DNA of 64,000 bases, taken from NCBI GenBank assembly GCA_009746045.1, contig RPFO01000727.1, positions 1-64,000 on the forward strand, read 5' to 3'. A program made the position numbers and the translations under genes. The DNA comes from Mesostigma viride. Lineage: Eukaryota > Streptophyta > Mesostigmatophyceae > Mesostigmatales > Mesostigmataceae. The notes under the pieces are model-generated. The model was not told where the DNA came from. It made no database searches and saw nothing but the letters and a program-made list of their open reading frames with translations. Position 1 is the stretch's first letter; each line of letters begins with the position of its first letter. Below are positions 1-64,000 of this stretch, one piece after another.

Positions 1-1336
1 TGGCTCACCGCAGCAGCAGCTCGACCAGTGGTATTCCTCCCAGTCCCGGCTGCTCGGCGCCCCCCGCCGCCTCCGCCGCTTAGCCCTCTGGCGGCCGCAC
101 GCCTGGCAGTAGCACCGGCGGACGTCCCTGCGCCGCCCACGCCGCCCGCCGCTGAGCAGGACTACACGTACCCAGCCCTGACGGAACCCTGGCCGACCCC
201 AACGAGCTCCGCCGTTCACCGAGCTCGAGCTGAGCACCGCCGCCAAGCAACTCGGCTTTTTATGCCGCCGTTGGACCTGACCAGCTCCCAGCCCCGGTGA
301 TTAAGTTGACGGCGCTCACGGGGTTCCTGCTTGACGTCTGCAACCGGATCCTGCTTGCCGACGCGCCGCCGATTCCTGAGTGGCATGCAGCACAGCTACC
401 GTATTATGCAGTACAAAAACAAAGGTTCCCCTGACGACCCCGCCAACTACAGAGGAGTCTGCATCCAGAGCGCCGCACTTAAGTTGTTCATGCGCATGAT
501 CCTCAACCGCCTTCGTTTCTGCTCTCGACTGTCACCTTGGGGAAAGTCAAATGGGCTTCCGTCCTGGGCGCAACACCGTCATGGCCATCTTCGTCGCGCG
601 TCGCCTCTTCGAGGAAATCGCTCTCCTGCAACCTGGTGAGTTTCCCGCCATCCTGATCTTCGTCGACTTCATCAAGGCTTTTGATTCTGTCCTCTGGGAC
701 GCTCTATTATGGGCTGTACTTGCTCGCGCTCGCGTCCCCACCCCCTTTACCGTCATCCGCACGCTGTATGAGGGGTCCACCACTTCGGTGCGCACTCAAC
801 ACGGCATTACCCCGCCATGCCCACTGCAGACCGGCGTCTGGCAGGGTTGCGTCCTGTCGCCGTACCTGTTTATTATTGTAGTGGATTATGTTATGCGCCA
901 GGCACGTGCTCGCTTTGCTAGCATTGCAGGCCGTGCCCCTGGCCTAGCGATCACGAACGAGCTTGGGGAAGGGGGGCCGACTAACAAGCTGAATTTACTA
1001 GCTGACCTCATTTATGCCGACGACATCACGCTCATCGAGAAGCCGGAGTCTGCCCAACTTTGGCTGGACTGCCTGGCGCTCGAGGCTCGGGCGGTTGGTC
1101 TAGAAATCAGCCCCAAAACGGAGGCCCTGGCCCTCGGCATGGCAGGGCCCCACCCACACTCCGCCTCTTAGACGACACCGAGGTCAACTACCCTCCTTCA
1201 GGCCGCTTCAAGCTGCTCGGCAGTTGGCTTCCCGACTGCGAGGACGACATGACGACACGGATCGGCATGGCGTGGGCGCACCTCCATGACCACCGCCGCT
1301 GGTGGAGCAACCCCGCCCTACCCGGATCGTCAAGCG
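1..1336 (+). mobile_element. LINE copy 1, 5' part (reverse transcriptase domain)
   Basis: Non-LTR retrotransposon coding sequence that continues off the left edge. Read across frameshifts it follows LINE RT order: a PEWHAA-like stretch near 385, then NKGSPDDPANYRGVCIQS (about 418-470), MGFRPGRNTV (551), FVDFIKAFDS (about 660-690), QGCVLSPYLF (about 842-872) and the catalytic YADD (1013-1024). At least two single-base frameshifts occur (near 415 at an A-run and near 525), so it is probably dead. The coding sequence is cut at 1336 by the 19.6-kb DNA transposon and resumes at 20931. No endonuclease domain lies inside the window. RT identity is secure; the clade is not resolved. Confidence 0.88.
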
Positions 1337-1399
1337 GGTGGTCCCACGCGGAATGGGGTAGATTTTTGCAAGAAAAAAACGCTAATTTCAATCGTCCGA
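1331..1399 (+). repeat. Target duplication CAAGCG and left TIR of the giant transposon
   Basis: CAAGCG (1331-1336) is the left copy of the duplicated target. The TIR (1337-1399) starts GGTGGTCCCACGCGGAATGG and ends in a CAATCGTCCGA block. It aligns to the reverse complement of 20853-20924 except for a roughly 10-base gap next to the TGCAAGAAAAAAACGCTA block. Looser similarity (CGAATTT, GCCGA, TTTTCG words) continues further inward. Confidence 0.85.
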
Positions 1400-1783
1400 A
1401 AACCGGACATTGCGCCGAAATTCTTGCCGAAAATTTGGCAGCCGAGCGAATTTTTCGCCCGACGGACTTTGCGCCGAAATTTTGTGTCTGCCGTGCTTCG
1501 AACTCAACCGACTCCTGCTGTTGCGTGCACTTTGTCCGATGCCTGCAGGCCACGCACGAATTTTGCGACCGAAATATGACGACTAGACAAGTTTATCGAC
1601 GACCTACATCGATCTATTGCCACTTTTGAAGTCCTTGGCTTGCTAGCAGCTTTTGATTATCAATGCCGGGAACAAAATTGCCGAAATTTTTTATTGAATC
1701 AGTACATATATGTGCACATGTCCGTAATTTTATCATTCGCAATTTTGACATTGTCGGAGTATTTGACAACTTAGGCATTGCGC

Positions 1784-2386
1784 CTAGAAAAAGGTGCCCC
1801 ATCCGTCGATGTCAAAATCGCCGAAGGAGTACACTCCCTGGTACTGGTCTCCCCTGTAGTTGGGAGGCTCGCCTGTATACATTTTGGTGTTCCACTTGGC
1901 CCCGCCGTTCTCCGCAGCAGCCAGGAACTCCTGCTGGGCCTCGGCCCTCAGGCGCATCATTGATACATTGGGAGAGCCCGGAATTTCCGTGCTCTCCACC
2001 ACCACTCTCGCCTGATTGTCAGGCACGCATTGGTAAGCAGGGTTCAAATCTGAATCGGGTGGCACCAGATCGATCATGCCATTGCCGAACGCAATGACAC
2101 CTGCACCCCACTGTGCAGAAGGTCCGAGCAACTCTACATCAATTCTGATGTTTGCAGCGTGCTCATTTTTGTCGACCATCACATAGGTATGCTGAGAACC
2201 GAAAATATTGCTCTGCTCCATTTGTGACAGTGTTAAATTTCGGCAAGGTTGGCTGCTTGCAATCGACAGGAAATTGGTGACCCCGACAGCCAGACGCGCA
2301 AGGGTTATAACTGCAGGTAGAACCCAAAATTTGTCGATAAGGAGTAATGGAAGGGCACGACCACCAGTCACTAGTATTCGCTTCAC
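1784..2386 (-). CDS. Hypothetical protein of the giant transposon (3' part of a gene)
   Basis: A 200-aa frame ending in DFDIDGWGTFF. The stretch from MEQSNIFGS (about 2222) to the stop has ordinary globular-protein composition (VMVDKNEHAANIRI, MMRLRAEAQQEFLAAAE, YRGDQYQGVYSFGDF), and no stop interrupts it. Upstream of MEQSN the frame may be intronic. Another frame (2163-2423) is cysteine-rich (CSYNPCASGCRGH) and could be part of an upstream exon. I do not recognise the family. It lies just inside the left TIR and is transcribed towards it, like the transposase. The start is uncertain. Confidence 0.4.
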   Translation of the reverse strand: MKRILVTGGRALPLLLIDKFWVLPAVITLARLAVGVTNFLSIASSQPCRNLTLSQMEQSNIFGSQHTYVMVDKNEHAANIRIDVELLGPSAQWGAGVIAFGNGMIDLVPPDSDLNPAYQCVPDNQARVVVESTEIPGSPNVSMMRLRAEAQQEFLAAAENGGAKWNTKMYTGEPPNYRGDQYQGVYSFGDFDIDGWGTFF

Positions 2387-2542
2387 CGGACACCTTTTTC
2401 AGCTTCCGGATAAAATTCAGCAAGAGCAGCGGCGATTAGATACTAAATATTGCGTTATTGGTTCGTACCGTACCCAGACAAAAATTGTACTAGTGACGCA
2501 ATTGTACTAGGCGGAATGACAACTGCGCCCGGCAAATAAGTA

Positions 2543-2755
2543 TTTATTGCTCCAACCCCACACCTAACTTGTTCCGGAGCTGTTCGAAGCGAAGAGCAAT
2601 GGAAGGGATCGGACCCGAGCCAGATTTGAGTGCGGAACATGATGGCTGGCCTACCTCACTCCGAACATTAAGGTGGACCCGGGTTCGAATCCTGTCAGTG
2701 CTATTCGCTTCGAACAGTTCCGGAACGATTTTTTTTGTGGGGGTGGAGCAATAAA
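2543..2755. repeat. Inverted repeat enclosing a tRNA-like B-box
   Basis: The left arm (2543-2593, TTTATTGCTCC...TGTTCGAAGCGAA) matches the reverse complement of the right arm (2703-2755, ATTCGCTTCGAACAG...GGAGCAATAAA) with a few mismatches. The loop holds GGTTCGAATCC (2682-2692), a perfect match to the RNA polymerase III B-box consensus, but no full cloverleaf folds. It could be a tRNA-derived SINE or a small foldback element inserted in the giant transposon. Confidence 0.5.
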
Positions 2756-3043
2756 TTCTCGACATGCAGAAACAAATGTCGAATAGATTGTGCAAAAAAA
2801 TATCGAAATCCTTATCATTATTTAAATATACAGCATAAAATTATGTTGCAGTAAAAAATAACTGTTAATTGAAGGCCGCAAAAAATTATCAACTACCCTT
2901 AAACTTGACCACAGAAAGATCTCGAAAAATATATACAATATATGCGGCCACCTTTTTACACCCTACTGAAGCCCCACTCTAAAGATATAATACGAGCCGA
3001 AACTAGGGCGTCGTCTACCCGCAGCGAGACCCCAATTTCTTGT

Positions 3044-6000
3044 TTAAGTCGGTGCCGGCCCCTCCGGGGCTTCATCCTTGATCACCAGCGTAGTAAGCCA
3101 CTTGTCGAGCTCCTTGCTCATCCTGATGTCGGCACACATTCCGTCGCTGCGCACGCGTGCTTCTAGCCGGAGAGCCGGAGCGACGCAGAGATAGCAATTC
3201 ACAAGCTCGGGCTGGCGTGACGGTGGCCAATCCTCAACGTTGAGCGTGAAATGCAGGGGGTCATGCTTATCCCGCTTCCAAATCCGAACGGGAAGAATGC
3301 CGTTCCCGGCGAGGAACAGCTCCTTCTCCCGTCCGTTCCGGCCCTCGACCCACCTCTCGAAGTTCTCGTCTAACACGATCGGCCCGGCTTCGCTTACAAC
3401 CTCAGCCAACCAGAACGGGTGGATGGGATCGTGATCCGTGTCCTTGTCCGATGGAACTGCCACATAGTCGTGGAGTCTCATCTGCCGGCCCATCGCCTCC
3501 CGCTTGTCCTTCAGCTGCTCCCCCGCGTCACCATGCGAACCGGAGGGTTGGGCTGGCTCGGTGGCAGCAAACGGACAGTTTTCATCGAGCTTCCTGCATC
3601 ATTGAACTCGATGATAAACGACCACTCGCTTAGACATCCCTCAAACCGCCCAGCCAAACAGGGCGGACAGTAGCAGGAATAGCGCCTAATCATCAAAAGG
3701 CCAGGGTCGGACTTGTCCAGTCGCCACCAATGCGCCTTCTTGATGCCAGGCACCTCCTCAACCTCCCGCGCGTCGGCCGGACTCGACGTCCTGTCATCAA
3801 ATAGTTAGGCAAAAAGAATACCGTTCAATTAGCAAAATTGACCAAAAAATCAATAAAACAGGGTATAGCTGCAGAGAGACCCCTTAAAAAAAAAATTAAC
3901 GACAAGACATCAAGTGATCAAAATTCGACACAGGGTATAGCTGCAGAGAGACCCCATTCGAATCATAATAACAACGTACGACAAGATATCAAGTGATCGA
4001 AATTCGACACAGGGTATAGCTGCAGAGAGACCCCATTCGAATCATAATAACAACGTACGACAAGATATCAAGTGATCGAAATTCGACACAGGGTATAGCT
4101 GCAGAGAGACCCCTTCATACCGAAGAACAAGCGAAATTTCATACCTAAAAGAAAAGCAACCCATTGACAGTATATAGGGTCTCTCTGCAGAGATACCTTT
4201 ATTGGGTTTGAATTTTTATAGAACAGCGGCAGTTGACGTCTTAAAACCTGAAATAACACAAATTCCGTACCGGGGGTAAAAGGAAGAAGTGGCGAGTGAC
4301 GTTCTCGGCCCGCGCGCGGGCCGACTCCCTGCTCGATGTCTTGCCGCCCTGCCAGTTCTGGTTCAAGTAGGCGACTAGCTGGTGGGTCTCAAGTATGTGC
4401 TGGTTTTCGGGAATCCTCTGCATTTCCCTCAAGACGCACTTGCACTTCGCTCCTTGACCATCCACCTCCCCCTTCCCATGCTGCTCCCCCATGTAGTGGA
4501 ACTCAAAGGCCTGCAGGTCGGGATCCCCCATGAGCAGACCGTTAATCTGGTTAATCACGTACCTGGACTTAAACTGCACCGCGCAGTTGTCCGAGCACAT
4601 GTACAGGTTTCGCACCTCTACCCCTACTTCTACCCGCAGGGTTTCCAGAATCTTGCGAAGAGCGTATACGAGTGCGCGCTCGCCCCGCTTGATACTGGAA
4701 TCCCCCAGGAAAAAGAAGACGCGCTTTTCCAGCTCGCCGTTGAGCCGATAACGCACGATCATGGGCATCAGGATGTGGCTGCGCTTGTGGAAGTACTGCG
4801 ACTGCAGTTGGACGTAGCTGCTGTTCTCGTAGTTCTCGGCCCAGTCGCCGTGCACGAGCACGTCCCCCTCTCTCAGATTCTTCTCCCGATCCTTGATTGT
4901 ATCCGCCTGCGACCAGGCCGTAAAGCAGTGCACGGTGAACTTGTCCCACATCTTAAGAATCTCGTCCCGCAGCTCAGCTGGGGTGGACCTCATTTGGACT
5001 TGCTCGGGCCGCTTCACCTTCTTCGCCGCCCTGCCATCGGTCTCGCCCTGTTTCGCAAAGGTCCGCAGACAGTTTCGATTTGCAATAAAATCGCATTTCG
5101 ATAAGATAACTGCAACTCACAAAGGGTCTCGCTGCAGCTATAGGTCACAAAAAAAAAAGTCAACAACATATTAACGGAGAAATAAAATCGAAACCAACTC
5201 ACATTCACCCGTCGGGTCACAGTCTGCTCCACCATCTCGAACTTGAACCAATTCAGAATCTCCGTGGAATTCTTGTCCCGATCACACTGCACCCAGTTAT
5301 TATGGATGCCGCATGATTCCTCAGGACAGAACCCCTCCACACACGCCATCTTCAGTATGCGGTGAACCCTCTCCGTCCTCGGCACCCCATCTTCGTCCTC
5401 CACCAGCCTCTCAGAAATGTCGAGGTCTTCCAGGTCCCGTCCCCGCCATTCATCTTCCCCCTCCCCCTCTTCCATCCCCCCGCCCATTCCGCCCCCTTCA
5501 CGCAGCCCGTTATCCCTGCCGTCAGTCTCGGCGGACACCGGGCAGTGAAAGTGCTTGATCCAGTCCGTCGAGTGAATGGCTTTCCACATTCCGCAAGTAC
5601 CGTCCGGCTCTGTACTTGGAGCATCCCGCACACTCCGCGCCACACTTGCAGTTCTTGCCGTGGTTCGCATTGAGTGCTTGGTCCACGCCCCCATGGCCGA
5701 CTGCATGGTGACGTGCTTCTCACACGCGCACAGGTTCCTCTCCTTCCACTTGCCCTTGATGCAATCGGGCGCGTATTTGCAGAAGGTCGTGTAGCCCACG
5801 TGAATGCCCACGTCCTTATCATACTGGTTACTCCTTTTGTTCCAGTACGCATGCTTTTCGAGAAAGTGATTGTACATGTCCTCCTTGGAGGTCATGTAAT
5901 AGCGCGCTCCCTCAACGGCGACGAGCACCCCGTGATTGCCACGACCCTCCCTGCTGTAAGTGCGCTTGACATCCTTCATCTGGGAGGAGGCGCGCGACTC

Positions 6001-6765
6001 ATCATCGTGCATCCACGCGTCCACTATCGCGTCAATCACGAATTGCGGCAAAGGGCGCCCCTTGCGAGCCTGCGCGTGTCTGAGGTAGTCCAACTTCTGC
6101 TGCCTTCGTATCGCGCGAATTCCGCGAATCTTCTTGGCGTCCATCCCCGTCAGGTTCTCCAACTCCGCGGCCGAAAACTCCTTCTCCAAGTCGTCACCAC
6201 AGTAAAGCGTGGACATCAGCACCATCCTGACGTCTCTGTCTGCGTCGCTTTTGGTCAGACCATCAAAAAAGCCGTTAATCCGAGCCACCCAGAACCTGTT
6301 CAGTTCTGCCATCCGCTCCTGATTGTAAAGCTTTTTCGCCTCCTCATGATACTTCCCGTGACCTAGTTCAGCGGCCCTAGAGTTAAAGCCAGCAATCATC
6401 TGGTCGAAAGCCGGCCCCCGCCCCTCGGGTTTTGTCATCGCCTGAGCCGCTTCAAACGCCTGGTCAGCGAAATATTCCCCAATAACCCTCTTTGATTTCG
6501 AGTATTCTCCCGGCCGCTTGACTTCCTTGGCTTCAGGCTGCGCTGGATTCTGGTTCTCATCTCCGAAAACCCTTTTTGCGCCAGTTGACTGCTTCGTCCC
6601 GGTGTTCAACTTAATTGCACTGAATCCTGGACGACCGGACGCAAGGGCGAAAACTCCCACCCGTTCGCGTGCTGCATGCCATGACGACCGGCACAACGAA
6701 ATCCATGCAAATCGAGTATCGTTGGGAAAAGCGACAATTACAGACAAAGTTCGAAAGTGTATCAT
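3044..6765 (-). CDS. DDE transposase-like protein (DWAENY / SDN..QFK / HGKG..DG family), three or more exons
   Basis: Probable transposase of the 19.6-kb element. The exon model on the minus strand is 6765-5203, 5047-4248 and 3790-3044. Intron 5048-5202 (GTGAGT...CAG) and intron 3791-4247 (GTTTTAAG...CAG) both restore frame. Exon 1 is helical and basic, then has Cys pairs (CKYAPDC, LCACEKH, FCPEESC) that could bind zinc. Exon 2 carries HGDWAENY, MCSDNCAVQFKSRY and HGKGEVDGQG, whose spaced acidic residues match the catalytic pattern of a widespread, poorly named eukaryotic DDE family. Exon 3 has GIKKAHWWR, YCPPC and a DYVAVPSD...FWLAEVV tail. One frameshift near 3600 interrupts exon 3. The true start is unclear: splicing near 6620 from an upstream exon (about 7065-7130) is possible. 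Family assignment rests on motif pattern only. Confidence 0.75.
3898..4113. repeat. 79-bp tandem repeats with one palindrome per unit, inside a transposase intron
   Basis: The GGGTATAGCTGCAG palindrome recurs at 3933, 4012 and 4091, exactly 79 bp apart. Shared intervening sequence includes ACAAGATATCAAGTGATC and AAATTCGACACA. A related, non-periodic copy starts at 3861 and a diverged inverted form at 4177. The array makes up about half of the intron at 3791-4247. Confidence 0.85.
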
Positions 6766-6780
6766 TTTTTACCACGATTG

Positions 6781-7039
6781 GGGTCTAGCTGCAGCTAGAC
6801 CCTTAGAGGGGCTTTTTCCGTTAGACGAAAAGATTACCTGATGTGGTGAACTTAGCATACCCCGACCAAGATTGGGGTCTCGCTGCAGCTAGACCCTTCA
6901 TTGCGGCGTGCGATTGTTAAATCACAGACTTCTGATTCATTAATTTTATAGCAACCATAAAGAGGGTCTAGCTGCAGCGAGACCCTTGAATTTAAGCTAT
7001 TGCTTGTGGTTATAAATGGTCTAGCTGCAGAGAGACCCC
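6781..7039. repeat. Cluster of four palindromes upstream of the transposase
   Basis: Copies at 6781, 6875, 6964 and 7018 lie within 260 bp, immediately 5' of the transposase reading frame on the minus strand. The first three are essentially perfect. The position suits promoter or first-intron sequence. The surrounding 7140-7400 stretch is AT-rich with no supported gene. Confidence 0.75.
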
Positions 7040-7536
7040 AATAAGGACGAAAAGATTTCAGGTTTTCCTCACCTTCGCGGCTCATTCTCTTATTAGTTCT
7101 CCCAGAACACTCAGATACCTGCATGGCGAGAATAACAAAAATAACACAGTAGCATTGATAAAATTGTTTATCAGAAAATATATATACTAATTACAGTATA
7201 TTTTGCAAAAGATTTTATAATATATTGTGAATAGCATGGTTAAATTCCACATACTTTAATAATATGGTATGTTAAAGTATATAGAATCATTATTTAGTAA
7301 ATCATTTACAAGAAAAAGTGGTATAGACTATTATTATTATATAGTTCGGCAATCTATGATAGTAAGACGTACCGGATGTCAGGTTTATCAGCGGCTCCAG
7401 GGCTATAGCGTCTCGCTGCAGCGTGACGTTTGGTGCTATGACTGATTTCAGTAGATGTGCAGAAAAAAATTTATTTCCATGACCACACCAGGAATCGAAC
7501 CCAGAACCTCATTGTACATTCTGCATGGTAACGATG

Positions 7537-7860
7537 TCAGCCAAACATCCGAATGTTCCCAGGTAAATGGGCTGGAGGTCGTCTCTTTTTATACCTGCGG
7601 CCACAAGCACGGGTGACGGCATATTGGATGTCGTCCAATCCGCTAGCTTGGTTCCAAAAGATGGGATCGAGCTTTTGCACCAGCGCCGCGCTTCCAGTTT
7701 TCAGTTCCGTGGGGAGGAACGAGGATGCCACGTTTCCAATTTTTTCAATACCGTTCAGCCCTGTGACGCCGCGTCCGTTTTGCGAATTGCGACCGTCCCA
7801 TCGCCCATCGAAAAAGAAGCGCAGCCGCAGAGAGACCCCATAGCTGATACGAGCTGCCAT
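7537..7860 (-). CDS. Possible small ORF or exon, unknown function
   Basis: A 107-aa frame whose middle part (IEKIGNVASSFLPTELK, ALVQKLDPIFWNQ) looks protein-like, while its N-terminus runs through a degenerate palindrome copy (7819-7839). It could be an upstream exon of the minus-strand transposase gene or a chance ORF. No family is recognised. Confidence 0.25.
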   Translation of the reverse strand: MAARISYGVSLRLRFFFDGRWDGRNSQNGRGVTGLNGIEKIGNVASSFLPTELKTGSAALVQKLDPIFWNQASGLDDIQYAVTRACGRRYKKRRPPAHLPGNIRMFG

Positions 7861-8588
7861 ATCGTTTCGACGTTTGCATGCTACCTGCTGGATTATAAAA
7901 TCCTACGTTGATACCTGCCTGGTGCCGGAAGTTTACAAGGAAATCGGTCTGCTTTCGCCGCACAACGAAAAAAAGGTGAGCTTTTGCCGCATCCTGGATG
8001 GTAGGCTGACTAAAATTGTTCTATCAAAAACGGCAACTAAACAGCGCATGCACGCCGACGACACAGTTAGCCAGCTGGGCGAAGACATGTCCTTGCTGCC
8101 ATCGCAAGAAACTCTATGTTGCAGCAAGAGTGATAAAAATGTCTGGCTTCCTTCTTTTCGTTGCTAGCTAAACCCTGCAGACATCTCGGTAGAGTCAGCT
8201 AAGCCGATCCTAATCCACATCTGGCATCCATCCCTTTAGTCTAGTTGCCATGGAGCGTTTCTTGGTCTCGCACATGTCGATCATGGTGGTGCTAGGCTTT
8301 CACTTGGGTCACCCTTTCCATGTTTGCTATGCCTTTGGTCTGGTTAGGTTATAGGTGTAGATGTGCACATACTGCATTTGCTGCGTTTCTAATCGGTGCT
8401 CCTGTTTGATGCTTTTTTTCCCCTTCATATCGTTTCGACGTTTGCATGCTACCTGCCGGATTATAACATCGGACGTTGCTACCTGCCTGCATAACGATAG
8501 TTTGCAAGAAATCTTCATTTTGCCGAAACACAAAAAAAGGTGATCTTTTGCCGCAACGTGGATGGTAGGCTGACTAAATTGTGCTGCT
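7859..8588 (+). repeat. Direct duplication of about 160 bp (7859-8025 and 8428-8588)
   Basis: Both copies begin ATCGTTTCGACGTTTGCATG and end GATGGTAGGCTGACTAAA, with scattered substitutions and indels between. They are 569 bp apart, and the second copy runs straight into the G-rich minisatellite. No coding role is evident. Confidence 0.8.
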
Positions 8589-10180
8589 ACGTATCAATAC
8601 ATGTGTGGGGGGGTGCTGCTACGTATCAATACATGTGGGGGGGTGCTGCTACGTATCAATACACGTGGGGGGTGCTGCTACGTATCAATACACGTGGGGG
8701 GGTGCTGCTACGTATCAATACATGTGGGGGGGTGCTGCTACGTATCAATACATGTGGGGGGGTGCTGCTACGTATCAATACATGTGGGGGGGTGCTGCTA
8801 CGTATCAATACATGTGGGGGGGGCTGCTACGTATCAATACATGTGGGGGGGCTGCTACGTATCAATACATGTGGGGGGTGCTGCTACGTATCAATACATG
8901 TGGGGGGGGCTGCTACGTATCAATACATGTGGGGGGTGCTGCTACGTATCAATACATGTGGGGGGTGCTGCTACGTATCAATACATGTGGGGGGGGTGCT
9001 GCTACGTATCAATACATGTGGGGGGGTGCTGCTACGTATCAATACATGTGGGGGGGTGCTGCTACGTATCAATACATGTGGGGGGGTGCTGCTACGTATC
9101 AATACATGTGGGGGGTGCTGCTACGTATCAATACATGTGGGGGGGTGCTGCTACGTATCAATACATGTGGGGGGGGATGCTACGTATCAATACATGTGGG
9201 GGGGTGCTGCTACGTATCAATACATGTGGGGGGGTGCTGCTACGTATCAATACATGTGGGGGGGTGGCTACGTATCAATACATGGGGGGGTGCTGCTACG
9301 TATCAATACATGTGGGGGGGTGCTGCTACGTATCAATACATGTGGGGGGGTGCTGCTACGTATCAATACATGTGGGGGGTGCTGCTACGTATCAATACAC
9401 GTGGGGGGGGATGCTACGTATCAATACATGTGGGGGGTGCTGCTACGTATCAATACATGTGGGGGGTGCTGCTACGTATCAATACATGGGGGGTGCTGCT
9501 ACGTATCAATACATGTGGGGGGGTGCTGCTACGTATCAATACATGTGGGGGGTGCTGCTACGTATCAATACATGTGGGGGGTGCTGCTACGTATCAATAC
9601 ATGTGGGGGGGGCTGCTACGTATCAATACATGTGGGGGGTGCTGCTACGTATCAATACATGTGGGGGGGTGCTGCTACGTATCAATACATGTGGGGGGGT
9701 GCTGCTACGTATCAATACATGTGGGGGGGTGCTGCTACGTATCAATACATGTGGGGGGTGCTACGTATCAATACATGTGGGGGGGGCTGCTACGTATCAA
9801 TACATGTGGGGGGTGCTGCTACGTATCAATACATGTGTGGGGGGTGCTGCTACGTATCAATACATGTGGGGGGGTGCTGCTACGTATCAATACATGTGTG
9901 GGGGGTGCTGCTACGTATCAATACATGTGGGGGGTGCTGCTACGTATCAATACATGTGGGGGGGTGCTGCTACGTATCAATACATGTGGGGGGGTGCTGC
10001 TACGTATCAATACATGTGGGGGGGTGCTGCTACGTATCAATACATGTGGGGGGTGCTGCTACGTATCAATACATGTGGGGGGGCTGCTACGTATCAATAC
10101 ATGTGGGGGGGGCTGCTACGTATCAATACATGTGGGGGGGCTGCTACGTATCATACATGTGGGGGGGTGATGCTACGTAT
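8583..10180 (+). repeat. G-rich minisatellite, about 50 units of about 31 bp
   Basis: The unit is GTGCTGCTACGTATCAATAC followed by ATGT and a run of 5-8 G. Units differ mainly in G-run length and in single substitutions (for example CACGTG for CATGTG). All three plus-strand frames stay open for more than 500 codons only because the unit has no stop codon, so these are not genes. Repeated G-runs make quadruplex formation on the plus strand plausible. Confidence 0.97.
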
Positions 10181-10184
10181 CATT

Positions 10185-11735
10185 TATTTATTCATGCCAT
10201 CACCCCCCCACATTTAATGATTAATGCCATCACCCCCAACATTCATTTATTCATGCCATCACACCCCACATTCTTTTATTCATGGCAGCACCCCCCACAT
10301 TTATTTTATTCATGCCATCACCCCCCCACATTTAATTATTAATGCCAGCACCCCCAACATTCATTTATTCATGCCATCACACCCCCACATTCTTTTATTC
10401 ATGGCAGCACCCCCCACATTTATTTATTCATGCCATCACCCCCCCACATTTAATTATTAATGCCAGCACCCCCCAACATTCATTATTCATGCCATCACAC
10501 CCCCACATTCTTTTATTCATGGCAGCACCCCCCACATTTATTTATTCATGCCATCACCCCCCCACATTTAATTATTAATGCCAGCACCCCCCAACATTCA
10601 TTTATTCATGCCATCACACCCCCACATTCTTTTATTCATGGCAGCACCCCCCCACATTTATTTATTCATGCCATCACCCCCCCACATTTAATTATTAATG
10701 CCATCACCCCCCAACATTCATTTATTCATGCCATCACACCCCACATTCTTTTATTCATGGCAGCACCCCCCACATTTATTTATTCATGCCATCACCCCCC
10801 CACATTTAATTATTAATGCCAGCACCCCCCAACATTCATTTATTCATGCCATCACACCCCCACATTCTTTTATTCATGGCAGCACCCCCCCACATTTATT
10901 TATTCATGCCATCACCCCCCCACATTTAATTATTAATGCCAGCACCCCCAACATTCATTTATTCATGCCATCACACCCCCACATTCTTTTATTCATGGCA
11001 GCACCCCCCCACATTTATTTATTCAAGCCATCACCCCCCCACATTTTTTTTTCATGGCAGCACCCCCCACATTTATTTATTCATGCCATCACCCCCCACA
11101 TTTAATTATTAATGCCAGCACCCCCCAACATTCATTTATTCATGCCATCACACCCCCACATTCTTTTATTCATGGCAGCACCCCCCACATATATTTATTC
11201 ATGCCATCACCCCCCCACATTTAATTATTAATGCCAGCGCCCCCCAACATTCATTTATTCATGCCATCACACCCCCACATTCTTTTATTCATGGCAGCAC
11301 CCCCCCACATTTATTTATTCATGCCATCACCCCCCACATTTAATTATTAATGCCAGCACCCCCCAACATTCATTTATTCATGCCATCACACCCCCACATT
11401 CTTTTATTCATGGCAGCACCCCCCCACATTTATTTATTCATGCCATCACCCCCCCACATTTAATTATTAATGCCAGCACCCCCAACATTCATTTATTCAT
11501 GCCATCACACCCCCACATTCTTTTATTCATGGCATCACCCCCCCACATTTATTTATTCATGCCATCACCCCCACATTCTTTTATTCATGGCAGCACCCCC
11601 CCACATTTATTTATTCATGCCATCACCCCCCACATTTAATTATTAATGCCAGCACCCCCCACATGCATTTATACATAGCATCCCCCCCCACATGTATTTA
11701 TACGTAGCTTCCCCCCCCAAATGTATTTATACGTG
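10185..11735 (+). repeat. C-rich minisatellite, 118-bp higher-order unit, mirror of the preceding array
   Basis: Each 118-bp unit contains four diverged subunits of about 29-30 bp built on the pattern TATTCATGCCATCACCCCCC plus ACATT, repeated about 13 times. The last subunits (11655-11735) read ACATGTATTTATACGTAGC, close to the reverse complement of the first array's unit. The two arrays therefore look like inverted, separately evolved relatives meeting near 10182. Confidence 0.93.
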
Positions 11736-11742
11736 GTCGTAA

Positions 11743-12095
11743 GGGTCTCGCTGCGGGTAGACCCTCGGAATTTTGTTTTTGTATTGACGTAAGGGTCTCG
11801 CTGCAGCGAGACCCCAAGGAATGTCAATTTTTCATGTTTTCATGATGGGGGGTCTTTCTTTTCTCACCCTTAAAATGATTTGTTTTTGTATCGGTGTTAG
11901 GGTCTCGCTGCAGCGAGACCCTACGAATGTCGACTTTTAATGTTTGCAAGATGGGAGGGGGCTTTCTTCGCTCACCCTAAAAATGATTTGTTTTTGTTTG
12001 ACGTTAGGGTCTCGCTGCAGCGAGACGCCAAAGTTTTGCATTAAACTAAATGTCCCTTTTAGAATCCACGAAAGGGTCTAGCTGCAGCGAGACCC
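11743..12095. repeat. Cluster of five palindromes 5' of the accessory gene
   Basis: Copies start at 11743, 11793, 11900, 12007 and 12074. Four are separated by similar spacer text (TTTTTGT, AATGTC, TTTTCATG-like words), giving a loose repeat of about 107 bp for three of them. The cluster lies just upstream of the start codon at 12173 and after the minisatellite, so it may include the promoter or a leader intron of the accessory gene. Confidence 0.8.
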
Positions 12096-12172
12096 TCCCC
12101 ATCGTTTTTCTGCCGGCGATTCAGATTCTGAATGACATTTGTGAAACTTGCTTTTTTGATATTGTTCTGCAG

Positions 12173-13319
12173 ATGTCGTCCTCCTATTCCGATTCTGTCA
12201 AGGCCACTCCCGTTTCACCCAAGATGACGTCGAACACCTCGCCCGTAAATGCTCTGGCGAGGTCCCCCCCCACCGAGTCCCCCTCGCCCTCCAAGTCCAA
12301 CTTGCCCCCCAGCGAGTTGGACAGAATTATACCCCCCAACCCTCTCGCTGCTGCGTCTCGCGCTCCGTCCCGCTCTCCGCCCCGTAAGTCTCCATCGCCG
12401 CCCCCAAGTCGGCCGGAGCTACTGCGTCCCGCTCGCCGCCCCGCAAGTCCCCCAAGTCCCCCGCAACTGCGACCCGTTCGCCGAACCGCAAGTCCCCCTC
12501 TCCGCCCAAAGTTCCCCCCGCTACCGCGTCCCGCTCTCCTTCTCGCAAGTCCCCCTCGCCGTCAACCAAGAACCCCGCAACTGCGTCCCGCTCGCCGTCC
12601 CGCTCTCCTTCCCCCAAGTCCCGCTCGCCGCCACCCAAGTCCCCCGCTTCTGCGTCCCGCTCGCCGTCCCCCAAGCATTCCAGTTCTAAGCGTAAGCCTG
12701 CGGCCGAGTGGGTAGAGGAAGACGACCGCACCAAAGAGCTCAGGAAGCTGAGGAAGTCTATCAGTGAGCTTGTTGAGGAGGACGAGCGCGATCAGACTAA
12801 CGGGAGGCCTGAAGACCCGGAATCGCCGGTTCGGGAGTCGCGTCAGAAGCGGTTGTCCGATTTGTTAGCAATGGCCGCAAGCTTTGCTGACGAATACGCG
12901 GCTCTCGACAAGAAGGACAAGGAGAAGGAGAAGGCGGAGAGGGAGGCCATCGAGAAGGCGGAGAGGGAGAGGGTGGAGAGGGAGGAGAAGGAGAGGCTGG
13001 AGAAGGCGGAGAGGGAGGAGGAGGAGAGGGAGTACAAGGAGAAAAAGGCTGCCCAGGAGAAGGAGCACAGGATCCTGGTGGCGAAGCAGAAGGAGGAGGC
13101 GAAGAAGAAGACGGAGGCGGCAGCGAAGGAATTCTTGCGGAGGAGGCCGCTCTTTTTTTGCAGATGCGACAGGAGAGGATGAAGGCGGAAGAGGCCGCGA
13201 GGAAGATGGAGGAGGAGGCTGCGAGGAAGGAGGAGGAGGCTGCGAAGGCAGTTGAGGGGGAGAAGGACGAGAACGGGAGCCCACCCCTTCTTCACGAAGG
13301 ATTTTCAGTCGATTATCAG
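12173..13319 (+). CDS. Accessory gene exon 1: RS/SP-rich region then coiled coil
   Basis: Starts MSSSYSDSVKATPVSPK. About 150 residues follow of repeated SRSP, RKSP and SPKS motifs (12240-12690), like SR splicing factors or chromatin proteins. After a KPAAEWVEEDDR linker there is a long Glu/Lys/Arg/Ala heptad-like stretch (about 12890-13260; KEKAEREAIEKAERE), a strong coiled coil. Frame changes near 12405 (a C-run) and 13140 separate these parts. The exon ends DYQ at the donor GTATGT (13320). Confidence 0.65.
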
Positions 13320-16300
13320 GTATGTTTATTAATGTGAGACGTACATTTTTCAGATGGCTTGAACGGCGTGTGTGTATCGTAGAAAGGGTGGGATTTTATG
13401 TCATACATTGATCGTAAGGGTCTAGCTGCGGAGAGACGTTGACCTAGGAGTTAAGGTTGTTGACGACGACGATGTGTGGCCTTTTTTTTACTCTTGTTGT
13501 CTGCAGCCCGACACGCTGGCCATTCTGAAACAGTACCTGGCTCAGGCTGAGTCTGAGTCTGGGGTGAGTCGTAAAGCCGAAAAGGGCTTGAGAGGCTTGA
13601 TCCGCTTTCTTTCGGCCGAGATAGCGTTTGCAGAGAAGTCCGGTGTCGTCGTGGACCGTCCGGAGTCGGCAGACATAATTTGGAAGAACGACCGCTGGGC
13701 CGTCTTGCATTGTTCGAAGCCACACAGCGAGCCATTCATGGGAAGAGGGTCGTTGGTGACGACATGTATGAGGTTTTGAAGATCGCGCAGTCGTGCATCC
13801 TTAATCTGAAGGAGGATGTCGGACGTTACTTTCCCCGTCGTGCTTTAATATGGTCGACGCTCTTTGATGAGGTTGAAAAGTTCGAGGTCCACATTGGCTT
13901 CACATGCATCGAGGCTTCCTATATGGAAACCTTGAAAACCACTGCGTTGCATCAGCTCTTTAAACTCATGACTGGAGATATGAGAGCGGATTCGAGGGCT
14001 TCACTGTCGGAAGATGAAGTGTTTGATATTGTCAGGCAAGGATTTGTTGACACGTCCAACAGTGACTTATCGTAATTGTGCCGGGAAGAATGAATGACGT
14101 AGGAGGATTGGAGGAGCGCGCACATGAAGTGATCGCGCATTTGGACATGGCAAGAGACCACTTACTGCAATCTTTTGTTAAGTGGCGGACTGACTTTCTT
14201 GTCAGCCCGGACGCCAGCCTTTCGCGGGAAGCGGTCGCTTTCTTTTTGGATTGGGCTGGACAGGTGATCCAAAGTTTCCGGCACCGGGAGGACTTCCATG
14301 TTATTCAGACATATAAGCCATACCGGGAAGTCGTCCAGGAATGGTTGGATCAAATCTCGTTGGTTGATTGTCTCCAGAGTATCCGAACCAAGACAGACAC
14401 GGAGTGGTCTGATTTAGAGGCGGGAGGCCATTGGCAGTCCCTCGAGTTGTTCTTCGAGGCGGAATTGAGGCGGCAACTGGAAAAGGAGAGAGCCCATCAA
14501 GTGCCGATATGGCCTTTGGGGAAGATTTTGAGGAGGTGGAAGTTCTACGTTTCGGTACGTTAACTTGCCGATATCGTTTATCGATTTGGGTTGTTTCCAT
14601 TCCCTGAATAGGGCTCTATATGCTGACCAACCTTCATGGTTTGTCCTGTCATATCATGCAGGGGGGCTCCATGCCAGGGGACGTATCGGAGGATTTACCT
14701 AATTTGTCAGACTTGGTTGATAAGGTGGGTGCTTGTCCGTCGAGTTTCCACGAGCATCTTACATGGGGTCTAGCTGCAGGTAGACCCTCACCCTTTTATT
14801 GAGACTGACATGTTCGGCTAATTTCAACGGTGCCCCCAACCAATCTGTTGTCTTTTTTCAGGGGGCGGCTGCGGCGATGGCTGTTGACAGTGCTGGTATT
14901 TGGTCTGGACTCGAGATGGAAATGGTAAGCATTAAACGATATCCGGATGTCTGCATTTCGCCTGAAGTTTTAGTGAGCGCATTATGCGAAATATACAAAT
15001 GTCGACTAATTTTGATTTCCAATGAGCTGTCGTATTCGGTGTTGACAGGCGGGGGGTTTGGCCTCAGCAGGCGCTGCCGGAGAGGAAGAAAACGCTGGAG
15101 GAGATGAGGATGGGGGGGATGAAAACGCTGGAGGAGATGAGGATGGGGGAGACGCTGAGGGAGAAGTGGCTGTGCAGGTACGTTCATCCGCCGCGAGTTC
15201 GTGTGATTTTTTTCGTGCTGAGGGGTATCTCCGCAGAGAGACGATGGTGCAACAATCGAACTGAGGTCAAGTCCCTTCTTGTTCGTTTTTTTTTGTCATG
15301 CAGGCGGGGGCTGTCGCTGGGGGTACTGCGGGGGGGAAGGCGGCGAAGCCCCATTGACTGAGCATGAAAGGGAAAAGCTGGATTCCCGCAAGAAGGTTGC
15401 GAAGGATCATATTATTGCTGTTGGCCTGATCATGCTTAAGTCTCCGCCCGATGGCGTCGATTCGGAGGGACCTGCGGGGTCCGAGTTTCGCAAGTACCTG
15501 ACACGACTTGAGGCGGAAGTCGATGCCGATTTCGATACGGAGGTGTTGGGTGACGCTACCTTTAAGAGTGAATTGGCATATGAATTTGTAAATCTGGTGA
15601 AGTCGAAAGCCACCAAGAATTTCAAGTGGCAGCCTAAGGAGTACTCAGAGGCAAAGGTTGACAAGATCGAGAAATTCATGAAGGCTGATTTTCGTCGTCG
15701 GGCCGCTGAGGGAAAAAGGGCGCTGAATGCGGTGGCAAAGGCCAACAGTAAGAAGAACGCGGAGGCGAAGGCGGCGGAGAAGGAGGCGAAGAAGGCGGAG
15801 AAGGAGAAGGCTAAGGAGGCCAAGAAGCAGCAGAAAACTGGACAGGTACGATTGTTGTGAAAATTTAGACCTCTCGCTGCGGGTAGACGCTGACTGGCTG
15901 CGGGACTTGGTGTTTAGTGTCAGTAAGGTATTATTCCAACAGAACTTTGTTCGTCCCTGAACAGGATGTCGTGGTCGGCCTAAAGATTACTGACTTGAGC
16001 AAATCCTGCGGTCCTTTTCGATTTTTTACTTCAGGATGACGGGGGGGACGAAGACGCCACGGTGGAGAAGAAGTTACCTGGTCATGACGCCGTGTTCGCG
16101 CTGGTGAAGGATATGCTCAAGTACTGCTCGAGTAGGCGGATGGCGGACGTCGATGACCTGCCAAACTGGCCCGAGTTCTCCCCCTTTCTTGAGCTGCTCC
16201 GGTCACTCAACAAGCTTTTTAAGGAGGGGGTGCTCACGAGCAGTGGGAACCCGGACACCGACCCTATCATTGAAAGCTGGAAGCCTTCGAAAAAGGTCGA

Positions 16301-19300
16301 CTCGAACAAGGAGGTCAGGGACCAGAACATCCGGAAGGCCAATACTCTCAGGGAAACGCGTTGGATTCGGCCGGCCGATTTTAAGCAGACCGGATGTTTC
16401 AGTATGCGGATCCAGACGGTCAACGCGCTTATTTTGCCAGAGGCTTTGAGGCAGCGGCGTTTAAACCTTGAAACCATTAAGGAGAACGGCCGCATTCTCC
16501 TCAATGCGCGGGACAACGCCTTGCACTTCAAGGTTGTTGTCCCGGTCTGGCAGTTCCCTTTCCAGGCGCTTGCCGAATCTCAACCTGACCTGTTCGACAA
16601 GCAAATCTTGTGCATGCCGGATTTCGTCAAGTGGCTGAAGCATTCACCACGGCGCCAAGATTGACGCGGAGGATGTGGGGTCCAGGTACTTCCGGCCCCT
16701 TTCGGATACTGAAGTCGACGTGTGGCTTAACACGGAGTCCACCACCTCTTTCCTCGCGAGAGGACTTGAGTGGCGTACCTACGCCAGGGTGGACGAGGTG
16801 GCCGCAGTTTTGCCTCAGGAGATCGAGGGCAGTCGGGTTTTTCAACCTGCTGTGCAATACTGCGATGAAGTCCTACGATCCGAAATTTTTTGAGGAACGG
16901 GTACCGGTACCGTATCTGGTTCTCCGGTACGCGGTGGTGGATGGGAACCACTACTTTAAGGGGTTAAAGTCGTTTCTCAGGGGGCCGGATGGCGGGTGGG
17001 GAGAGGTTCGGGCAATGATGTGCGAGGGTGGGGCGGAGTCCAATTTCGCAAATACTCCTAAGGAGGCGGAGCACGCCTTCCAGGACCTGTTGCGGAAATT
17101 CCGTGGTGGTTACATGGGTACGAACGTCATTCTTCTCAAGGGTGGCGACCTGCTCCCGTCGTGGAGTGAGCTGCGAAATCTACCTAAGGCAAAAGAAGAT
17201 GTAAGCTATCTATTTTGGCAGGGTCTAGCTGCGGGTAGACCCTCGGAATTTTCGTGGTTGTTTTTTGTGTGCGCTTCAAGTTTTTTGCGAGGGTCTCGCT
17301 GCAGCTAGACCCTCTCCTTTTTTTTGTTGGAATTTTCGTTGCGTATTGTCGGCCGTTTCTTTTTCGAATTTTGTTAGGGTCTATCCGCAGCTATACCCCT
17401 CGCCTTTTATGACTGAGTTTTGTCGTTGCTCGCTCGATGTTAATTGATGTCGCAGGCGGTGCTGACCGGCAAGCTGGAGAAGCTGTTCGACATCGCCAAG
17501 GGGGCGAATTCGGAGGACTTAGCCGTGGCGGATCGTACGCTGGGCCAGGCGTTGCTTGACGTGTGGAACTACAACAAGCTATATCTATACGGCAAAGTCA
17601 CGCGTGGGAAGGGCCACTATATTGCGGATGGCCACTACACCAATCTGCTCACGTACATCCTCCCGGCTATGCGGCAAGCGGGGGGAAGGGAAGGGAATGT
17701 GGAGCCGGCAGCGGTGGATGTACACGAGGAGGAAGCAGAAGGAAAGAAAAAGCCGGCCCACAGCATTGCTTCAGTGCATTCCGCTTACAGTCGCACGCTG
17801 GCCAACACGTTTCTCCGTCTGACACAGGAGCAGACTGATGATCCTGCCTCAACGAAACCCGCGCCTGAGGAGGTGATGATGCAAAGGTGCAAATTCGCCA
17901 ATGCAGAGGGGGAGAAGAAAGGCCAGAAGGTCTCTTGGACTTCTTTCAGGAACTTGGCCAGCCTTCCTATGATGGACGCCGTGATCGATTGCATCATGAG
18001 CTGCCAGGTTGGACCGGAAAAGCTCACCAAGTTGGTGGAGATCGCCAAGGATGTGCTGGAGTGCCTGCGGCTGACCATTTGCGCCAGATTCAAGGAGGAT
18101 GAGACGCTGGAAGCGCAATGCAAGGACGCAAATGGCAAGGAGTTTGTGGCGTCTCATATTTTCGAACTCGTCTTCAATCTCCATCCTCTCGCTCGGCCGG
18201 TCGGCAGGAAGGAGATTGTGGCCAGATACCGGGAATTTTGGGATGTGGCCGTCATCATAACGAGGAACATCGCCTACCTTCTTAAAGCCAAAAAACACGC
18301 CGCACATCTGAGGATTCCGAGAAAGGATATCAGTAATGGCAAGATCGACTTTCAGGAGATTCTGCTAAAAGAGAGCGAGGACAAGACGGTGGGTTTGGCA
18401 CTTTTGGCTCCGGAAGCGTTCAGGAAGTACGCTCCAAAAGTTGGATTACTCGAAGGGGGGGTGAAGGAGGCGGCGATGAAGGGGCCGGTGAAGGGGCTGG
18501 AGAAGGGAAGGGAAAGGGGAAGGAGACGGAGGCGAAGAAGGAGAGGAGGCGAAGGAGGAGGAGGAGTGGGACGTGAAGTATGAGTGGCAGAGTGTGGACT
18601 GGGGCCGTCGCCGGGTCTGGTTTTGCTGTCAGGAACTAGACGGTGATGATGATGACAAGTCGCTCGTCAAGCAGGTGGCAGGCGAGGTTGCCTCAGCTTC
18701 AGCCCGCCCCTTTCCCTTGGGCAGGTCCCTTCCGTGCCTGAGCCTGCTGAACTTGGCGAACATTTGGGGTGATAAGTGGAGTAACTTTCAGTCCAGGTGG
18801 TGGGCGTTCGGTCCTTGCCCGAGAATCGGACATTCCCCAACCGGGCGGGATGTACGATCATGTGCTGAAGGCTTGCGCCCACGAGTTTTTCTCCAGGTTC
18901 GAACCGATGGTGATCGTGTTTGGTACCGAGACGGAGATTAAGGGGTTTCAAGAGATAGTGGAAAGGATCGGGAAAGGGAGTGAATTGTGGGAGCGGCTTG
19001 AACAGGGGGAAGGTGATGGGGGGCCTAGGCTCGGAAGGGCGAAGAAGCGAAAAGCTTCCCACGAAGCTGGGGGATTGTCCGCCGTGGTGGAGAGGGATGA
19101 CCAACAGTTGTTGGAGGGAGGGGATGGAGGGGATGGAGGTCCGGCAGGAGGGTCTAACCGCGGAGAGACCCCCGTCGAGGTCAGAACGCAGCAGGCCGAA
19201 CAGATGACGGGGCCTGAAGGTGATTCGGATCCGCCTGCGGCGAAGAAGCCCGCTTCTCAAGTGACTCGACGGGCAGTCGTGTCACTTGTTGAGGATGATG

Positions 19301-20631
19301 GAGGTGGGCCTTCCAAGCCTGCCGCGTCGCAGCCCGTTTTTCAGGTTCCGAAGAAGCAGCTTCGGGTTCCCCCGGCGACTCTGCCCACCCCGGCGCCTCT
19401 GCCCAGTTCTCAGGTACCGAAGAAGCAGCTTCGGGTTCCCCCGCCGACTCTGGCCATTTCTCAGGTACCGAAGAAGCAGCTTCGTAAGCCAGTTGTGGCA
19501 GTGGCTGATTCGGACGACGATGCTGAGGAGGAGGAGGAGGAGGAGGACGACGATGCTGAGGAGGAGGAGGGGGAGGAGGAGGAGGAGGAGGAGGAGGAGC
19601 AGCACGTTGCTACCAAGAAATCCGCCAAGGGTGGGAAGGCTGCGGAGCACGTTGCTTCCAAGAAATCGGCCAAGGTGGGGAAGCCTCCCAAGCCTGCCCT
19701 GCCTCAGAAACGGCGTCGAAAAGCAGTTGTGCTTTCAGATTCGGACGATGAGGAGGAGAAGGAGGAGGAGGATGGCGGCGGAGAGGAGGAGGACGGGGGA
19801 AAGGAGCGCGTTGCTTCCAAGAAGTTACCCAAGACCGCGAAGACTGCCAAGGTTGCCGAGCCCGCCAAACCCGCCCCGGCGCCTGCCCCCCACCCCCAGA
19901 CGGGGTCTACCTGCGAGCAGAGGTCGAAGGAAAAGGCCAAAAAGGGTAAGAAAAAATCTGCGAGTGAATTCTGGTATGTAGAGTGTTTTGATTTTTTACG
20001 GTTGGCAGTCCGATTTCTACTAACTCGATTTTAGTCATGCGTTGATGGCATGATCGGTTTGCTCGCAGGTAATGAGGATGTGGAGCAGTTACTTCGCTTG
20101 GCTAATGTGGCGGTGGGCTTCGGACCAGCGGCTGTACATGCTGACACTTCCGGACGGGAGGAGCCTAAGGGGGCGGAAGACAGTCAGGCGGGCGATGAGG
20201 ATGATGACAAGCCCACGTTGGAAATGAGACTTATGGACGGGGAAATGGGGTTCGGAGCACCAGAGGCCTTTTGGTGTGATGGGTGGACTTTAGCCATTAT
20301 GCAAGCAGGGAACAAGGATACGGCTACGCCAATGTATGCCAAGCTAGAAGACGTCATGCTTTATGGGCAGGTGTCTGGATACGACACCAAGTGGAGGGAC
20401 GTCGCATTTAAGTTTTTCGCTGAGGGGGAGAAGGGAGGGAAGTTGAAGAACAAGTTGTGGTGGATGCCGCTGGACTACGCGATGAAGGTGGTAAAGCTGA
20501 CGGATGGCAAGAGCTGGAAGGATGTGGAAGTCTGGGCGCCTGCAAAGGAGATCGATAAGAAGAGGAGGAACTCGAAAACGGAACAGCAGATCGCGGAAGC
20601 GAAATTACGGAAGAGGCCCTCGAAAGTGTGA
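12173..20631 (+). CDS. Very long multi-exon accessory gene of the giant transposon, function unknown
   Basis: One gene of at least nine exons is inferred. Start ATG 12173 follows TTCTGCAG. Introns: 13320-13506, 14555-14661, 14725-14861, 14925-15048, 15178-15303, 15846-16034, 17201-17455 and 19974-20068, all GT...AG. The region around 18580-18830 is unresolved. The stop is TGA at 20631. The product would exceed 2000 aa: an RS/SP-rich N-terminus, a charged coiled coil, several folded segments, a very acidic Lys-rich linker and a basic tail. Single-base frameshifts occur near 12405, 13140, 13745, 14070, 15355, 16640, 16845 and 18500, mostly at homopolymers. The RS, acidic and basic character suggests a nuclear protein. 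No known domain is recognised, and two or more genes are possible. Confidence 0.6.
13507..14554 (+). CDS. Accessory gene exon 2, globular segment
   Basis: Follows a TGTCTGCAG acceptor. It reads PDTLAILKQYLAQAESESG and, after a frame change near 13745, a helical segment (VVGDDMYEVLKIAQSCILNL...EVEKFEVHIGFTC...HQLFKLMTGDM). After a second frame change near 14070 it continues as EERAHEVIAHLDMARDHLLQ and WRTDFLVSPDASLSREAVAFF to FYVS at the donor GTACGT. No family is recognised. Confidence 0.6.
14662..15845 (+). CDS. Accessory gene exons 3-6
   Basis: There are three short exons (14662-14724, 14862-14924, 15049-15177) and one longer exon (15304-15845). The 15049 exon holds two copies of a short acidic repeat (ENAGGDEDGGD). 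The last exon has a helical segment (LTEHEREKLDSRKKVAKDHI; EFRKYLTRLEAEVDADFD) and a Lys/Ala/Glu-rich tail (AEAKAAEKEAKKAEKEKAKE). Introns between them carry palindrome copies at 14766 and 15223. One frameshift occurs at a C-run near 15355. Confidence 0.6.
16035..17200 (+). CDS. Accessory gene exon 7, best-conserved-looking globular segment
   Basis: Acidic start (DDGGDEDATVEKK), then a long folded-looking region: WPEFSPFLELLRSLNKLF, ETRWIRPADFKQTGCFSMR, HFKVVVPVWQFPFQAL, RYFRPLSDTEVDVWLNTES, SYDPKFFEERVPVPYLVLRY and GGYMGTNVILLKGGDLLPS. Two frame changes (about 16640 and 16845) interrupt it. Ends KED at the donor GTAAGC. It has no recognised domain, but is the best query region for a profile search. 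Confidence 0.6.
17456..18660 (+). CDS. Accessory gene exon 8
   Basis: After an intron carrying three palindromes (17221, 17291, 17377), the frame reads AVLTGKLEKLFDIAKGANSE, LLDVWNYNKLYLYGKVTRGK and a helical region (MMDAVIDCIMSCQVGPEKLT; KEIVARYREFWDVAVIITRN). Near 18500 a G-run frameshift separates a basic frame from an acidic one (EEAKEEEEWDVKYEWQ), which continues through WFCCQELDGDDDDK. No family is recognised. Confidence 0.6.
18835..20631 (+). CDS. Accessory gene 3' exons: short folded segment, acidic/basic linker, C-terminal domain
   Basis: Begins GGMYDHVLKACAHEFFSRFE, followed by a low-complexity nuclear-type region. That region has three VPKKQLR repeats (19340-19490), long Asp/Glu runs (19510-19600, 19740-19800) and repeated VASKKSAK motifs. 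A palindrome copy is translated at 19150. Intron 19974-20068 (GTATGT...CAG) joins a final exon (FWCDGWTLAIMQAGNKD, KLWWMPLDYAMKVVKLTDG) with a basic end (KKRRNSKTEQQ). Stop at 20629-20631, about 290 bp before the right transposon end. Confidence 0.6.
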
Positions 20632-20852
20632 GGGAAAGTTAGCACTTGGACATGCGCTGGCAATGCTCGTCCTATGGTTAATACAAAGGTTAGGATGATG
20701 TCGAGTCTCTCCACGTAAAATTTACATGAATTACTAACTTTCAAGCCTCTCGATGTGGAATGTACGCTCAAATTGACATGAATTAAGCATTATGACACCA
20801 AATTAGCTCGAAAATACGCGATCGGACGCCAAATTCGCGCGAAAAAAAGATA

Positions 20853-20930
20853 TCGGACGATTGAAACTAGCGTTTTTTTCTTGCAAAATGCGCCAAAAAT
20901 GACCCCATTCCGCGTGGGACCACCCAAGCG
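20853..20930 (-). repeat. Right TIR of the giant transposon and target duplication
   Basis: The reverse complement of 20853-20924 matches the left TIR, including the GGTGGTCCCACGCGG terminus. It is followed at 20925-20930 by CAAGCG, the second copy of the target duplication. LINE coding sequence continues immediately afterwards (GTGACCTCTTCAAGG). Confidence 0.85.
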
Positions 20931-21605
20931 TGACCTCTTCAAGGTCGTCATTCTGACGATCCTGACCTTCGGCGCCGAGACCTGGACACTGATGCAGGAG
21001 CTGGAGCAACGACTCGACGGCGCCGTCACCAAGATGCTGCGCAAGGCCCTTAACATCCCCTTTGGTTTGCACATTAGTAATGAGGATTTGTACGCTGATT
21101 TGCCCTATGTTTCCCACATTATTAGGCACAGGCGCCTGGGCCTAGCCGGGCACCTGGCCCGCACAGATCAGGTAGATACATCAGATAGACTAGCTGGCAC
21201 CAAGCCCGCCCAGCCTGGGCGATATGTCCTCACCTGGCGTGCCCCAGGCCGCGCGCGGCAGGGCCGCCACCCGTGGACTTTTCGTGATAGACTCGGCATG
21301 GACATGTGCTACACTAGACGTGACGGGCTCACCCCCGGGCAGCCTCCTGGTTTGTCTGTAATATGGAGGCAGATGGTGCGCAAGGATAGATGGCAAGTAG
21401 TGATGAAGGAGACCACCCCCAAGCCTGTGGGGGCTCCGCGTGTGACCAAGTATGGCATTCATAGCGATTCGGGCGGCGGTGCCCACACCCCTGTAACTAG
21501 GACCTAGATAGCTTATACCATCCATTCCATCCCATGTTCCCCTCCCACTGAGGACTTATGCTCACGTGACGCAGTCACGTGTCTAATAATAATTAATTAA
21601 TCCAC
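20931..21605 (+). mobile_element. LINE copy 1, 3' part
   Basis: Resumes the coding sequence cut at 1336 (KRDLFKVVILTILTFGAETW, then NIPFGLHISNEDLYADLPYV and HRRLGLAGHLARTDQ, a typical post-RT LINE region). The frame ends TPVTRT at about 21506. The 3' UTR contains a perfect hairpin CACGTGACGCAGTCACGTG (about 21563-21581) and ends in a TAATAATAATTAATTAAT tail. LINE copy 2 starts directly after. Confidence 0.85.
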
Positions 21606-22518
21606 TCACAAAAACAAAGGTTCCCCTGACGACCCCGCCAACTACAGAGGAGTCTGCATCCAGAGCGCCGCACTCAAGTTGTTCATGCGCATGATCCTCA
21701 ACCGCCTTCGTTCTGCTCTCGACTGTCACCTTGGGGAAAGTCAAATGGGCTTCCGTCCTGGGCGCAACACCGTCATGGCCATCTTCGTCGCGCGTCGCCT
21801 CTTCGAGGAAATCGCTCTCCTGCAACCTGGTGAGTTTCCCGCCATCCTGATCTTCGTCGACTTGATCAAGGCTTTTGATTCTGTCCTCTGGGACGCTCTA
21901 TGGGCTGTACTTGCTCGCGCTCGCGCCCCCACTCCCCTGATTACCGTCATCCGCACGCTGTATGAGGGGTCCACCACTTCGGTGCGCACTCAACACGGCA
22001 TTACCCCGCCATGCCCACTGCAGACCGGCGTCTGGCAGGGTTGCGTCCTGTCGCCGTACCTGTTTGTTATTGTAGTGGATTATGTTATGCGCCAGGCACG
22101 TGCTCGCTTTGCTAGCATTGCATGCTGTGCCCCTGGCCTAGCGATCACGAACGAGCTTGGGGAAGGGGGGCCGACTAACAAGCTGAATTTACTAGCTGAC
22201 CTCATTTATGCCGACGACATCACGCTCATTGAGAAACCGGAGTCTGCCCAACTTTGGCTGGACTGCCTCAGTGGCGCTCGAGGCTCGGGCGGTTGGTCTA
22301 GAAATCAGCCCCAAACGGAGGCCCTGGCCCTCGGCATGGCAGGGCCCCCAACCACATGCACTCCGCCTCTTAGACGATGCCGAGGTCAACTACCCTCCTT
22401 CAGGCCGCTTCAAGCTGCTCGGCAGTTGGCTTCCCGACTGCGAGGACGACATGACGACACGGATTGGCATGGCGTGGGCGCACCTCCATGACCACCGCCG
22501 CTGGTGGAGCAACCCCGC
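21606..22518 (+). mobile_element. LINE copy 2, RT part (5'-truncated)
   Basis: Nearly identical to 415-1316. It starts inside the RT domain at AAAACAAAGGTTCCCC, so it is 5'-truncated, and the catalytic YADD is present near 22208. The frame 21679-22491 is open through MGFRPGRNTV, FVDLIKAFDS and QGCVLSPYLF. It is cut at 22518 by the LTR retrotransposon and resumes at 49242. Confidence 0.88.
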
Positions 22519-23060
22519 TGTTACGTCGCGTAACAATTCGTTGTAGTTACGGACGTAAATTAGGTCTCTTGCCTCGGTTGTCCCTAGGTATGTGTAGTTC
22601 CTACTGGGACACTATTGTCCTCGTAACAGTACTGTGGTACATTGGGTGCCTTTGGGCGCCGCGCCGCGTACCTTATTAGTGGTCCTGATCCTTTGGTAGA
22701 ATGTAGTGGACCAGCGTGCATCTGTAGGCGAGGGCCAGGTCGGCCCGAGCGTGTTGGACCGTTGGTGACCATTTATGCACGTTCTACCCCTCGTGTGTGC
22801 ACTCGGCGTGTGTTAAATGAATTAACACATATAGGCTTGGGTCACGGCAGTGTAGTTGTGTTTCCTTCCTCTATTCCTGGAGTAAACGGGTTGGTGTAAA
22901 TGGCTTATGGCGTATTATAGTAATACTTACGTTAATGCACTGAGATCTGGATCGTCTCGTTCGTCTTTCGCTAGGGGTTTAACTAGAGGCGGCCTTACTA
23001 GTTTAGGTAGCATCAGGCCAGGTAGAGGTAGAGGTGGCGGTAGAAGTCTGAGACGTAACA
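22519..23060 (+). repeat. 5' LTR of outer element
   Basis: 542 bp, starting TGTTACGTCGCGTAAC and ending TGAGACGTAACA. A candidate primer binding site starts just downstream at TGGACTCGGAGGA; the inner element has TGGTTCCGGAGGA at the same place. Confidence 0.93.
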
Positions 23061-23588
23061 ATGGACTCGGAGGAATTTTAGGTAGAGAGCGAGACGACGA
23101 TCCCCTGCAACATACGTCATTGAATCAACCCTTCCGCGTCCGGGAAAATGAAGACGACACCTACTTGACAGGTAATGGGCGGGTCGCCTGCAAGCTGGGG
23201 GGGTAGTGCTGCCCGATTCGGGACACGCCCTGCCTAGAAGATAGACCTGCTCGAAGCGGAAAATCCTTTTATAGATAGCTCCTTTCCCTCGTTTTGTTTT
23301 CCTGAGAAATGTTGCTTACTGTCGTAGATAGGTGATGGTTTTGGTTCTACGGTAGAGAGACGACTAGCGTCTCGTAGATTACACTTTTTCTGCATCTTGC
23401 CTGCTTTGTATTTAGACGACCCATCGCCGGACGCAGAATTCTTGAAACCGGATACTTACGACCACCTGGCGCTGGAAACCTCGTCCCTGCGTGCGTCGTC
23501 AATCTGGTTCGGTTTCAGACACCCGAGATAAGTCGCCTTCTCCTCGTTCTCCTTATTTGACTACTCAAGACCTACCAGGTGCGTTAAC

Positions 23589-23993
23589 ATGAGCCAGCGA
23601 CGTCCTTTTCCTGCTCCTTCTCATTCGACTAGTAATAATAGTTTAGCGAAATATTACGTAGTTATTACCCCTCAATGGGCATCTATCTTCTTATCGTGGG
23701 CCGATGCTAGGAAGTTCGTTCAGTCGCGTACTTATAATGTCTCCAAATATAAGAAGTTTATGTCCTTTGAAGAAGCTCAGACCTACCTCTTAAATCATAG
23801 TGAATCAGATTTGAGTCTCCATTATCGTCCTTCTCCTCATGCTCGTCCTGCTGTAGATAGTCTTGTTTTCGTCACACCACCTCCATCTCCTCCTTCGTCT
23901 CCCCCTAAACGGGCTGCATCCTCATCTAGCTTAGATACGCCTCTCACCTTAGAGTTCGGTTCCCTATCCATTACTGTTGCTAAAAAGGATTGA
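23589..23993 (+). CDS. Viroplasmin / RNase H1 N-terminal-like ORF of outer LTR element
   Basis: A 134-aa ORF between the 5' LTR and gag. Residues 15-65 (KYYVVITPQWASIFLSWADA, then KYKKFMSFEEAQTYL) fit the caulimovirus viroplasmin / RNase H1 N-terminal hybrid-binding fold: an aromatic YY start, a central W and a KYKKF...EEA motif. The tail is Pro/Ser-rich and ends SLSITVAKKD. The inner element carries the same ORF at 38360-38752, so it belongs to the family. As a separate first ORF it may bind RNA:DNA hybrids or act as an RNA chaperone; that role is inferred. Confidence 0.75.
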   Translation: MSQRRPFPAPSHSTSNNSLAKYYVVITPQWASIFLSWADARKFVQSRTYNVSKYKKFMSFEEAQTYLLNHSESDLSLHYRPSPHARPAVDSLVFVTPPPSPPSSPPKRAASSSSLDTPLTLEFGSLSITVAKKD

Positions 23994-24026
23994 TTTAAAT
24001 TGTTTTTCTTTTTTTTTGGACATTAA

Positions 24027-25913
24027 GGGGACGTGGCGCGCCGAATATTTTCCGCGCCAAAAAATTCGCGGTACCGTCCGTACGGTGTATAATGTGTGCC
24101 CGGACCGCTCAACACTCGCGGAGGTGGCCATGGCGGCATGCCTTTATGCAATATTAATCGATATGGCACGTAAACAGCTAGAAAAAATGCTTGAATTTCG
24201 CAGAAGATTAGTTGATGACCTCATTTCATGGCGGAAAGTTTACGGTTTGCAATATCGCTAATTTCTCGAACGGCTACGGGCGCGGGGGTCCAGGATATAA
24301 TTTCTCTTGCGGATCATGAAATTTAATGCAGGTTTACGGCAGCTATTGTGAGGCAACGTAGGCTCTAAAGACCGATTATGAAGCTTACTTAATGGCGTTG
24401 TCGAGTTTGTGCCGAAGCTTCCCGGTTTCTTTTACATTTCCGGCATTCAAGGTAAGAACCTACGCAGGCCTGCGCATGTCGCCTTCGACGTATTCACGGA
24501 AGGCGCACCTTCCTTGTTCGCCTGATCAATGGATGATGTCTTTTATTGTTCGAGCTTGCGTGCCAGTTTATGCATGAAACATTTCCACGCAGGCAGGTGC
24601 ATTGACGTCGGCCTTTCGCCTTTTTTTCGGGCAGTTTCCCTGCAGGAAGCGCTCCATTTCTTTCGGTTGCATCGTCAGATTCCTAGCAATTTCGTACAAT
24701 TTCGTGTAGTTTGTGGCTGGCATGCTAAATGCGCCGAGGTCAAGTTGTTGGTAATGTGTTGACATTTGTTTTCCATAATCCTTTGGACATGAGCTTGCTC
24801 AGACGCTTTGTTATGTGCCGGATCTGACACGCCTGTTTTAGTAACGACATCCGGCATGTGCCTAGAGGCTAACAAGCTGGCATCAGCTTCTTAGCAAATT
24901 GCCATATTGGAAAGGAAGGTGAGAGTGGTTCTTTTGCTGGCCATACTGCATGAGTGGCATTGCATTAGATAGGTGTTTCCATTGCTTTCCTTGAGCTATA
25001 ACCATTAAGACTTCCCTGCTATGTGTGCAGCAAGGCAAGCTGGATAGGATGTGAATGATTGGCAGACAACATGTATGATTTGCTGCCAAGTTTGCAGGCT
25101 GCAGTTGCCTCTATTGCTTGGGCAGTCTTTCTAAGGTTTTTACACGTATACTTGCTGAGTTCTTGGCATAAATTTACATGGTAACCTTGGGCTGAGCATA
25201 GTGTATGCTCTCTTGGTGCGTGTATGCCTAGCGATGGTGTTGCTATGCGCACGCTGGCAAGGCTGGCCATGCTGAGGGCAGGGGAGGGCAGATGAGGTGC
25301 CCAGCCTTTTCTTATGTTGTGTGATCGAGTTGGGCATGTTTTTTGGCTTCTTGGATGGAAAACATGATGTCTAGGTGGCCTTATACACAGAAAAAACTCA
25401 TTTAGCGTATGTTCAGGTTTTAGCACGCAAAACCTTATAACTTGAGCTAGACTTGTCGGAATGACCTGGGACTTGGACCACTGCTGTCCCCCTGTTAGCC
25501 GGATTTTCGCTTGATTTTGTGGCCTTATTTGAAGTGTTTATGATACATTTATTCCCAATGTCCGGTAAAAAAAGACCTGTTTTGCGGGAAAATTAATAAC
25601 TGTTCAAGGTTTTGCCATTTCCATGATGTAAATAGCTCAGCAAGCTACACACTCAGGGAACTACAAATGGTTGATTTTTGGTTGCCAACAAATGTGTGCA
25701 TTGGCTGGGGCATACCCAGCCCTAATTAGCGTCTTTTTCTATTTATAGCGCAATATTGGCGTATACTTGGGGGTAGTACCCCCAACAAGTGCATGGACAA
25801 CTCACAAGAGATGTTATTTAGTGCCCGCAATCATATTTCAGCATTGTGCAAATGAATTTCAAGTGTTATTACCATAGTTCAATTTTTAAGGGTTTTGGGG
25901 TGCCACCTCCCCT
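24027..25913. mobile_element. Non-autonomous TIR element A, TTAA target duplication
   Basis: Inserted in the LTR element's leader between the viroplasmin ORF and gag. The flanks are TTAA (24023-24026 and 25914-25917). Termini are GGGGACGTGGC at the left and GCCACCTCCCC at the right, so the TIR is about 11 bp with one mismatch. The inner LTR copy shows the empty site (CATTAAAATC, read on its coding strand). No transposase or other ORF of note was found. A TTAA target is typical of piggyBac or Kolobok superfamilies, but assignment needs a transposase. Confidence 0.75.
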
Positions 25914-26000
25914 TAAAAGCTTTTCTTTTCTTTCCTTGCCTTAAATTAGGCCTTGTCCTTTTCCCTTGTTGCTTTCAGTTAGATTCCTATTCCTTTACTG

Positions 26001-28676
26001 TTTACCCGTCCCTTCTAACCACCCCAAAAGTGAACTCATGTAATAACATTGTAAGTCCACATGATATGTCCAGATTTGAGTTTGGGGCATCAAAACAACA
26101 TGTTTGGGCATGCATCCCCCCACCTGTAGGGTTCATGACCCCTGGCTATACACCGGATGCCAGCATAATACGCTAAACCATAGGGTCTATGGTATTTAGT
26201 GCCTAGGTGCATGGCAAGACCAAATTCAATCAGCCATGATATTTTCTTTAAGTTCCCACTGTTTACAAAAAACCTGGCTAGTTGGGTCCCAAAAATGGTA
26301 CTTCAAACTAGTAGATGATAAATTTTGACCTAAAAAGGGTCTTTTTTAGCACGTAAAAAAATAAATCAAATCAATAACACATGTTATATGGCCAGTGGGG
26401 ATAAAATCAAATATTACATGGTGGGAAATGTATACTGACCAATTTTCAGCTCAATCTGACCAGTAGAACACATATATGATCATGGTTATAGCCCTTTTCA
26501 GGACTTGGAAAAAACTGGAAAAACTGTCAATCAAGCACACTGTTGGCCCTCGTGTCATCACATGCTGCACAAAACCAGGGATCACCAGGCACGGTGGACA
26601 GCGTGAAACCCAAGCACAACATGTGGCCCCCATGGTCGCCCGGATCCTGGTTGGACCACAAGAGAAAGGGGTTCACCTTCTTGTGCTCTGCACCGCCACA
26701 CACCGTGCAGAGCACACTGTCACTGCCACTGTCACTGGCTTCCCCCCCCCTTCCTGCCCCGCCACGGGCTGCCCGTAGATGGCATAGCCACTGCCATGCT
26801 CACACTCCCCCCCGGCCTTGTTATCCTTCCACTTGCCCCCCTGGGCCTCAGTTTCTTTCTTCTTGCGCATCCTGCGCCAGTTTGGGTCCCTCTTCTTGGC
26901 CTGCTGGCGTGCCCTCTCCAGCTTGAGGGAGGCCAGCTGCTCCTCCACAGCCGGTGTGACCGTGATTCCCAACCACATACTACCATCCTCTGCACATATG
27001 GTACCTCCTATGTTCAAGGTTTGACGACGTTCTGACAAGAACTGCCCAAGTTACAACCATTCCAAGACGGCCACCCACACTACAAGGAAATTATAGTAAC
27101 CATTCAGCCACACTAGCACCTCCTTCTTCATCAAAGACATCTGCAAACTGACCAAAGCACACATGATTAACTCTTGCACGCTGACGGCAACGCATGCTCA
27201 ACGTGGGGGGTCATTGTGACAAGAACTACTCAAGTTGATGGGTTTCCTATATGACCACCTGACAAGGCGCTAAGGACCACTCAGTAAGTTAGTAACCCCA
27301 CAGTGCCACTTAATATGCCATCCAACATGCACCAAAACCATGCTGAGTATTTTTACAAAGTACAAAGGGGTGGCCACGCACCTCATATGTCTTCATCATC
27401 CCTCCAGCATGGCCAGCCTTGTAAATATGTTCATAGCCTTGACGATGGTAGCCCTAACATGCCTAAGCAGCATTTCCTATGTTTCTCCCAGGTTAGAGTG
27501 TAAGGTTGATGCCAACCAAGCTAATCAGCTCAACAACACCTCCTAAACTGTCCTCCCCGGCATGGATGACAAACTGGGACTATGGAGGGCAAGGAACCAA
27601 GTAGGAACATGGTATATATAGCTTGCATGCAGTCATGCATGTCAACCATGGTTGGCTCAGCACATTGTAGTCTTGTCACATCATCATAACAAAGGAAAGC
27701 TCAAACAACCATTGGTGCCAGCTATCTACATGCAGTCACACAAATGCAATATCTCCAACATCATCATCACTATAACACTTCCATCCCTGCACGATAAAAT
27801 GCAAAGAAACCATTGGCGGCCCTTCAGCGCATGAGCGCTGTGATGCCGCTGCGGCCTGCGAAGAGAGGGTGCGTCACTCTCAAACAACAAGAAGCGTCCA
27901 TACGCACAACATCCTTGCCAGAACACGTTTTATGAAATGCCTTATACCTTCCCGAAGAGCTATAGGCTGCGACTGAAGCGGCCCTGATCACGACATCAAC
28001 GAAAACAATCTAAAGCTGCCAGGTATTCGGCAACACAACGGCAAGCGACGGCAAGCTAGCTGGCGGAAACTGCCCAAAAAGAACGCAAAAAAAAACGAAC
28101 GATGAGCTCATAGAAGAAGGCACTGATAGCATATAACATTCGCGACAAATCTGTAACTCGCCCTCGTAAATCCCTCGCCCAGACGCGCAATAACAGCCGT
28201 TATTCCATGGACAGGTCAGACACGCACTGCGCAGGTCTGAACAATTACTTACCGATAATGGCCGAAAATATGGCAAAAAGCACCAGCTCGGTTTAGAATT
28301 CGATGCAACCGATATTAACGCCTGCTTTACGGTCAGAACAACCCCCAAAACCGCGATTTGACAGCCGCTATCATGAATTCTATTTCATTCCGCGTGACCA
28401 AAAAATTCAGATTACCCCCCATGCCGATGGCATAAAAAAACAACAGCGATATTGTAAACCAGCTGATTTCCGCCACAAACTAACATCATAAACTCATCGT
28501 CTTTTAGATTCGAGTAAAATTTTTGCATTTCGCCTGCCCTAGTGTGGTAGTTTCGCCTGAACGCAGTCGCCATGGCCACTTCCGCAAGGGGTGCGCGCAC
28601 CGTGCACGTGAAATTTATGACCTTCGGTACCGGCGCGAATTTTTTGGCGCCAAAAAATTCGGAAGGGACGGGTCCC
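26001..28676. mobile_element. TIR element B, related to element A in opposite orientation
   Basis: Starts 87 bp after element A ends; that 87-bp island is retrotransposon leader, readable in the inner copy. Its flanks are CTTTACTG (25993-26000 and 28677-28684), 8 bp, or alternatively only TTTA. ACCCGTCCCTTC occurs near both ends in inverted orientation. The right end reverse-complemented resembles element A's left end (shared AAAAAATTCGCG, GGTACCG, GTGGCCATGGCG). The left end resembles A's right end (CACCCCAAAA, GTAATAACA). It contains a PHD-like minus-strand ORF at 26527-27038. The conflicting duplication lengths are unexplained. Confidence 0.65.
26527..27038 (-). pseudogene. PHD-like zinc finger ORF inside element B
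   Basis: Two minus-strand frames overlap near 26673-26715. The upstream frame (from 27038) reads MWLGITVTPAVEEQLASLKL and a Lys/Arg-rich segment. The downstream frame reads LCTVCGGAEH, GHMLCLGFTL and PWFCAACDDTR, ending at 26527. The spacing C-x2-C...H-x2-C...W-F-C-x2-C is that of a PHD finger, but the central Cys pair is missing (WSNQ there). One frameshift would join the parts. It may be a captured host fragment or a transposon accessory protein. Confidence 0.4.
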
Positions 28677-28685
28677 CTTTACTGG

Positions 28686-30216
28686 ATGGATCCAGTGGGT
28701 GGAGATATGTCGCCTATACCTACCAATAATGCTACTACGAATAATAATAATAATAATACTAACAACAATAACAACACTCGTGGTAACCGACGGGACTCAC
28801 TTGAAACGGTGCACCATCTCACTCCTCAAGGTTATCTGCGTACCTCACCTCCTTCTCCTGTTACTGGTGGTCGCCGTCGTCCCTCACTTACCCCTCCTAC
28901 CTATGAACAACGTATGCGTGTCAGATTTAGTGATGACCCCTCCTTTACCTTGAACCAGGCCCCTGCCCCTCCTGCAACCTTGGCTCAATCTACTATTAGG
29001 TCCTCACACCCTGACAATGTTTCTAGACCTCCTTCCCACCCTGTGCCTTCCATGCCTGCTTTTAACACGGGTCGTACCTCTGCCCCTGTCGGCCCTTCTG
29101 GGCGCCCTAGTGCAGTTCCCTTTTACCCACCTGCTTCCTGGTCCTACCCTGATACGGCCTATGAGGCTGCCCAGGTCCCTACCCGTGTGGCTGATTTAGA
29201 AGTTAATAGTGATTTCAGCACCATGCCTCTAGATGACAGAAATTATGATCATTTTGCCTACTCCTCTCTTCGTGAGCAATATACTGTTCCCTTCTCTTAT
29301 GGGCACCAGCCTGAAACGGTGGCCCCTTCTAGACCCCTACCCAAAACCTTTCCTCTTCCTTCCTTCTATCCCGCTTATGTAGCAGTGGAAGATAGTGGCC
29401 CTATGGGAAAAACTGACTCTTCTAATCCCCCTAAGCCCCCTGCTCTTCCCCCCTTTGCTAACCTTCCCAAGCTGGATGTCAAGTCTACCCCTCAACAGTT
29501 TTTCACTTTTATTATGTTGCTTACCCAGAACACAGAGTCGTGGCAGAATCATAATAGATGGCGTCTCTCTGATGCTGTACTAGTCCCTCACTATCTTACT
29601 ACCTGCATTACTCCTGAGCTTGCTAACCTCATCCAGTGTGAGTCTTTGGCCTCTCATGCCTACCCTAACTCTGTAGCAGAATTGTTTAAGCGTTTAGAGA
29701 ACCATTTAGTCCCTCCTGATGCAGATTGGCAGGATAGATTAGCCTTTGGTACCTTGCAGCAGGGTACTAAATCATTTAAGGAGTATATGAAAGAGTTTGA
29801 TGCCCAGATGGTACGTATTAGGGATTTGTCGGGTGCAGAAGTCCGTGCTCGCTTCCTCCAAGGCCTCAGTCAGTAGACCCTTATTACGTGAAGTCAAGCG
29901 CCAGTTCTCTGCCTACCGTTTTACTGATCTGCCCCTCAAGCATGTGCGCCAGCATCTCTTACGAGTAGCAGATTTCTTCACCACTCCTTCTCTCCCTACC
30001 CGTTCCCGTATTAATAATATTATCCTTACCCCTGAGGAGGAGAACTCCTATGTAGAAGAATTAGATATCTGCGTTACTGACCTTTCAGCTCTTGATGTCT
30101 CTCATATCACATGCTATCATTGTAAGGAAGTAGGTCATCTTAAACGGGAGTGCCCCAAGTTCCTTTCGGGTGCTCCCCCTCATCCCGACGCTCGTCCTCC
30201 TCGTACCCCTCAGCGT
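28686..30216 (+). CDS. gag: Gag of outer LTR element (5' part, interrupted)
   Basis: Starts MDPVGGDMSPIPTNN and has an Asn-rich then Pro/Ser-rich N-terminus. A capsid-like helical region follows (KLDVKSTPQQFFTFIMLLTQ, ELFKRLENHLVPPDADW, FKEYMKEFDAQM). A CCHC zinc knuckle, CYHCKEVGHLKREC, is encoded at about 30112-30153. A CAGT duplication near 29870 introduces a stop; removing it restores the frame. The coding sequence is broken at 30216 by the inner element and continues at 39864. The element was once a standard Gag producer; this copy is disabled. Confidence 0.88.
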
Positions 30217-30789
30217 TGTTACGCCGCGGATATCTACCTCCACCTCTACCTCTAATGGGCCTGATACTACCTAAACTGGTCAGGCCTCCTCTACTTAACC
30301 CTCTGGCGAAAGACGAACGTGACGGAGCTGATCTCAATGCATTAACGTAAGTGTTACTATAATACGCCATACAACCATTTATCAAAACCCGTTTACTCCA
30401 GGAATAGAGGAAGGAAACACAACTACACTGCCGTGACCCAAGCCTAAATGTGTCAATTCACTTAACACACGCCGAGTGCACACACAAGGGGTAGAACGCG
30501 CATAAATGGTCACCAACGGTCCAACACGCTCGGGCCGACATGGCCCTCGCCTACAGGTGCACGCTGGTCCACTAAATCTACTGATGCACGCTGGTCCACT
30601 ACATTCTACCACAGGATCAGGACCACTAGTAAAGTACGCGGCGCGGCGCCCAACGGCACCCAATGTACCACGGTACTGTTACGAGGACAATAATGTCCCG
30701 GTAGGAGCCTAAACGTAAACCTAGGGACAACCGAGGCAAAGGACCTAATTTACGTCCGTAACTACAACGAATTGTTACGCGACGTAACA
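30217..30789 (-). repeat. 3' LTR of inner element
   Basis: 573 bp, read on the minus strand TGTTACGTCGCG...GCGGCGTAACA. The adjacent polypurine tract (a G-run followed by GAGG) lies at about 30790-30802 on the minus strand, directly upstream of the LTR. Unlike the outer LTR it carries an internal duplicated CACGCTGGTCCACTA segment. Confidence 0.93.
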
Positions 30790-31158
30790 CCTCCCCCCCC
30801 ACAAAGGTAGGGAGCCCTCTCCCTACGTACAGGGAGGAAAACAAGGGGTAGGAAACCTAATGCACCCAGCACACACTAACACAGTCAGCAGGCCATCCAA
30901 GATACAAGGCACCAATAGTTCACACGGTCTCCACCACCACGCCTGGAGGTGTAGGGTTAGCCAGCACCAAGCCTGGTGGTAGGTTCCCCTAACTGCCTGG
31001 AACGAAGTCCTTGCCGGGGGGAACGGCACTGGGCAGGACACACAGAGTAAACCCATCAGCACCAAGGACCAAGAACGACCAGTCAACTGGCCAGAACATG
31101 AGGGCGACTCTACATACCGGAGGGACAACACCCTCAGGTCGGGCCTAAGGCCCTCTAT

Positions 31159-33464
31159 CTAATGGCCATCCGTCTGGTAGGTACCACGGGAGGCCAGCAG
31201 GACATCCAGGTAGGCCTGGTAATGGGCCACATCCTCAACATTGTCATGCCTATCTACGGTGAGGAAAACATCGGCCCACACGCCGTCAGGAAAGAGGCCC
31301 AGGAAGGCCCAGTAATACCTATGCTGCGTGAGGACGACCTGGCCACGGGCCCAGTCCAAAAGCCACAGGCAAAGAGGCGAAGGAAAGGCTCTACCGCGAT
31401 CAGGCAAAGGGCCCGCAGGAGGAGGCGATGGTACCGGATCCGAGGGCGCATACCCGTCGGGAAGAACAGGTCCACCAGGGGCTCCACGTTGGACGGCCAC
31501 AACCGGATGTGCCGCACCTCGCGGGAGCGCCACCGACGAACACACTGTCGCGACCCGAATGTCTCTAGGTAGTCGCTGGCCCGAGGAGGAGGGTGACCAC
31601 GGGAGTCTAGACCCTGGCCCGGGATAGGCGCCGGGCGGCGGGCATCCCACTCAAGGATGGGCTGGAGGACCGTAGTGTACGCCGCACCCGGCACCGCAGG
31701 AAACTCTACTGTAAGGGCATCCGAAGCCATAATGCCCAGAGGGGAGGGTAAGCCCACTGGAACCCACCGTAGGTGTCTAAGTCGTTGTGGCGCCTCGCCC
31801 AGCGATACAGGACGCGCCGGACCAGGATCTCACCCTCGAACACCGGATCAGCTAAAATAACCATGTCGAACGGAGGCCGATCAGTCTCAATGGGTAGGCC
31901 ACGATCCCGGGGCGCCCGACACACCTGGGAGAACCCGTAGGACATGGGAGAGATGGCAAGCTCAGCAGAGGCGCGCGGCAGGTCACACTGTCGGCAGGCG
32001 AGTGCGGACATACCATACCCCGGAATGGGCGTGTCACGCGACTCCGGCGTCGCATGCACCACAGAAGGGCCCTGTCCCGATCACCCTGGGACAACTCCCG
32101 GAGGGAATCGGCAGCGCGGGTGGCGCGAGGATCCTGACCGGTGGACCGAACAACCGCGGCCAAAGACCGCGAGGCCGAAGGAGGAGGGACCGAGCAGGGG
32201 CCGACGCAGGGGCAGGAGCCGACACCGACGCAGGGGGCACTGGTAAAACAGGAGGTCGCGCCGGACCCGAAGCCAGAGAGGGCCGTGACGGACCCGCCAT
32301 CGACGCAGGCGCGCCGGTCTCCGTTGCCGGTGCACCCTCAGGCCACATATTGAAGATAGGGCCCGTAGGGACAGGCAGCCCGGCATAAGATTGGTTACCA
32401 TCCAAGCTCCAGTCGGGCACCGGGATCCTCTGCGGGGGACCACCCTCCCAAAGCCTGGGATGATCGCCCGTGTCGCTGAAGAAACCACGAACTGGCTGTG
32501 AGGGCGCAGCGGACGGCCCAGAGGGGGCGACGGCGGGCACAGCCGAAGGGGCTGAAGGCTCGCGCCGAGGCGCGGGAACGTCGGCCGCAGGCACGGAGGC
32601 AACCGGAGGTGTCGGAACCGCAGCAACCGAAGGGGTAGGGGGCGCCGGCGAAACCACAGGTGCCGAAGAAACCGAAGGGGTAGGGGGCGCGGACACCACA
32701 GACACCCCACCTGGCGTGGCCGGAGTCTGCGCTTGGGCCGCCAGGAAGGCCCCGAACGCCGTGGTCAGGGACTGGATCTGAGCCTGCATAGCCGAGACCG
32801 TCGCCGAAAGAGGATCAGGCAAACCCGAAGGGGTAGGCTCTACTGCAACACCCGGGTCGACCGAGGGGACGACGGGACCGGAGAGGGAGGAACAGACGCC
32901 GAGGAGGCGGACGCAGCGCTCGAGGCAGAATAATCTGGAGTATAATGTACCTCGGCTGGGGCGCCCGAAGGGGCAGGACCACTAACCGCTAGTCCGCCGA
33001 CTGATCAGCTATCTCCATGAATTCTACGGCCCGTAAAAGGTCGCAGGGGTTCTCATCTACCTCAGCATCACCCTCAGCCGGAAGCCAAGGGAACACCTCC
33101 CGTAGGCAGGTACGGCCCACAGGGTGGAGAGGTAGGAGAACACACGGCAGCACCGGAGAACCGCATCTATCTGTCCCAAGGCGGGACAGCTGGAACCACA
33201 CCCCAACAAACAGTGTCCGGCATCGTCGAACCCGTGCAGGACAAGCTGGTGCGGCTCATCAGGGGAAGGACCATACCACGTGACCCCGAAGAGGGCCGCC
33301 CTGACTAAGCTCGCATGTTGGGCCTGAAGGGCCGGCTGCACAACGCCACCCGGGTAACTTGATCGCGACACCCAGCGGCCCGGAAGGGCCTCGAAATACA
33401 GCTCAGGGTCCGGTAGGGGCGGGGACGGCAGCGAGCTCTCAGCCGGAGGGGTAGGCTCTGACAT
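31159..33464 (-). pseudogene. Extra ORF (ORF3) of inner LTR element
   Basis: Lies downstream of integrase, in the position where some retroelements carry env. Starts MSEPTPPAESS at 33464 and ends TYQTDGH at 31159. It is the counterpart of 46002-48322 but broken into several frames (changes near 33100-33200, 32060, 31700 and 31640). Conserved blocks include DPELYFEALPGRWVSRSSYP, NPCDLLRAVEFMEIAD and RQCDLPRASAELAISPMSYG. I see no signal peptide, no furin-like site and no clear transmembrane anchor, so there is no positive evidence that it is an envelope protein. Confidence 0.75.
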
Positions 33465-33540
33465 GACGGCTGCGGAGGGGAGGGGACAACCAACCACCCG
33501 TCGACAGCAGACATAACATAAGAGAGGAGAAGGTCTACAA

Positions 33541-36500
33541 CTAGAGCTTGTGCAGGGTTTTATATTCCTGCAGCAGGCGACTACACCCATCTAGCTCACT
33601 CTCCGTATACCAAACCTTATCTACTTCACTACGAGCATACATCCACTTCACTTTATACTGACGCTGGGTACCGCGGCCCTTTTTGATATCTCTATGGGCC
33701 ACGATGCTTTCTACTTCGTCTTCTACTTCCCCAGTGTCAGGGTTATGCTCTAAAGGGGCAGGCGCTAACTCCCTGCCAGCGAACGTACTAGGGTGGTACA
33801 GTTTAAGCTGGCTCCTATGGAAGGTGTTTGAATGCGTTTGCCAAGAGGTAGGGATATCGACTTTATACAAGAAATTTCCTACCCTAGACAACACATGGAA
33901 GGGTCCTAAGAAGGCGGGCCTAAGTTTGACCTTCAGTTCTGCTTCAAACTTATGAGCAAAACGGCCAACACGGGGGCCTTCTACTAATACTAGATCTCCT
34001 ATTTCTATCTCAGGTGCTCGTCTATCTAAGGAGGCACGCAACCTAGCAAGGTACTTAGCCTGAGCTTTTTGGTACCCTGAGATCGCGTGGTCATGAGCAG
34101 TTTTCATTCTATCTAGTAAGGACTGTACACCTTCTACAGTATCTCGGGACACATCATCCTTGTCCCGTAGAGGACTAGCTAAGAGAGAGGTAGGGGTAAG
34201 GGGCTGTCTACCAGTATCTAAGAAGAAGGGCGTATATCCATGCGCAGCTTGGGGACAATTGTTGAGGGAGAACTCTACCAAACATAAATAATCCTCCCAA
34301 TCACTACCCGAGCCATTAACATAGTGCCTAAGCGCTTCTTCTACTACCCTATTAAGACGCTCTACTAAATGAGAGGAGGAGGAGTGGTAGGCAGTACCGT
34401 AGGTAACCTTGGTACCGATGGCAGCGAAAAACTGCTGCCAAAAATCTGAGGTAAATAATTTATCCTTATCACTAATAAACTGCCTACTCAATCCATGATA
34501 TCTATATACATTATTGAGGTATAGGCGTGCGCAATCACGTGCGGTGAGTTCTAAAGGACACGGCACAAGATGGCACATACGAGTAAAACGATCTATGAAC
34601 ACAAGGATTTGGGCATTGCCCCTATCATTCTTTCTAAAAGGTCCTACAAAATCCATCATGATAGAATCCCAAGGCATGATGGGTCAGGCAAGGTCCTAGG
34701 TTCTGCTATCTGTCCTACATTATTGGGTTTCATTTCCTGGCAAGATTGACAAGTTCTAACATACTCATCTACATCCTTATAAAGGGAAGGCCAGTAATAA
34801 GAGCGGGCTACTAGGTCCCGTACCCGTTTACCACCCTGATGAGCAGCTAAGTCATGCAACTCAAAGAGCAAGGAGGAGCGACAGATAGGAGGGACATACA
34901 GGCGCCATTGAGGGGGAGAATCTGCTATCTGCACATATAAAAACCCACCTACAAATTTACAAGGGTGCTTGCCTAATTGTTGGGGATGTGCAGCAATGGC
35001 AGCTAATGCTTCCGGCTCAGTGGCCGTAAATCTACTAATAAGGCGTTCAAGATCAGAGGTAGGCATCGCTACAGAAGTATCCAGAACAGGTTTAAAGAGA
35101 TCTCCTACCGCCTTGCCAAAGAGAAGGGGAGGTCCTAGAGGGACTACGTTTTCATAAGACTTTCCTGACCTAGTCGCTATATGGCTAAGCGGTATAGAAA
35201 TTTTATTTTTCCCCTCCCCCCCACCGAGGCCACAGGAAGGGCCTCACACGGGAGAGAGAGTCCTACGTGAGAAAGGAGATCAGGCATGCGAACAGCTGTA
35301 TGAAAGAGGTAGGCATAGGATTCATCATCAGGTAGTTCACCATAAGGGGTTACACCCATAGTAGTAGGAACTAGAGTAGTATTGAGAACATCAAGGTCCT
35401 CGAAGAAGGAATAGTCTGCACGACGAGAGAGTGCATCTGGTACTATGTTATCTACACCCTTGACATACTGAAGTTTAAAAGGGGAAAACTGTGCTAAAAA
35501 TTCCATCCAGCGCGCTTGCCGAGGGGTAAGGTTGGGTTGGGAGAGAAGATGGGTAAGGGGACGATGATCCGTTTGGATAACTAACCTATAAGGATCTAGC
35601 TCACAGGGTTCATTCAGGCAGACATCAAATTGAGCACCTTTAAGGAAGTGCTGCCACGCGTGGCAACAATACACCACAGCTAAGAGTTCCTGCTGGTGTA
35701 CGGGATAGTTACGCTCCGCAGGGAGCATTGTCCTAGAGATATACTCAATTGGCTGTAAGCCCTGACCCTGATCCTGGAGAAGGACACCACCTATAGCTAC
35801 TTTACTAGCATCTGTAGCCACAACAAAGGGTTTAGTAGTATCCGGTAGGATGAGTACAGGAGGGGAAAGGAGTAGGGATTTTAGGCACTGAAAAGCCGAC
35901 TGACATTCACTACTCCAAACAAAGGGGATATCCTTCTTTAATAAATGATTAATAGGGGCTGCTATAGTTGCGAAACGCGGGATAAAACGCCTATAGTAAG
36001 AAGCAATTCCTAGAAAACTACGTACACCTTTAACGTCGGTAGGGGTAGGCCATTCCTGAATTGACTTAGTTTTATCCGGGTCGGTAGCGACCCCGGCATC
36101 TGACAGAACGTGCCCTAAAAATGGGACACTCCTACCCGAACGCACTTTAGCACGGCGCGCCCACAAAGAATTTTCAGCCATTATTTCTAATACTTTCTTT
36201 AAATCACGTAGGTGCGTTTCAAAATCAGGAGAGTAAATAAGAATATCATCTAAGTAAGCTTGAGCACAAGAACGGTCATGCTCAGATAAAGAAACAGAGG
36301 AGAAGGAGGGATCCTTTAGATCAGAGGACACCTGAGGAAGATGAGAATTTCCCATAACAGGTCTAAGCACTTCATTCATTAACATTTGAAAAGAGGCAGG
36401 CGAGTTACAGAGTCCCATAGCCGCTACTCTAAACTGGTAATGACCAAAAGGGGTAGCAAAGGCGGTTTTATGGCAATCCTCAGGAGCTATCCGCAACTGC

Positions 36501-37262
36501 CAAAAACCATCCGCACAATCCAGTACTGTGAAACAAGTGGAACCTTTAACCTTATTAAATATATCATCAATACGAGGTAGAGGGTATTTAGATTTCACAG
36601 TAATATCATTCAACTTCCTATAATCAGTAACTAGGCGAAACTTGCCATTTGGCTTAGGAACTAACAGGACACCAGCTGAGTAGGGGGAGTTACTAGGCTC
36701 TATCAATCCTGCTTCTAATAATGACACTAAAATCTGTTTTAGTTCCTTTAACTCGGTAGGGCCCATTCTATACATCGGAGAGTGCGTAGGAACTGCACCG
36801 TCCTTGATAACTACACGGTGTAAAACAGAGCGAGGAGGAGGATAAGAAGGAGTCTTTTCTTCAAATACTTTTGAGGAATCTATCACAGCCATGTATCTTA
36901 CTATTTCATTTTCAGTAAATCCTACTCCTATTGTATCCACTGTATTTACATCTATATCCACACTATTATTAGTGATAGGTATCTCTTGTACTTCTAACTG
37001 GAGGAACATACATAATAGGTATCCATTTTGCTTTAATTCAGAACGTAATTCGTCATTTGACATTAATACTTCAGGTATAGGTCTTACAGGAGGATCGACA
37101 GGTGTAGGAGGAGTAATATCAACCAAGGATAAATTTTCCAATCTGTAATGACGTTCAGGTACCCAGTAAGAGCTATCTGGAAACCAAATGACCATGGTAT
37201 CATAATTAATAGTAATCTTATTATCCTGGTGCCAATCTAATCCTAGTAATACATCAGCGGTA
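33541..37262 (-). pseudogene. pol: Pol of inner LTR element (RT, RNase H, integrase, chromodomain)
   Basis: Begins at the deletion junction with the last residues of protease (ADVLLGLDWHQ). RT has VTDYRKLND and YLDD (about 36245). RNase H has VVATDASKVAIGG and IQTDHRPLTHL. Integrase has the HHCC region (HDLAAHQ, CQSCQEMKP) and DDE core segments (MMDFVGPF; FISDKDKLFTSDFW; VERLNRVVEEAL). The C-terminus VESIVAHRDIKKG...YKVKWMYAR is chromodomain-like, as in chromoviruses. Frameshifts: one base missing in the G-run near 35215 (7 G here, 8 in the outer copy) and one near 34685. Confidence 0.9.
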
Positions 37263-38235
37263 GGCATGAGAGGCAAGAGACTCACACTGGATGAGGTTAG
37301 CAAGTTCAGGAGTAATGCAGGTAGTAAGATAATGAGGAACTAGTACAGCATCAGAGAGGCGCCACCTATTGTGGTTCTGCCAGGACTCTGTGTTCTGGGT
37401 GAGCAACATAACGAAGGTGAAAAACTGTTGAGGGGTAGACTTGACATCCAGCTTAGGAAGGTTGGCAAAGAGGGGAAGAGCAGGAGGCTTAGGGGGATTA
37501 GAAGAATCAGTTTTTTCCCATAGGGCCACTATCTTCCACTGCTACATAAGCGGGATAGAAGGAAGGGATAGGAAAAGTCTTGGGTAGGGGTCTAGAGGGA
37601 GCCACCGTTTCAGGATGGTGCCCATAGGAGAAGGGGACAGTATATTGCTCACGAAGAGAGGAATAGGCAAAGTGATCATAATTCCTATCATCTAGGGGCA
37701 TGGTACTGAAATCATTATTAACTTCTAAATCAGCCACACGGGTAGGGACCTGGGCTGCCTCATAGGCCGTCTCAGGGTAGGACCAGGAAGCAGGTGGGTA
37801 AAAGGGAACTGCACTAGGGCGCCCAGAAGGACCAACAGGGGCAGAGGCACGACCCGTGTTAAGAGCAGGCATGGAAGGAACAGGGTGGGAAGGAGGCCTA
37901 AAAACATTGTTAGTTAGTGAGGACCTGCTGGAGGGTTGAGCCAAGGTTGCAGGAGGGGCAGGGGCCTGGTTCAGGGTAAGGGAAGGGTCATCACTAAATC
38001 TGACTTGCATACGTTGACGTTGTTCATAGGTAGGAGGGGTAAGTGAGGGGCGACGGCGACCATCAGCAAGAGGAGAAGGAGGTGAGGCACGAAGATTACC
38101 TTGAGGGGTGAGATGGTGTACCGTTTCAAGTGAGTCCCGTCGATTACCCCGATTGTTGTTATTATTATTATTATTATTATTCATAGTAGGAGTATTGGTA
38201 GGTATAGGCGACAGGTTACCACCCACTGGATCCAT
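37262..38235 (-). pseudogene. gag: Truncated Gag of inner LTR element
   Basis: Starts MDPVGGNLSPIPTN at 38235. It matches the outer Gag to SLASHAY, then hits a stop at the deletion junction with pol. The junction lies within CTACC, which is present at both parental sites in the outer copy, so the deletion used 5-bp microhomology or a template switch. A second frame change is seen near 37515. The capsid C-terminus, zinc knuckle and protease are missing. Confidence 0.88.
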
Positions 38236-38359
38236 TTTTGTTTAAGTAAATGATCAAAAATCTAACTGAAAGCAACAAGGATAAAGGACCAGGCCTAATA
38301 CAAGGCAAGGAAAGAAAAGGAAAAGATTTTAATGGCTTAAAAGAAAGGGACAATTTAAA

Positions 38360-38752
38360 TCAGTCCTTTTTAACAACAGTAATGGATAGGGAACCGAATT
38401 CCAAGGTGAGAGGAGTATCTAAGCTGGATGAGGATGCAGCCCTCTTAGGGGGAGACGAAGGAGGAGTAGCGAAATCTAGAGCTTCTACAGGAGGGCGACC
38501 ATGAGGAGTAGAACGTACGTGTAGGCCTAGATCTGATACGCTATGGTCTATAAGGAATTGTTGAGCTTCCTCGAAGGTAACAAATTTCTTATACCTAATT
38601 ACATTATATGTACGGTTTTGCACTATCTTCCTAGCATCTGACCAAGAGAGGAAAATGGCTGACCATTGAGGGGTAATAACTACGTAATACTTAGCTAAAC
38701 TATTATCACTAGATGAATGGGAAGGCGCAGTAAAAACACGACGTTGACTCAT
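38360..38752 (-). CDS. Viroplasmin-like ORF of inner LTR element
   Basis: An intact 130-aa homologue of 23589-23993 (KYYVVITPQWSAIFLSWSDA, YKKFVTFEEAQQFL). Substitutions between the copies are mostly conservative and the frame is uninterrupted in both, which argues for coding function of this first ORF. Confidence 0.75.
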   Translation of the reverse strand: MSQRRVFTAPSHSSSDNSLAKYYVVITPQWSAIFLSWSDARKIVQNRTYNVIRYKKFVTFEEAQQFLIDHSVSDLGLHVRSTPHGRPPVEALDFATPPSSPPKRAASSSSLDTPLTLEFGSLSITVVKKD

Positions 38753-39285
38753 GATAACTCACCTGGCGTGTCTTGTGATGTCAAGCTAGACGGGGTAGGG
38801 GTAGGCGACTTAGCTTGACGATCTGGATCACCGAAAGAAGAAGGAGGGCGGGAGTTTCCAGCTCTCGTCCTAAGTCAGCGGCCGGATATCCCAGCGCTCG
38901 TCCTAACACAGCGCCCCGTAACTCTGCGGGTGCGGCCGTCTAATAAAGCAGCAGCACAAGGAAAAAGGTGTAGCTACTGCGACGCTAATCGTCTCCGAAC
39001 AGTAATACTCCCCTATCTAATGCAGGAAACAACCGTAAGCAGGAAAACAAGGCGAAGAACAGGCTAACTACGAAAGGATTTATCCGCTGTGAGCAGGTCT
39101 AGCTTCTAGGTAAAGCGTGTCCCGAAACGGGCAGCACGACGCTCCTAGCTTGAAGGCGACCCGCCCATTACCTATCAAGGAAGTGTCGACTTCTTGTTCC
39201 TGGATGCGGAAGGGGTCTTGAAAAGGTGTATGTGGCAAGGGATAGTCGTCTCGTTCACTACCTACTGAAGTTCCTCCGGAACCAT

Positions 39286-39858
39286 TGTTACGCCGCGGAT
39301 ATCTACCTCCACCTCTACCTCTAATGGGCCTGATACTACCTAAACTGGTCAGGCCTCCTCTACTTAACCCTCTGGCGAAAGACGAACGTGACGGAGCTGA
39401 TCTCAATGCATTAACGTAAGTGTTACTATAATACGCCATACAACCATTTATCAAAACCCGTTTACTCCAGGAATAGAGGAAGGAAACACAACTACACTGC
39501 CGTGACCCAAGCCTAAATGTGTCAATTCACTTAACACACGCCGAGTGCACACACAAGGGGTAGAACGCGCATAAATGGTCACCAACGGTCCAACACGCTC
39601 GGGCCGACATGGCCCTCGCCTACAGGTGCACGCTGGTCCACTAAATCTACTGATGCACGCTGGTCCACTACATTCTACCACAGGATCAGGACCACTAGTA
39701 AAGTACGCGGCGCGGCGCCCAACGGCACCCAATGTACCACGGTACTGTTACGAGGACAATAATGTCCCGGTAGGAGCCTAAACGTAAACCTAGGGACAAC
39801 CGAGGCAAAGGACCTAATTTACGTCCGTAACTACAACGAATTGTTACGCGACGTAACA
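39286..39858 (-). repeat. 5' LTR of inner element
   Basis: 573 bp, with no difference from 30217-30789 found by eye. The element interior begins at 39285 on the minus strand with ATGGTTCCGGAGGAAC, a candidate primer binding site. Confidence 0.93.
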
Positions 39859-39863
39859 AGCGT

Positions 39864-41545
39864 GCTCCTATTCGTCCCACTTCAGGACGCATTCCCTCAG
39901 CTACCCCTAGTAGGCTGAATGCTGTGCAGACAGGACCCCCAGGGTTCCCCTATGATAATCAGGCTCCCGCACCCTCTTCGGTCCCTTGTGACCCTCCAGC
40001 AGTGGCTTTTTCGCCAGGGTCTTCTTCGGGGTTAGTTCCTATGGATTTGGGGGGGAGGGGGAACAGTAGGCCTGTCAGCCGGGGGTAACCTGGACAGGTC
40101 CTTAGATAGTACCCCAGATAATAATTTTTTCCTGCCTGTTTTTATAACCTCTGTAGGAGCTGAATCATCCCTACCACTACGTGTCCGTCCTCTTATGTTT
40201 TTGAATGGTGGCTTAACCGTTCCCCATACTGTTGTAGACCCCTTCTTGCATGCTGATGAACTCTTGAATGTCTCTGTGTTGGTAGATAGCGGTGCGGCTA
40301 GCTCCTTTGTGAGCGAGGCCCTAGTTAGGCGTTTAGGACTAGTCCCTATCCCTCACACCAAACCTGTCACTGTTCATTATGCTGACGGTCGCACCAGTCA
40401 TTCCCCGGGTACGGTGTCCCTTCCCCTGGTTATACAAGGACGTACTATCAACCTGACGGCCACTACTATAGGCCCTATTACTACCGCTGATGTATTACTA
40501 GGATTAGATTGGCACCAGGATAATAAGATTACTATTAATTATGATACCATGGTCATTTGGTTTCCAGATAGCTCTTACTGGGTACCGGAACGTCATTATA
40601 GATTAGAAAATTTATCCTTGGTAGATATTACTCCTCCTACACCTGTTGATCCTCCTGTAAGACCTATACCTGAAGTATTAATTAATGTCCAATGAAGAAT
40701 TGCGATCTGAACTAAAGGAATATGGATACCTATTATGTATGTTCCTTCAGTTAGAAGTACAGGAGATACCTATCACTAATAATAGTGTGGACATAGATAT
40801 AAACACAGTGGATACAATAGGAGTGGGATTTACTGAAAATGAAATAGTCAGATACATGGCTGTGATAGATGCCTCAAAAGTTTTTGAAGAAAAGACTCCT
40901 TCCTATCCTCCTCCTCGTTCCGTTTTACACCGTGTAGTCATCAAGGACGGTGCAGTTCCTACGCACTCTCCGATGTATAGAATGGGCCCTACCGAATTAA
41001 AGGAACTAAAACAGATTTTAGTGTCACTATTAGAAGCAGGATTGATAGAGCCTAGTAACTCCCCCTACTCAGCTGGTGTCCTGTTAGTTCCTAAGCCAAA
41101 TGGCAAGTTTCGCCTAGTTACTGATTATAGGAAGTTGAATGATATTACTGTGAAGTCTAAATACCCTCTACCTCGTATTGATGATATATTTAATAAGGTT
41201 AAAGGTTCCACGTGTTTCACAGTACTGGATTGTGCGGATGGCTTTTGGCAGTTGCGTATAGCTCCTGAGGATTGCCATAAAACCGCCTTTGCTACCCCTT
41301 TTGGTCATTACCAGTTTAGAGTAGCGGCTATGGGACTCTGTAACTCTCCTGCCTCTTTTCAAATGTTAATGAATGAAGTGCTTAGACCTGTTATGGGGAA
41401 TTCTCACCTTCCTCAAGTGTCCTCTGATTTAAAGGATCCTTCCTTCTCCTCTGTTTCTTTATCTGAGCATGACCGTTCTTGTGCTCAAGCTTACTTAGAT
41501 GATATCCTGATTTATTCTCCTGATTTTGAAACGCACCTACGTGAT
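39864..41545 (+). pseudogene. pol: Outer element: Gag end, protease and RT (interrupted)
   Basis: Continues Gag after the inner insertion (RAPIRPTSGRIPSATP). A frame change near 40085 leads to GNLDRSLDSTPDNN, then a retropepsin-like domain with the active-site motif LVDSGAASSFV (about 40280) and TADVLLGLDWHQ. RT follows with VTDYRKLND, FTVLDCADGFWQLR and YLDD (41492-41503). A frame change occurs near 40680 (…EVLINVQ, then MSNEELR). The coding sequence is cut at 41545 by the hairpin-ended element and resumes at 43263. Confidence 0.88.
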
Positions 41546-43262
41546 TCGTCGTCTGTCCCTGGTCCTCTACGGAGGACTGAGTTGAACTCAGTCCTCTCTA
41601 GAGGACCGAGTTTTTGGGTTTCGTAGAAAATTCGCCCCGGTCAGAATGTTTGACAAAAAAATTCTCTCAAAATTTATTCAAATACTACGTGAAAAGATCT
41701 TTCTTGGACATATTTTGGGGATTTTTTTGGATTTGGTATGCGCGGCTAACTGTACGGTCAAAGTACAGGTGGTAAGGGTACTTTTCCACGTGAAACGCGA
41801 GTTCCGGAAATGCACGACCTAGCCATGGCGGCTCGCGCCCATGCATGCAGTTTACGTTTGCGGACGAGTTAGCCGTCCAAACTCAGTAAATAGATTTAAC
41901 ATGCCCTAAAGATGATATAAATCAATTTTTAGCTCGCGGGGATGCGATTTACCCGGTGTCGGCACTGTTCTTGCTGGAAAAAACTGCGATAAGGTAGGTC
42001 GACGGAATTGATTACTGCGCTTGCTTTCCGGCGCAATTTCAATGGCTGATAGGTTTCTTTCTACATTTTAACATGAATTGTATTAGAATATATTGAGTGA
42101 CAGTATAGATTTGATGATCTCGACCATTCTGTCACGTCATGGTCTATGTGCCGCAAAGTGCCACTTTTGCGGGCACCGCCTGGGCCAAGGTAACGCCAGC
42201 CGTGCCAGGTAAAGCCGGATAATCGTTGCCTCTTCGTTCCTTGATGTTCGTACATGAGTTTAAGCTTGCGAGGCGTTGTCAGGTTCAAGTCTTGATGCTC
42301 TTTCTTGACCGTTGCCTGCCCCTCTCTAAAACCCCCTTTTCAGATGATGTTAGCAGGCATTTGCCTTAACCCAGTGTAGTTGTGCAGGGTTTTAGGAGCT
42401 GTGCAGGTTTAAACACCTTCATAGATGTTAGTTATTCTTTTGCTACGTTCATACTGCATGATTGTGTGGCCACGGGCTGCGTCAAGGGTGCATTCAAGCT
42501 TTTACGGGTGAGTGAAAAGTCTTGGTGACAAACCACTGCCATCATGTGCCAGCAACTATGTTGGCCACATCATGGCAAGGCAAAACAGTTATAGCCATAT
42601 CTATTGTTGTTTGAAACAATGGAAATATGCTTAACCTACCCATTATATTGGTGGTTGACACTTATAACATAACCCTTTGTTGGTAGGTATCCAAGCCCAT
42701 TCCCTACATGCATGCATAGGCTCTCACTACATGATAAGGTATGATATACCTGAAGTATGATGATGCAAGTGTGTTGTCCTGTAATGCTTGAAGGGAAATG
42801 AGTTGATTGGGATGGTTGTTGGCCACGGTGATGTAGTATGACCGCACTTACATGCTAGCAAAGTTAGCAAAAGCCCCATTCCTCTCCTGAGGACTGAGAG
42901 TTTTTTAATTGTTTCAGGCAGTTGCAGTGGCCAAATGGAGCCCAGTTTTTTGCCACGCTTCAAGAACTATGTTGTTTACATGCCTATATTTTTTCTTCAT
43001 GCACCAGGATTTGATTGAATTTTTCCCACTCGTTCTTATCCCGAAAAATGCAAATTCGCGAGGGGCGCCCAACGTCCGTGTAATTTTCAGGTGTTCGGGT
43101 CAAGTTTTCACATATGCAGTATTTTTGCCAACAAAATGATATCTAGTACACCCCAGATCCACATCAAAACATTTGGGATGGACCCCCCACCTAGTCGCTA
43201 CACGCGGTTGAAAATTGTCAACTCAGTCCTCCTGTGAGGACTGAGTTGGGACAGACGACGAG
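41546..43262. mobile_element. 1.7-kb hairpin-ended element C, Helentron-like candidate
   Basis: Ends CGTCGTCTGTCCC (41547-41559) and GGGACAGACGACG (43248-43260) are perfect inverted repeats. Just inside each end is a hairpin with the same 12-bp arm GAGGACTGAGTT: 41572-41596 (1-nt loop) and 43220-43247 (4-nt loop). Removing the element restores the pol text ACGTGATTTAAAG exactly as in the inner copy, so there is at most a 1-bp duplication, with insertion between T residues. Lack of duplication, a TT target and terminal hairpins fit Helentron/Helitron2-type non-autonomous elements. No coding gene was found. Confidence 0.6.
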
Positions 43263-45925
43263 TTAAAGAAAGTATTAGAGATAATGGCTGAAAATTCCTT
43301 GTGGGCTCGCCGTGCTAAAGTTCGTTCTGGTAGGAGTGTACCATTTTTAGGACACGTCTTGTCAGATGCCGGGGTCGCTACCGACCCGGATAAAACTAAG
43401 TCAATTCAGGAATGGCCTACCCCTACCGACGTTAAAGGTGTACGTAGTTTTCTAGGGATTGCCTCTTACTATAGGCGTTTTATCCCGCGTTTCGCAACTA
43501 TAGCAGCCCCTATTAATCATTTATTAAAGAAGGATATCCCCTTTGTCTGGAGTAGTGAATGTCAGTCGGCCTTTCAGTCTTTAAAATCCCTACTCCTCTC
43601 CCCTCCCGTACTCATCCTACCGGATACTACCAAACCCTTTGTGGTAGCTACAGACGCTAGTAAGGTAGCTATAGGGGGCGTCCATCTCCAGGATCAGGGT
43701 CAGGGCTTACAGCCAATTGAGTATATCTCTAGGACAATGCTCCCTGCGGAGCGTAACTATCCCGTACACCAGCAGGAACTCTTAGCAGTGGTGTATTGTT
43801 GCCATGCGTGGCAGCACTTTCTTAAAGGTGCTCAATTTGATGTCTGCCTGAATGAACCCTGTGAAATAGATCCTTATAGATTAGTTATCCAAACAGATCA
43901 CCGTCCCCTTACTCATCTTCTCTCCCAACCCAACCTTACCCCTCGTCAAGCGCGCTGGATGGAGTTTTTAGCACAGTTTTCCCCTTTTAAACTTCAGTAT
44001 GTTAAGGGTGTAGATAATATAGTACCAGATGCACTCTCCCGTCGCGCAGATTACTCCTTTTTCGAGGACCTGGATGTTCTCAATACTACTCTAGTTCCTA
44101 CTACTATGGGTGTAACCCCTTATGGCGAACTACCTGATGATGAATCCTATGCCTATCTCTTTCATACTGCTGTTCGCATGCCTGATCTCCTTTCTCACGT
44201 AGGACTCTCTCTCCCGTGTGAGGCCCTTCCTGTGGTCTCGGTGGGGGGGGAGGGGAAAAATAAAATTTCTATACCGCTTAGCCATATAGCGACTAGGTCA
44301 GGAAAGTCTTATGATAACATAGTTCCTTTAGGACCTCCCCTTCTCTTTGGCAAGGCGGTAGGAGACCTCTTTAAACCTGTTCTGGATACCTCTGTAGCGA
44401 TGCCTACCTCTGATCTTGAACGCCTTATTAGTAGATTTACGGCCACTGAGCCGGAAGCTTTAGCTGCCATTGCAGCCCATCCCCAACAATTAGGCAAGCA
44501 CCCTTGTAAATTTGTAGGTGGGTTTTTATATGTGCAAATAGCAGATTCTCCCCCTCAATGGCGCCTGTATGTCCCTCCTATCTGTCGCTCCTCCTTGCTC
44601 TTTGAGTTGCATGACTTAGCTGCTCATCAGGGTGGTAAACGGGTACGGGACCTAGTAGCCCGCTCTTATTACTGGCCTTCCCTTTTAAGGATGTAGATGA
44701 GTATGTTAGAACCTGTCAATCTTGCCAGGAGATGAAACCCAATAATGTAGGACAGATAGCAGAACCTAGGACCTTGCCTGATCCCATCATGCCGTGGGAT
44801 TCTATCATGATGGATTTTGTAGGACCTTTTAGGAAGAATGATAGAGGTAATGCCCAGATCCTTGTTTTCGTAGATCGTTTTACTCGTATGTGTCATCTCG
44901 TGCCGTGTCCTTTAGAACTCACCGCACGTGATTGCGCACGCCTATACCTTAATAACGTTTACAGATATCATGGTTTGAGTAGGCAGTTTATTAGTGATAA
45001 AGATAAGTTATTTACCTCAGACTTTTGGCAGCAGTTTTTCGCTGCTATCGGTACCAAGGTTACGTTCGGTACTGCCTACCACTCCTCCTCCTCTCATTTA
45101 GTAGAGCGTCTTAATAGGGTAGTGGAAGAAGCGCTTAGGCACTATGTTAATGGCTCGGGAAGTGATTGGGAGGATTATTTATGCTTGGTAGAGTTCTCCC
45201 TTAACAATTGCCCCCAGGCTGCGCATGGATATACGCCCTTCTTCCTAGATACTGGTAGACAGCCTCTTACCCCTACCTCTCTCTTAGCTAGTCCTCTACG
45301 GGACAGGGACGATGTGTCCCGGGATACTGTAGAAGGTGTACAGGCCTTGCTAGATAGAATGAAAACTGCACATGATCACGCGATTTCAGGGTACCAAAAA
45401 GCTCAGTCTAAGTACCTTGCTAGGTTGCGTGCCTCCTTAGATAGAAGAGCGCCTGAGATAGATATAGGAGATCTAGTATTAGTAGAAGGCCCCCGTGTTG
45501 GCCGTTTTGCTCACAAGTTCGAAGCAGAACTTAAGGTCAAACTTAGGCCCGCCTTCTTAGGACCCTTCCGTGTGTTGTCTAGGGTAGGAAATTTCTTATA
45601 TAAAATCGATATCCCTACCTCTTGGCCGACACATTCTAACACCTTCCATAGAAGCCAGCTGAAGCTTTACCATCCTAGCACGTTCGCTGGTAGAGAACTA
45701 GCTCCTGCCCCTTTAGAGCATAACCCTGACACTGGGGAGGTAGAAGACGAAGTAGAGAGCATTGTGGCCCATAGAGATATCAAAAAGGGCCGTGGTACCC
45801 AGGGCCAGTATAAAGTGAAATGGATGTATGCTCGTAGTGAGGTAGATAAAGTATGGTACACGGAGAGTGAGTTAGATGGTTGTAGTCGTTTGTTGCAGGA
45901 CTACAAAACCCTACACCAGCTCTAG
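43263..45925 (+). pseudogene. pol: Outer element: RT end, RNase H, integrase, chromodomain
   Basis: Continues RT (VLSDAGVATDPDKTKSIQ), then RNase H (FVVATDASKVAIGG, LLAVVYCCHAWQHFL), an integrase zinc region (HDLAAHQ...CQSCQEMKP), the DDE core (MMDFVGPF, FISDKDKLFTSDFW, LVERLNRVVEE) and a C-terminal chromodomain-like segment (about 45755-45880) ending HQL. One base is missing near 44688 (CCCTTTTAAGG against CCCTTTATAAGG in the inner copy), which breaks integrase between the HHCC and catalytic domains. Confidence 0.9.
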
Positions 45926-46001
45926 TTGGCAACCTGCCCCTCCCTTATCGTATTTCTGCTGTTGGTGGTTGGCTGGTTGTCCCCTCCCCTCCGCAGCCAT
46001 C

Positions 46002-48322
46002 ATGGCTGATCCTACCCCTCCGTCGGAGAGCCGGCCACCTTCCCCTCCGCCACCGGATCCAGAGCTCTACTTCGAGGCCCTTCCGGGCCGCTGGGTGTCA
46101 CGTTCCAGTTATCCGGGTGGCATCATTCAGCCTGCCCTCCAGGCCAGCATGCGGCTTTAGTCAGGGCTGCCCTCTTTGGGGTCGCGTGGTTCGGCCCGGC
46201 TCCAGATGATCCGCAACAGCTAGTTGTGCATGGATTCGACGATGCCGGGCATTGCCTTTTAGGATGTGGCTCCCGCTGCCCAGCATTAGGGCAGATAGCC
46301 GCGGTCCTTCAGTGCCCCCGGGTGTTTTCCTACCTGTCTACCCCTGTGGGTCGCGATTGCCTACGGGAGGTGTTCCCCTGGCTTCCGGGCGAGGGTGAGG
46401 CAGATGTAGATGACAACCCCTGTGACCTCCTACGGGCGGTTGAGTTCATGGAGATCGCGGACCAGACAGCGGGCGTAGTATTTGGCGACCCTACTCCTAC
46501 GGACGCACCAGTCGAGGCACAGTACACTCCTGAGTATTCAGCCTCCCCTGCTGCGGCGTCCTCCTCTTCAGTGTCGGCTCCTTCCCCTGTCCCGTCTTCA
46601 CCACGGTCGGTCCGGCGCGCATCGGTGGAGCCTACCCCTTTGTGCTCTGATCGTGAGCCTGATCCTCTTTCGGCGACAGTTTCTGCGATGCAGGCGCAGA
46701 TCCAGTCCCTGACAGCGGCCTTCGGGGCCTTCATGGCGGCCCAGGCGCACGCTCCAGCCACGCCAGGTGGGGTGTCTGCTGTATCTGTGCCCCCTTCCCC
46801 TTCGGTCGCCTCGACGTCTACGGGTCCGCCTGTGCCGCGCGAGCCCTCGGTGGCTGCGGTTTCCTCTGTTGCTGCGGCTCCTACTCCTTCGGCTGCCCCT
46901 GCGCCTGCTACTGACTTACCTGCGCCTCGGCGCGAGTCCTCCGCCCCAGCGGCTGCGCCCGTCGCCGTCGCTTCCGGGCCGCCCACCGCGTCAGCGCCGC
47001 CCTCGCGGGGTTTCTTCAGCGACCCGGGCGGTCTTCCCAGGCTTTGGGAGGGCGGTCCTCCGCAGAGGATTCCGGTGCCCGACTGGAGCTTAGATGGTAA
47101 CCAGTCGTATGCCGGTTTGCCTGTCCCCACGGGCCCTGTTTTCAACATGTGGCCTGGGGGTGCTCCGCCATCGGAGACCGGAGCGCCAGCTGCGGAGGCG
47201 GGGCCGTCGCGACCCCCTCCGGCAGCGGGTCCGACGCGACCCCCTGTTGTACCGGCGCCGTCTGCGTCTGTGCCGGTTCCTACCCCTTCTTCGGCCCCTG
47301 TCCCTTCGGCCCCGCGGTCTTTGGCTGCGGTTGTTCGGTCCAGTGGCTCTGATCCTCGCGCCACTCGTGCTGCTGATTCCCTTCGGGAGTTGTCAGAGGG
47401 CGATCGGGATCGGGCCCCTTCTGTGGTGCATGCGACTCCGGAGTCGCGCGACACGCCTGTCTTTGGGTACGGTATGTCTGCGCTCGCCTGCCGCCAGTGT
47501 GACCTGCCGCGCGCCTCCGCCGAGCTTGCCATTTCGCCCATGTCCTACGGGTTCTCCCAGGTGTGTCGGGCGCCGCGGGACCGTGGCCTACCCGTTGAGA
47601 CTGATCGGCCTCCTTTCGATATGGTTATTTTAGCTGATCCGGTGTTCCAGGGTGAGATCCTGGTTCGGCGCGTTCTGTATCGCTGGGCTAGGCGTCATAA
47701 TGACACTTACGGCGGGTTCCAGTGGGCTTACCCTCCGCCTCTGGGCATTATGGCCTCAGATGCCCTTACGGTAGAGTTTCCTGCGGTGCCGGGTGCCACG
47801 TACAGCACGGTCCTTCAGCCCATCCTAGAGTGGGATGCCCGTCGTCCAGCGCCCATCCCGGGCCAGGGTCTGGACTCCCGTGGTCATCCTCCTCCACGGG
47901 CTAGCGACTACCTCGAGACGTTCGGGTCGCGACAGTGTGCCCGTCGGTGGCGCTCCCGTGAGGTTCGGCACATCCGGATGTGGCCGTCTAACGTGGAGCC
48001 CCTGGTAGATCTGTTTTTCCCGACGGGTTTGCGCCCTCGGATCCGGTACCATCGCCTGCTCCTGCGGGCTCTCTGCTTGATCGCGGTAGAGCCTTTCCTA
48101 CGCCTCTTTGCCTGTGGTTTCCTGGACTGGGCCCGTGGCCAGGTCGTTCTTACGCAGCATAGGTATTACTGGGCCTTCCTGGGTCTTTTTCCTGATGGCG
48201 TGTGGGCCGATGTTTTCCTCACTGTAGATAGGCACGACAATGCCGAGGATGTGGCTCACTACCAGGCGTACCTGGATGTCCTGCTGGCCTCCCGTGGCAC
48301 TTACCAGACGGATGGCAACTAG
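46002..48322 (+). CDS. ORF3 of outer LTR element, about 765 aa, unknown function
   Basis: Starts MADPTPPSESRPPSPPPPDP 76 bp after the pol stop. One base is missing near 46145; from 46226 the frame is open for almost 700 codons to TYQTDGN. Layout: a short folded N-terminus (FEALPGRWVSRSSYPGG, HGFDDAGHCLLGCGSRCP), a Pro/Ala/Ser-rich middle (about 46480-47400), and a folded C-terminal 300 residues rich in Arg, Trp and Tyr (PFDMVILADPVFQGEILVRR, RYHRLLLRALCLIAVEPFLR). The inner copy has the same ORF. The C-terminal half looks more constrained than the middle. No homology recognised; a structural or nucleic-acid-binding role is only a guess. Confidence 0.72.
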
Positions 48323-48680
48323 ATAGAGGGCCTTAGGCCCGACCTGAGGGTGTTGTCCCTCCGGTATATAGAGTCGCCCTCACGTTCTGGCCAGTTGACT
48401 GGTCGTTCTTGGTCCTTGGTACTGATTTGTTTACTCTGTGTGTCCTGCCCAGTGCCGTTCCCCCCGGCAAGGACTCTGTTCCAGGCAGTTAGGGGAACCT
48501 ACCACCAGGCTTGGTGCTGGCTAACCCTACACCTCCCGGCGTGGTGGTGGAGACCGAGTTAATACGTTGGTGCTTTGTATCTTGGATGGCCTGCCGATTG
48601 TGTTGGTGTGTGCTGGGTGCATTAGGTTTCCTACCCCTTGGTTTCCTCCCTGTGCGTAGGGAGAGGGCTCCCTACCTTTG

Positions 48681-48692
48681 TGGGGGGGGAGG
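48681..48692 (+). other. Polypurine tract of outer LTR element
   Basis: A purine run TGGGGGGGGAGG directly abuts the 3' LTR start TGTTACG at 48693. The same arrangement is found in the inner element. It is the expected plus-strand primer site for reverse transcription. Confidence 0.8.
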
Positions 48693-49236
48693 TGTTACGT
48701 CGCGTAACAATTCGTTGTAGTTACGGACGTAAATTAGGTCTCTTGCCTCGGTTGTCCCTAGGTTTACGTGTAGTTCCTACTGGGACACTATTGTCCTCGT
48801 AACAGTACTGTGGTACATTGGGTGCCTTTGGGCGCCGCGCCGCGTACCTTATTAGTGGTCCTGATCCTTTGGTAGAATGTAGTGGACCAGCGTGCATCTG
48901 TAGGCGAGGGCCAGGTCGGCCCGAGCGTGTTGGACCGTTGGTGACCATTTATGCACGTTCTACCCCTCGTGTGTGCACTCGATGAATTAACACATATAGG
49001 CTTGGGTCACGGCAGTGTAGTTGTGTTTCCTTCCTCTATTCGACTATTCCTGGAGTACTGAACGGGTTGGTGTAAATGGCTTATGGCGTATTATAGTAAT
49101 ACTTACGTTAATGCACTGAGATCTGGATCGTCTCGTTCGTCTTTCGCTAGGGGTTTAACTAGAGGCGGCCTTACTAGTTTAGGTAGCATCAGGCCAGGTA
49201 GAGGTAGAGGTGGCGGTAGAAGTCTGAGACGTAACA
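48693..49236 (+). repeat. 3' LTR of outer element
   Basis: 544 bp, TGTTACGTCGCG...AGACGTAACA. Compared with the 5' LTR it lacks 11 bp after GTGCACTCG, and carries GACTATTC and CT insertions near 49045-49060. It is followed by the target duplication CCCGC (49237-49241). Confidence 0.93.
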
Positions 49237-49241
49237 CCCGC

Positions 49242-49945
49242 CCTACCCCGGATCGTCAAGCGTGACCTCTTCAAGGTCGTCATTCTGACGATCCTGACCT
49301 ACGGCGCCGAGACCTGGACACTGCCGCAGGAGCTGGAGCAACGACTCGACGGCACCGTCACCAAGATGCTGCGCAAGGCCCTTAACATCCCCTTTGGTTT
49401 GCACATTACTAATGAGGATTTGTACGCTGATTTGCCCTATGTTTCCCACATTATTAGGCACAGGCGCCTGGGCCTAGCCGGGCACCTGGCCCGCACAGAT
49501 CAGGTAGACACATCAGATAGACTAGCTGGCACCAAGGCCCAAGCCCTCCCAGCCTGGGCGATATGTCCTCACCTGGCGTGCCCCAGGCCGCGCGCGGCAG
49601 GGCCGCCACCCGTGGACTTTTCGTGATAGACTCGGCATGGACATGTATGTGCTACACTAGACGTGACGGGCTCACCCCCGGGCAGCCTCATGGTTTGTCT
49701 GTCATATGGAGGCAGATGGTACGCAAGGATAGATGGCAAGTAGTGATGAAGGAGACCACCCCCAAGCCTGTGGGGGCTCCGCGTGTGACCATGTATGGCA
49801 TTCATAGCGATTCGGGCGGCGGTGCCCACACCCCTGTAACTAGGACCTAGATAGCTTACACCATCCATTCCATCCCATGTTCCCCTCCCACTGAGGACTT
49901 ATGCTCACGTGGCGTAGTCACGTGTCTATTAATAAATTAGTTATA
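49242..49945 (+). mobile_element. LINE copy 2, 3' part
   Basis: Resumes LINE sequence after the LTR insertion (CGTGACCTCTTCAAGGTCG, then the GLHITNEDLYADLPYV and GLAGHLARTDQ segments) with small indels near 49540 and 49650. It ends with the same TPVTRT stop, the CACGTG hairpin region (about 49911-49925) and an AT-rich tail. It preserves the intact GTCAAGCGTGACC site used by the 19.6-kb transposon in copy 1. Confidence 0.85.
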
Positions 49946-50216
49946 TTATATTTCCACTCTCTCTCCCTTCTTTGGACTGCCATGCAGAACAAGACGCGGT
50001 GGCAGAAGATTGTCAAGGCTCACACGCCAGACCCTGCGGGCAAGCCACCTCCCCCCAAGAGGAGGAGGCGTTTTGCTGAGTAGTGTAGTCAGGATTTTCT
50101 AGACTGGATAGCTTAGCGTTAGGCTAGTTCGATTACGCGGCTTCCTCCACTCCACCCATTCATCAAGGAATATGTGCTACATGATCTCCCAACGGATTCA
50201 TGTTATAATTTAATTT
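49946..50216 (+). mobile_element. 3' fragment of a second, related LINE family
   Basis: Encodes HSLSLLWTAMQNKTRWQKIV and a Pro/Lys/Arg tail ending RRRRFAE, followed by a 3' UTR with TCATGTTATAATTTAA. The same C-terminus occurs in better-preserved form on the minus strand at 51951-52290 and in a decayed form at 52480-52830. It differs from LINE copies 1 and 2 in sequence but has the same position relative to a VDT..LAG motif. Confidence 0.65.
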
Positions 50217-50566
50217 AATTTATTTTAATGAAGGAGACTACCCCCAAGTCAGTGGGGGCTTCGCGTGTGACCAACTATGGCATTCGCAGTGATTCGGGCC
50301 GCGGTGCCCACAACCCCGTAACTAGGTCTTAGATTAATTAATAGACACGTGACTGCGTCATGTGAGCATAAGTCCTCAGCGGGAGGGGAACATGGGATGG
50401 AATGGATGGTATAAGCTATCTAGGTCCGAGTTACAGGGTTGTGGGCACCGCCGCCCGAATCGCTATGAATGCCATACGCGGTCACACGCGGAGACCCCAC
50501 AGACTTGGGGGTGGTCTCCTTCATCACTACTTGCCATCTATCCTTGCGTACCATCTGCCTCCATTA
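50217..50566. mobile_element. Two LINE 3'-end fragments, tail to tail
   Basis: 50220-50338 (plus) carries the last codons (KETTPKSVGASRVTNYGI) and the TTAATTAATAG tail. 50339-50566 (minus) carries the 3' hairpin (CACGTGACTGCGTCATGTG) and the same end of the ORF. Both are severely 5'-truncated. Confidence 0.75.
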
Positions 50567-50575
50567 ATTAATTAA

Positions 50576-51808
50576 TTTTTAATAGACACGTGAAGACCTG
50601 TCATGTGAGCATAAGTCCTCAGTGGGAGGGGAACATGGGATGGAATGGATGGTGTAAGCTATCTGCCTCCATATGACAGACAAACCATGAGGCTGCCCGG
50701 GGGTGAGCCCGTCACGTCTAGTGTAGCACATGTCCATGCTGAGTCTATCACGAAAAGTCCACGGGTGGCGGCCCTGCCGCGCGCGGCCTGGGGCACGCCA
50801 GGTGAGGACATATCGCCCAGGCTGGGCAGGCTTGGCGCCAGCTAGTCTATCTGATGTGTCTACCTGATCTGTGCGGGCCAGGTGCCCCGCTAGGCCCAGG
50901 CTCTTGTGCCTAATAATGTGGGAAACATAGGGCAAATCAGCGTACAAATCCTCATTACTAATGTGCAAACCAAAGGGGATGTTAAGAAGGGCCTTGCGCA
51001 GCATCTTGGTGACGGCGCCGTCGAGTCGCTGCTCCAGCTCCTGCGGCAGTGTCGGAGGTCTCGGCGCCGTAGGTCAGGATCGTCAGAATGACGACCTTGA
51101 AGAGGTCACGCTTGACGATCCGGGGTAGGGCGGGGTTGCTCCACCAGCGGCGGTGGTCATGGAGGTGCGCCCACGCCATGCCAATCCGTGTCGTCATGTC
51201 GACCTCGCAGTCGGGAAGCCAACTGCCGAGCAGCTTGAAGCGGCCTGAAGGAGGGTAGTTGACCTCGGCATCGTCTAAGAGGCGGAGTGCATGTGGTTGG
51301 GGGCCCTGCCATGCCGAGGGCCAGGGCCTCCGTTTTGGGGCTGATTTCTAGACCAACCGCCCGAGCCTCGAGCGCCACTGAGGCAGTCCAGCCAAAGTTG
51401 GGCAGACTCCGGTTTCTCAATGAGCGTGATGTCGTCGGCATAAATGAGGTCAGCTAGGAAATTCTGCTTGTTAGTCGGCCCCCCTTCTCCAAGCTCGTTC
51501 GTGATCGCTAGGCCAGGGGCACGGCATGCAATGCTAGCAAAGCGAGCACGTGCCTGGCGCATAACATAATCCACTACAATAATAAACAGGTACGGCGACA
51601 GGACGCAACCCTGCCAGACGCCGGTCTGCAGTGGGCATGGCGGGGTAATGCCGTGTTGAGTGCGCACCGAAGTGGTCGACCCCTCATACAGCGTGCGGAT
51701 GACGGTAAGGCAGGGGAGTGGGGACGTGAGCGCGAGCAAACACAGCCCATAGAGCGGCCCAGAGGACAGAATCAAAAGCCTTGATGAAGTCGACGAAGAT
51801 CAGGATGT
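50576..51808 (-). mobile_element. LINE copy 3, 5'-truncated, minus strand
   Basis: Same family as copies 1 and 2, from within the RT domain (ILIFVDFIKAFDS near 51800) to the 3' hairpin at 50585. YADD lies near 51440. A 3' internal deletion removes the last codons of the ORF (junction near 50660). It contains the uninterrupted site used by the 19.6-kb transposon in copy 1 (about 51105-51125). Confidence 0.85.
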
Positions 51809-51950
51809 AGCTTAGAATGTATTAAAAGCCATATGCCTCTTCTCTGGGATTAAATTATAACATGCCTCCGTTGGGAGATCATGTAGCACATACTCCTTGA
51901 TGGATGGGTGGGGTGGAAGGAGCCGCGTAATCGAACTAACCTAACTCTAA

Positions 51951-52290
51951 TCTAGCTAGTCTAGAAAAGTCCTAACTACCCTACTCATCAAAACGCCTCC
52001 TCCGCTTGGGGGGAGGTGGTTTGCCCACAGGGTCGGGCGTGTGAGCCTTGACAATCCTCTTCCACCGCGTCTTGTTCTGCATGGCGGTCCAAAGAAGGGA
52101 GAGAGAGTGGATGCGGTATTCAAACTGGGCTGGGACCAGTAGGTCATCCAGCAACATCTGTACGTAGTTCGTGACATGTTTCCCTACCTTTTTGGCAATG
52201 CCCTTGGGGCCAGGCCAGGTCAGAATGTGCCGCCCTGGCTGGCCAAGCCGCTGGGGGCCGGCCAGACCAAGGGCGGTGTCGACCTGGGAT
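51951..52290 (-). pseudogene. C-terminal fragment of the second LINE family
   Basis: Reads VDTALGLAGPQRLGQPGRHI, KVGKHVTNYVQMLLDDLLVP, HSLSLLWTAMQNKTRW and ends RRRRFDE. The VDT..LAG start aligns with VDTSDRLAG in LINE copies 1 and 2, marking it as a diverged relative. 51809-51950 is its 3' UTR-like sequence (ACATGCCTCCGTTGGGAGATC). Confidence 0.65.
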
Positions 52291-52324
52291 ATGTGCTACA
52301 TTTACTCCCAACGGAGTTATGTTC

Positions 52325-52835
52325 CTAATTAATTGCGATTCGGGCCGCGGTGCCCACACCCCTGTAACTAGGACCTAGATAGCTTACACCATCCATTCCA
52401 TCCCATTTTCCCCTCCCACGGAGGACTTATGCGGCTCACGTGACACAGTCTATTAATAATCAATTAATTAATGCGTTACATATGCTTCCCACAAGTTGAC
52501 CACCGCATTTCGTCCCTCTCTCTTGCTTGGGGTCGCTATGCAGAACAAGAAGAGGTGGCAGACCATTGTCCAAGCCCACACGCCAGCCCCTCGGTGTGGG
52601 CAACCCCCCCCCCCCCTCCCCCAGGAGGAAGGGGCGCTTTGCTGAGTAGAGTGGCTAGGATTTTCTAGATTAGATTAGAGTTACCTTAGCTAGGTTTAGT
52701 AAGACGCGGCTTTGCTCACCTCCATCCACCAAGCAAGGACTTGGAATATGTCAGTGCTCATACATGATCTCCCCACGAAGTCATGTTATAATTGAAGTTT
52801 GCATCATGCTCCCCAAGGAGACTGTATGTCATAAT
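52325..52835 (+). mobile_element. Decayed LINE 3' fragments
   Basis: 52332-52474 repeats the LINE copy 1/2 3' UTR (ACACCCCTGTAACTAGGACC, damaged CACGTGAC hairpin). 52475-52835 repeats the second family's C-terminus (ISSLSLAWGRYAEQ in a shifted frame) and its TCATGTTATAATT 3' end. No intact coding sequence. Confidence 0.65.
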
Positions 52836-55290
52836 TTAAGTTAATTCAATTGGGGGCGTTGCTTGAGAAAATTCTTGACCTGCTTTTGGTAATTTTGTGT
52901 ACTTGTCACGAAGGAATCTGCCATCCCTATTCTCACAGCTGACATCAAAAAACTTGCGATAGCAAATTAGTGATCGTAGCAAAAAGTGCCCTACCACGAG
53001 GAAAGCTGGGTCGCAAAAGGTACAATTCGTCTCCAGGAATTCGCGTGCCGTCACCGATCACACTACTAAACTGGCCCAAGGCAGCTTAACTTCGCAGGTC
53101 TGATGGGATGCGGTGTGTTCTGCCTGGTATGAACGAATCATGCTAGCGGCGCAAAACTTGTCATATATAAACCGTGTCTACGAGTCATGTGCTTACGTCT
53201 TTTCCCTGCCAAACTGGGCAGAACGTGGCCGGACCAAAAACCACTCTTGCACATCCTGGTTCTGCCCTCCTCACCCGACACCCGTCCACAGCCTGGAAGC
53301 CATCTTTATTTTCTTTCAGTGAGGCAGCAAGCCGTTGCACGATACCACGTGCACGGCAAAGTTTTGCCACGACGCGCGCTTTGCTGTGCTCATACGGTGC
53401 TCAGGTCGGCTGATGCATAAGGTAGGTTGAATTGCGCCGGAGAACTGGATTTCTGGGTCATCACTAGTTACTTGCTGCCAAAGCGCAAAGGCGCGTGTAT
53501 CGCCGCGTGCCTTGGTTTGGGATATAGGCTGCCAGTCTACAACAGGAATCATTGCTCGAAGTCGTCCTTATCATGGGGGCATTTAGGCGTTTGAAAGCTC
53601 GTTCCTTGAGATCCTGATCATTTGCAGCAGCATAACTAGAGCAGTCTGGTGGCGGATCATTGACGTCTGTGTTGTAAGTTTGTTTCTATATTTACAAACA
53701 TGTTACATTACTGGCACGTGGGTTTTGCTCCATTGCCATTAACAACGGAAGTGGCGGGAAATTCGTTGCGTGCGATTTACGCGCACGACTTGACAAGCTG
53801 ATTAGGAAGCCTTAGGGCATGCGAGTATTATATGGAAAGTATATACTCCACGACCGAGCGAGTTCCTACTCTATTCCATCGTCCCCAAAGTTACACCCGT
53901 TGGTCGACGTGTCGCGAAGCCGCCGAGAAATCCTGCTCAATGCGGTCACCGCGTTCGGCACCCGGCCGGTGGGGAGCCATGCCGCTGAGTCTAGGACCCC
54001 GCGCGACCAGTCAGCTATCCTAGGCAGATTTTCCGTTTAGGGTTGCAGTTGTGCTATCAGATTTTCCGCAGCTTTTAATGGTTTTCCTTACGCTGCGTAT
54101 GCCATGCGTCCTAAAGCTGCCCACACTTGATCGGGCAGTTTTCTGGCTTTGCTGCGCTTCCTTGATTGAGTTTTCACATGTTAGACATTCTCTATTGTGT
54201 AGTCAAGGACCCTAGCTGCCTGGGAGCGGCATCACCATAATTTGCAAGGAGCTGGCGAGCTCATAAACGCCTGTCATGGCTCTTCAGCCTGCTGGAAAGC
54301 AAGGTTGTTGTAGGGAGGGTGAGCATATGTGAGTCACTTATCTCCTCCCCACCTGTTTTGCTTCCGTTAAGCATGGCTTGGGCTTCTTAGATTAACTAAT
54401 TAACTAATTAAACACGTGCTCCCGTTCGGGAGTCACGGAGCACCTAAGTGCTTTTAATCCCTGAGTGTGCACAGCGGATAGGGGGGCAGAGACCCCCCCT
54501 TCCCTCACGCCGCATGGCTTGGCCTTGAACCTAGATGACAGGGATCAGGAGGTTATGACCATAAAGGATGGACCTTTTATCCATTAGCTAGCGTCAGGAC
54601 ATGGTACCTGCTCGCAATGGTTAAAGAGCTGGTGGTTGTTTTCTTCAAGCATGTAGAAATTGTTTTTCGTGGTTCTGCCCCATTTGGAGGGGGCAAGCTT
54701 AGGAATGTGCTTATGGTTTTCTTTTCTTTCTTTCTTCCTTTCTTTATATTTTCCCTTTTAATTTATACGTTCTTACTTTTAACCCCTTCGTGTGTGATTG
54801 TGTGTGTGTGTTCTCTTTTTCATTCTTAGGTTTGGTTTGGTTTTTTCTATAAACTTTTTTGGTTTGTTACCATCTGGACATCTTCCTCCATGCAGGTCTT
54901 CCTACAGATACCCACGCGGCTCCCGCGGTCTTCGCGTCGTTCCTCTCAGACAACTGCCCTAGTCCTTCCACGGCGTTGGATCGCCATGCACGACCATGAA
55001 TAGTTGTCTCACTTAATATTATGGTGTCCCTCATGCCATGGTGCACCAAGCATGCAGGGTGGCAGCAATAAATTGATGTAATATGGGCAAAATAGGTCTA
55101 CAAAAACCTAAAGTGACCCCCTTTTGGAGGGCTGACAGACATGCACAGGACTTGGACAAATGACATGGCATTCCTCGTGGTAAAGCATGGAAATAAACAC
55201 ATGTAATGATATTTATTAATGAAACAATTCTTTATTCCAGATTATATTGCATCATTACATTGCATTGGTCACACGTAAACCTTGTCAGTA
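52836..55290. other. Region without a supported gene
   Basis: Only short, compositionally unconvincing ORFs are present (for example 53113-53420 in three overlapping frames). Noted structures: an AACTAATTAACTAATTAA repeat at about 54391-54411, directly followed by a hairpin (GTGCTCC...GGAGCAC enclosing CTCCCGTTCGGGAG, about 54416-54444). This could be the tail of another degraded retroelement. AATAAA-like signals near 55070 and 55190 may serve flanking transcripts. Confidence 0.5.
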
Positions 55291-55294
55291 CTAT

Positions 55295-56430
55295 TTACTG
55301 GTCCTCATCATCAGAGGATCCCTCCTTTTGATTTCCCTCATCAGGGATGAAGGGCATGTCCTTGGTTCCTCTCCCCTGAGTCTTTCTGGCCTGCTCAGCA
55401 GCAGCAGCCTGATCAATGGCAGCCTGCTCAAGAGCAGCCTGCTTGGCAGCCAGCTTGGCTGCCTGCTTGGCAGCTTGCTTGGCAGCGCGCCTGGCAGCTC
55501 TATCAGGATCAAGTTGCTCGTCAGGAACAGGCTGCTGCCCCCCAGAAGCGGCTGGTCAATAATAACAGGTTGCTGCACGTAAAATGACCCCTGCTGGGGA
55601 GCAGGCTGCTGCAAAAAAACAGATGCCTGCTGGGGAGCAGGCTGCTGCAAAAAAAAAGATGCCTGCTGAGGAGCAGGCTGCTGCACAGAAGGGACGCGTA
55701 CAGTAGCAGCCTGCTGAGATAACAGGTGTGCCAGCTGAGCCTGGGCCTTGGCAGCCTCTTCCTGCGACCTCTTGAGCTGCTCCGCCAGCGAAGCTGCCAG
55801 CGGGTCGGTCGCAAGCTTGCTGGGGATCGTGTTGGGCGTGTGGTTGCTTGAGGATGGCTCGTTATCGTGGTCGAACTCATGCATCTCGTCGTGGTTCTCA
55901 CCAGAATCGTACGTGTGAAACTTCTTGAAAGGGGGGCCTCCTGCATCCCGTGCCGCCTTGACTGCGTTCCACGCCTTACGAACCTCGCGGTGGTCAACCC
56001 TGTTATTCACCCTGCATTTTTTATCCTTGGTTGACACGAAATCGTCCAAGAACGCCTGTATGGCAGAGTCGCAGTTTCCTGCAATGTTCTGGATCGGCTC
56101 CCATCCGAACAGGTCTACTTTTTGCCCCTTGGTGGCGTAATCCAGTAACTGCTCTTTTGTATAATCCCACTCTATCTGCAGCATCATCACGTCCCCGTTT
56201 CTTTTGGCATCCATAATCGTTTTGATATCCCACGTGTCGTATTCCGTGGCACTCGGACCAGCGTCCGTGTTTTCTAGAGCTCGTTTTAGCTCGCGGCCTT
56301 GAGCACGCTTTGTCTTGGTGTCGGCATAATTGTCCTGATTATAAGCCGTTTCCAGCTTATGCAGGCGCTTGCCCACATGGCTGAAGAGAGCTGTCAGTGG
56401 TATCTTTTTTAATATAACCTCGTGGTCCAT
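55295..56430 (-). CDS. Hypothetical protein with Gln/Pro repeats and Ala/Lys helix
   Basis: Starts MDHEVILKKIPLTALFSHVG. The N-terminal 170 residues look folded (MMLQIEWDYTKEQLLDYATK, FGWEPIQNIAGNCDSAIQAF). A charged linker, a helical segment (LAEQLKRSQEEAAKAQAQLA) and three or four 13-residue repeats of the LQQPAPQQASVF type (about 55560-55700) follow. Near 55540 a G-run one base short breaks the frame. In the next frame the protein continues as a Lys/Ala helix (AARRAAKQAAKQAAKLAAKQ) and ends GSSDDEDQ at 55295. TATAAATA with an adjacent CCACGG lies about 130 bp upstream (56558-56576), as in neighbouring genes. Function unknown. Confidence 0.7.
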
Positions 56431-56557
56431 GGCTGCGTTGAAGAGTCACGTACTCATTGCTTTCTTTTATTATCAATTCGAATCACTCCTTTGCATGGCG
56501 GCGACATGCCAGCGGGCCGGAAGCGTGAATGCAAGGGCCGACTGGCCAGGGCGAATC

Positions 56558-56576
56558 TATTTATACAAGTCCGTGG
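56558..56576 (-). promoter_or_regulatory. CCACGG-TATAAATA promoter of the 55.3-56.4 kb gene
   Basis: On the minus strand CCACGGACTTGTATAAATA places a CCACGG core 6 bp upstream of a TATA box, about 130 bp before the start codon. The same pairing precedes the RING genes. Confidence 0.6.
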
Positions 56577-56990
56577 CTTGCCAGTAACTACAATTATGAA
56601 TTGTGAGCGCCACTCCGTTGGTACTTTGTCAGTAATTAAATTTGCACAAGTCCCGAGCACCGTGTCATACGCCCTTACTTCTGTCGTACGCAGTACCGGC
56701 GCGGCGTTAGGCGTGTTTCTGTGCAAAGTCCCGAATTTTCACCAAGTCCTGGGCACTAAGGGGGCCGTGCTAGTAAGTGTAGCTCCTAAACGGCTAAGTC
56801 TTTTTGAATTCTGTCACTTGCACCCTGTTTGGTATGCTCAGTATATGCTACGTACCTATTGCATTTGTTAATTGGCCTATTTATAATGCATGAGATGTGA
56901 GGACTCTTTGTTTACGTAATTGCTTTTATTAGAAAATAAAATACAGTAATCATTTCAACACTCCTTTTCTCAATGTAGGAGTGGAAGTAC

Positions 56991-57709
56991 TTATTTGTAC
57001 ATCGCATGCGCCTTCCTCCGTTCATGGCTTGGCTTCAAAAGGCTGCACTCCCTGCAGCTGACATAGCCATTGGCCAGTTGGTTCTTCCACACGTCTAACT
57101 CCCAATTGCACAGTTCCTCCATCTTCTGCATCCGGGGGGGCGGTGGTGAGGAGCCACGCTTGTCTCGAGGGCCTTGCGCACCGCCTCCTTCATGCGATTG
57201 ATGAGCTCGAGACCGTGCTCTTCTGCCGTGCGTTCCTTCTCGAGATCCGGCACGGACTTGATGTACTCGTGAGCGACAAGGTCAGCGTCGTGTCCGAAGA
57301 CGATGACAGCCCAGAACATCTTGTCAAACACATTCTGGGCAAGGCACGCCAGATGCTTCCTGTAGCAGTGAGCCTCGGCGACCCACCTCTTCGCTTGACG
57401 GAGAAAGATATAGGGCTTCTTGCCAATCAGCAACCGCTTGCACATCTTGAGATCGCATGAAGTCATGTGGCGCAGCTCGCCAGGGTTCCTTCGGCGTCTG
57501 CGGGAGCGCATCTGAATCTCCTTCTCAATGGCATTCAGCAGCTCAGTGGCTTCGATCGTCTTTTCCTCTTTCACCTTCTCAAACTGGACCTGCGTGGCCT
57601 TGTTGATTCCACACAGTTTGGGCCACGAGAGCTCCACGAGGCGGTGCACGATTTCTGCAGGCAGGCTGTCGAAGGTGGCAGCCATAGCTGGTTTCGCGGA
57701 GTCAGCCAT
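56991..57709 (-). CDS. Hypothetical protein with F-box-like N-terminus and Cys-rich C-terminus
   Basis: The chosen start is MADSAKPAMAATFDSLPAEI (57709); the longer upstream reading frame runs through promoter repeats. FDSLPAEIVHRLVELSW resembles the first helix of an F-box, and the rest is helical and basic (MRSRRRRRNPGELRH). Near 57140 a 7-G run breaks the frame. In the next frame it continues MEELCNWELDVWKNQLANGY, SCRECSLL, to a stop at 56991, giving a C...C-x2-C group. Protein of about 238 aa if the indel is an error. The F-box suggestion is weak. Confidence 0.6.
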
Positions 57710-57779
57710 AGCTGTTTTCGTGGTAGTGGTGGATGGAGAGGAGGATAGCTGCGAGAGTTGTTGCGTCTCGCGACTTAAT

Positions 57780-57996
57780 AGACGAAGGGATATCCACAGC
57801 TGCCACGGGATTGGTCCGCGTCCTGTGGATAAGCGCGGCGCGAGCGCGACGCGCGCGTCCTGTGGATAAGCGCGGCGCAAATACGGAACGGCGCGGCGCG
57901 AGTACGGACCGGTGCACGTCCACGGGATTCTGCCACGTGGCACGTGCCATTCCCGTGGTGACGGCGCCAGAAGTATAAATATAAAACCGCGCCAAA
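57780..57996 (-). promoter_or_regulatory. Upstream region with CCACGGG and CCTGTGGATAAGCG repeats
   Basis: Contains GCCACGGGA (57796), two copies of CGTCCTGTGGATAAGCGCGG (about 57819 and 57858), TCCACGGGA (57920), the near-palindrome TGCCACGTGGCACGTGCCA and CCCGTGG (57950). A TATAAATATAAAA (about 57976) lies at the far end on the plus strand. It is the intergenic region 5' of the minus-strand gene ending at 57709. Confidence 0.55.
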
Positions 57997-58191
57997 TTCA
58001 AATTTTTGCCAAGTCTCAACGGCTAAGTATTATTAAATTTGGACACTTGGGACGTGTGCAATTGTTAATTTTACTTTGATTGCAAGCATGGAAAATAAGA
58101 CATGATGTTCGTGTGAATTGTTTTCATTAAAAATATAATTACTCTTTAATTGTACACAAGTCCACGGGACTAGAGAGATTCTCTGAACTAT

Positions 58192-59456
58192 TTACAGGGC
58201 ACGCGGGGCGGCCAGTTGGTTCATGACAGCTGCATAGCAGGACTCTGCGGAGTCGTAGCGGAAAAACGGGAAGCACAGGTCGTGCTTGGAGTCCTTGCCC
58301 TCGCAGATGGGGCAGGAGACACTCTTGGTGCCAGCCTCCCGCAGAGTGTCGAGGACGCACTCGCTGCAGACGACGTCGTTGTCGATGCTGTGGCCGTTGG
58401 CGGTGAAGAGGTAGTGCGCCTTCTTGTTGCACACCTTGCAGGTCTTGGAGGGCACGTCCAACTGGTGGTTGCAGCCCATCTGCTTGCTGGCAGCCTTGAC
58501 GCCGCAGAACTTGTTCTTCAGATGCTCGAACTCCTTGGTGCCGGGAGTGACGGTGCTGGTGAGGTTGGACTCGGACAGCGTGAAAGAGACGAAGCTGAGG
58601 TGGGAGACATAGTTGCGCTTCTCGCACTCCCACTTGATCCTGGAGATCTCCTTGGTGAAGTCGCTCTTGAAGTTCTCGATGTCGACCTTGGGCTTCTTGA
58701 TGGCGTCGTTGAACAGCCCGCAAGACCTCAGGTAGTCGTTTGTGTCCTCCTGCTTCCTCTTGTAGCCACCGCGAAGAAAGGGCTGGTCGCGCTCCTCGAC
58801 CTTGACGTTGACCTTGCCAGGGTCGGTGGGGCCGGTGAGAGCAAAGTTCGGCTCAGAGACGGTGTAGGTGCCTGGCGTGGGCCACTTGATGAACTCGGCG
58901 GTGTCCTCCATATCCGGGTAGATCTGGAGCAGCTCGGGGAACCTCTTCTTCGTCCGCTCGTGCTCGAACGCGAACTGCTCGAATGCGGGGTCCCAGCAGC
59001 TGATGCAGTGCTCGGCCTTGCCGTTGCAGTCGATCTTGAGGAGATCCACACGAGTCGGCTTCTTGCACTTGGCGCAGTCCTTCGTGGGGATGCTCTTCAG
59101 CATGTTGTTCTGCTGAAGGTACTCGCACGAGTCGCAGAAATGGCCGTCGCAGGGGAAAAGCTGTGATTGTTGCGCATCTTGTAATCCTCGTCAAACTCGC
59201 AGAAGTGCTTGAGAGACCTCATCTTGTCGCAGCCGACGCAGCGAATGCGCTTCTTGTTCATCATGATGTTGCTCGTCTCGTAGTGATCCATCATGTCGTT
59301 CAAAACGCTGCGAGAAGCCTCAGGAAGGTGGACTTCGCATGCATGCTCGCCGGTGACTGGGTGGAAAAGAATGTTGAAGTGGCGAGTTTTCTTGACTTTG
59401 GGAGCACTGTGCGGCCCACGCTGGCGAGGAGCAGAGATGGCGGAGGAGGTAGCCAT
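58192..59456 (-). CDS. Double RING-like zinc finger protein, about 420 aa
   Basis: Start MATSSAISAPRQRGPHSAPK at 59456. The first zinc module has RCVGCDKMR, SFPCDGHFCDSC and KDCAKCKK; it is split by one extra base in a T4C4 run near 59160, without which the module is continuous. A Cys/His group follows (HCISCWDP). The middle is charged. The C-terminal module has GCNHQLDV, CKVCNKKAHY, VVCSECV and CPICEGK, again a RING-like C-x2-C...H...C-x2-C...C-P-x-C layout. RING proteins are usually E3 ubiquitin ligases; that activity here is inference. Neighbour genes share its promoter motif. Confidence 0.72.
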
Positions 59457-59534
59457 TGGAGCTGGTTGGTTTTGGTTGCTGAGAGAGCTGGGTGGATGCG
59501 AGTGGGATGCGAGGCGAGGTGGTGCAAGTCCTGC

Positions 59535-59565
59535 ATTTATACCCACGGGGCTGCAATTCCCGTGG
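59535..59565 (-). promoter_or_regulatory. CCCGTGGG-TATAAAT promoter of the double-RING gene
   Basis: On the minus strand CCCCGTGGGTATAAATGCAG overlaps a CCCGTGG core with a TATA box about 80 bp upstream of the start codon (59456). A second CCACGGG core lies about 10 bp further upstream. This is the tightest example of the shared promoter architecture. Confidence 0.7.
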
Positions 59566-59650
59566 TCTAGAAGAATTCAGCAGATCGACGGCTCGTGGCG
59601 AGCCACGAGGTTTGTAACGGGAAACGGTATGACGGTTACGAGGAAAATTT

Positions 59651-59966
59651 CCCGTGGCCATACATTTTGAGCGTTATTTTGCCACGGGATTTGTAACGTA
59701 AAAAATCTTTCCCCGTGGCAAAAATATCCGACAGTTACTTTGCCGCGGGACCGGAATCGGATTTTTTTCTGTCCCCGTGGACGGATATTTTCGAGCGTTA
59801 TTTTGCCACGGGATTTGTAACGTAAAAATTCTTTCCCCGTGGCAAAAATATCCGACAGTTACTTTGCCACGGGGCTCGAAACCGAAAAATTGTAATCCCC
59901 GTGGACGGATATTTCTGACCGTTACGCTGCCACGGGATTGTAACGTAAAAAAACGCGTCCCGTGGA
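59651..59966. repeat. Array of CCCCGTGG...CCACGGGG hairpins with a 61-62 bp period (left arm)
   Basis: CCCCGTGG (or CCCGTGG) begins at about 59651, 59711, 59773, 59835, 59897 and 59959. Each of the first five is followed 30-32 bp later by its inverted partner (TTGCCACGGG). Two spacer types alternate (AAAATATCCGACAGTTAC and GGATATTTT..GAGCGTT), giving a 123-bp higher-order unit. It lies between two divergent zinc-finger genes and is mirrored at about 63686-64000. Confidence 0.9.
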
Positions 59967-60045
59967 TAAGGTTTCGGCGCATAAACGACGAACGCGCTTC
60001 CACGTAGCCAGATTGCCCGTGCAAGACCACGTAGATAGCCTGGCA

Positions 60046-60088
60046 GCCACGGGACCGTCTCGTCAACCAAGGCTGCGCAGGTATAAAG
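60046..60088 (+). promoter_or_regulatory. CCACGGG + TATAAAG promoter of the RING/TRAF-like gene (left copy)
   Basis: GCCACGGGA at about 60046 and GTATAAAG at 60081-60088 lie 75-115 bp upstream of the start codon at 60162. The hairpin array lies directly upstream. The mirrored promoter of the right copy is at about 63562-63605. Confidence 0.65.
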
Positions 60089-60161
60089 ACCAGACTTCCT
60101 CGTCTCCTCGCCACTCGCTCACCTCACATCAGCTCAGCACACCAAAACTCTCTCACTGGAT

Positions 60162-61342
60162 ATGGCTTCCCGCCCCAGATACGCAGCTAGCTACAACTTT
60201 GGCCGTGGTGTTACTGGAGCTAGTGGCAGTGGCAGTGGAAGTGGCAGGGGAAAGCGACGTGCTGCGAGGAACACGGCTACTGGAGAAGCAGGTTTGTGAC
60301 GAGCCTTTGTTTTTTTGCACCCAAAGCGCTTTTTCTTGTCGTTTCCGCCTTTTGGTACTCATTTCTTGTTATGTTTTCTTGCCCCCACACACCCGTGCAT
60401 GCAGAACTGACCGCTGAACAACGGCAGCTTCACAGGGCTAACAAGCCTGTGCCCGTGCACGATAATCACGGGGACTTCGACACAAGAAACAACGTGTTTC
60501 CCTATCTGGAGAACACTTTCAAGGTGGCGAAACTCGTCCTGGACTTGAGCAAGATCGAATGCGCCATTTGCGCGGAGGAGAGAGACAAGTATGTCACTCT
60601 CATGCTGGAGAACGAGCCCGCGCACGCATGCTCCATCATCATCTGCGACACCTGTGCCACTACCAAGCTTCACACGTTCAGAAACCAGTGCCGCAGTGCC
60701 GCAAGCCGCTGAGCTCGTCTGGGCAGCTGTTCGTCCCCAACCCGCAGCTCAACAGCCTGGCGTCGAGGACGCAACAGGGCCTGCGAACACCCCGGCTGCT
60801 TTACGATCATCCCAAGCAACATGATGGCGGCGCACGAGGAGGAGTGCGAGTACAACGTCTACACCTGTGGCAACACCGTCTCGTTCCGCCTGCTGGACAA
60901 CGAGACGCTTTCTTCCAAGATGTGCTGCGGCTATGAGGGCAAGAAACGCGCCGTCGAGGAGCACATGGAGACTTGCCCGGAGGCTGAGTCTGCGAAGAAG
61001 CTTAGCGCCATGATGGGCGTGTTTGACAAGGTGGAGGCGCTCTCAGCTGCAATGGAGCGCGACAGCCCAGACGTCTTCAAGCGCATGGCTCAGTTGTTTG
61101 GGGTGACCACGGAGAAGGCCAGGCGCATCCTTGCCAGCCTGCCTGGAGCGAGTGGTGCCGGCCCTTCTTCCCAGCGTGCTCCTCGTCCAGGGGAAGCAGT
61201 GGACACAGCAATCCCCGTCGACGCCCCCACTGACCCAATCAGTGATCTCGTGGACGCCATAGACGCTGACGTTGCTGCACAGGGCGTCGACGACGAGGCT
61301 GCAGACCCCACCTGGACTCCGGCTGGCAACCAGGACGACTGA
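60162..61342 (+). CDS. RING plus TRAF/SIAH-type zinc finger protein (left palindrome arm)
   Basis: Exon 1 60162-60291 (MASRPRYAASYNFGRGVTGA, Gly/Ser-rich), intron 60292-60404 (GTTTGT...GCAG), exon 2 to 61342. RING-like module: ECAICAEERD, ACSIIICDTC, then QCPQCRKPL in the right copy. Here one T is missing near 60691, so the last Cys pair is lost. A second frame change near 60773 precedes CEHPGC...HEEECEY and CCGYEGKKRAVEEHMETC, a C...C...H...C pattern like TRAF or SIAH zinc fingers. The C-terminus is acidic. The layout suggests an E3 ligase or adaptor; function is inferred. The two arms carry different indels, so neither copy is fully open. Confidence 0.72.
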
Positions 61343-61619
61343 ACAGTTACAGCTGACAGCATTGGATGTCAAAAACCCCTCTAGTTTAGAGACAAGGGCC
61401 ATAGTTAGAAACCAGCCCATCCACGGGGTTAGGTGACAGGCAGTAGAAGAAACACCCCACACACTGGGGACTTGGACAGGAAAGATGTGGATGTTTGTAA
61501 TAAAGATGTGGATGTTTGCAAAACCAGTTTGAAAAAATATCTAAGCTGCACATTAGTATAAGTATGGTAAGTTTCCAGCAGGCCACGTGGCAGCCAGAAA
61601 GCCCGATCCCCGTGGTAGC

Positions 61620-62030
61620 CGGCGCAGTACGGATCCCGTAGGAATCCACGAGATATTTCCGAGATATTTCCGAGATATTTTAGATATTTTCAGATATTTT
61701 GAAAATATCCCAGGGACCCCGTGGACTCCCAGGGGAATCGTAACCGAAAATCGGACTCGCGGCCGGCGATCGGAGGAGCCACCACGGGAAAATCCCGTTT
61801 TTTTTTTCGGGTGTGTCCTCAGAACGTTCTGAGGACACACCCGAAAAAAAAACGGGATTTTCCCGTGGTGGCTCCTCCGATCGCCGGCCGCGAGTCCGAT
61901 TTTCGGTTACGATTCCCCTGGGAGTCCACGGGGTCCCTGGGATATTTTCAAAATATCTGAAAATATCTAAAATATCTCGGAAATATCTCGGAAATATCTC
62001 GTGGATTCCTACGGGATCCGTACTGCGCCG
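61620..62030. repeat. Palindrome centre with short GAGATATTTCC repeats
   Basis: Both sides of the axis hold tandem-like CGAGATATTTC and GATATTTT words and CCCGTGG cores (61717, 61786 and mirrors). The central 36 bp (about 61808-61843) form a perfect inverted repeat without a loop, flanked by an A/T homopolymer on each side. No gene crosses the axis. Confidence 0.85.
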
Positions 62031-62308
62031 GCTACCACGGGGATCGGGCTTTCTGGCTGCCACGTGGCCTGCTGGAAACTTACCATACTTATACTAATGT
62101 GCAGCTTAGATATTTTTTCAAACTGGTTTTGCAAACATCCACATCTTTATTACAAACATCCACATCTTTCCTGTCCAAGTCCCCAGTGTGTGGGGTGTTT
62201 CTTCTACTGCCTGTCACCTAACCCCGTGGATGGGCTGGTTTCTAACTATGGCCCTTGTCTCTAAACTAGAGGGGTTTTTGACATCCAATGCTGTCATCTG
62301 TAACTCTT

Positions 62309-63488
62309 CAGTCGTCCTGGTTGCCAGCCGGAGTCCAGGTGGGGTCTGCAGCCTCGTCGTCGACGCCCTGTGCAGCAACGTCAGCGTCTATGGCGTCCAC
62401 GAGATCACTGATTGGGTCAGTGGGGGCGTCGACGGGGATTGCTGTGTCCACTGCTTCCCCTGGACGAGGAGCACGCTGGGAAGAAGGGCCGGCACACTCG
62501 CTCCAGGCAGGCTGGCAAGGATGCGCCTGGCCTTCTCCGTGGTCACCCCAAACAACTGAGCCATGCGCTTGAAGACGTCTGGGCTGTCGCGCTCCATTGC
62601 AGCTGAGAGCGCCTCCACCTTGTCAAACACGCCCATCATGGCGCTAAGCTTCTTCGCAGACTCAGCCTCCGGGCAAGTCTCCATGTGCTCCTCGACGGCG
62701 CGTTTCTTGCCCTCGTAGCCGCAGCACATCTTGGAAGAAAGCGTCTCGTTGTCCAGCAGGCGGAACGAGACGGTGTTGCCACAGGTGTAGACGTTGTACT
62801 CGCACTCCTCCTCGTGCGCCGCCATCATGTTGCTTGGGATGATCGTAAAGCAGCCGGGGTGTTCGCAGGCCCGTATGCGTCCTCGACGCCAGGCTGTTGA
62901 GCTGCGGGTTGGGGACGAACAGCTGCCCAGACGAGCTCAGCGGCTTGCGGCACTGCGGACACTGGTTTCTGAACGTGTGAAGCTTGGTAGTGGCACAGGT
63001 GTCGCAGATGATGATGGAGCATGCGTGCGCGGGCTCGTTCTCCAGCATGAGAGTGACATACTTGTCTCTCTCCTCCGCGCAAATGGCGCATTCGATCTTG
63101 CTCAAGTCCAGGACGAGCTTCGCCACCTTGAAAGTGTTCTCCAGATAGGGAAACACGTTGTTTCTTGTGTCGAAGTCCCCGTGATTATCGTGCACGGGCA
63201 CAGGCTTGTTAGCCCTGTGAAGCTGCCGTTGTTCAGCGGTCAGTTCTGCATGCACGGGTGTGTGGGGGCAAGAAAACATAACAAGAAATGAGTACCAAAA
63301 GGCGGAAACGACAAGAAAAAGCGCTTTGGGTGCAAAAAAACAAAGGCTCGTCACAAACCTGCTTCTCCAGTAGCCGTGTTCCTCGCAGCACGTCGCTTTC
63401 CCCTGCCACTTCCACTGCCACTGCCACTAGCTCCAGTAACACCACGGCCAAAGTTGTAGCTAGCTGCGTATCTGGGGCGGGAAGCCAT
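62309..63488 (-). CDS. RING plus TRAF/SIAH-type zinc finger protein (right palindrome arm)
   Basis: Mirror copy of 60162-61342. Start at 63488, intron 63246-63358, stop at 62309. The RING module is complete here (ECAICAEERD, ACSIIICDTC, NQCPQCRKPL). Frame changes remain near 62878 (HTGL against QQGL in the left arm) and near 62498 (one base missing, so the tail reads in another frame). Disruptions differing between arms could be independent decay or assembly error. Confidence 0.72.
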
Positions 63489-63685
63489 ATCCAGTGAGAG
63501 AGTTTTGGTGTGCTGAGCTGATGTGAGGTGAGCGAGTGGCGAGGAGACGAGGAAGTCTGGTCTTTATACCTGCGCAGACCTTGGTTGACGAGACGGTCCC
63601 GTGGCTGCCAGGCTATCTACGTGGTCTTGCACGGGCAATCTGGCTACGTGGAAGCGCGTTCGTCGTTTATGCGCCGAAACCTTAT

Positions 63686-64000
63686 CCACGGGACGCGTTT
63701 TTTTACGTTACAGGTCCCGTGGCAGCATAACGGTCAGAAATATCCGTCCACGGGGATTACAATTTTTCGGTTTCGAGCCCCGTGGCAAAGTAACTGTCGG
63801 ATATTTTTGCCACGGGGAAAGAATTTTTACGTTACAAATCCCGTGGCAAAATAACGCTCGAAAATATCCGTCCACGGGGACAGAAAAAAATCCGATTCCG
63901 GTCCCGCGGCAAAGTAACTGTCGGATATTTTTGCCACGGGGAAAGATTTTTTACGTTACAAATCCCGTGGCAAAATAACGCTCAAAATGTATGGCCACGG
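63686..64000. repeat. Hairpin array, mirrored copy (right arm)
   Basis: Inverted counterpart of 59651-59966 with the same 61-62 bp period of CCACGGGG/CCCCGTGG pairs. It is cut by the window end at CCACGG. One extra substitution pair is seen near 63715-63730. Confidence 0.9.

Follow-up and report, generated by a model that had tools for sequence, protein, structure and literature searches.

The window, that is, the whole stretch of 64,000 nucleotides that was analysed, contains a complete element of 19,588 bp (1337-20924) that lies inside a retrotransposon (LINE) and is bounded by terminal inverted repeats (TIRs) of 63 bp on the left (1337..1399, plus strand) and 72 bp on the right (20853..20924, minus strand). 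The two TIRs are identical over their first 23 bp and, as aligned in print, differ by 3 mismatches and 9 gap columns; the termini are GGTGG..CCACC, and the terminal sequence GGTGGTCCCACGCGG is exact at 1337-1351 (plus strand) and 20910-20924 (minus strand). When up to 2 mismatches were allowed, this sequence had a single further match, at 32430, against a mean of 0.12 expected from shuffling; the match has 2 mismatches, stands isolated and was rejected as chance. CAAGCG occurs on both flanks of the element (1331..1336 and 20925..20930) and once in the corresponding empty site, which is seen in two other LINE copies. Flanks joined with one CAAGCG match 118 of 122 positions in the copy at 51048..51169 (minus strand) and 84 of 86 in a truncated copy at 49237..49322 (plus strand), whereas flanks joined with both copies of CAAGCG leave a 6-base gap against each of them, which indicates a clean insertion with a target site duplication (TSD) of exactly 6 bp. 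The complete ends and flanking CAAGCG reported in a preliminary description of this DNA are thus confirmed. Both of the empty sites that it reported are also found, with the qualification that long sequence on both sides is present only in the 51.1-kb copy, which matches the element flanks (300 bp each side) at 95.1% over 614 columns, while the 49.2-kb copy starts about 25 bases before the site. RVT_1 matches (Pfam) on either side of the insertion support the LINE label.

Ends, TSD and empty site together identify the element as a TIR DNA transposon, which probably moves by cut and paste. The evidence of its mobility rests on one insertion; neither blastn with the whole element nor tblastn with two transposase exons found a further copy in the window.

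Two divergent genes

Frame scoring, with a coding score trained on exons of the element itself and with approximate exon borders, gives a divergent layout of two genes, transposase-like on the minus strand and accessory on the plus strand. The GT-AG introns and a 5S rRNA are consistent with a eukaryote, and the parallels in the literature prompt a mere guess that it is an alga. The transposase-like gene has three exons whose coding nature is supported by frame scoring: an N-terminal exon (5214..6765, coding score clear from about 6560 downward), a middle exon with the putative catalytic core (approximately 4241..5083), and a C-terminal exon (approximately 3044..3804) whose tail ends at 3044. 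The C-terminal exon contains the Cys-rich stretch RYSCYCPPCLAGRFEGC, and a further Cys-rich stretch lies in a different frame of the N-terminal exon near 5600-5680. The middle exon features HGDWAEN, CSDNCAVQFKSR and GEQHGKGEVDG, in which the acidic residues follow the order D-84-D-34-E or D-84-D-42-D, an arrangement that we regard as typical of RNase H-like transposases. The order and spacing of these motifs make a DDE/D-type transposase a plausible identity for the protein. Frame breaks with no evident intron occur twice in the first exon (near 5540-5680) and once in the last. A small open reading frame of about 146 codons (1784..2224, minus strand), with no family match, has a positive coding score only in its 3' part.

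The accessory region (12173..20631, plus strand) is intron-rich, with about 7.2 kb of coding sequence in some nine putative exons of an approximate model, spread over 8.5 kb with about seven frame changes; a stop at 14075 suggests that it may comprise two genes. A long accessory region was thus rightly noted before, with its coding content, put earlier at more than 8 kb, reduced to this approximate figure.

From 92 stop-to-stop frames of at least 90 aa in 1-22000, a set of segments, 15 from the element and 2 from the LINE, was scanned against Pfam; it does not take in the short exons predicted at 14664-15178 or the sequence at 18584-18750. No family was found for the 15 element segments. The preliminary description had proposed a Pfam search of the transposase exons, and the three transposase segments still had no match at E up to 10. 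NCBIfam (six segments) and PHROG (eight segments) gave no match that would identify either of the main exons as transposase; BSP_II (0.005, on an acidic repeat) and phrog_37659 (0.03) were taken as low complexity or chance, and the weak Pfam matches lie below cut-offs. A PDB sequence search with 4 segments returned one match (E 0.68), which was dismissed, and none that supports a transposase. The DDE transposase-like gene of the preliminary description accordingly keeps its coding support and its motif order and spacing, with no profile or PDB match behind it. The core exon found no relative among genome contigs, in a single-protein query that detects close relatives only. Degenerate HGK-DG patterns occurred in 1 and 12 viral contigs, none of the 13 encoding a recognisable relative (best tblastn E 1.9), and were put down to chance. 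The collections searched are prokaryotic and viral, a poor ground for relatives of a eukaryotic transposon.

The dyad array

The element carries 24 sites of a 22-bp palindromic dyad, GGGTCTMGCTGCAGCKAGACCC, and the other 44 kb of the window none. At up to 3 mismatches there are 17 sites, against 0 in 100 shuffles; the 24 sites are those at up to 6 mismatches, all within 3011-19171, against a total of 1 across ten first-order random sequences; at up to 7 mismatches there are 27, again with none outside the element. Four of the 24 lie in one tandem repeat and 3 in another, so that their independent origins are fewer than 24. Five dyads (6781, 6875, 6964, 7017 and 7408, spanning 6781..7429) precede the transposase start codon by 16-643 bp, and five (11743, 11793, 11900, 12007 and 12074, spanning 11743..12095) precede the accessory start codon by 99-430 bp. 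Twelve of the remaining 14 occupy 6 of the 10 putative introns: five in putative intron 2 of the transposase-like gene (3861..4198, four of them within a 79-bp tandem repeat), one in its first (5124), three in a putative accessory-gene intron (17221..17398, by site scan and exon model), and single ones in putative accessory-gene introns at 13418, 14766 and 15223. The last two lie past the transposase stop (3011) and in coding sequence (19150). By the approximate exon model 23 of the 24 are thus non-coding, compared with 34% of the sequence outside the satellites, a bias that may merely reflect that coding sequence does not tolerate the motif.

In En/Spm, many short, element-specific motif copies form the subterminal TnpA repeats and are bound by an element protein. 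The present dyad differs in being a 22-bp motif in promoters and introns, away from the ends. All are at least 1.6 kb away from both ends, unlike subterminal transposase sites; we therefore rejected a reading of the dyads as such sites, and they may not concern transposition. The element pairs, in one window, an unambiguous insertion (ends, TSD and empty site) with a precise cis feature, which makes a regulatory hypothesis directly testable.

Comparison with known superfamilies

The preliminary description reported no hallmark genes of Polintons, Teratorns or Starships, and our scan agrees. Across the 15 element segments, sequence profiles detected no family B polymerase, packaging ATPase or cysteine protease (Polinton/Maverick), no piggyBac-like transposase or herpesvirus genes (the Teratorn hallmark in the excerpts available), and no tyrosine recombinase captain, which is the hallmark of Starships. 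Published algal KDZ, EnSpm and Sola-1 giants, DDE/D transposons of 10-30 kb that carry accessory genes, show that this comparison set is too narrow and that a large size is nothing new. As described in the available part of the Ectocarpus account, giant Sola-1, KDZ and EnSpm elements of the DDE/D type are mostly >10 kb and reach ~30 kb with accessory genes, and in the 21.5-kb Sola1-1_Ec32 the accessory gene lies on the strand opposite the transposase, and its product has been proposed to bind, and to modify, the very transposon that encodes it (PMC12477816). The present element is like these in size class, in its accessory genes and, as in Sola1-1_Ec32, in their strand; it is unlike them in its 6-bp TSD and GGTGG ends. 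That part of the account mentions no dyad array, and no ParB-like or methyltransferase match (Pfam) was found here in the accessory segments scanned.

Size and the presence of several ORFs are shared with the EnSpm families of 16-20 kb from the red alga Chondrus crispus, as cited in the excerpted PMC6431247. EnSpm families in the excerpts of PMC12730594 have CAC..GTG ends and 3-bp TSDs, whereas GGTGG..CCACC and 6 bp are found here; with regard to the C(2)C and H(3-4)H feature that EnSpm has between the second D and the last E, the middle exon has no CxxC after its second D and one H(4)H beyond the putative third acid, so that the feature would be lacking provided that this acid is correctly assigned. 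IS3EU/GingerRoot elements have a 6-bp TSD and TA..TA ends (TAYGG..CCRTA), occasionally TG..CA in GingerRoot, and fungal IS3EU families have TIRs >30 bp and extra genes (PMC10045372 and PMC12730594, in excerpt); our element shares the TSD and has neither kind of terminus. Dada elements, as excerpted, have TSDs of 6-7 bp, reach 11 kb, insert into small RNA genes, carry a DxxH motif after the second D, and had no TIRs found (PMC3706591). Dada therefore resembles the element in TSD length, but the latter has TIRs, is inserted in a LINE and shows no DxxH. The 6-bp TSD also agrees with Polinton/Maverick, whereas that of Zisupton is 8 bp; the excerpts give no figure for Kyakuja/Dileera. In Sola-1 the TSD is 4 bp, compared with 6 bp here. 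As far as these superfamilies were checked, ends and TSD jointly fit none of them, the distinction being drawn from their descriptions.

We see a slightly better than even chance that the element is an ordinary new family of a known superfamily whose models lie outside the libraries searched (for example only in Repbase/Dfam), IS3EU/GingerRoot-, Sola- or KDZ-like with unusual ends or TSD. Uncharacterised animal proteins share the motif order D-FAEN, D-QFK, HGKG-DG, which counts in its favour. So do the TSD length common to IS3EU/GingerRoot (PMC10045372, PMC12730594), the accessory genes of the algal giants, and the 51 unclassified DNA-transposon families tabulated for Ectocarpus alone (PMC12477816, Table 1), all as excerpted; the mismatch of the ends with IS3EU and EnSpm and of the TSD with Zisupton, and the three transposase segments that match nothing in Pfam, speak against it. 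The matter is one of classification and is compatible with the mechanism proposed below. It is possible that the element founds a new superfamily, and the new giant-transposon lineage suggested in the preliminary description is likewise a possibility; its transposase, if outside the known ones, would add one more lineage to the DDE/D tree. The fuller proposal, which we offer as a rather long shot, is an undescribed DDE/D superfamily (6-bp TSD, GGTGG..CCACC, a D-84-D-42-D or D-84-D-34-E core between Cys-rich stretches) with dyad operators distributed over both divergent promoters and 6 of 10 putative introns; a dimeric protein encoded by the element would read them and either regulate the whole element or mark it epigenetically.

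Proposed mechanism and alternatives

The reasons for the size of giant eukaryotic DNA transposons with accessory genes, and their self-control, are poorly understood. Our explanation, which we consider likely as a whole, is a giant TIR DNA transposon with a DDE/D transposase, an accessory protein and a self-encoded dyad binder. The minus-strand transposase would bind the ~63-bp ends, excise the element and join it to staggered cuts 6 bp apart, and the plus-strand gene would supply an accessory protein working with it. A dimer encoded by the element itself, formed either by the Cys-rich parts of the transposase or by the accessory protein, may bind the dyads; from there it could repress or mark the introns as well as the two divergent promoters and so adjust expression to copy number.

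The present copy may be defective, given the frame breaks in both genes, or the breaks may be assembly errors. It is possible rather than probable that the element is a giant copy that is dead or non-autonomous, was mobilised in trans and carries its genes as decayed passengers: breaks with no evident intron number three in the transposase exons and about seven in the accessory region, and pseudogenised transposases are reported from Ectocarpus giant elements (PMC12477816, in excerpt), but coding bias persists in stop-to-stop frames of about 290-430 codons, so that decay would be slight, some breaks may be unrecognised introns, and a difference of one homopolymer base between the LINE copies makes assembly errors possible.

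It is unlikely, in our estimate, that the dyad works as RNA, in intron or UTR hairpins, instead of as a protein-binding DNA site. Its position in putative introns and upstream regions would suit an RNA role, and its sequence could fold into stems of 9 bp closed by a 4-base loop, but 10 of the 24 sites precede the two start codons, and compensation between the arms does not exceed that in shuffles (172 of 216 cells are paired, against a mean of 172.8 after shuffling, and 1271 of 2000 shuffles reach the observed value). Such independent variation of the arms fits the half-sites of a dimer and lends no support to a hairpin maintained through compensatory substitutions. That the element is an integrated virus or Polinton-like, an affinity that the preliminary description had considered for the accessory genes, is very improbable: its size and 6-bp TSD fit Polintons (15-25 kb, in the excerpts), but the 15 segments contained no match to a capsid, a protease, a packaging ATPase or polymerase B, searches of viral contigs with one accessory exon and two exons of the transposase confirmed no relative (they detect close relatives only), and exact matches were absent for the terminal 20-mer in viral contigs and for the dyad in both viral and genome contigs (prokaryote and virus collections).

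Between the two divergent promoters, a tandem-repeat scan places two related minisatellites head to head, and these would hold the promoters apart under the mechanism we favour. Minisatellite A (8581..10182, plus strand) has 54.5 copies of a 30-bp unit that is G-rich on the plus strand, and minisatellite B (10181..11730, minus strand) has 52.4 copies of a 30-bp unit. Like the dyad array, this arrangement had gone unmentioned before; the B unit, inverted, is identical to the A unit at 23 of 30 positions at the best of 30 rotations.

Ends and target site of the element

The giant transposon at 1337-20924 is a 19,588-bp element with a 6-bp target site duplication (TSD), because its exact 15-bp termini are inverted relative to each other, CAAGCG adjoins it on both sides, and its occupied flanks, aligned with both CAAGCG copies, show a 6-base gap against two empty LINE copies. 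The terminal inverted repeat (TIR) spans 63 bp on the left and 72 bp on the right, the initial 23 bases being identical, and the insertion target is a LINE (Pfam RVT_1 match on both flanks). A minus-strand LINE copy at 51169-51048 (118/122 identical) and a truncated copy at 49237-49322 (84/86) each span the insertion site with a single CAAGCG, bearing out the matching termini, flanking CAAGCG and uninterrupted targets of the preliminary description. Extending the comparison with the 51-kb copy gives 589 matching columns out of 614 for the left flank and 582 out of 714 (112 are gaps) for the right one; the insertion junction is clean. No other sequence resembling the element was found in the rest of the window by blastn.

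Transposase-like gene and accessory region

From left to right the element comprises the TIR, a minus-strand small ORF (1784-2224), the transposase-like gene, five copies of a 22-bp palindromic site (the dyad), two minisatellites, five further dyads, the accessory region and the TIR. The transposase-like gene has about three minus-strand exons (3044-3804, 4241-5083 and 5214-6765), and the plus-strand accessory region (12173-20631) has about nine putative exons; all borders are approximate, drawn from open frames, GT-AG signals and a codon score whose training set was parts of four frames from the element itself. The long accessory region is present as first described, but amounts by this approximate model to ~7.2 kb of coding sequence, not more than 8 kb. 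Frame breaks without evident intron number two in the first and one in the last transposase exon, and about seven in the accessory region, which may be two genes split by a stop at 14075. These breaks may represent decay, assembly error or unrecognised introns; the LINE copies of the window also differ by one homopolymer base beside the insertion site.

The middle transposase exon shows the motif order HGDWAEN, CSDNCAVQFKSR and GEQHGKGEVDG, with an acid spacing of D-84-D-34-E or D-84-D-42-D, depending on the choice of third acid. Neither a C/DxxH motif nor CxxC follows the second D within this exon, and its single H(4)H falls past the putative third acid. Provided that this acid has been correctly assigned, these observations count against both the C/DxxH types (hAT, Kolobok, P, MuDR and Dada in the available text of PMC3706591) and the types marked by C(2)C plus H(3-4)H (EnSpm and its relatives, in that of PMC12730594). 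Cys-rich stretches occur in the first exon, in a different frame (KNCKCGAECAGCSKYR), and in the last (RYSCYCPPCLAGRFEGC). The gene had been described as DDE transposase-like; motif order and spacing make this plausible, but the two main exons gave no meaningful-score match in Pfam, NCBIfam, PHROG families or PDB chains, so that we infer a DDE/D transposase from the motif order, the location of the gene within a TIR element and the staggered insertion of 6 bp.

An inverted-repeat stretch inside the element (2539-2759, ~220 bp, 73% self-complementary) holds a tRNA B-box-like stretch and looks like a nested short element.

The dyad array

The dyad, GGGTCTMGCTGCAGCKAGACCC, has 17 sites when as many as 3 mismatches are allowed, whereas 100 dinucleotide shuffles yielded no site. 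With the limit set at 6 mismatches from one form of the dyad, there are 24 sites, all within 3011-19171, as compared with one in ten first-order random sequences combined; raising the limit to 7 gives 27 sites, none elsewhere in the window. Searched by pattern, half-sites number 40 inside the element versus 2 outside. By the approximate exon model 23 of the 24 sites are non-coding, as against 34% of the non-satellite element. Ten precede the two start codons, five of them 16-643 bp ahead of that of the transposase and five 99-430 bp ahead of that of the accessory region; the other 14 fall in six of the ten putative introns (12 sites), after the transposase stop (one) and in coding sequence (one). 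None of the 24 is within 1.6 kb of either element end. The sites are not all independent, because seven sit in two tandem repeats (four in a 79-bp and three in a 107-bp repeat). The dyad arms vary independently of each other (172 of 216 cells paired; shuffled mean 172.8, with 172 reached by 1271 of 2000 shuffles).

The simplest reading is that the dyad is a half-site pair for a putative dimeric DNA-binding protein at both promoters, where such a protein would provide self-regulation or self-marking of the element. No description of a comparable array was found in the available portions of the literature searched.

Between the two dyad clusters, and between the two divergent genes, two related minisatellites of 30-bp G/C-run units lie head to head (8581-10182, ~54 copies; 10181-11730, ~52 copies). 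Their units are 23/30 identical in inverse orientation (best of 30 rotations), and GC skew flips at 8581-11730. A direct repeat (7858-8022 and 8426-8585; 166 columns, 82.5%) lies just ahead.

Relation to known giant transposons and other features of the window

The size of the element is not novel, because giant DDE/D transposons that carry accessory genes are already well documented. According to the accessible part of PMC12477816, Ectocarpus KDZ, EnSpm and Sola-1 DDE/D elements with accessory genes are generally >10 kb and reach ~30 kb; one of 21.5 kb carries, opposite its transposase, an accessory gene whose product contains ParB-like and methyltransferase domains and was proposed to act on the transposon that encodes it, by binding and modifying it. 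For Chondrus, PMC6431247 (as available) cites EnSpm elements of 16-20 kb.

Zisupton, EnSpm, IS3EU/GingerRoot and Dada are set apart from the element by TSD length or termini, as far as their available descriptions extend. IS3EU and GingerRoot share the 6-bp TSD but are described with different ends, and Polintons share it as well, but the genes described for them were not found in the element. From Sola-1 the element would be set apart only by TSD length (4 bp in Sola-1). It is possibly novel in its superfamily and dyad array.

Elsewhere in the window, identical 300-bp segments (30216-30515 and 39285-39584) with an integrase and chromodomain between them mark a probable LTR retrotransposon, of which a related, inverted copy lies at ~40481-48773. 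A near-perfect palindrome (59652-64000, centre ~61825) runs to the window end, and the four arm pairs listed for it measure 286-652 nt each, add up to ~2 kb and are 99-100% complementary; it is either an assembly artefact of the fold-back kind or a genuine inverted duplication. Rfam gives one 5S rRNA match (96.5 bits), at 53022-53140 of the minus strand.
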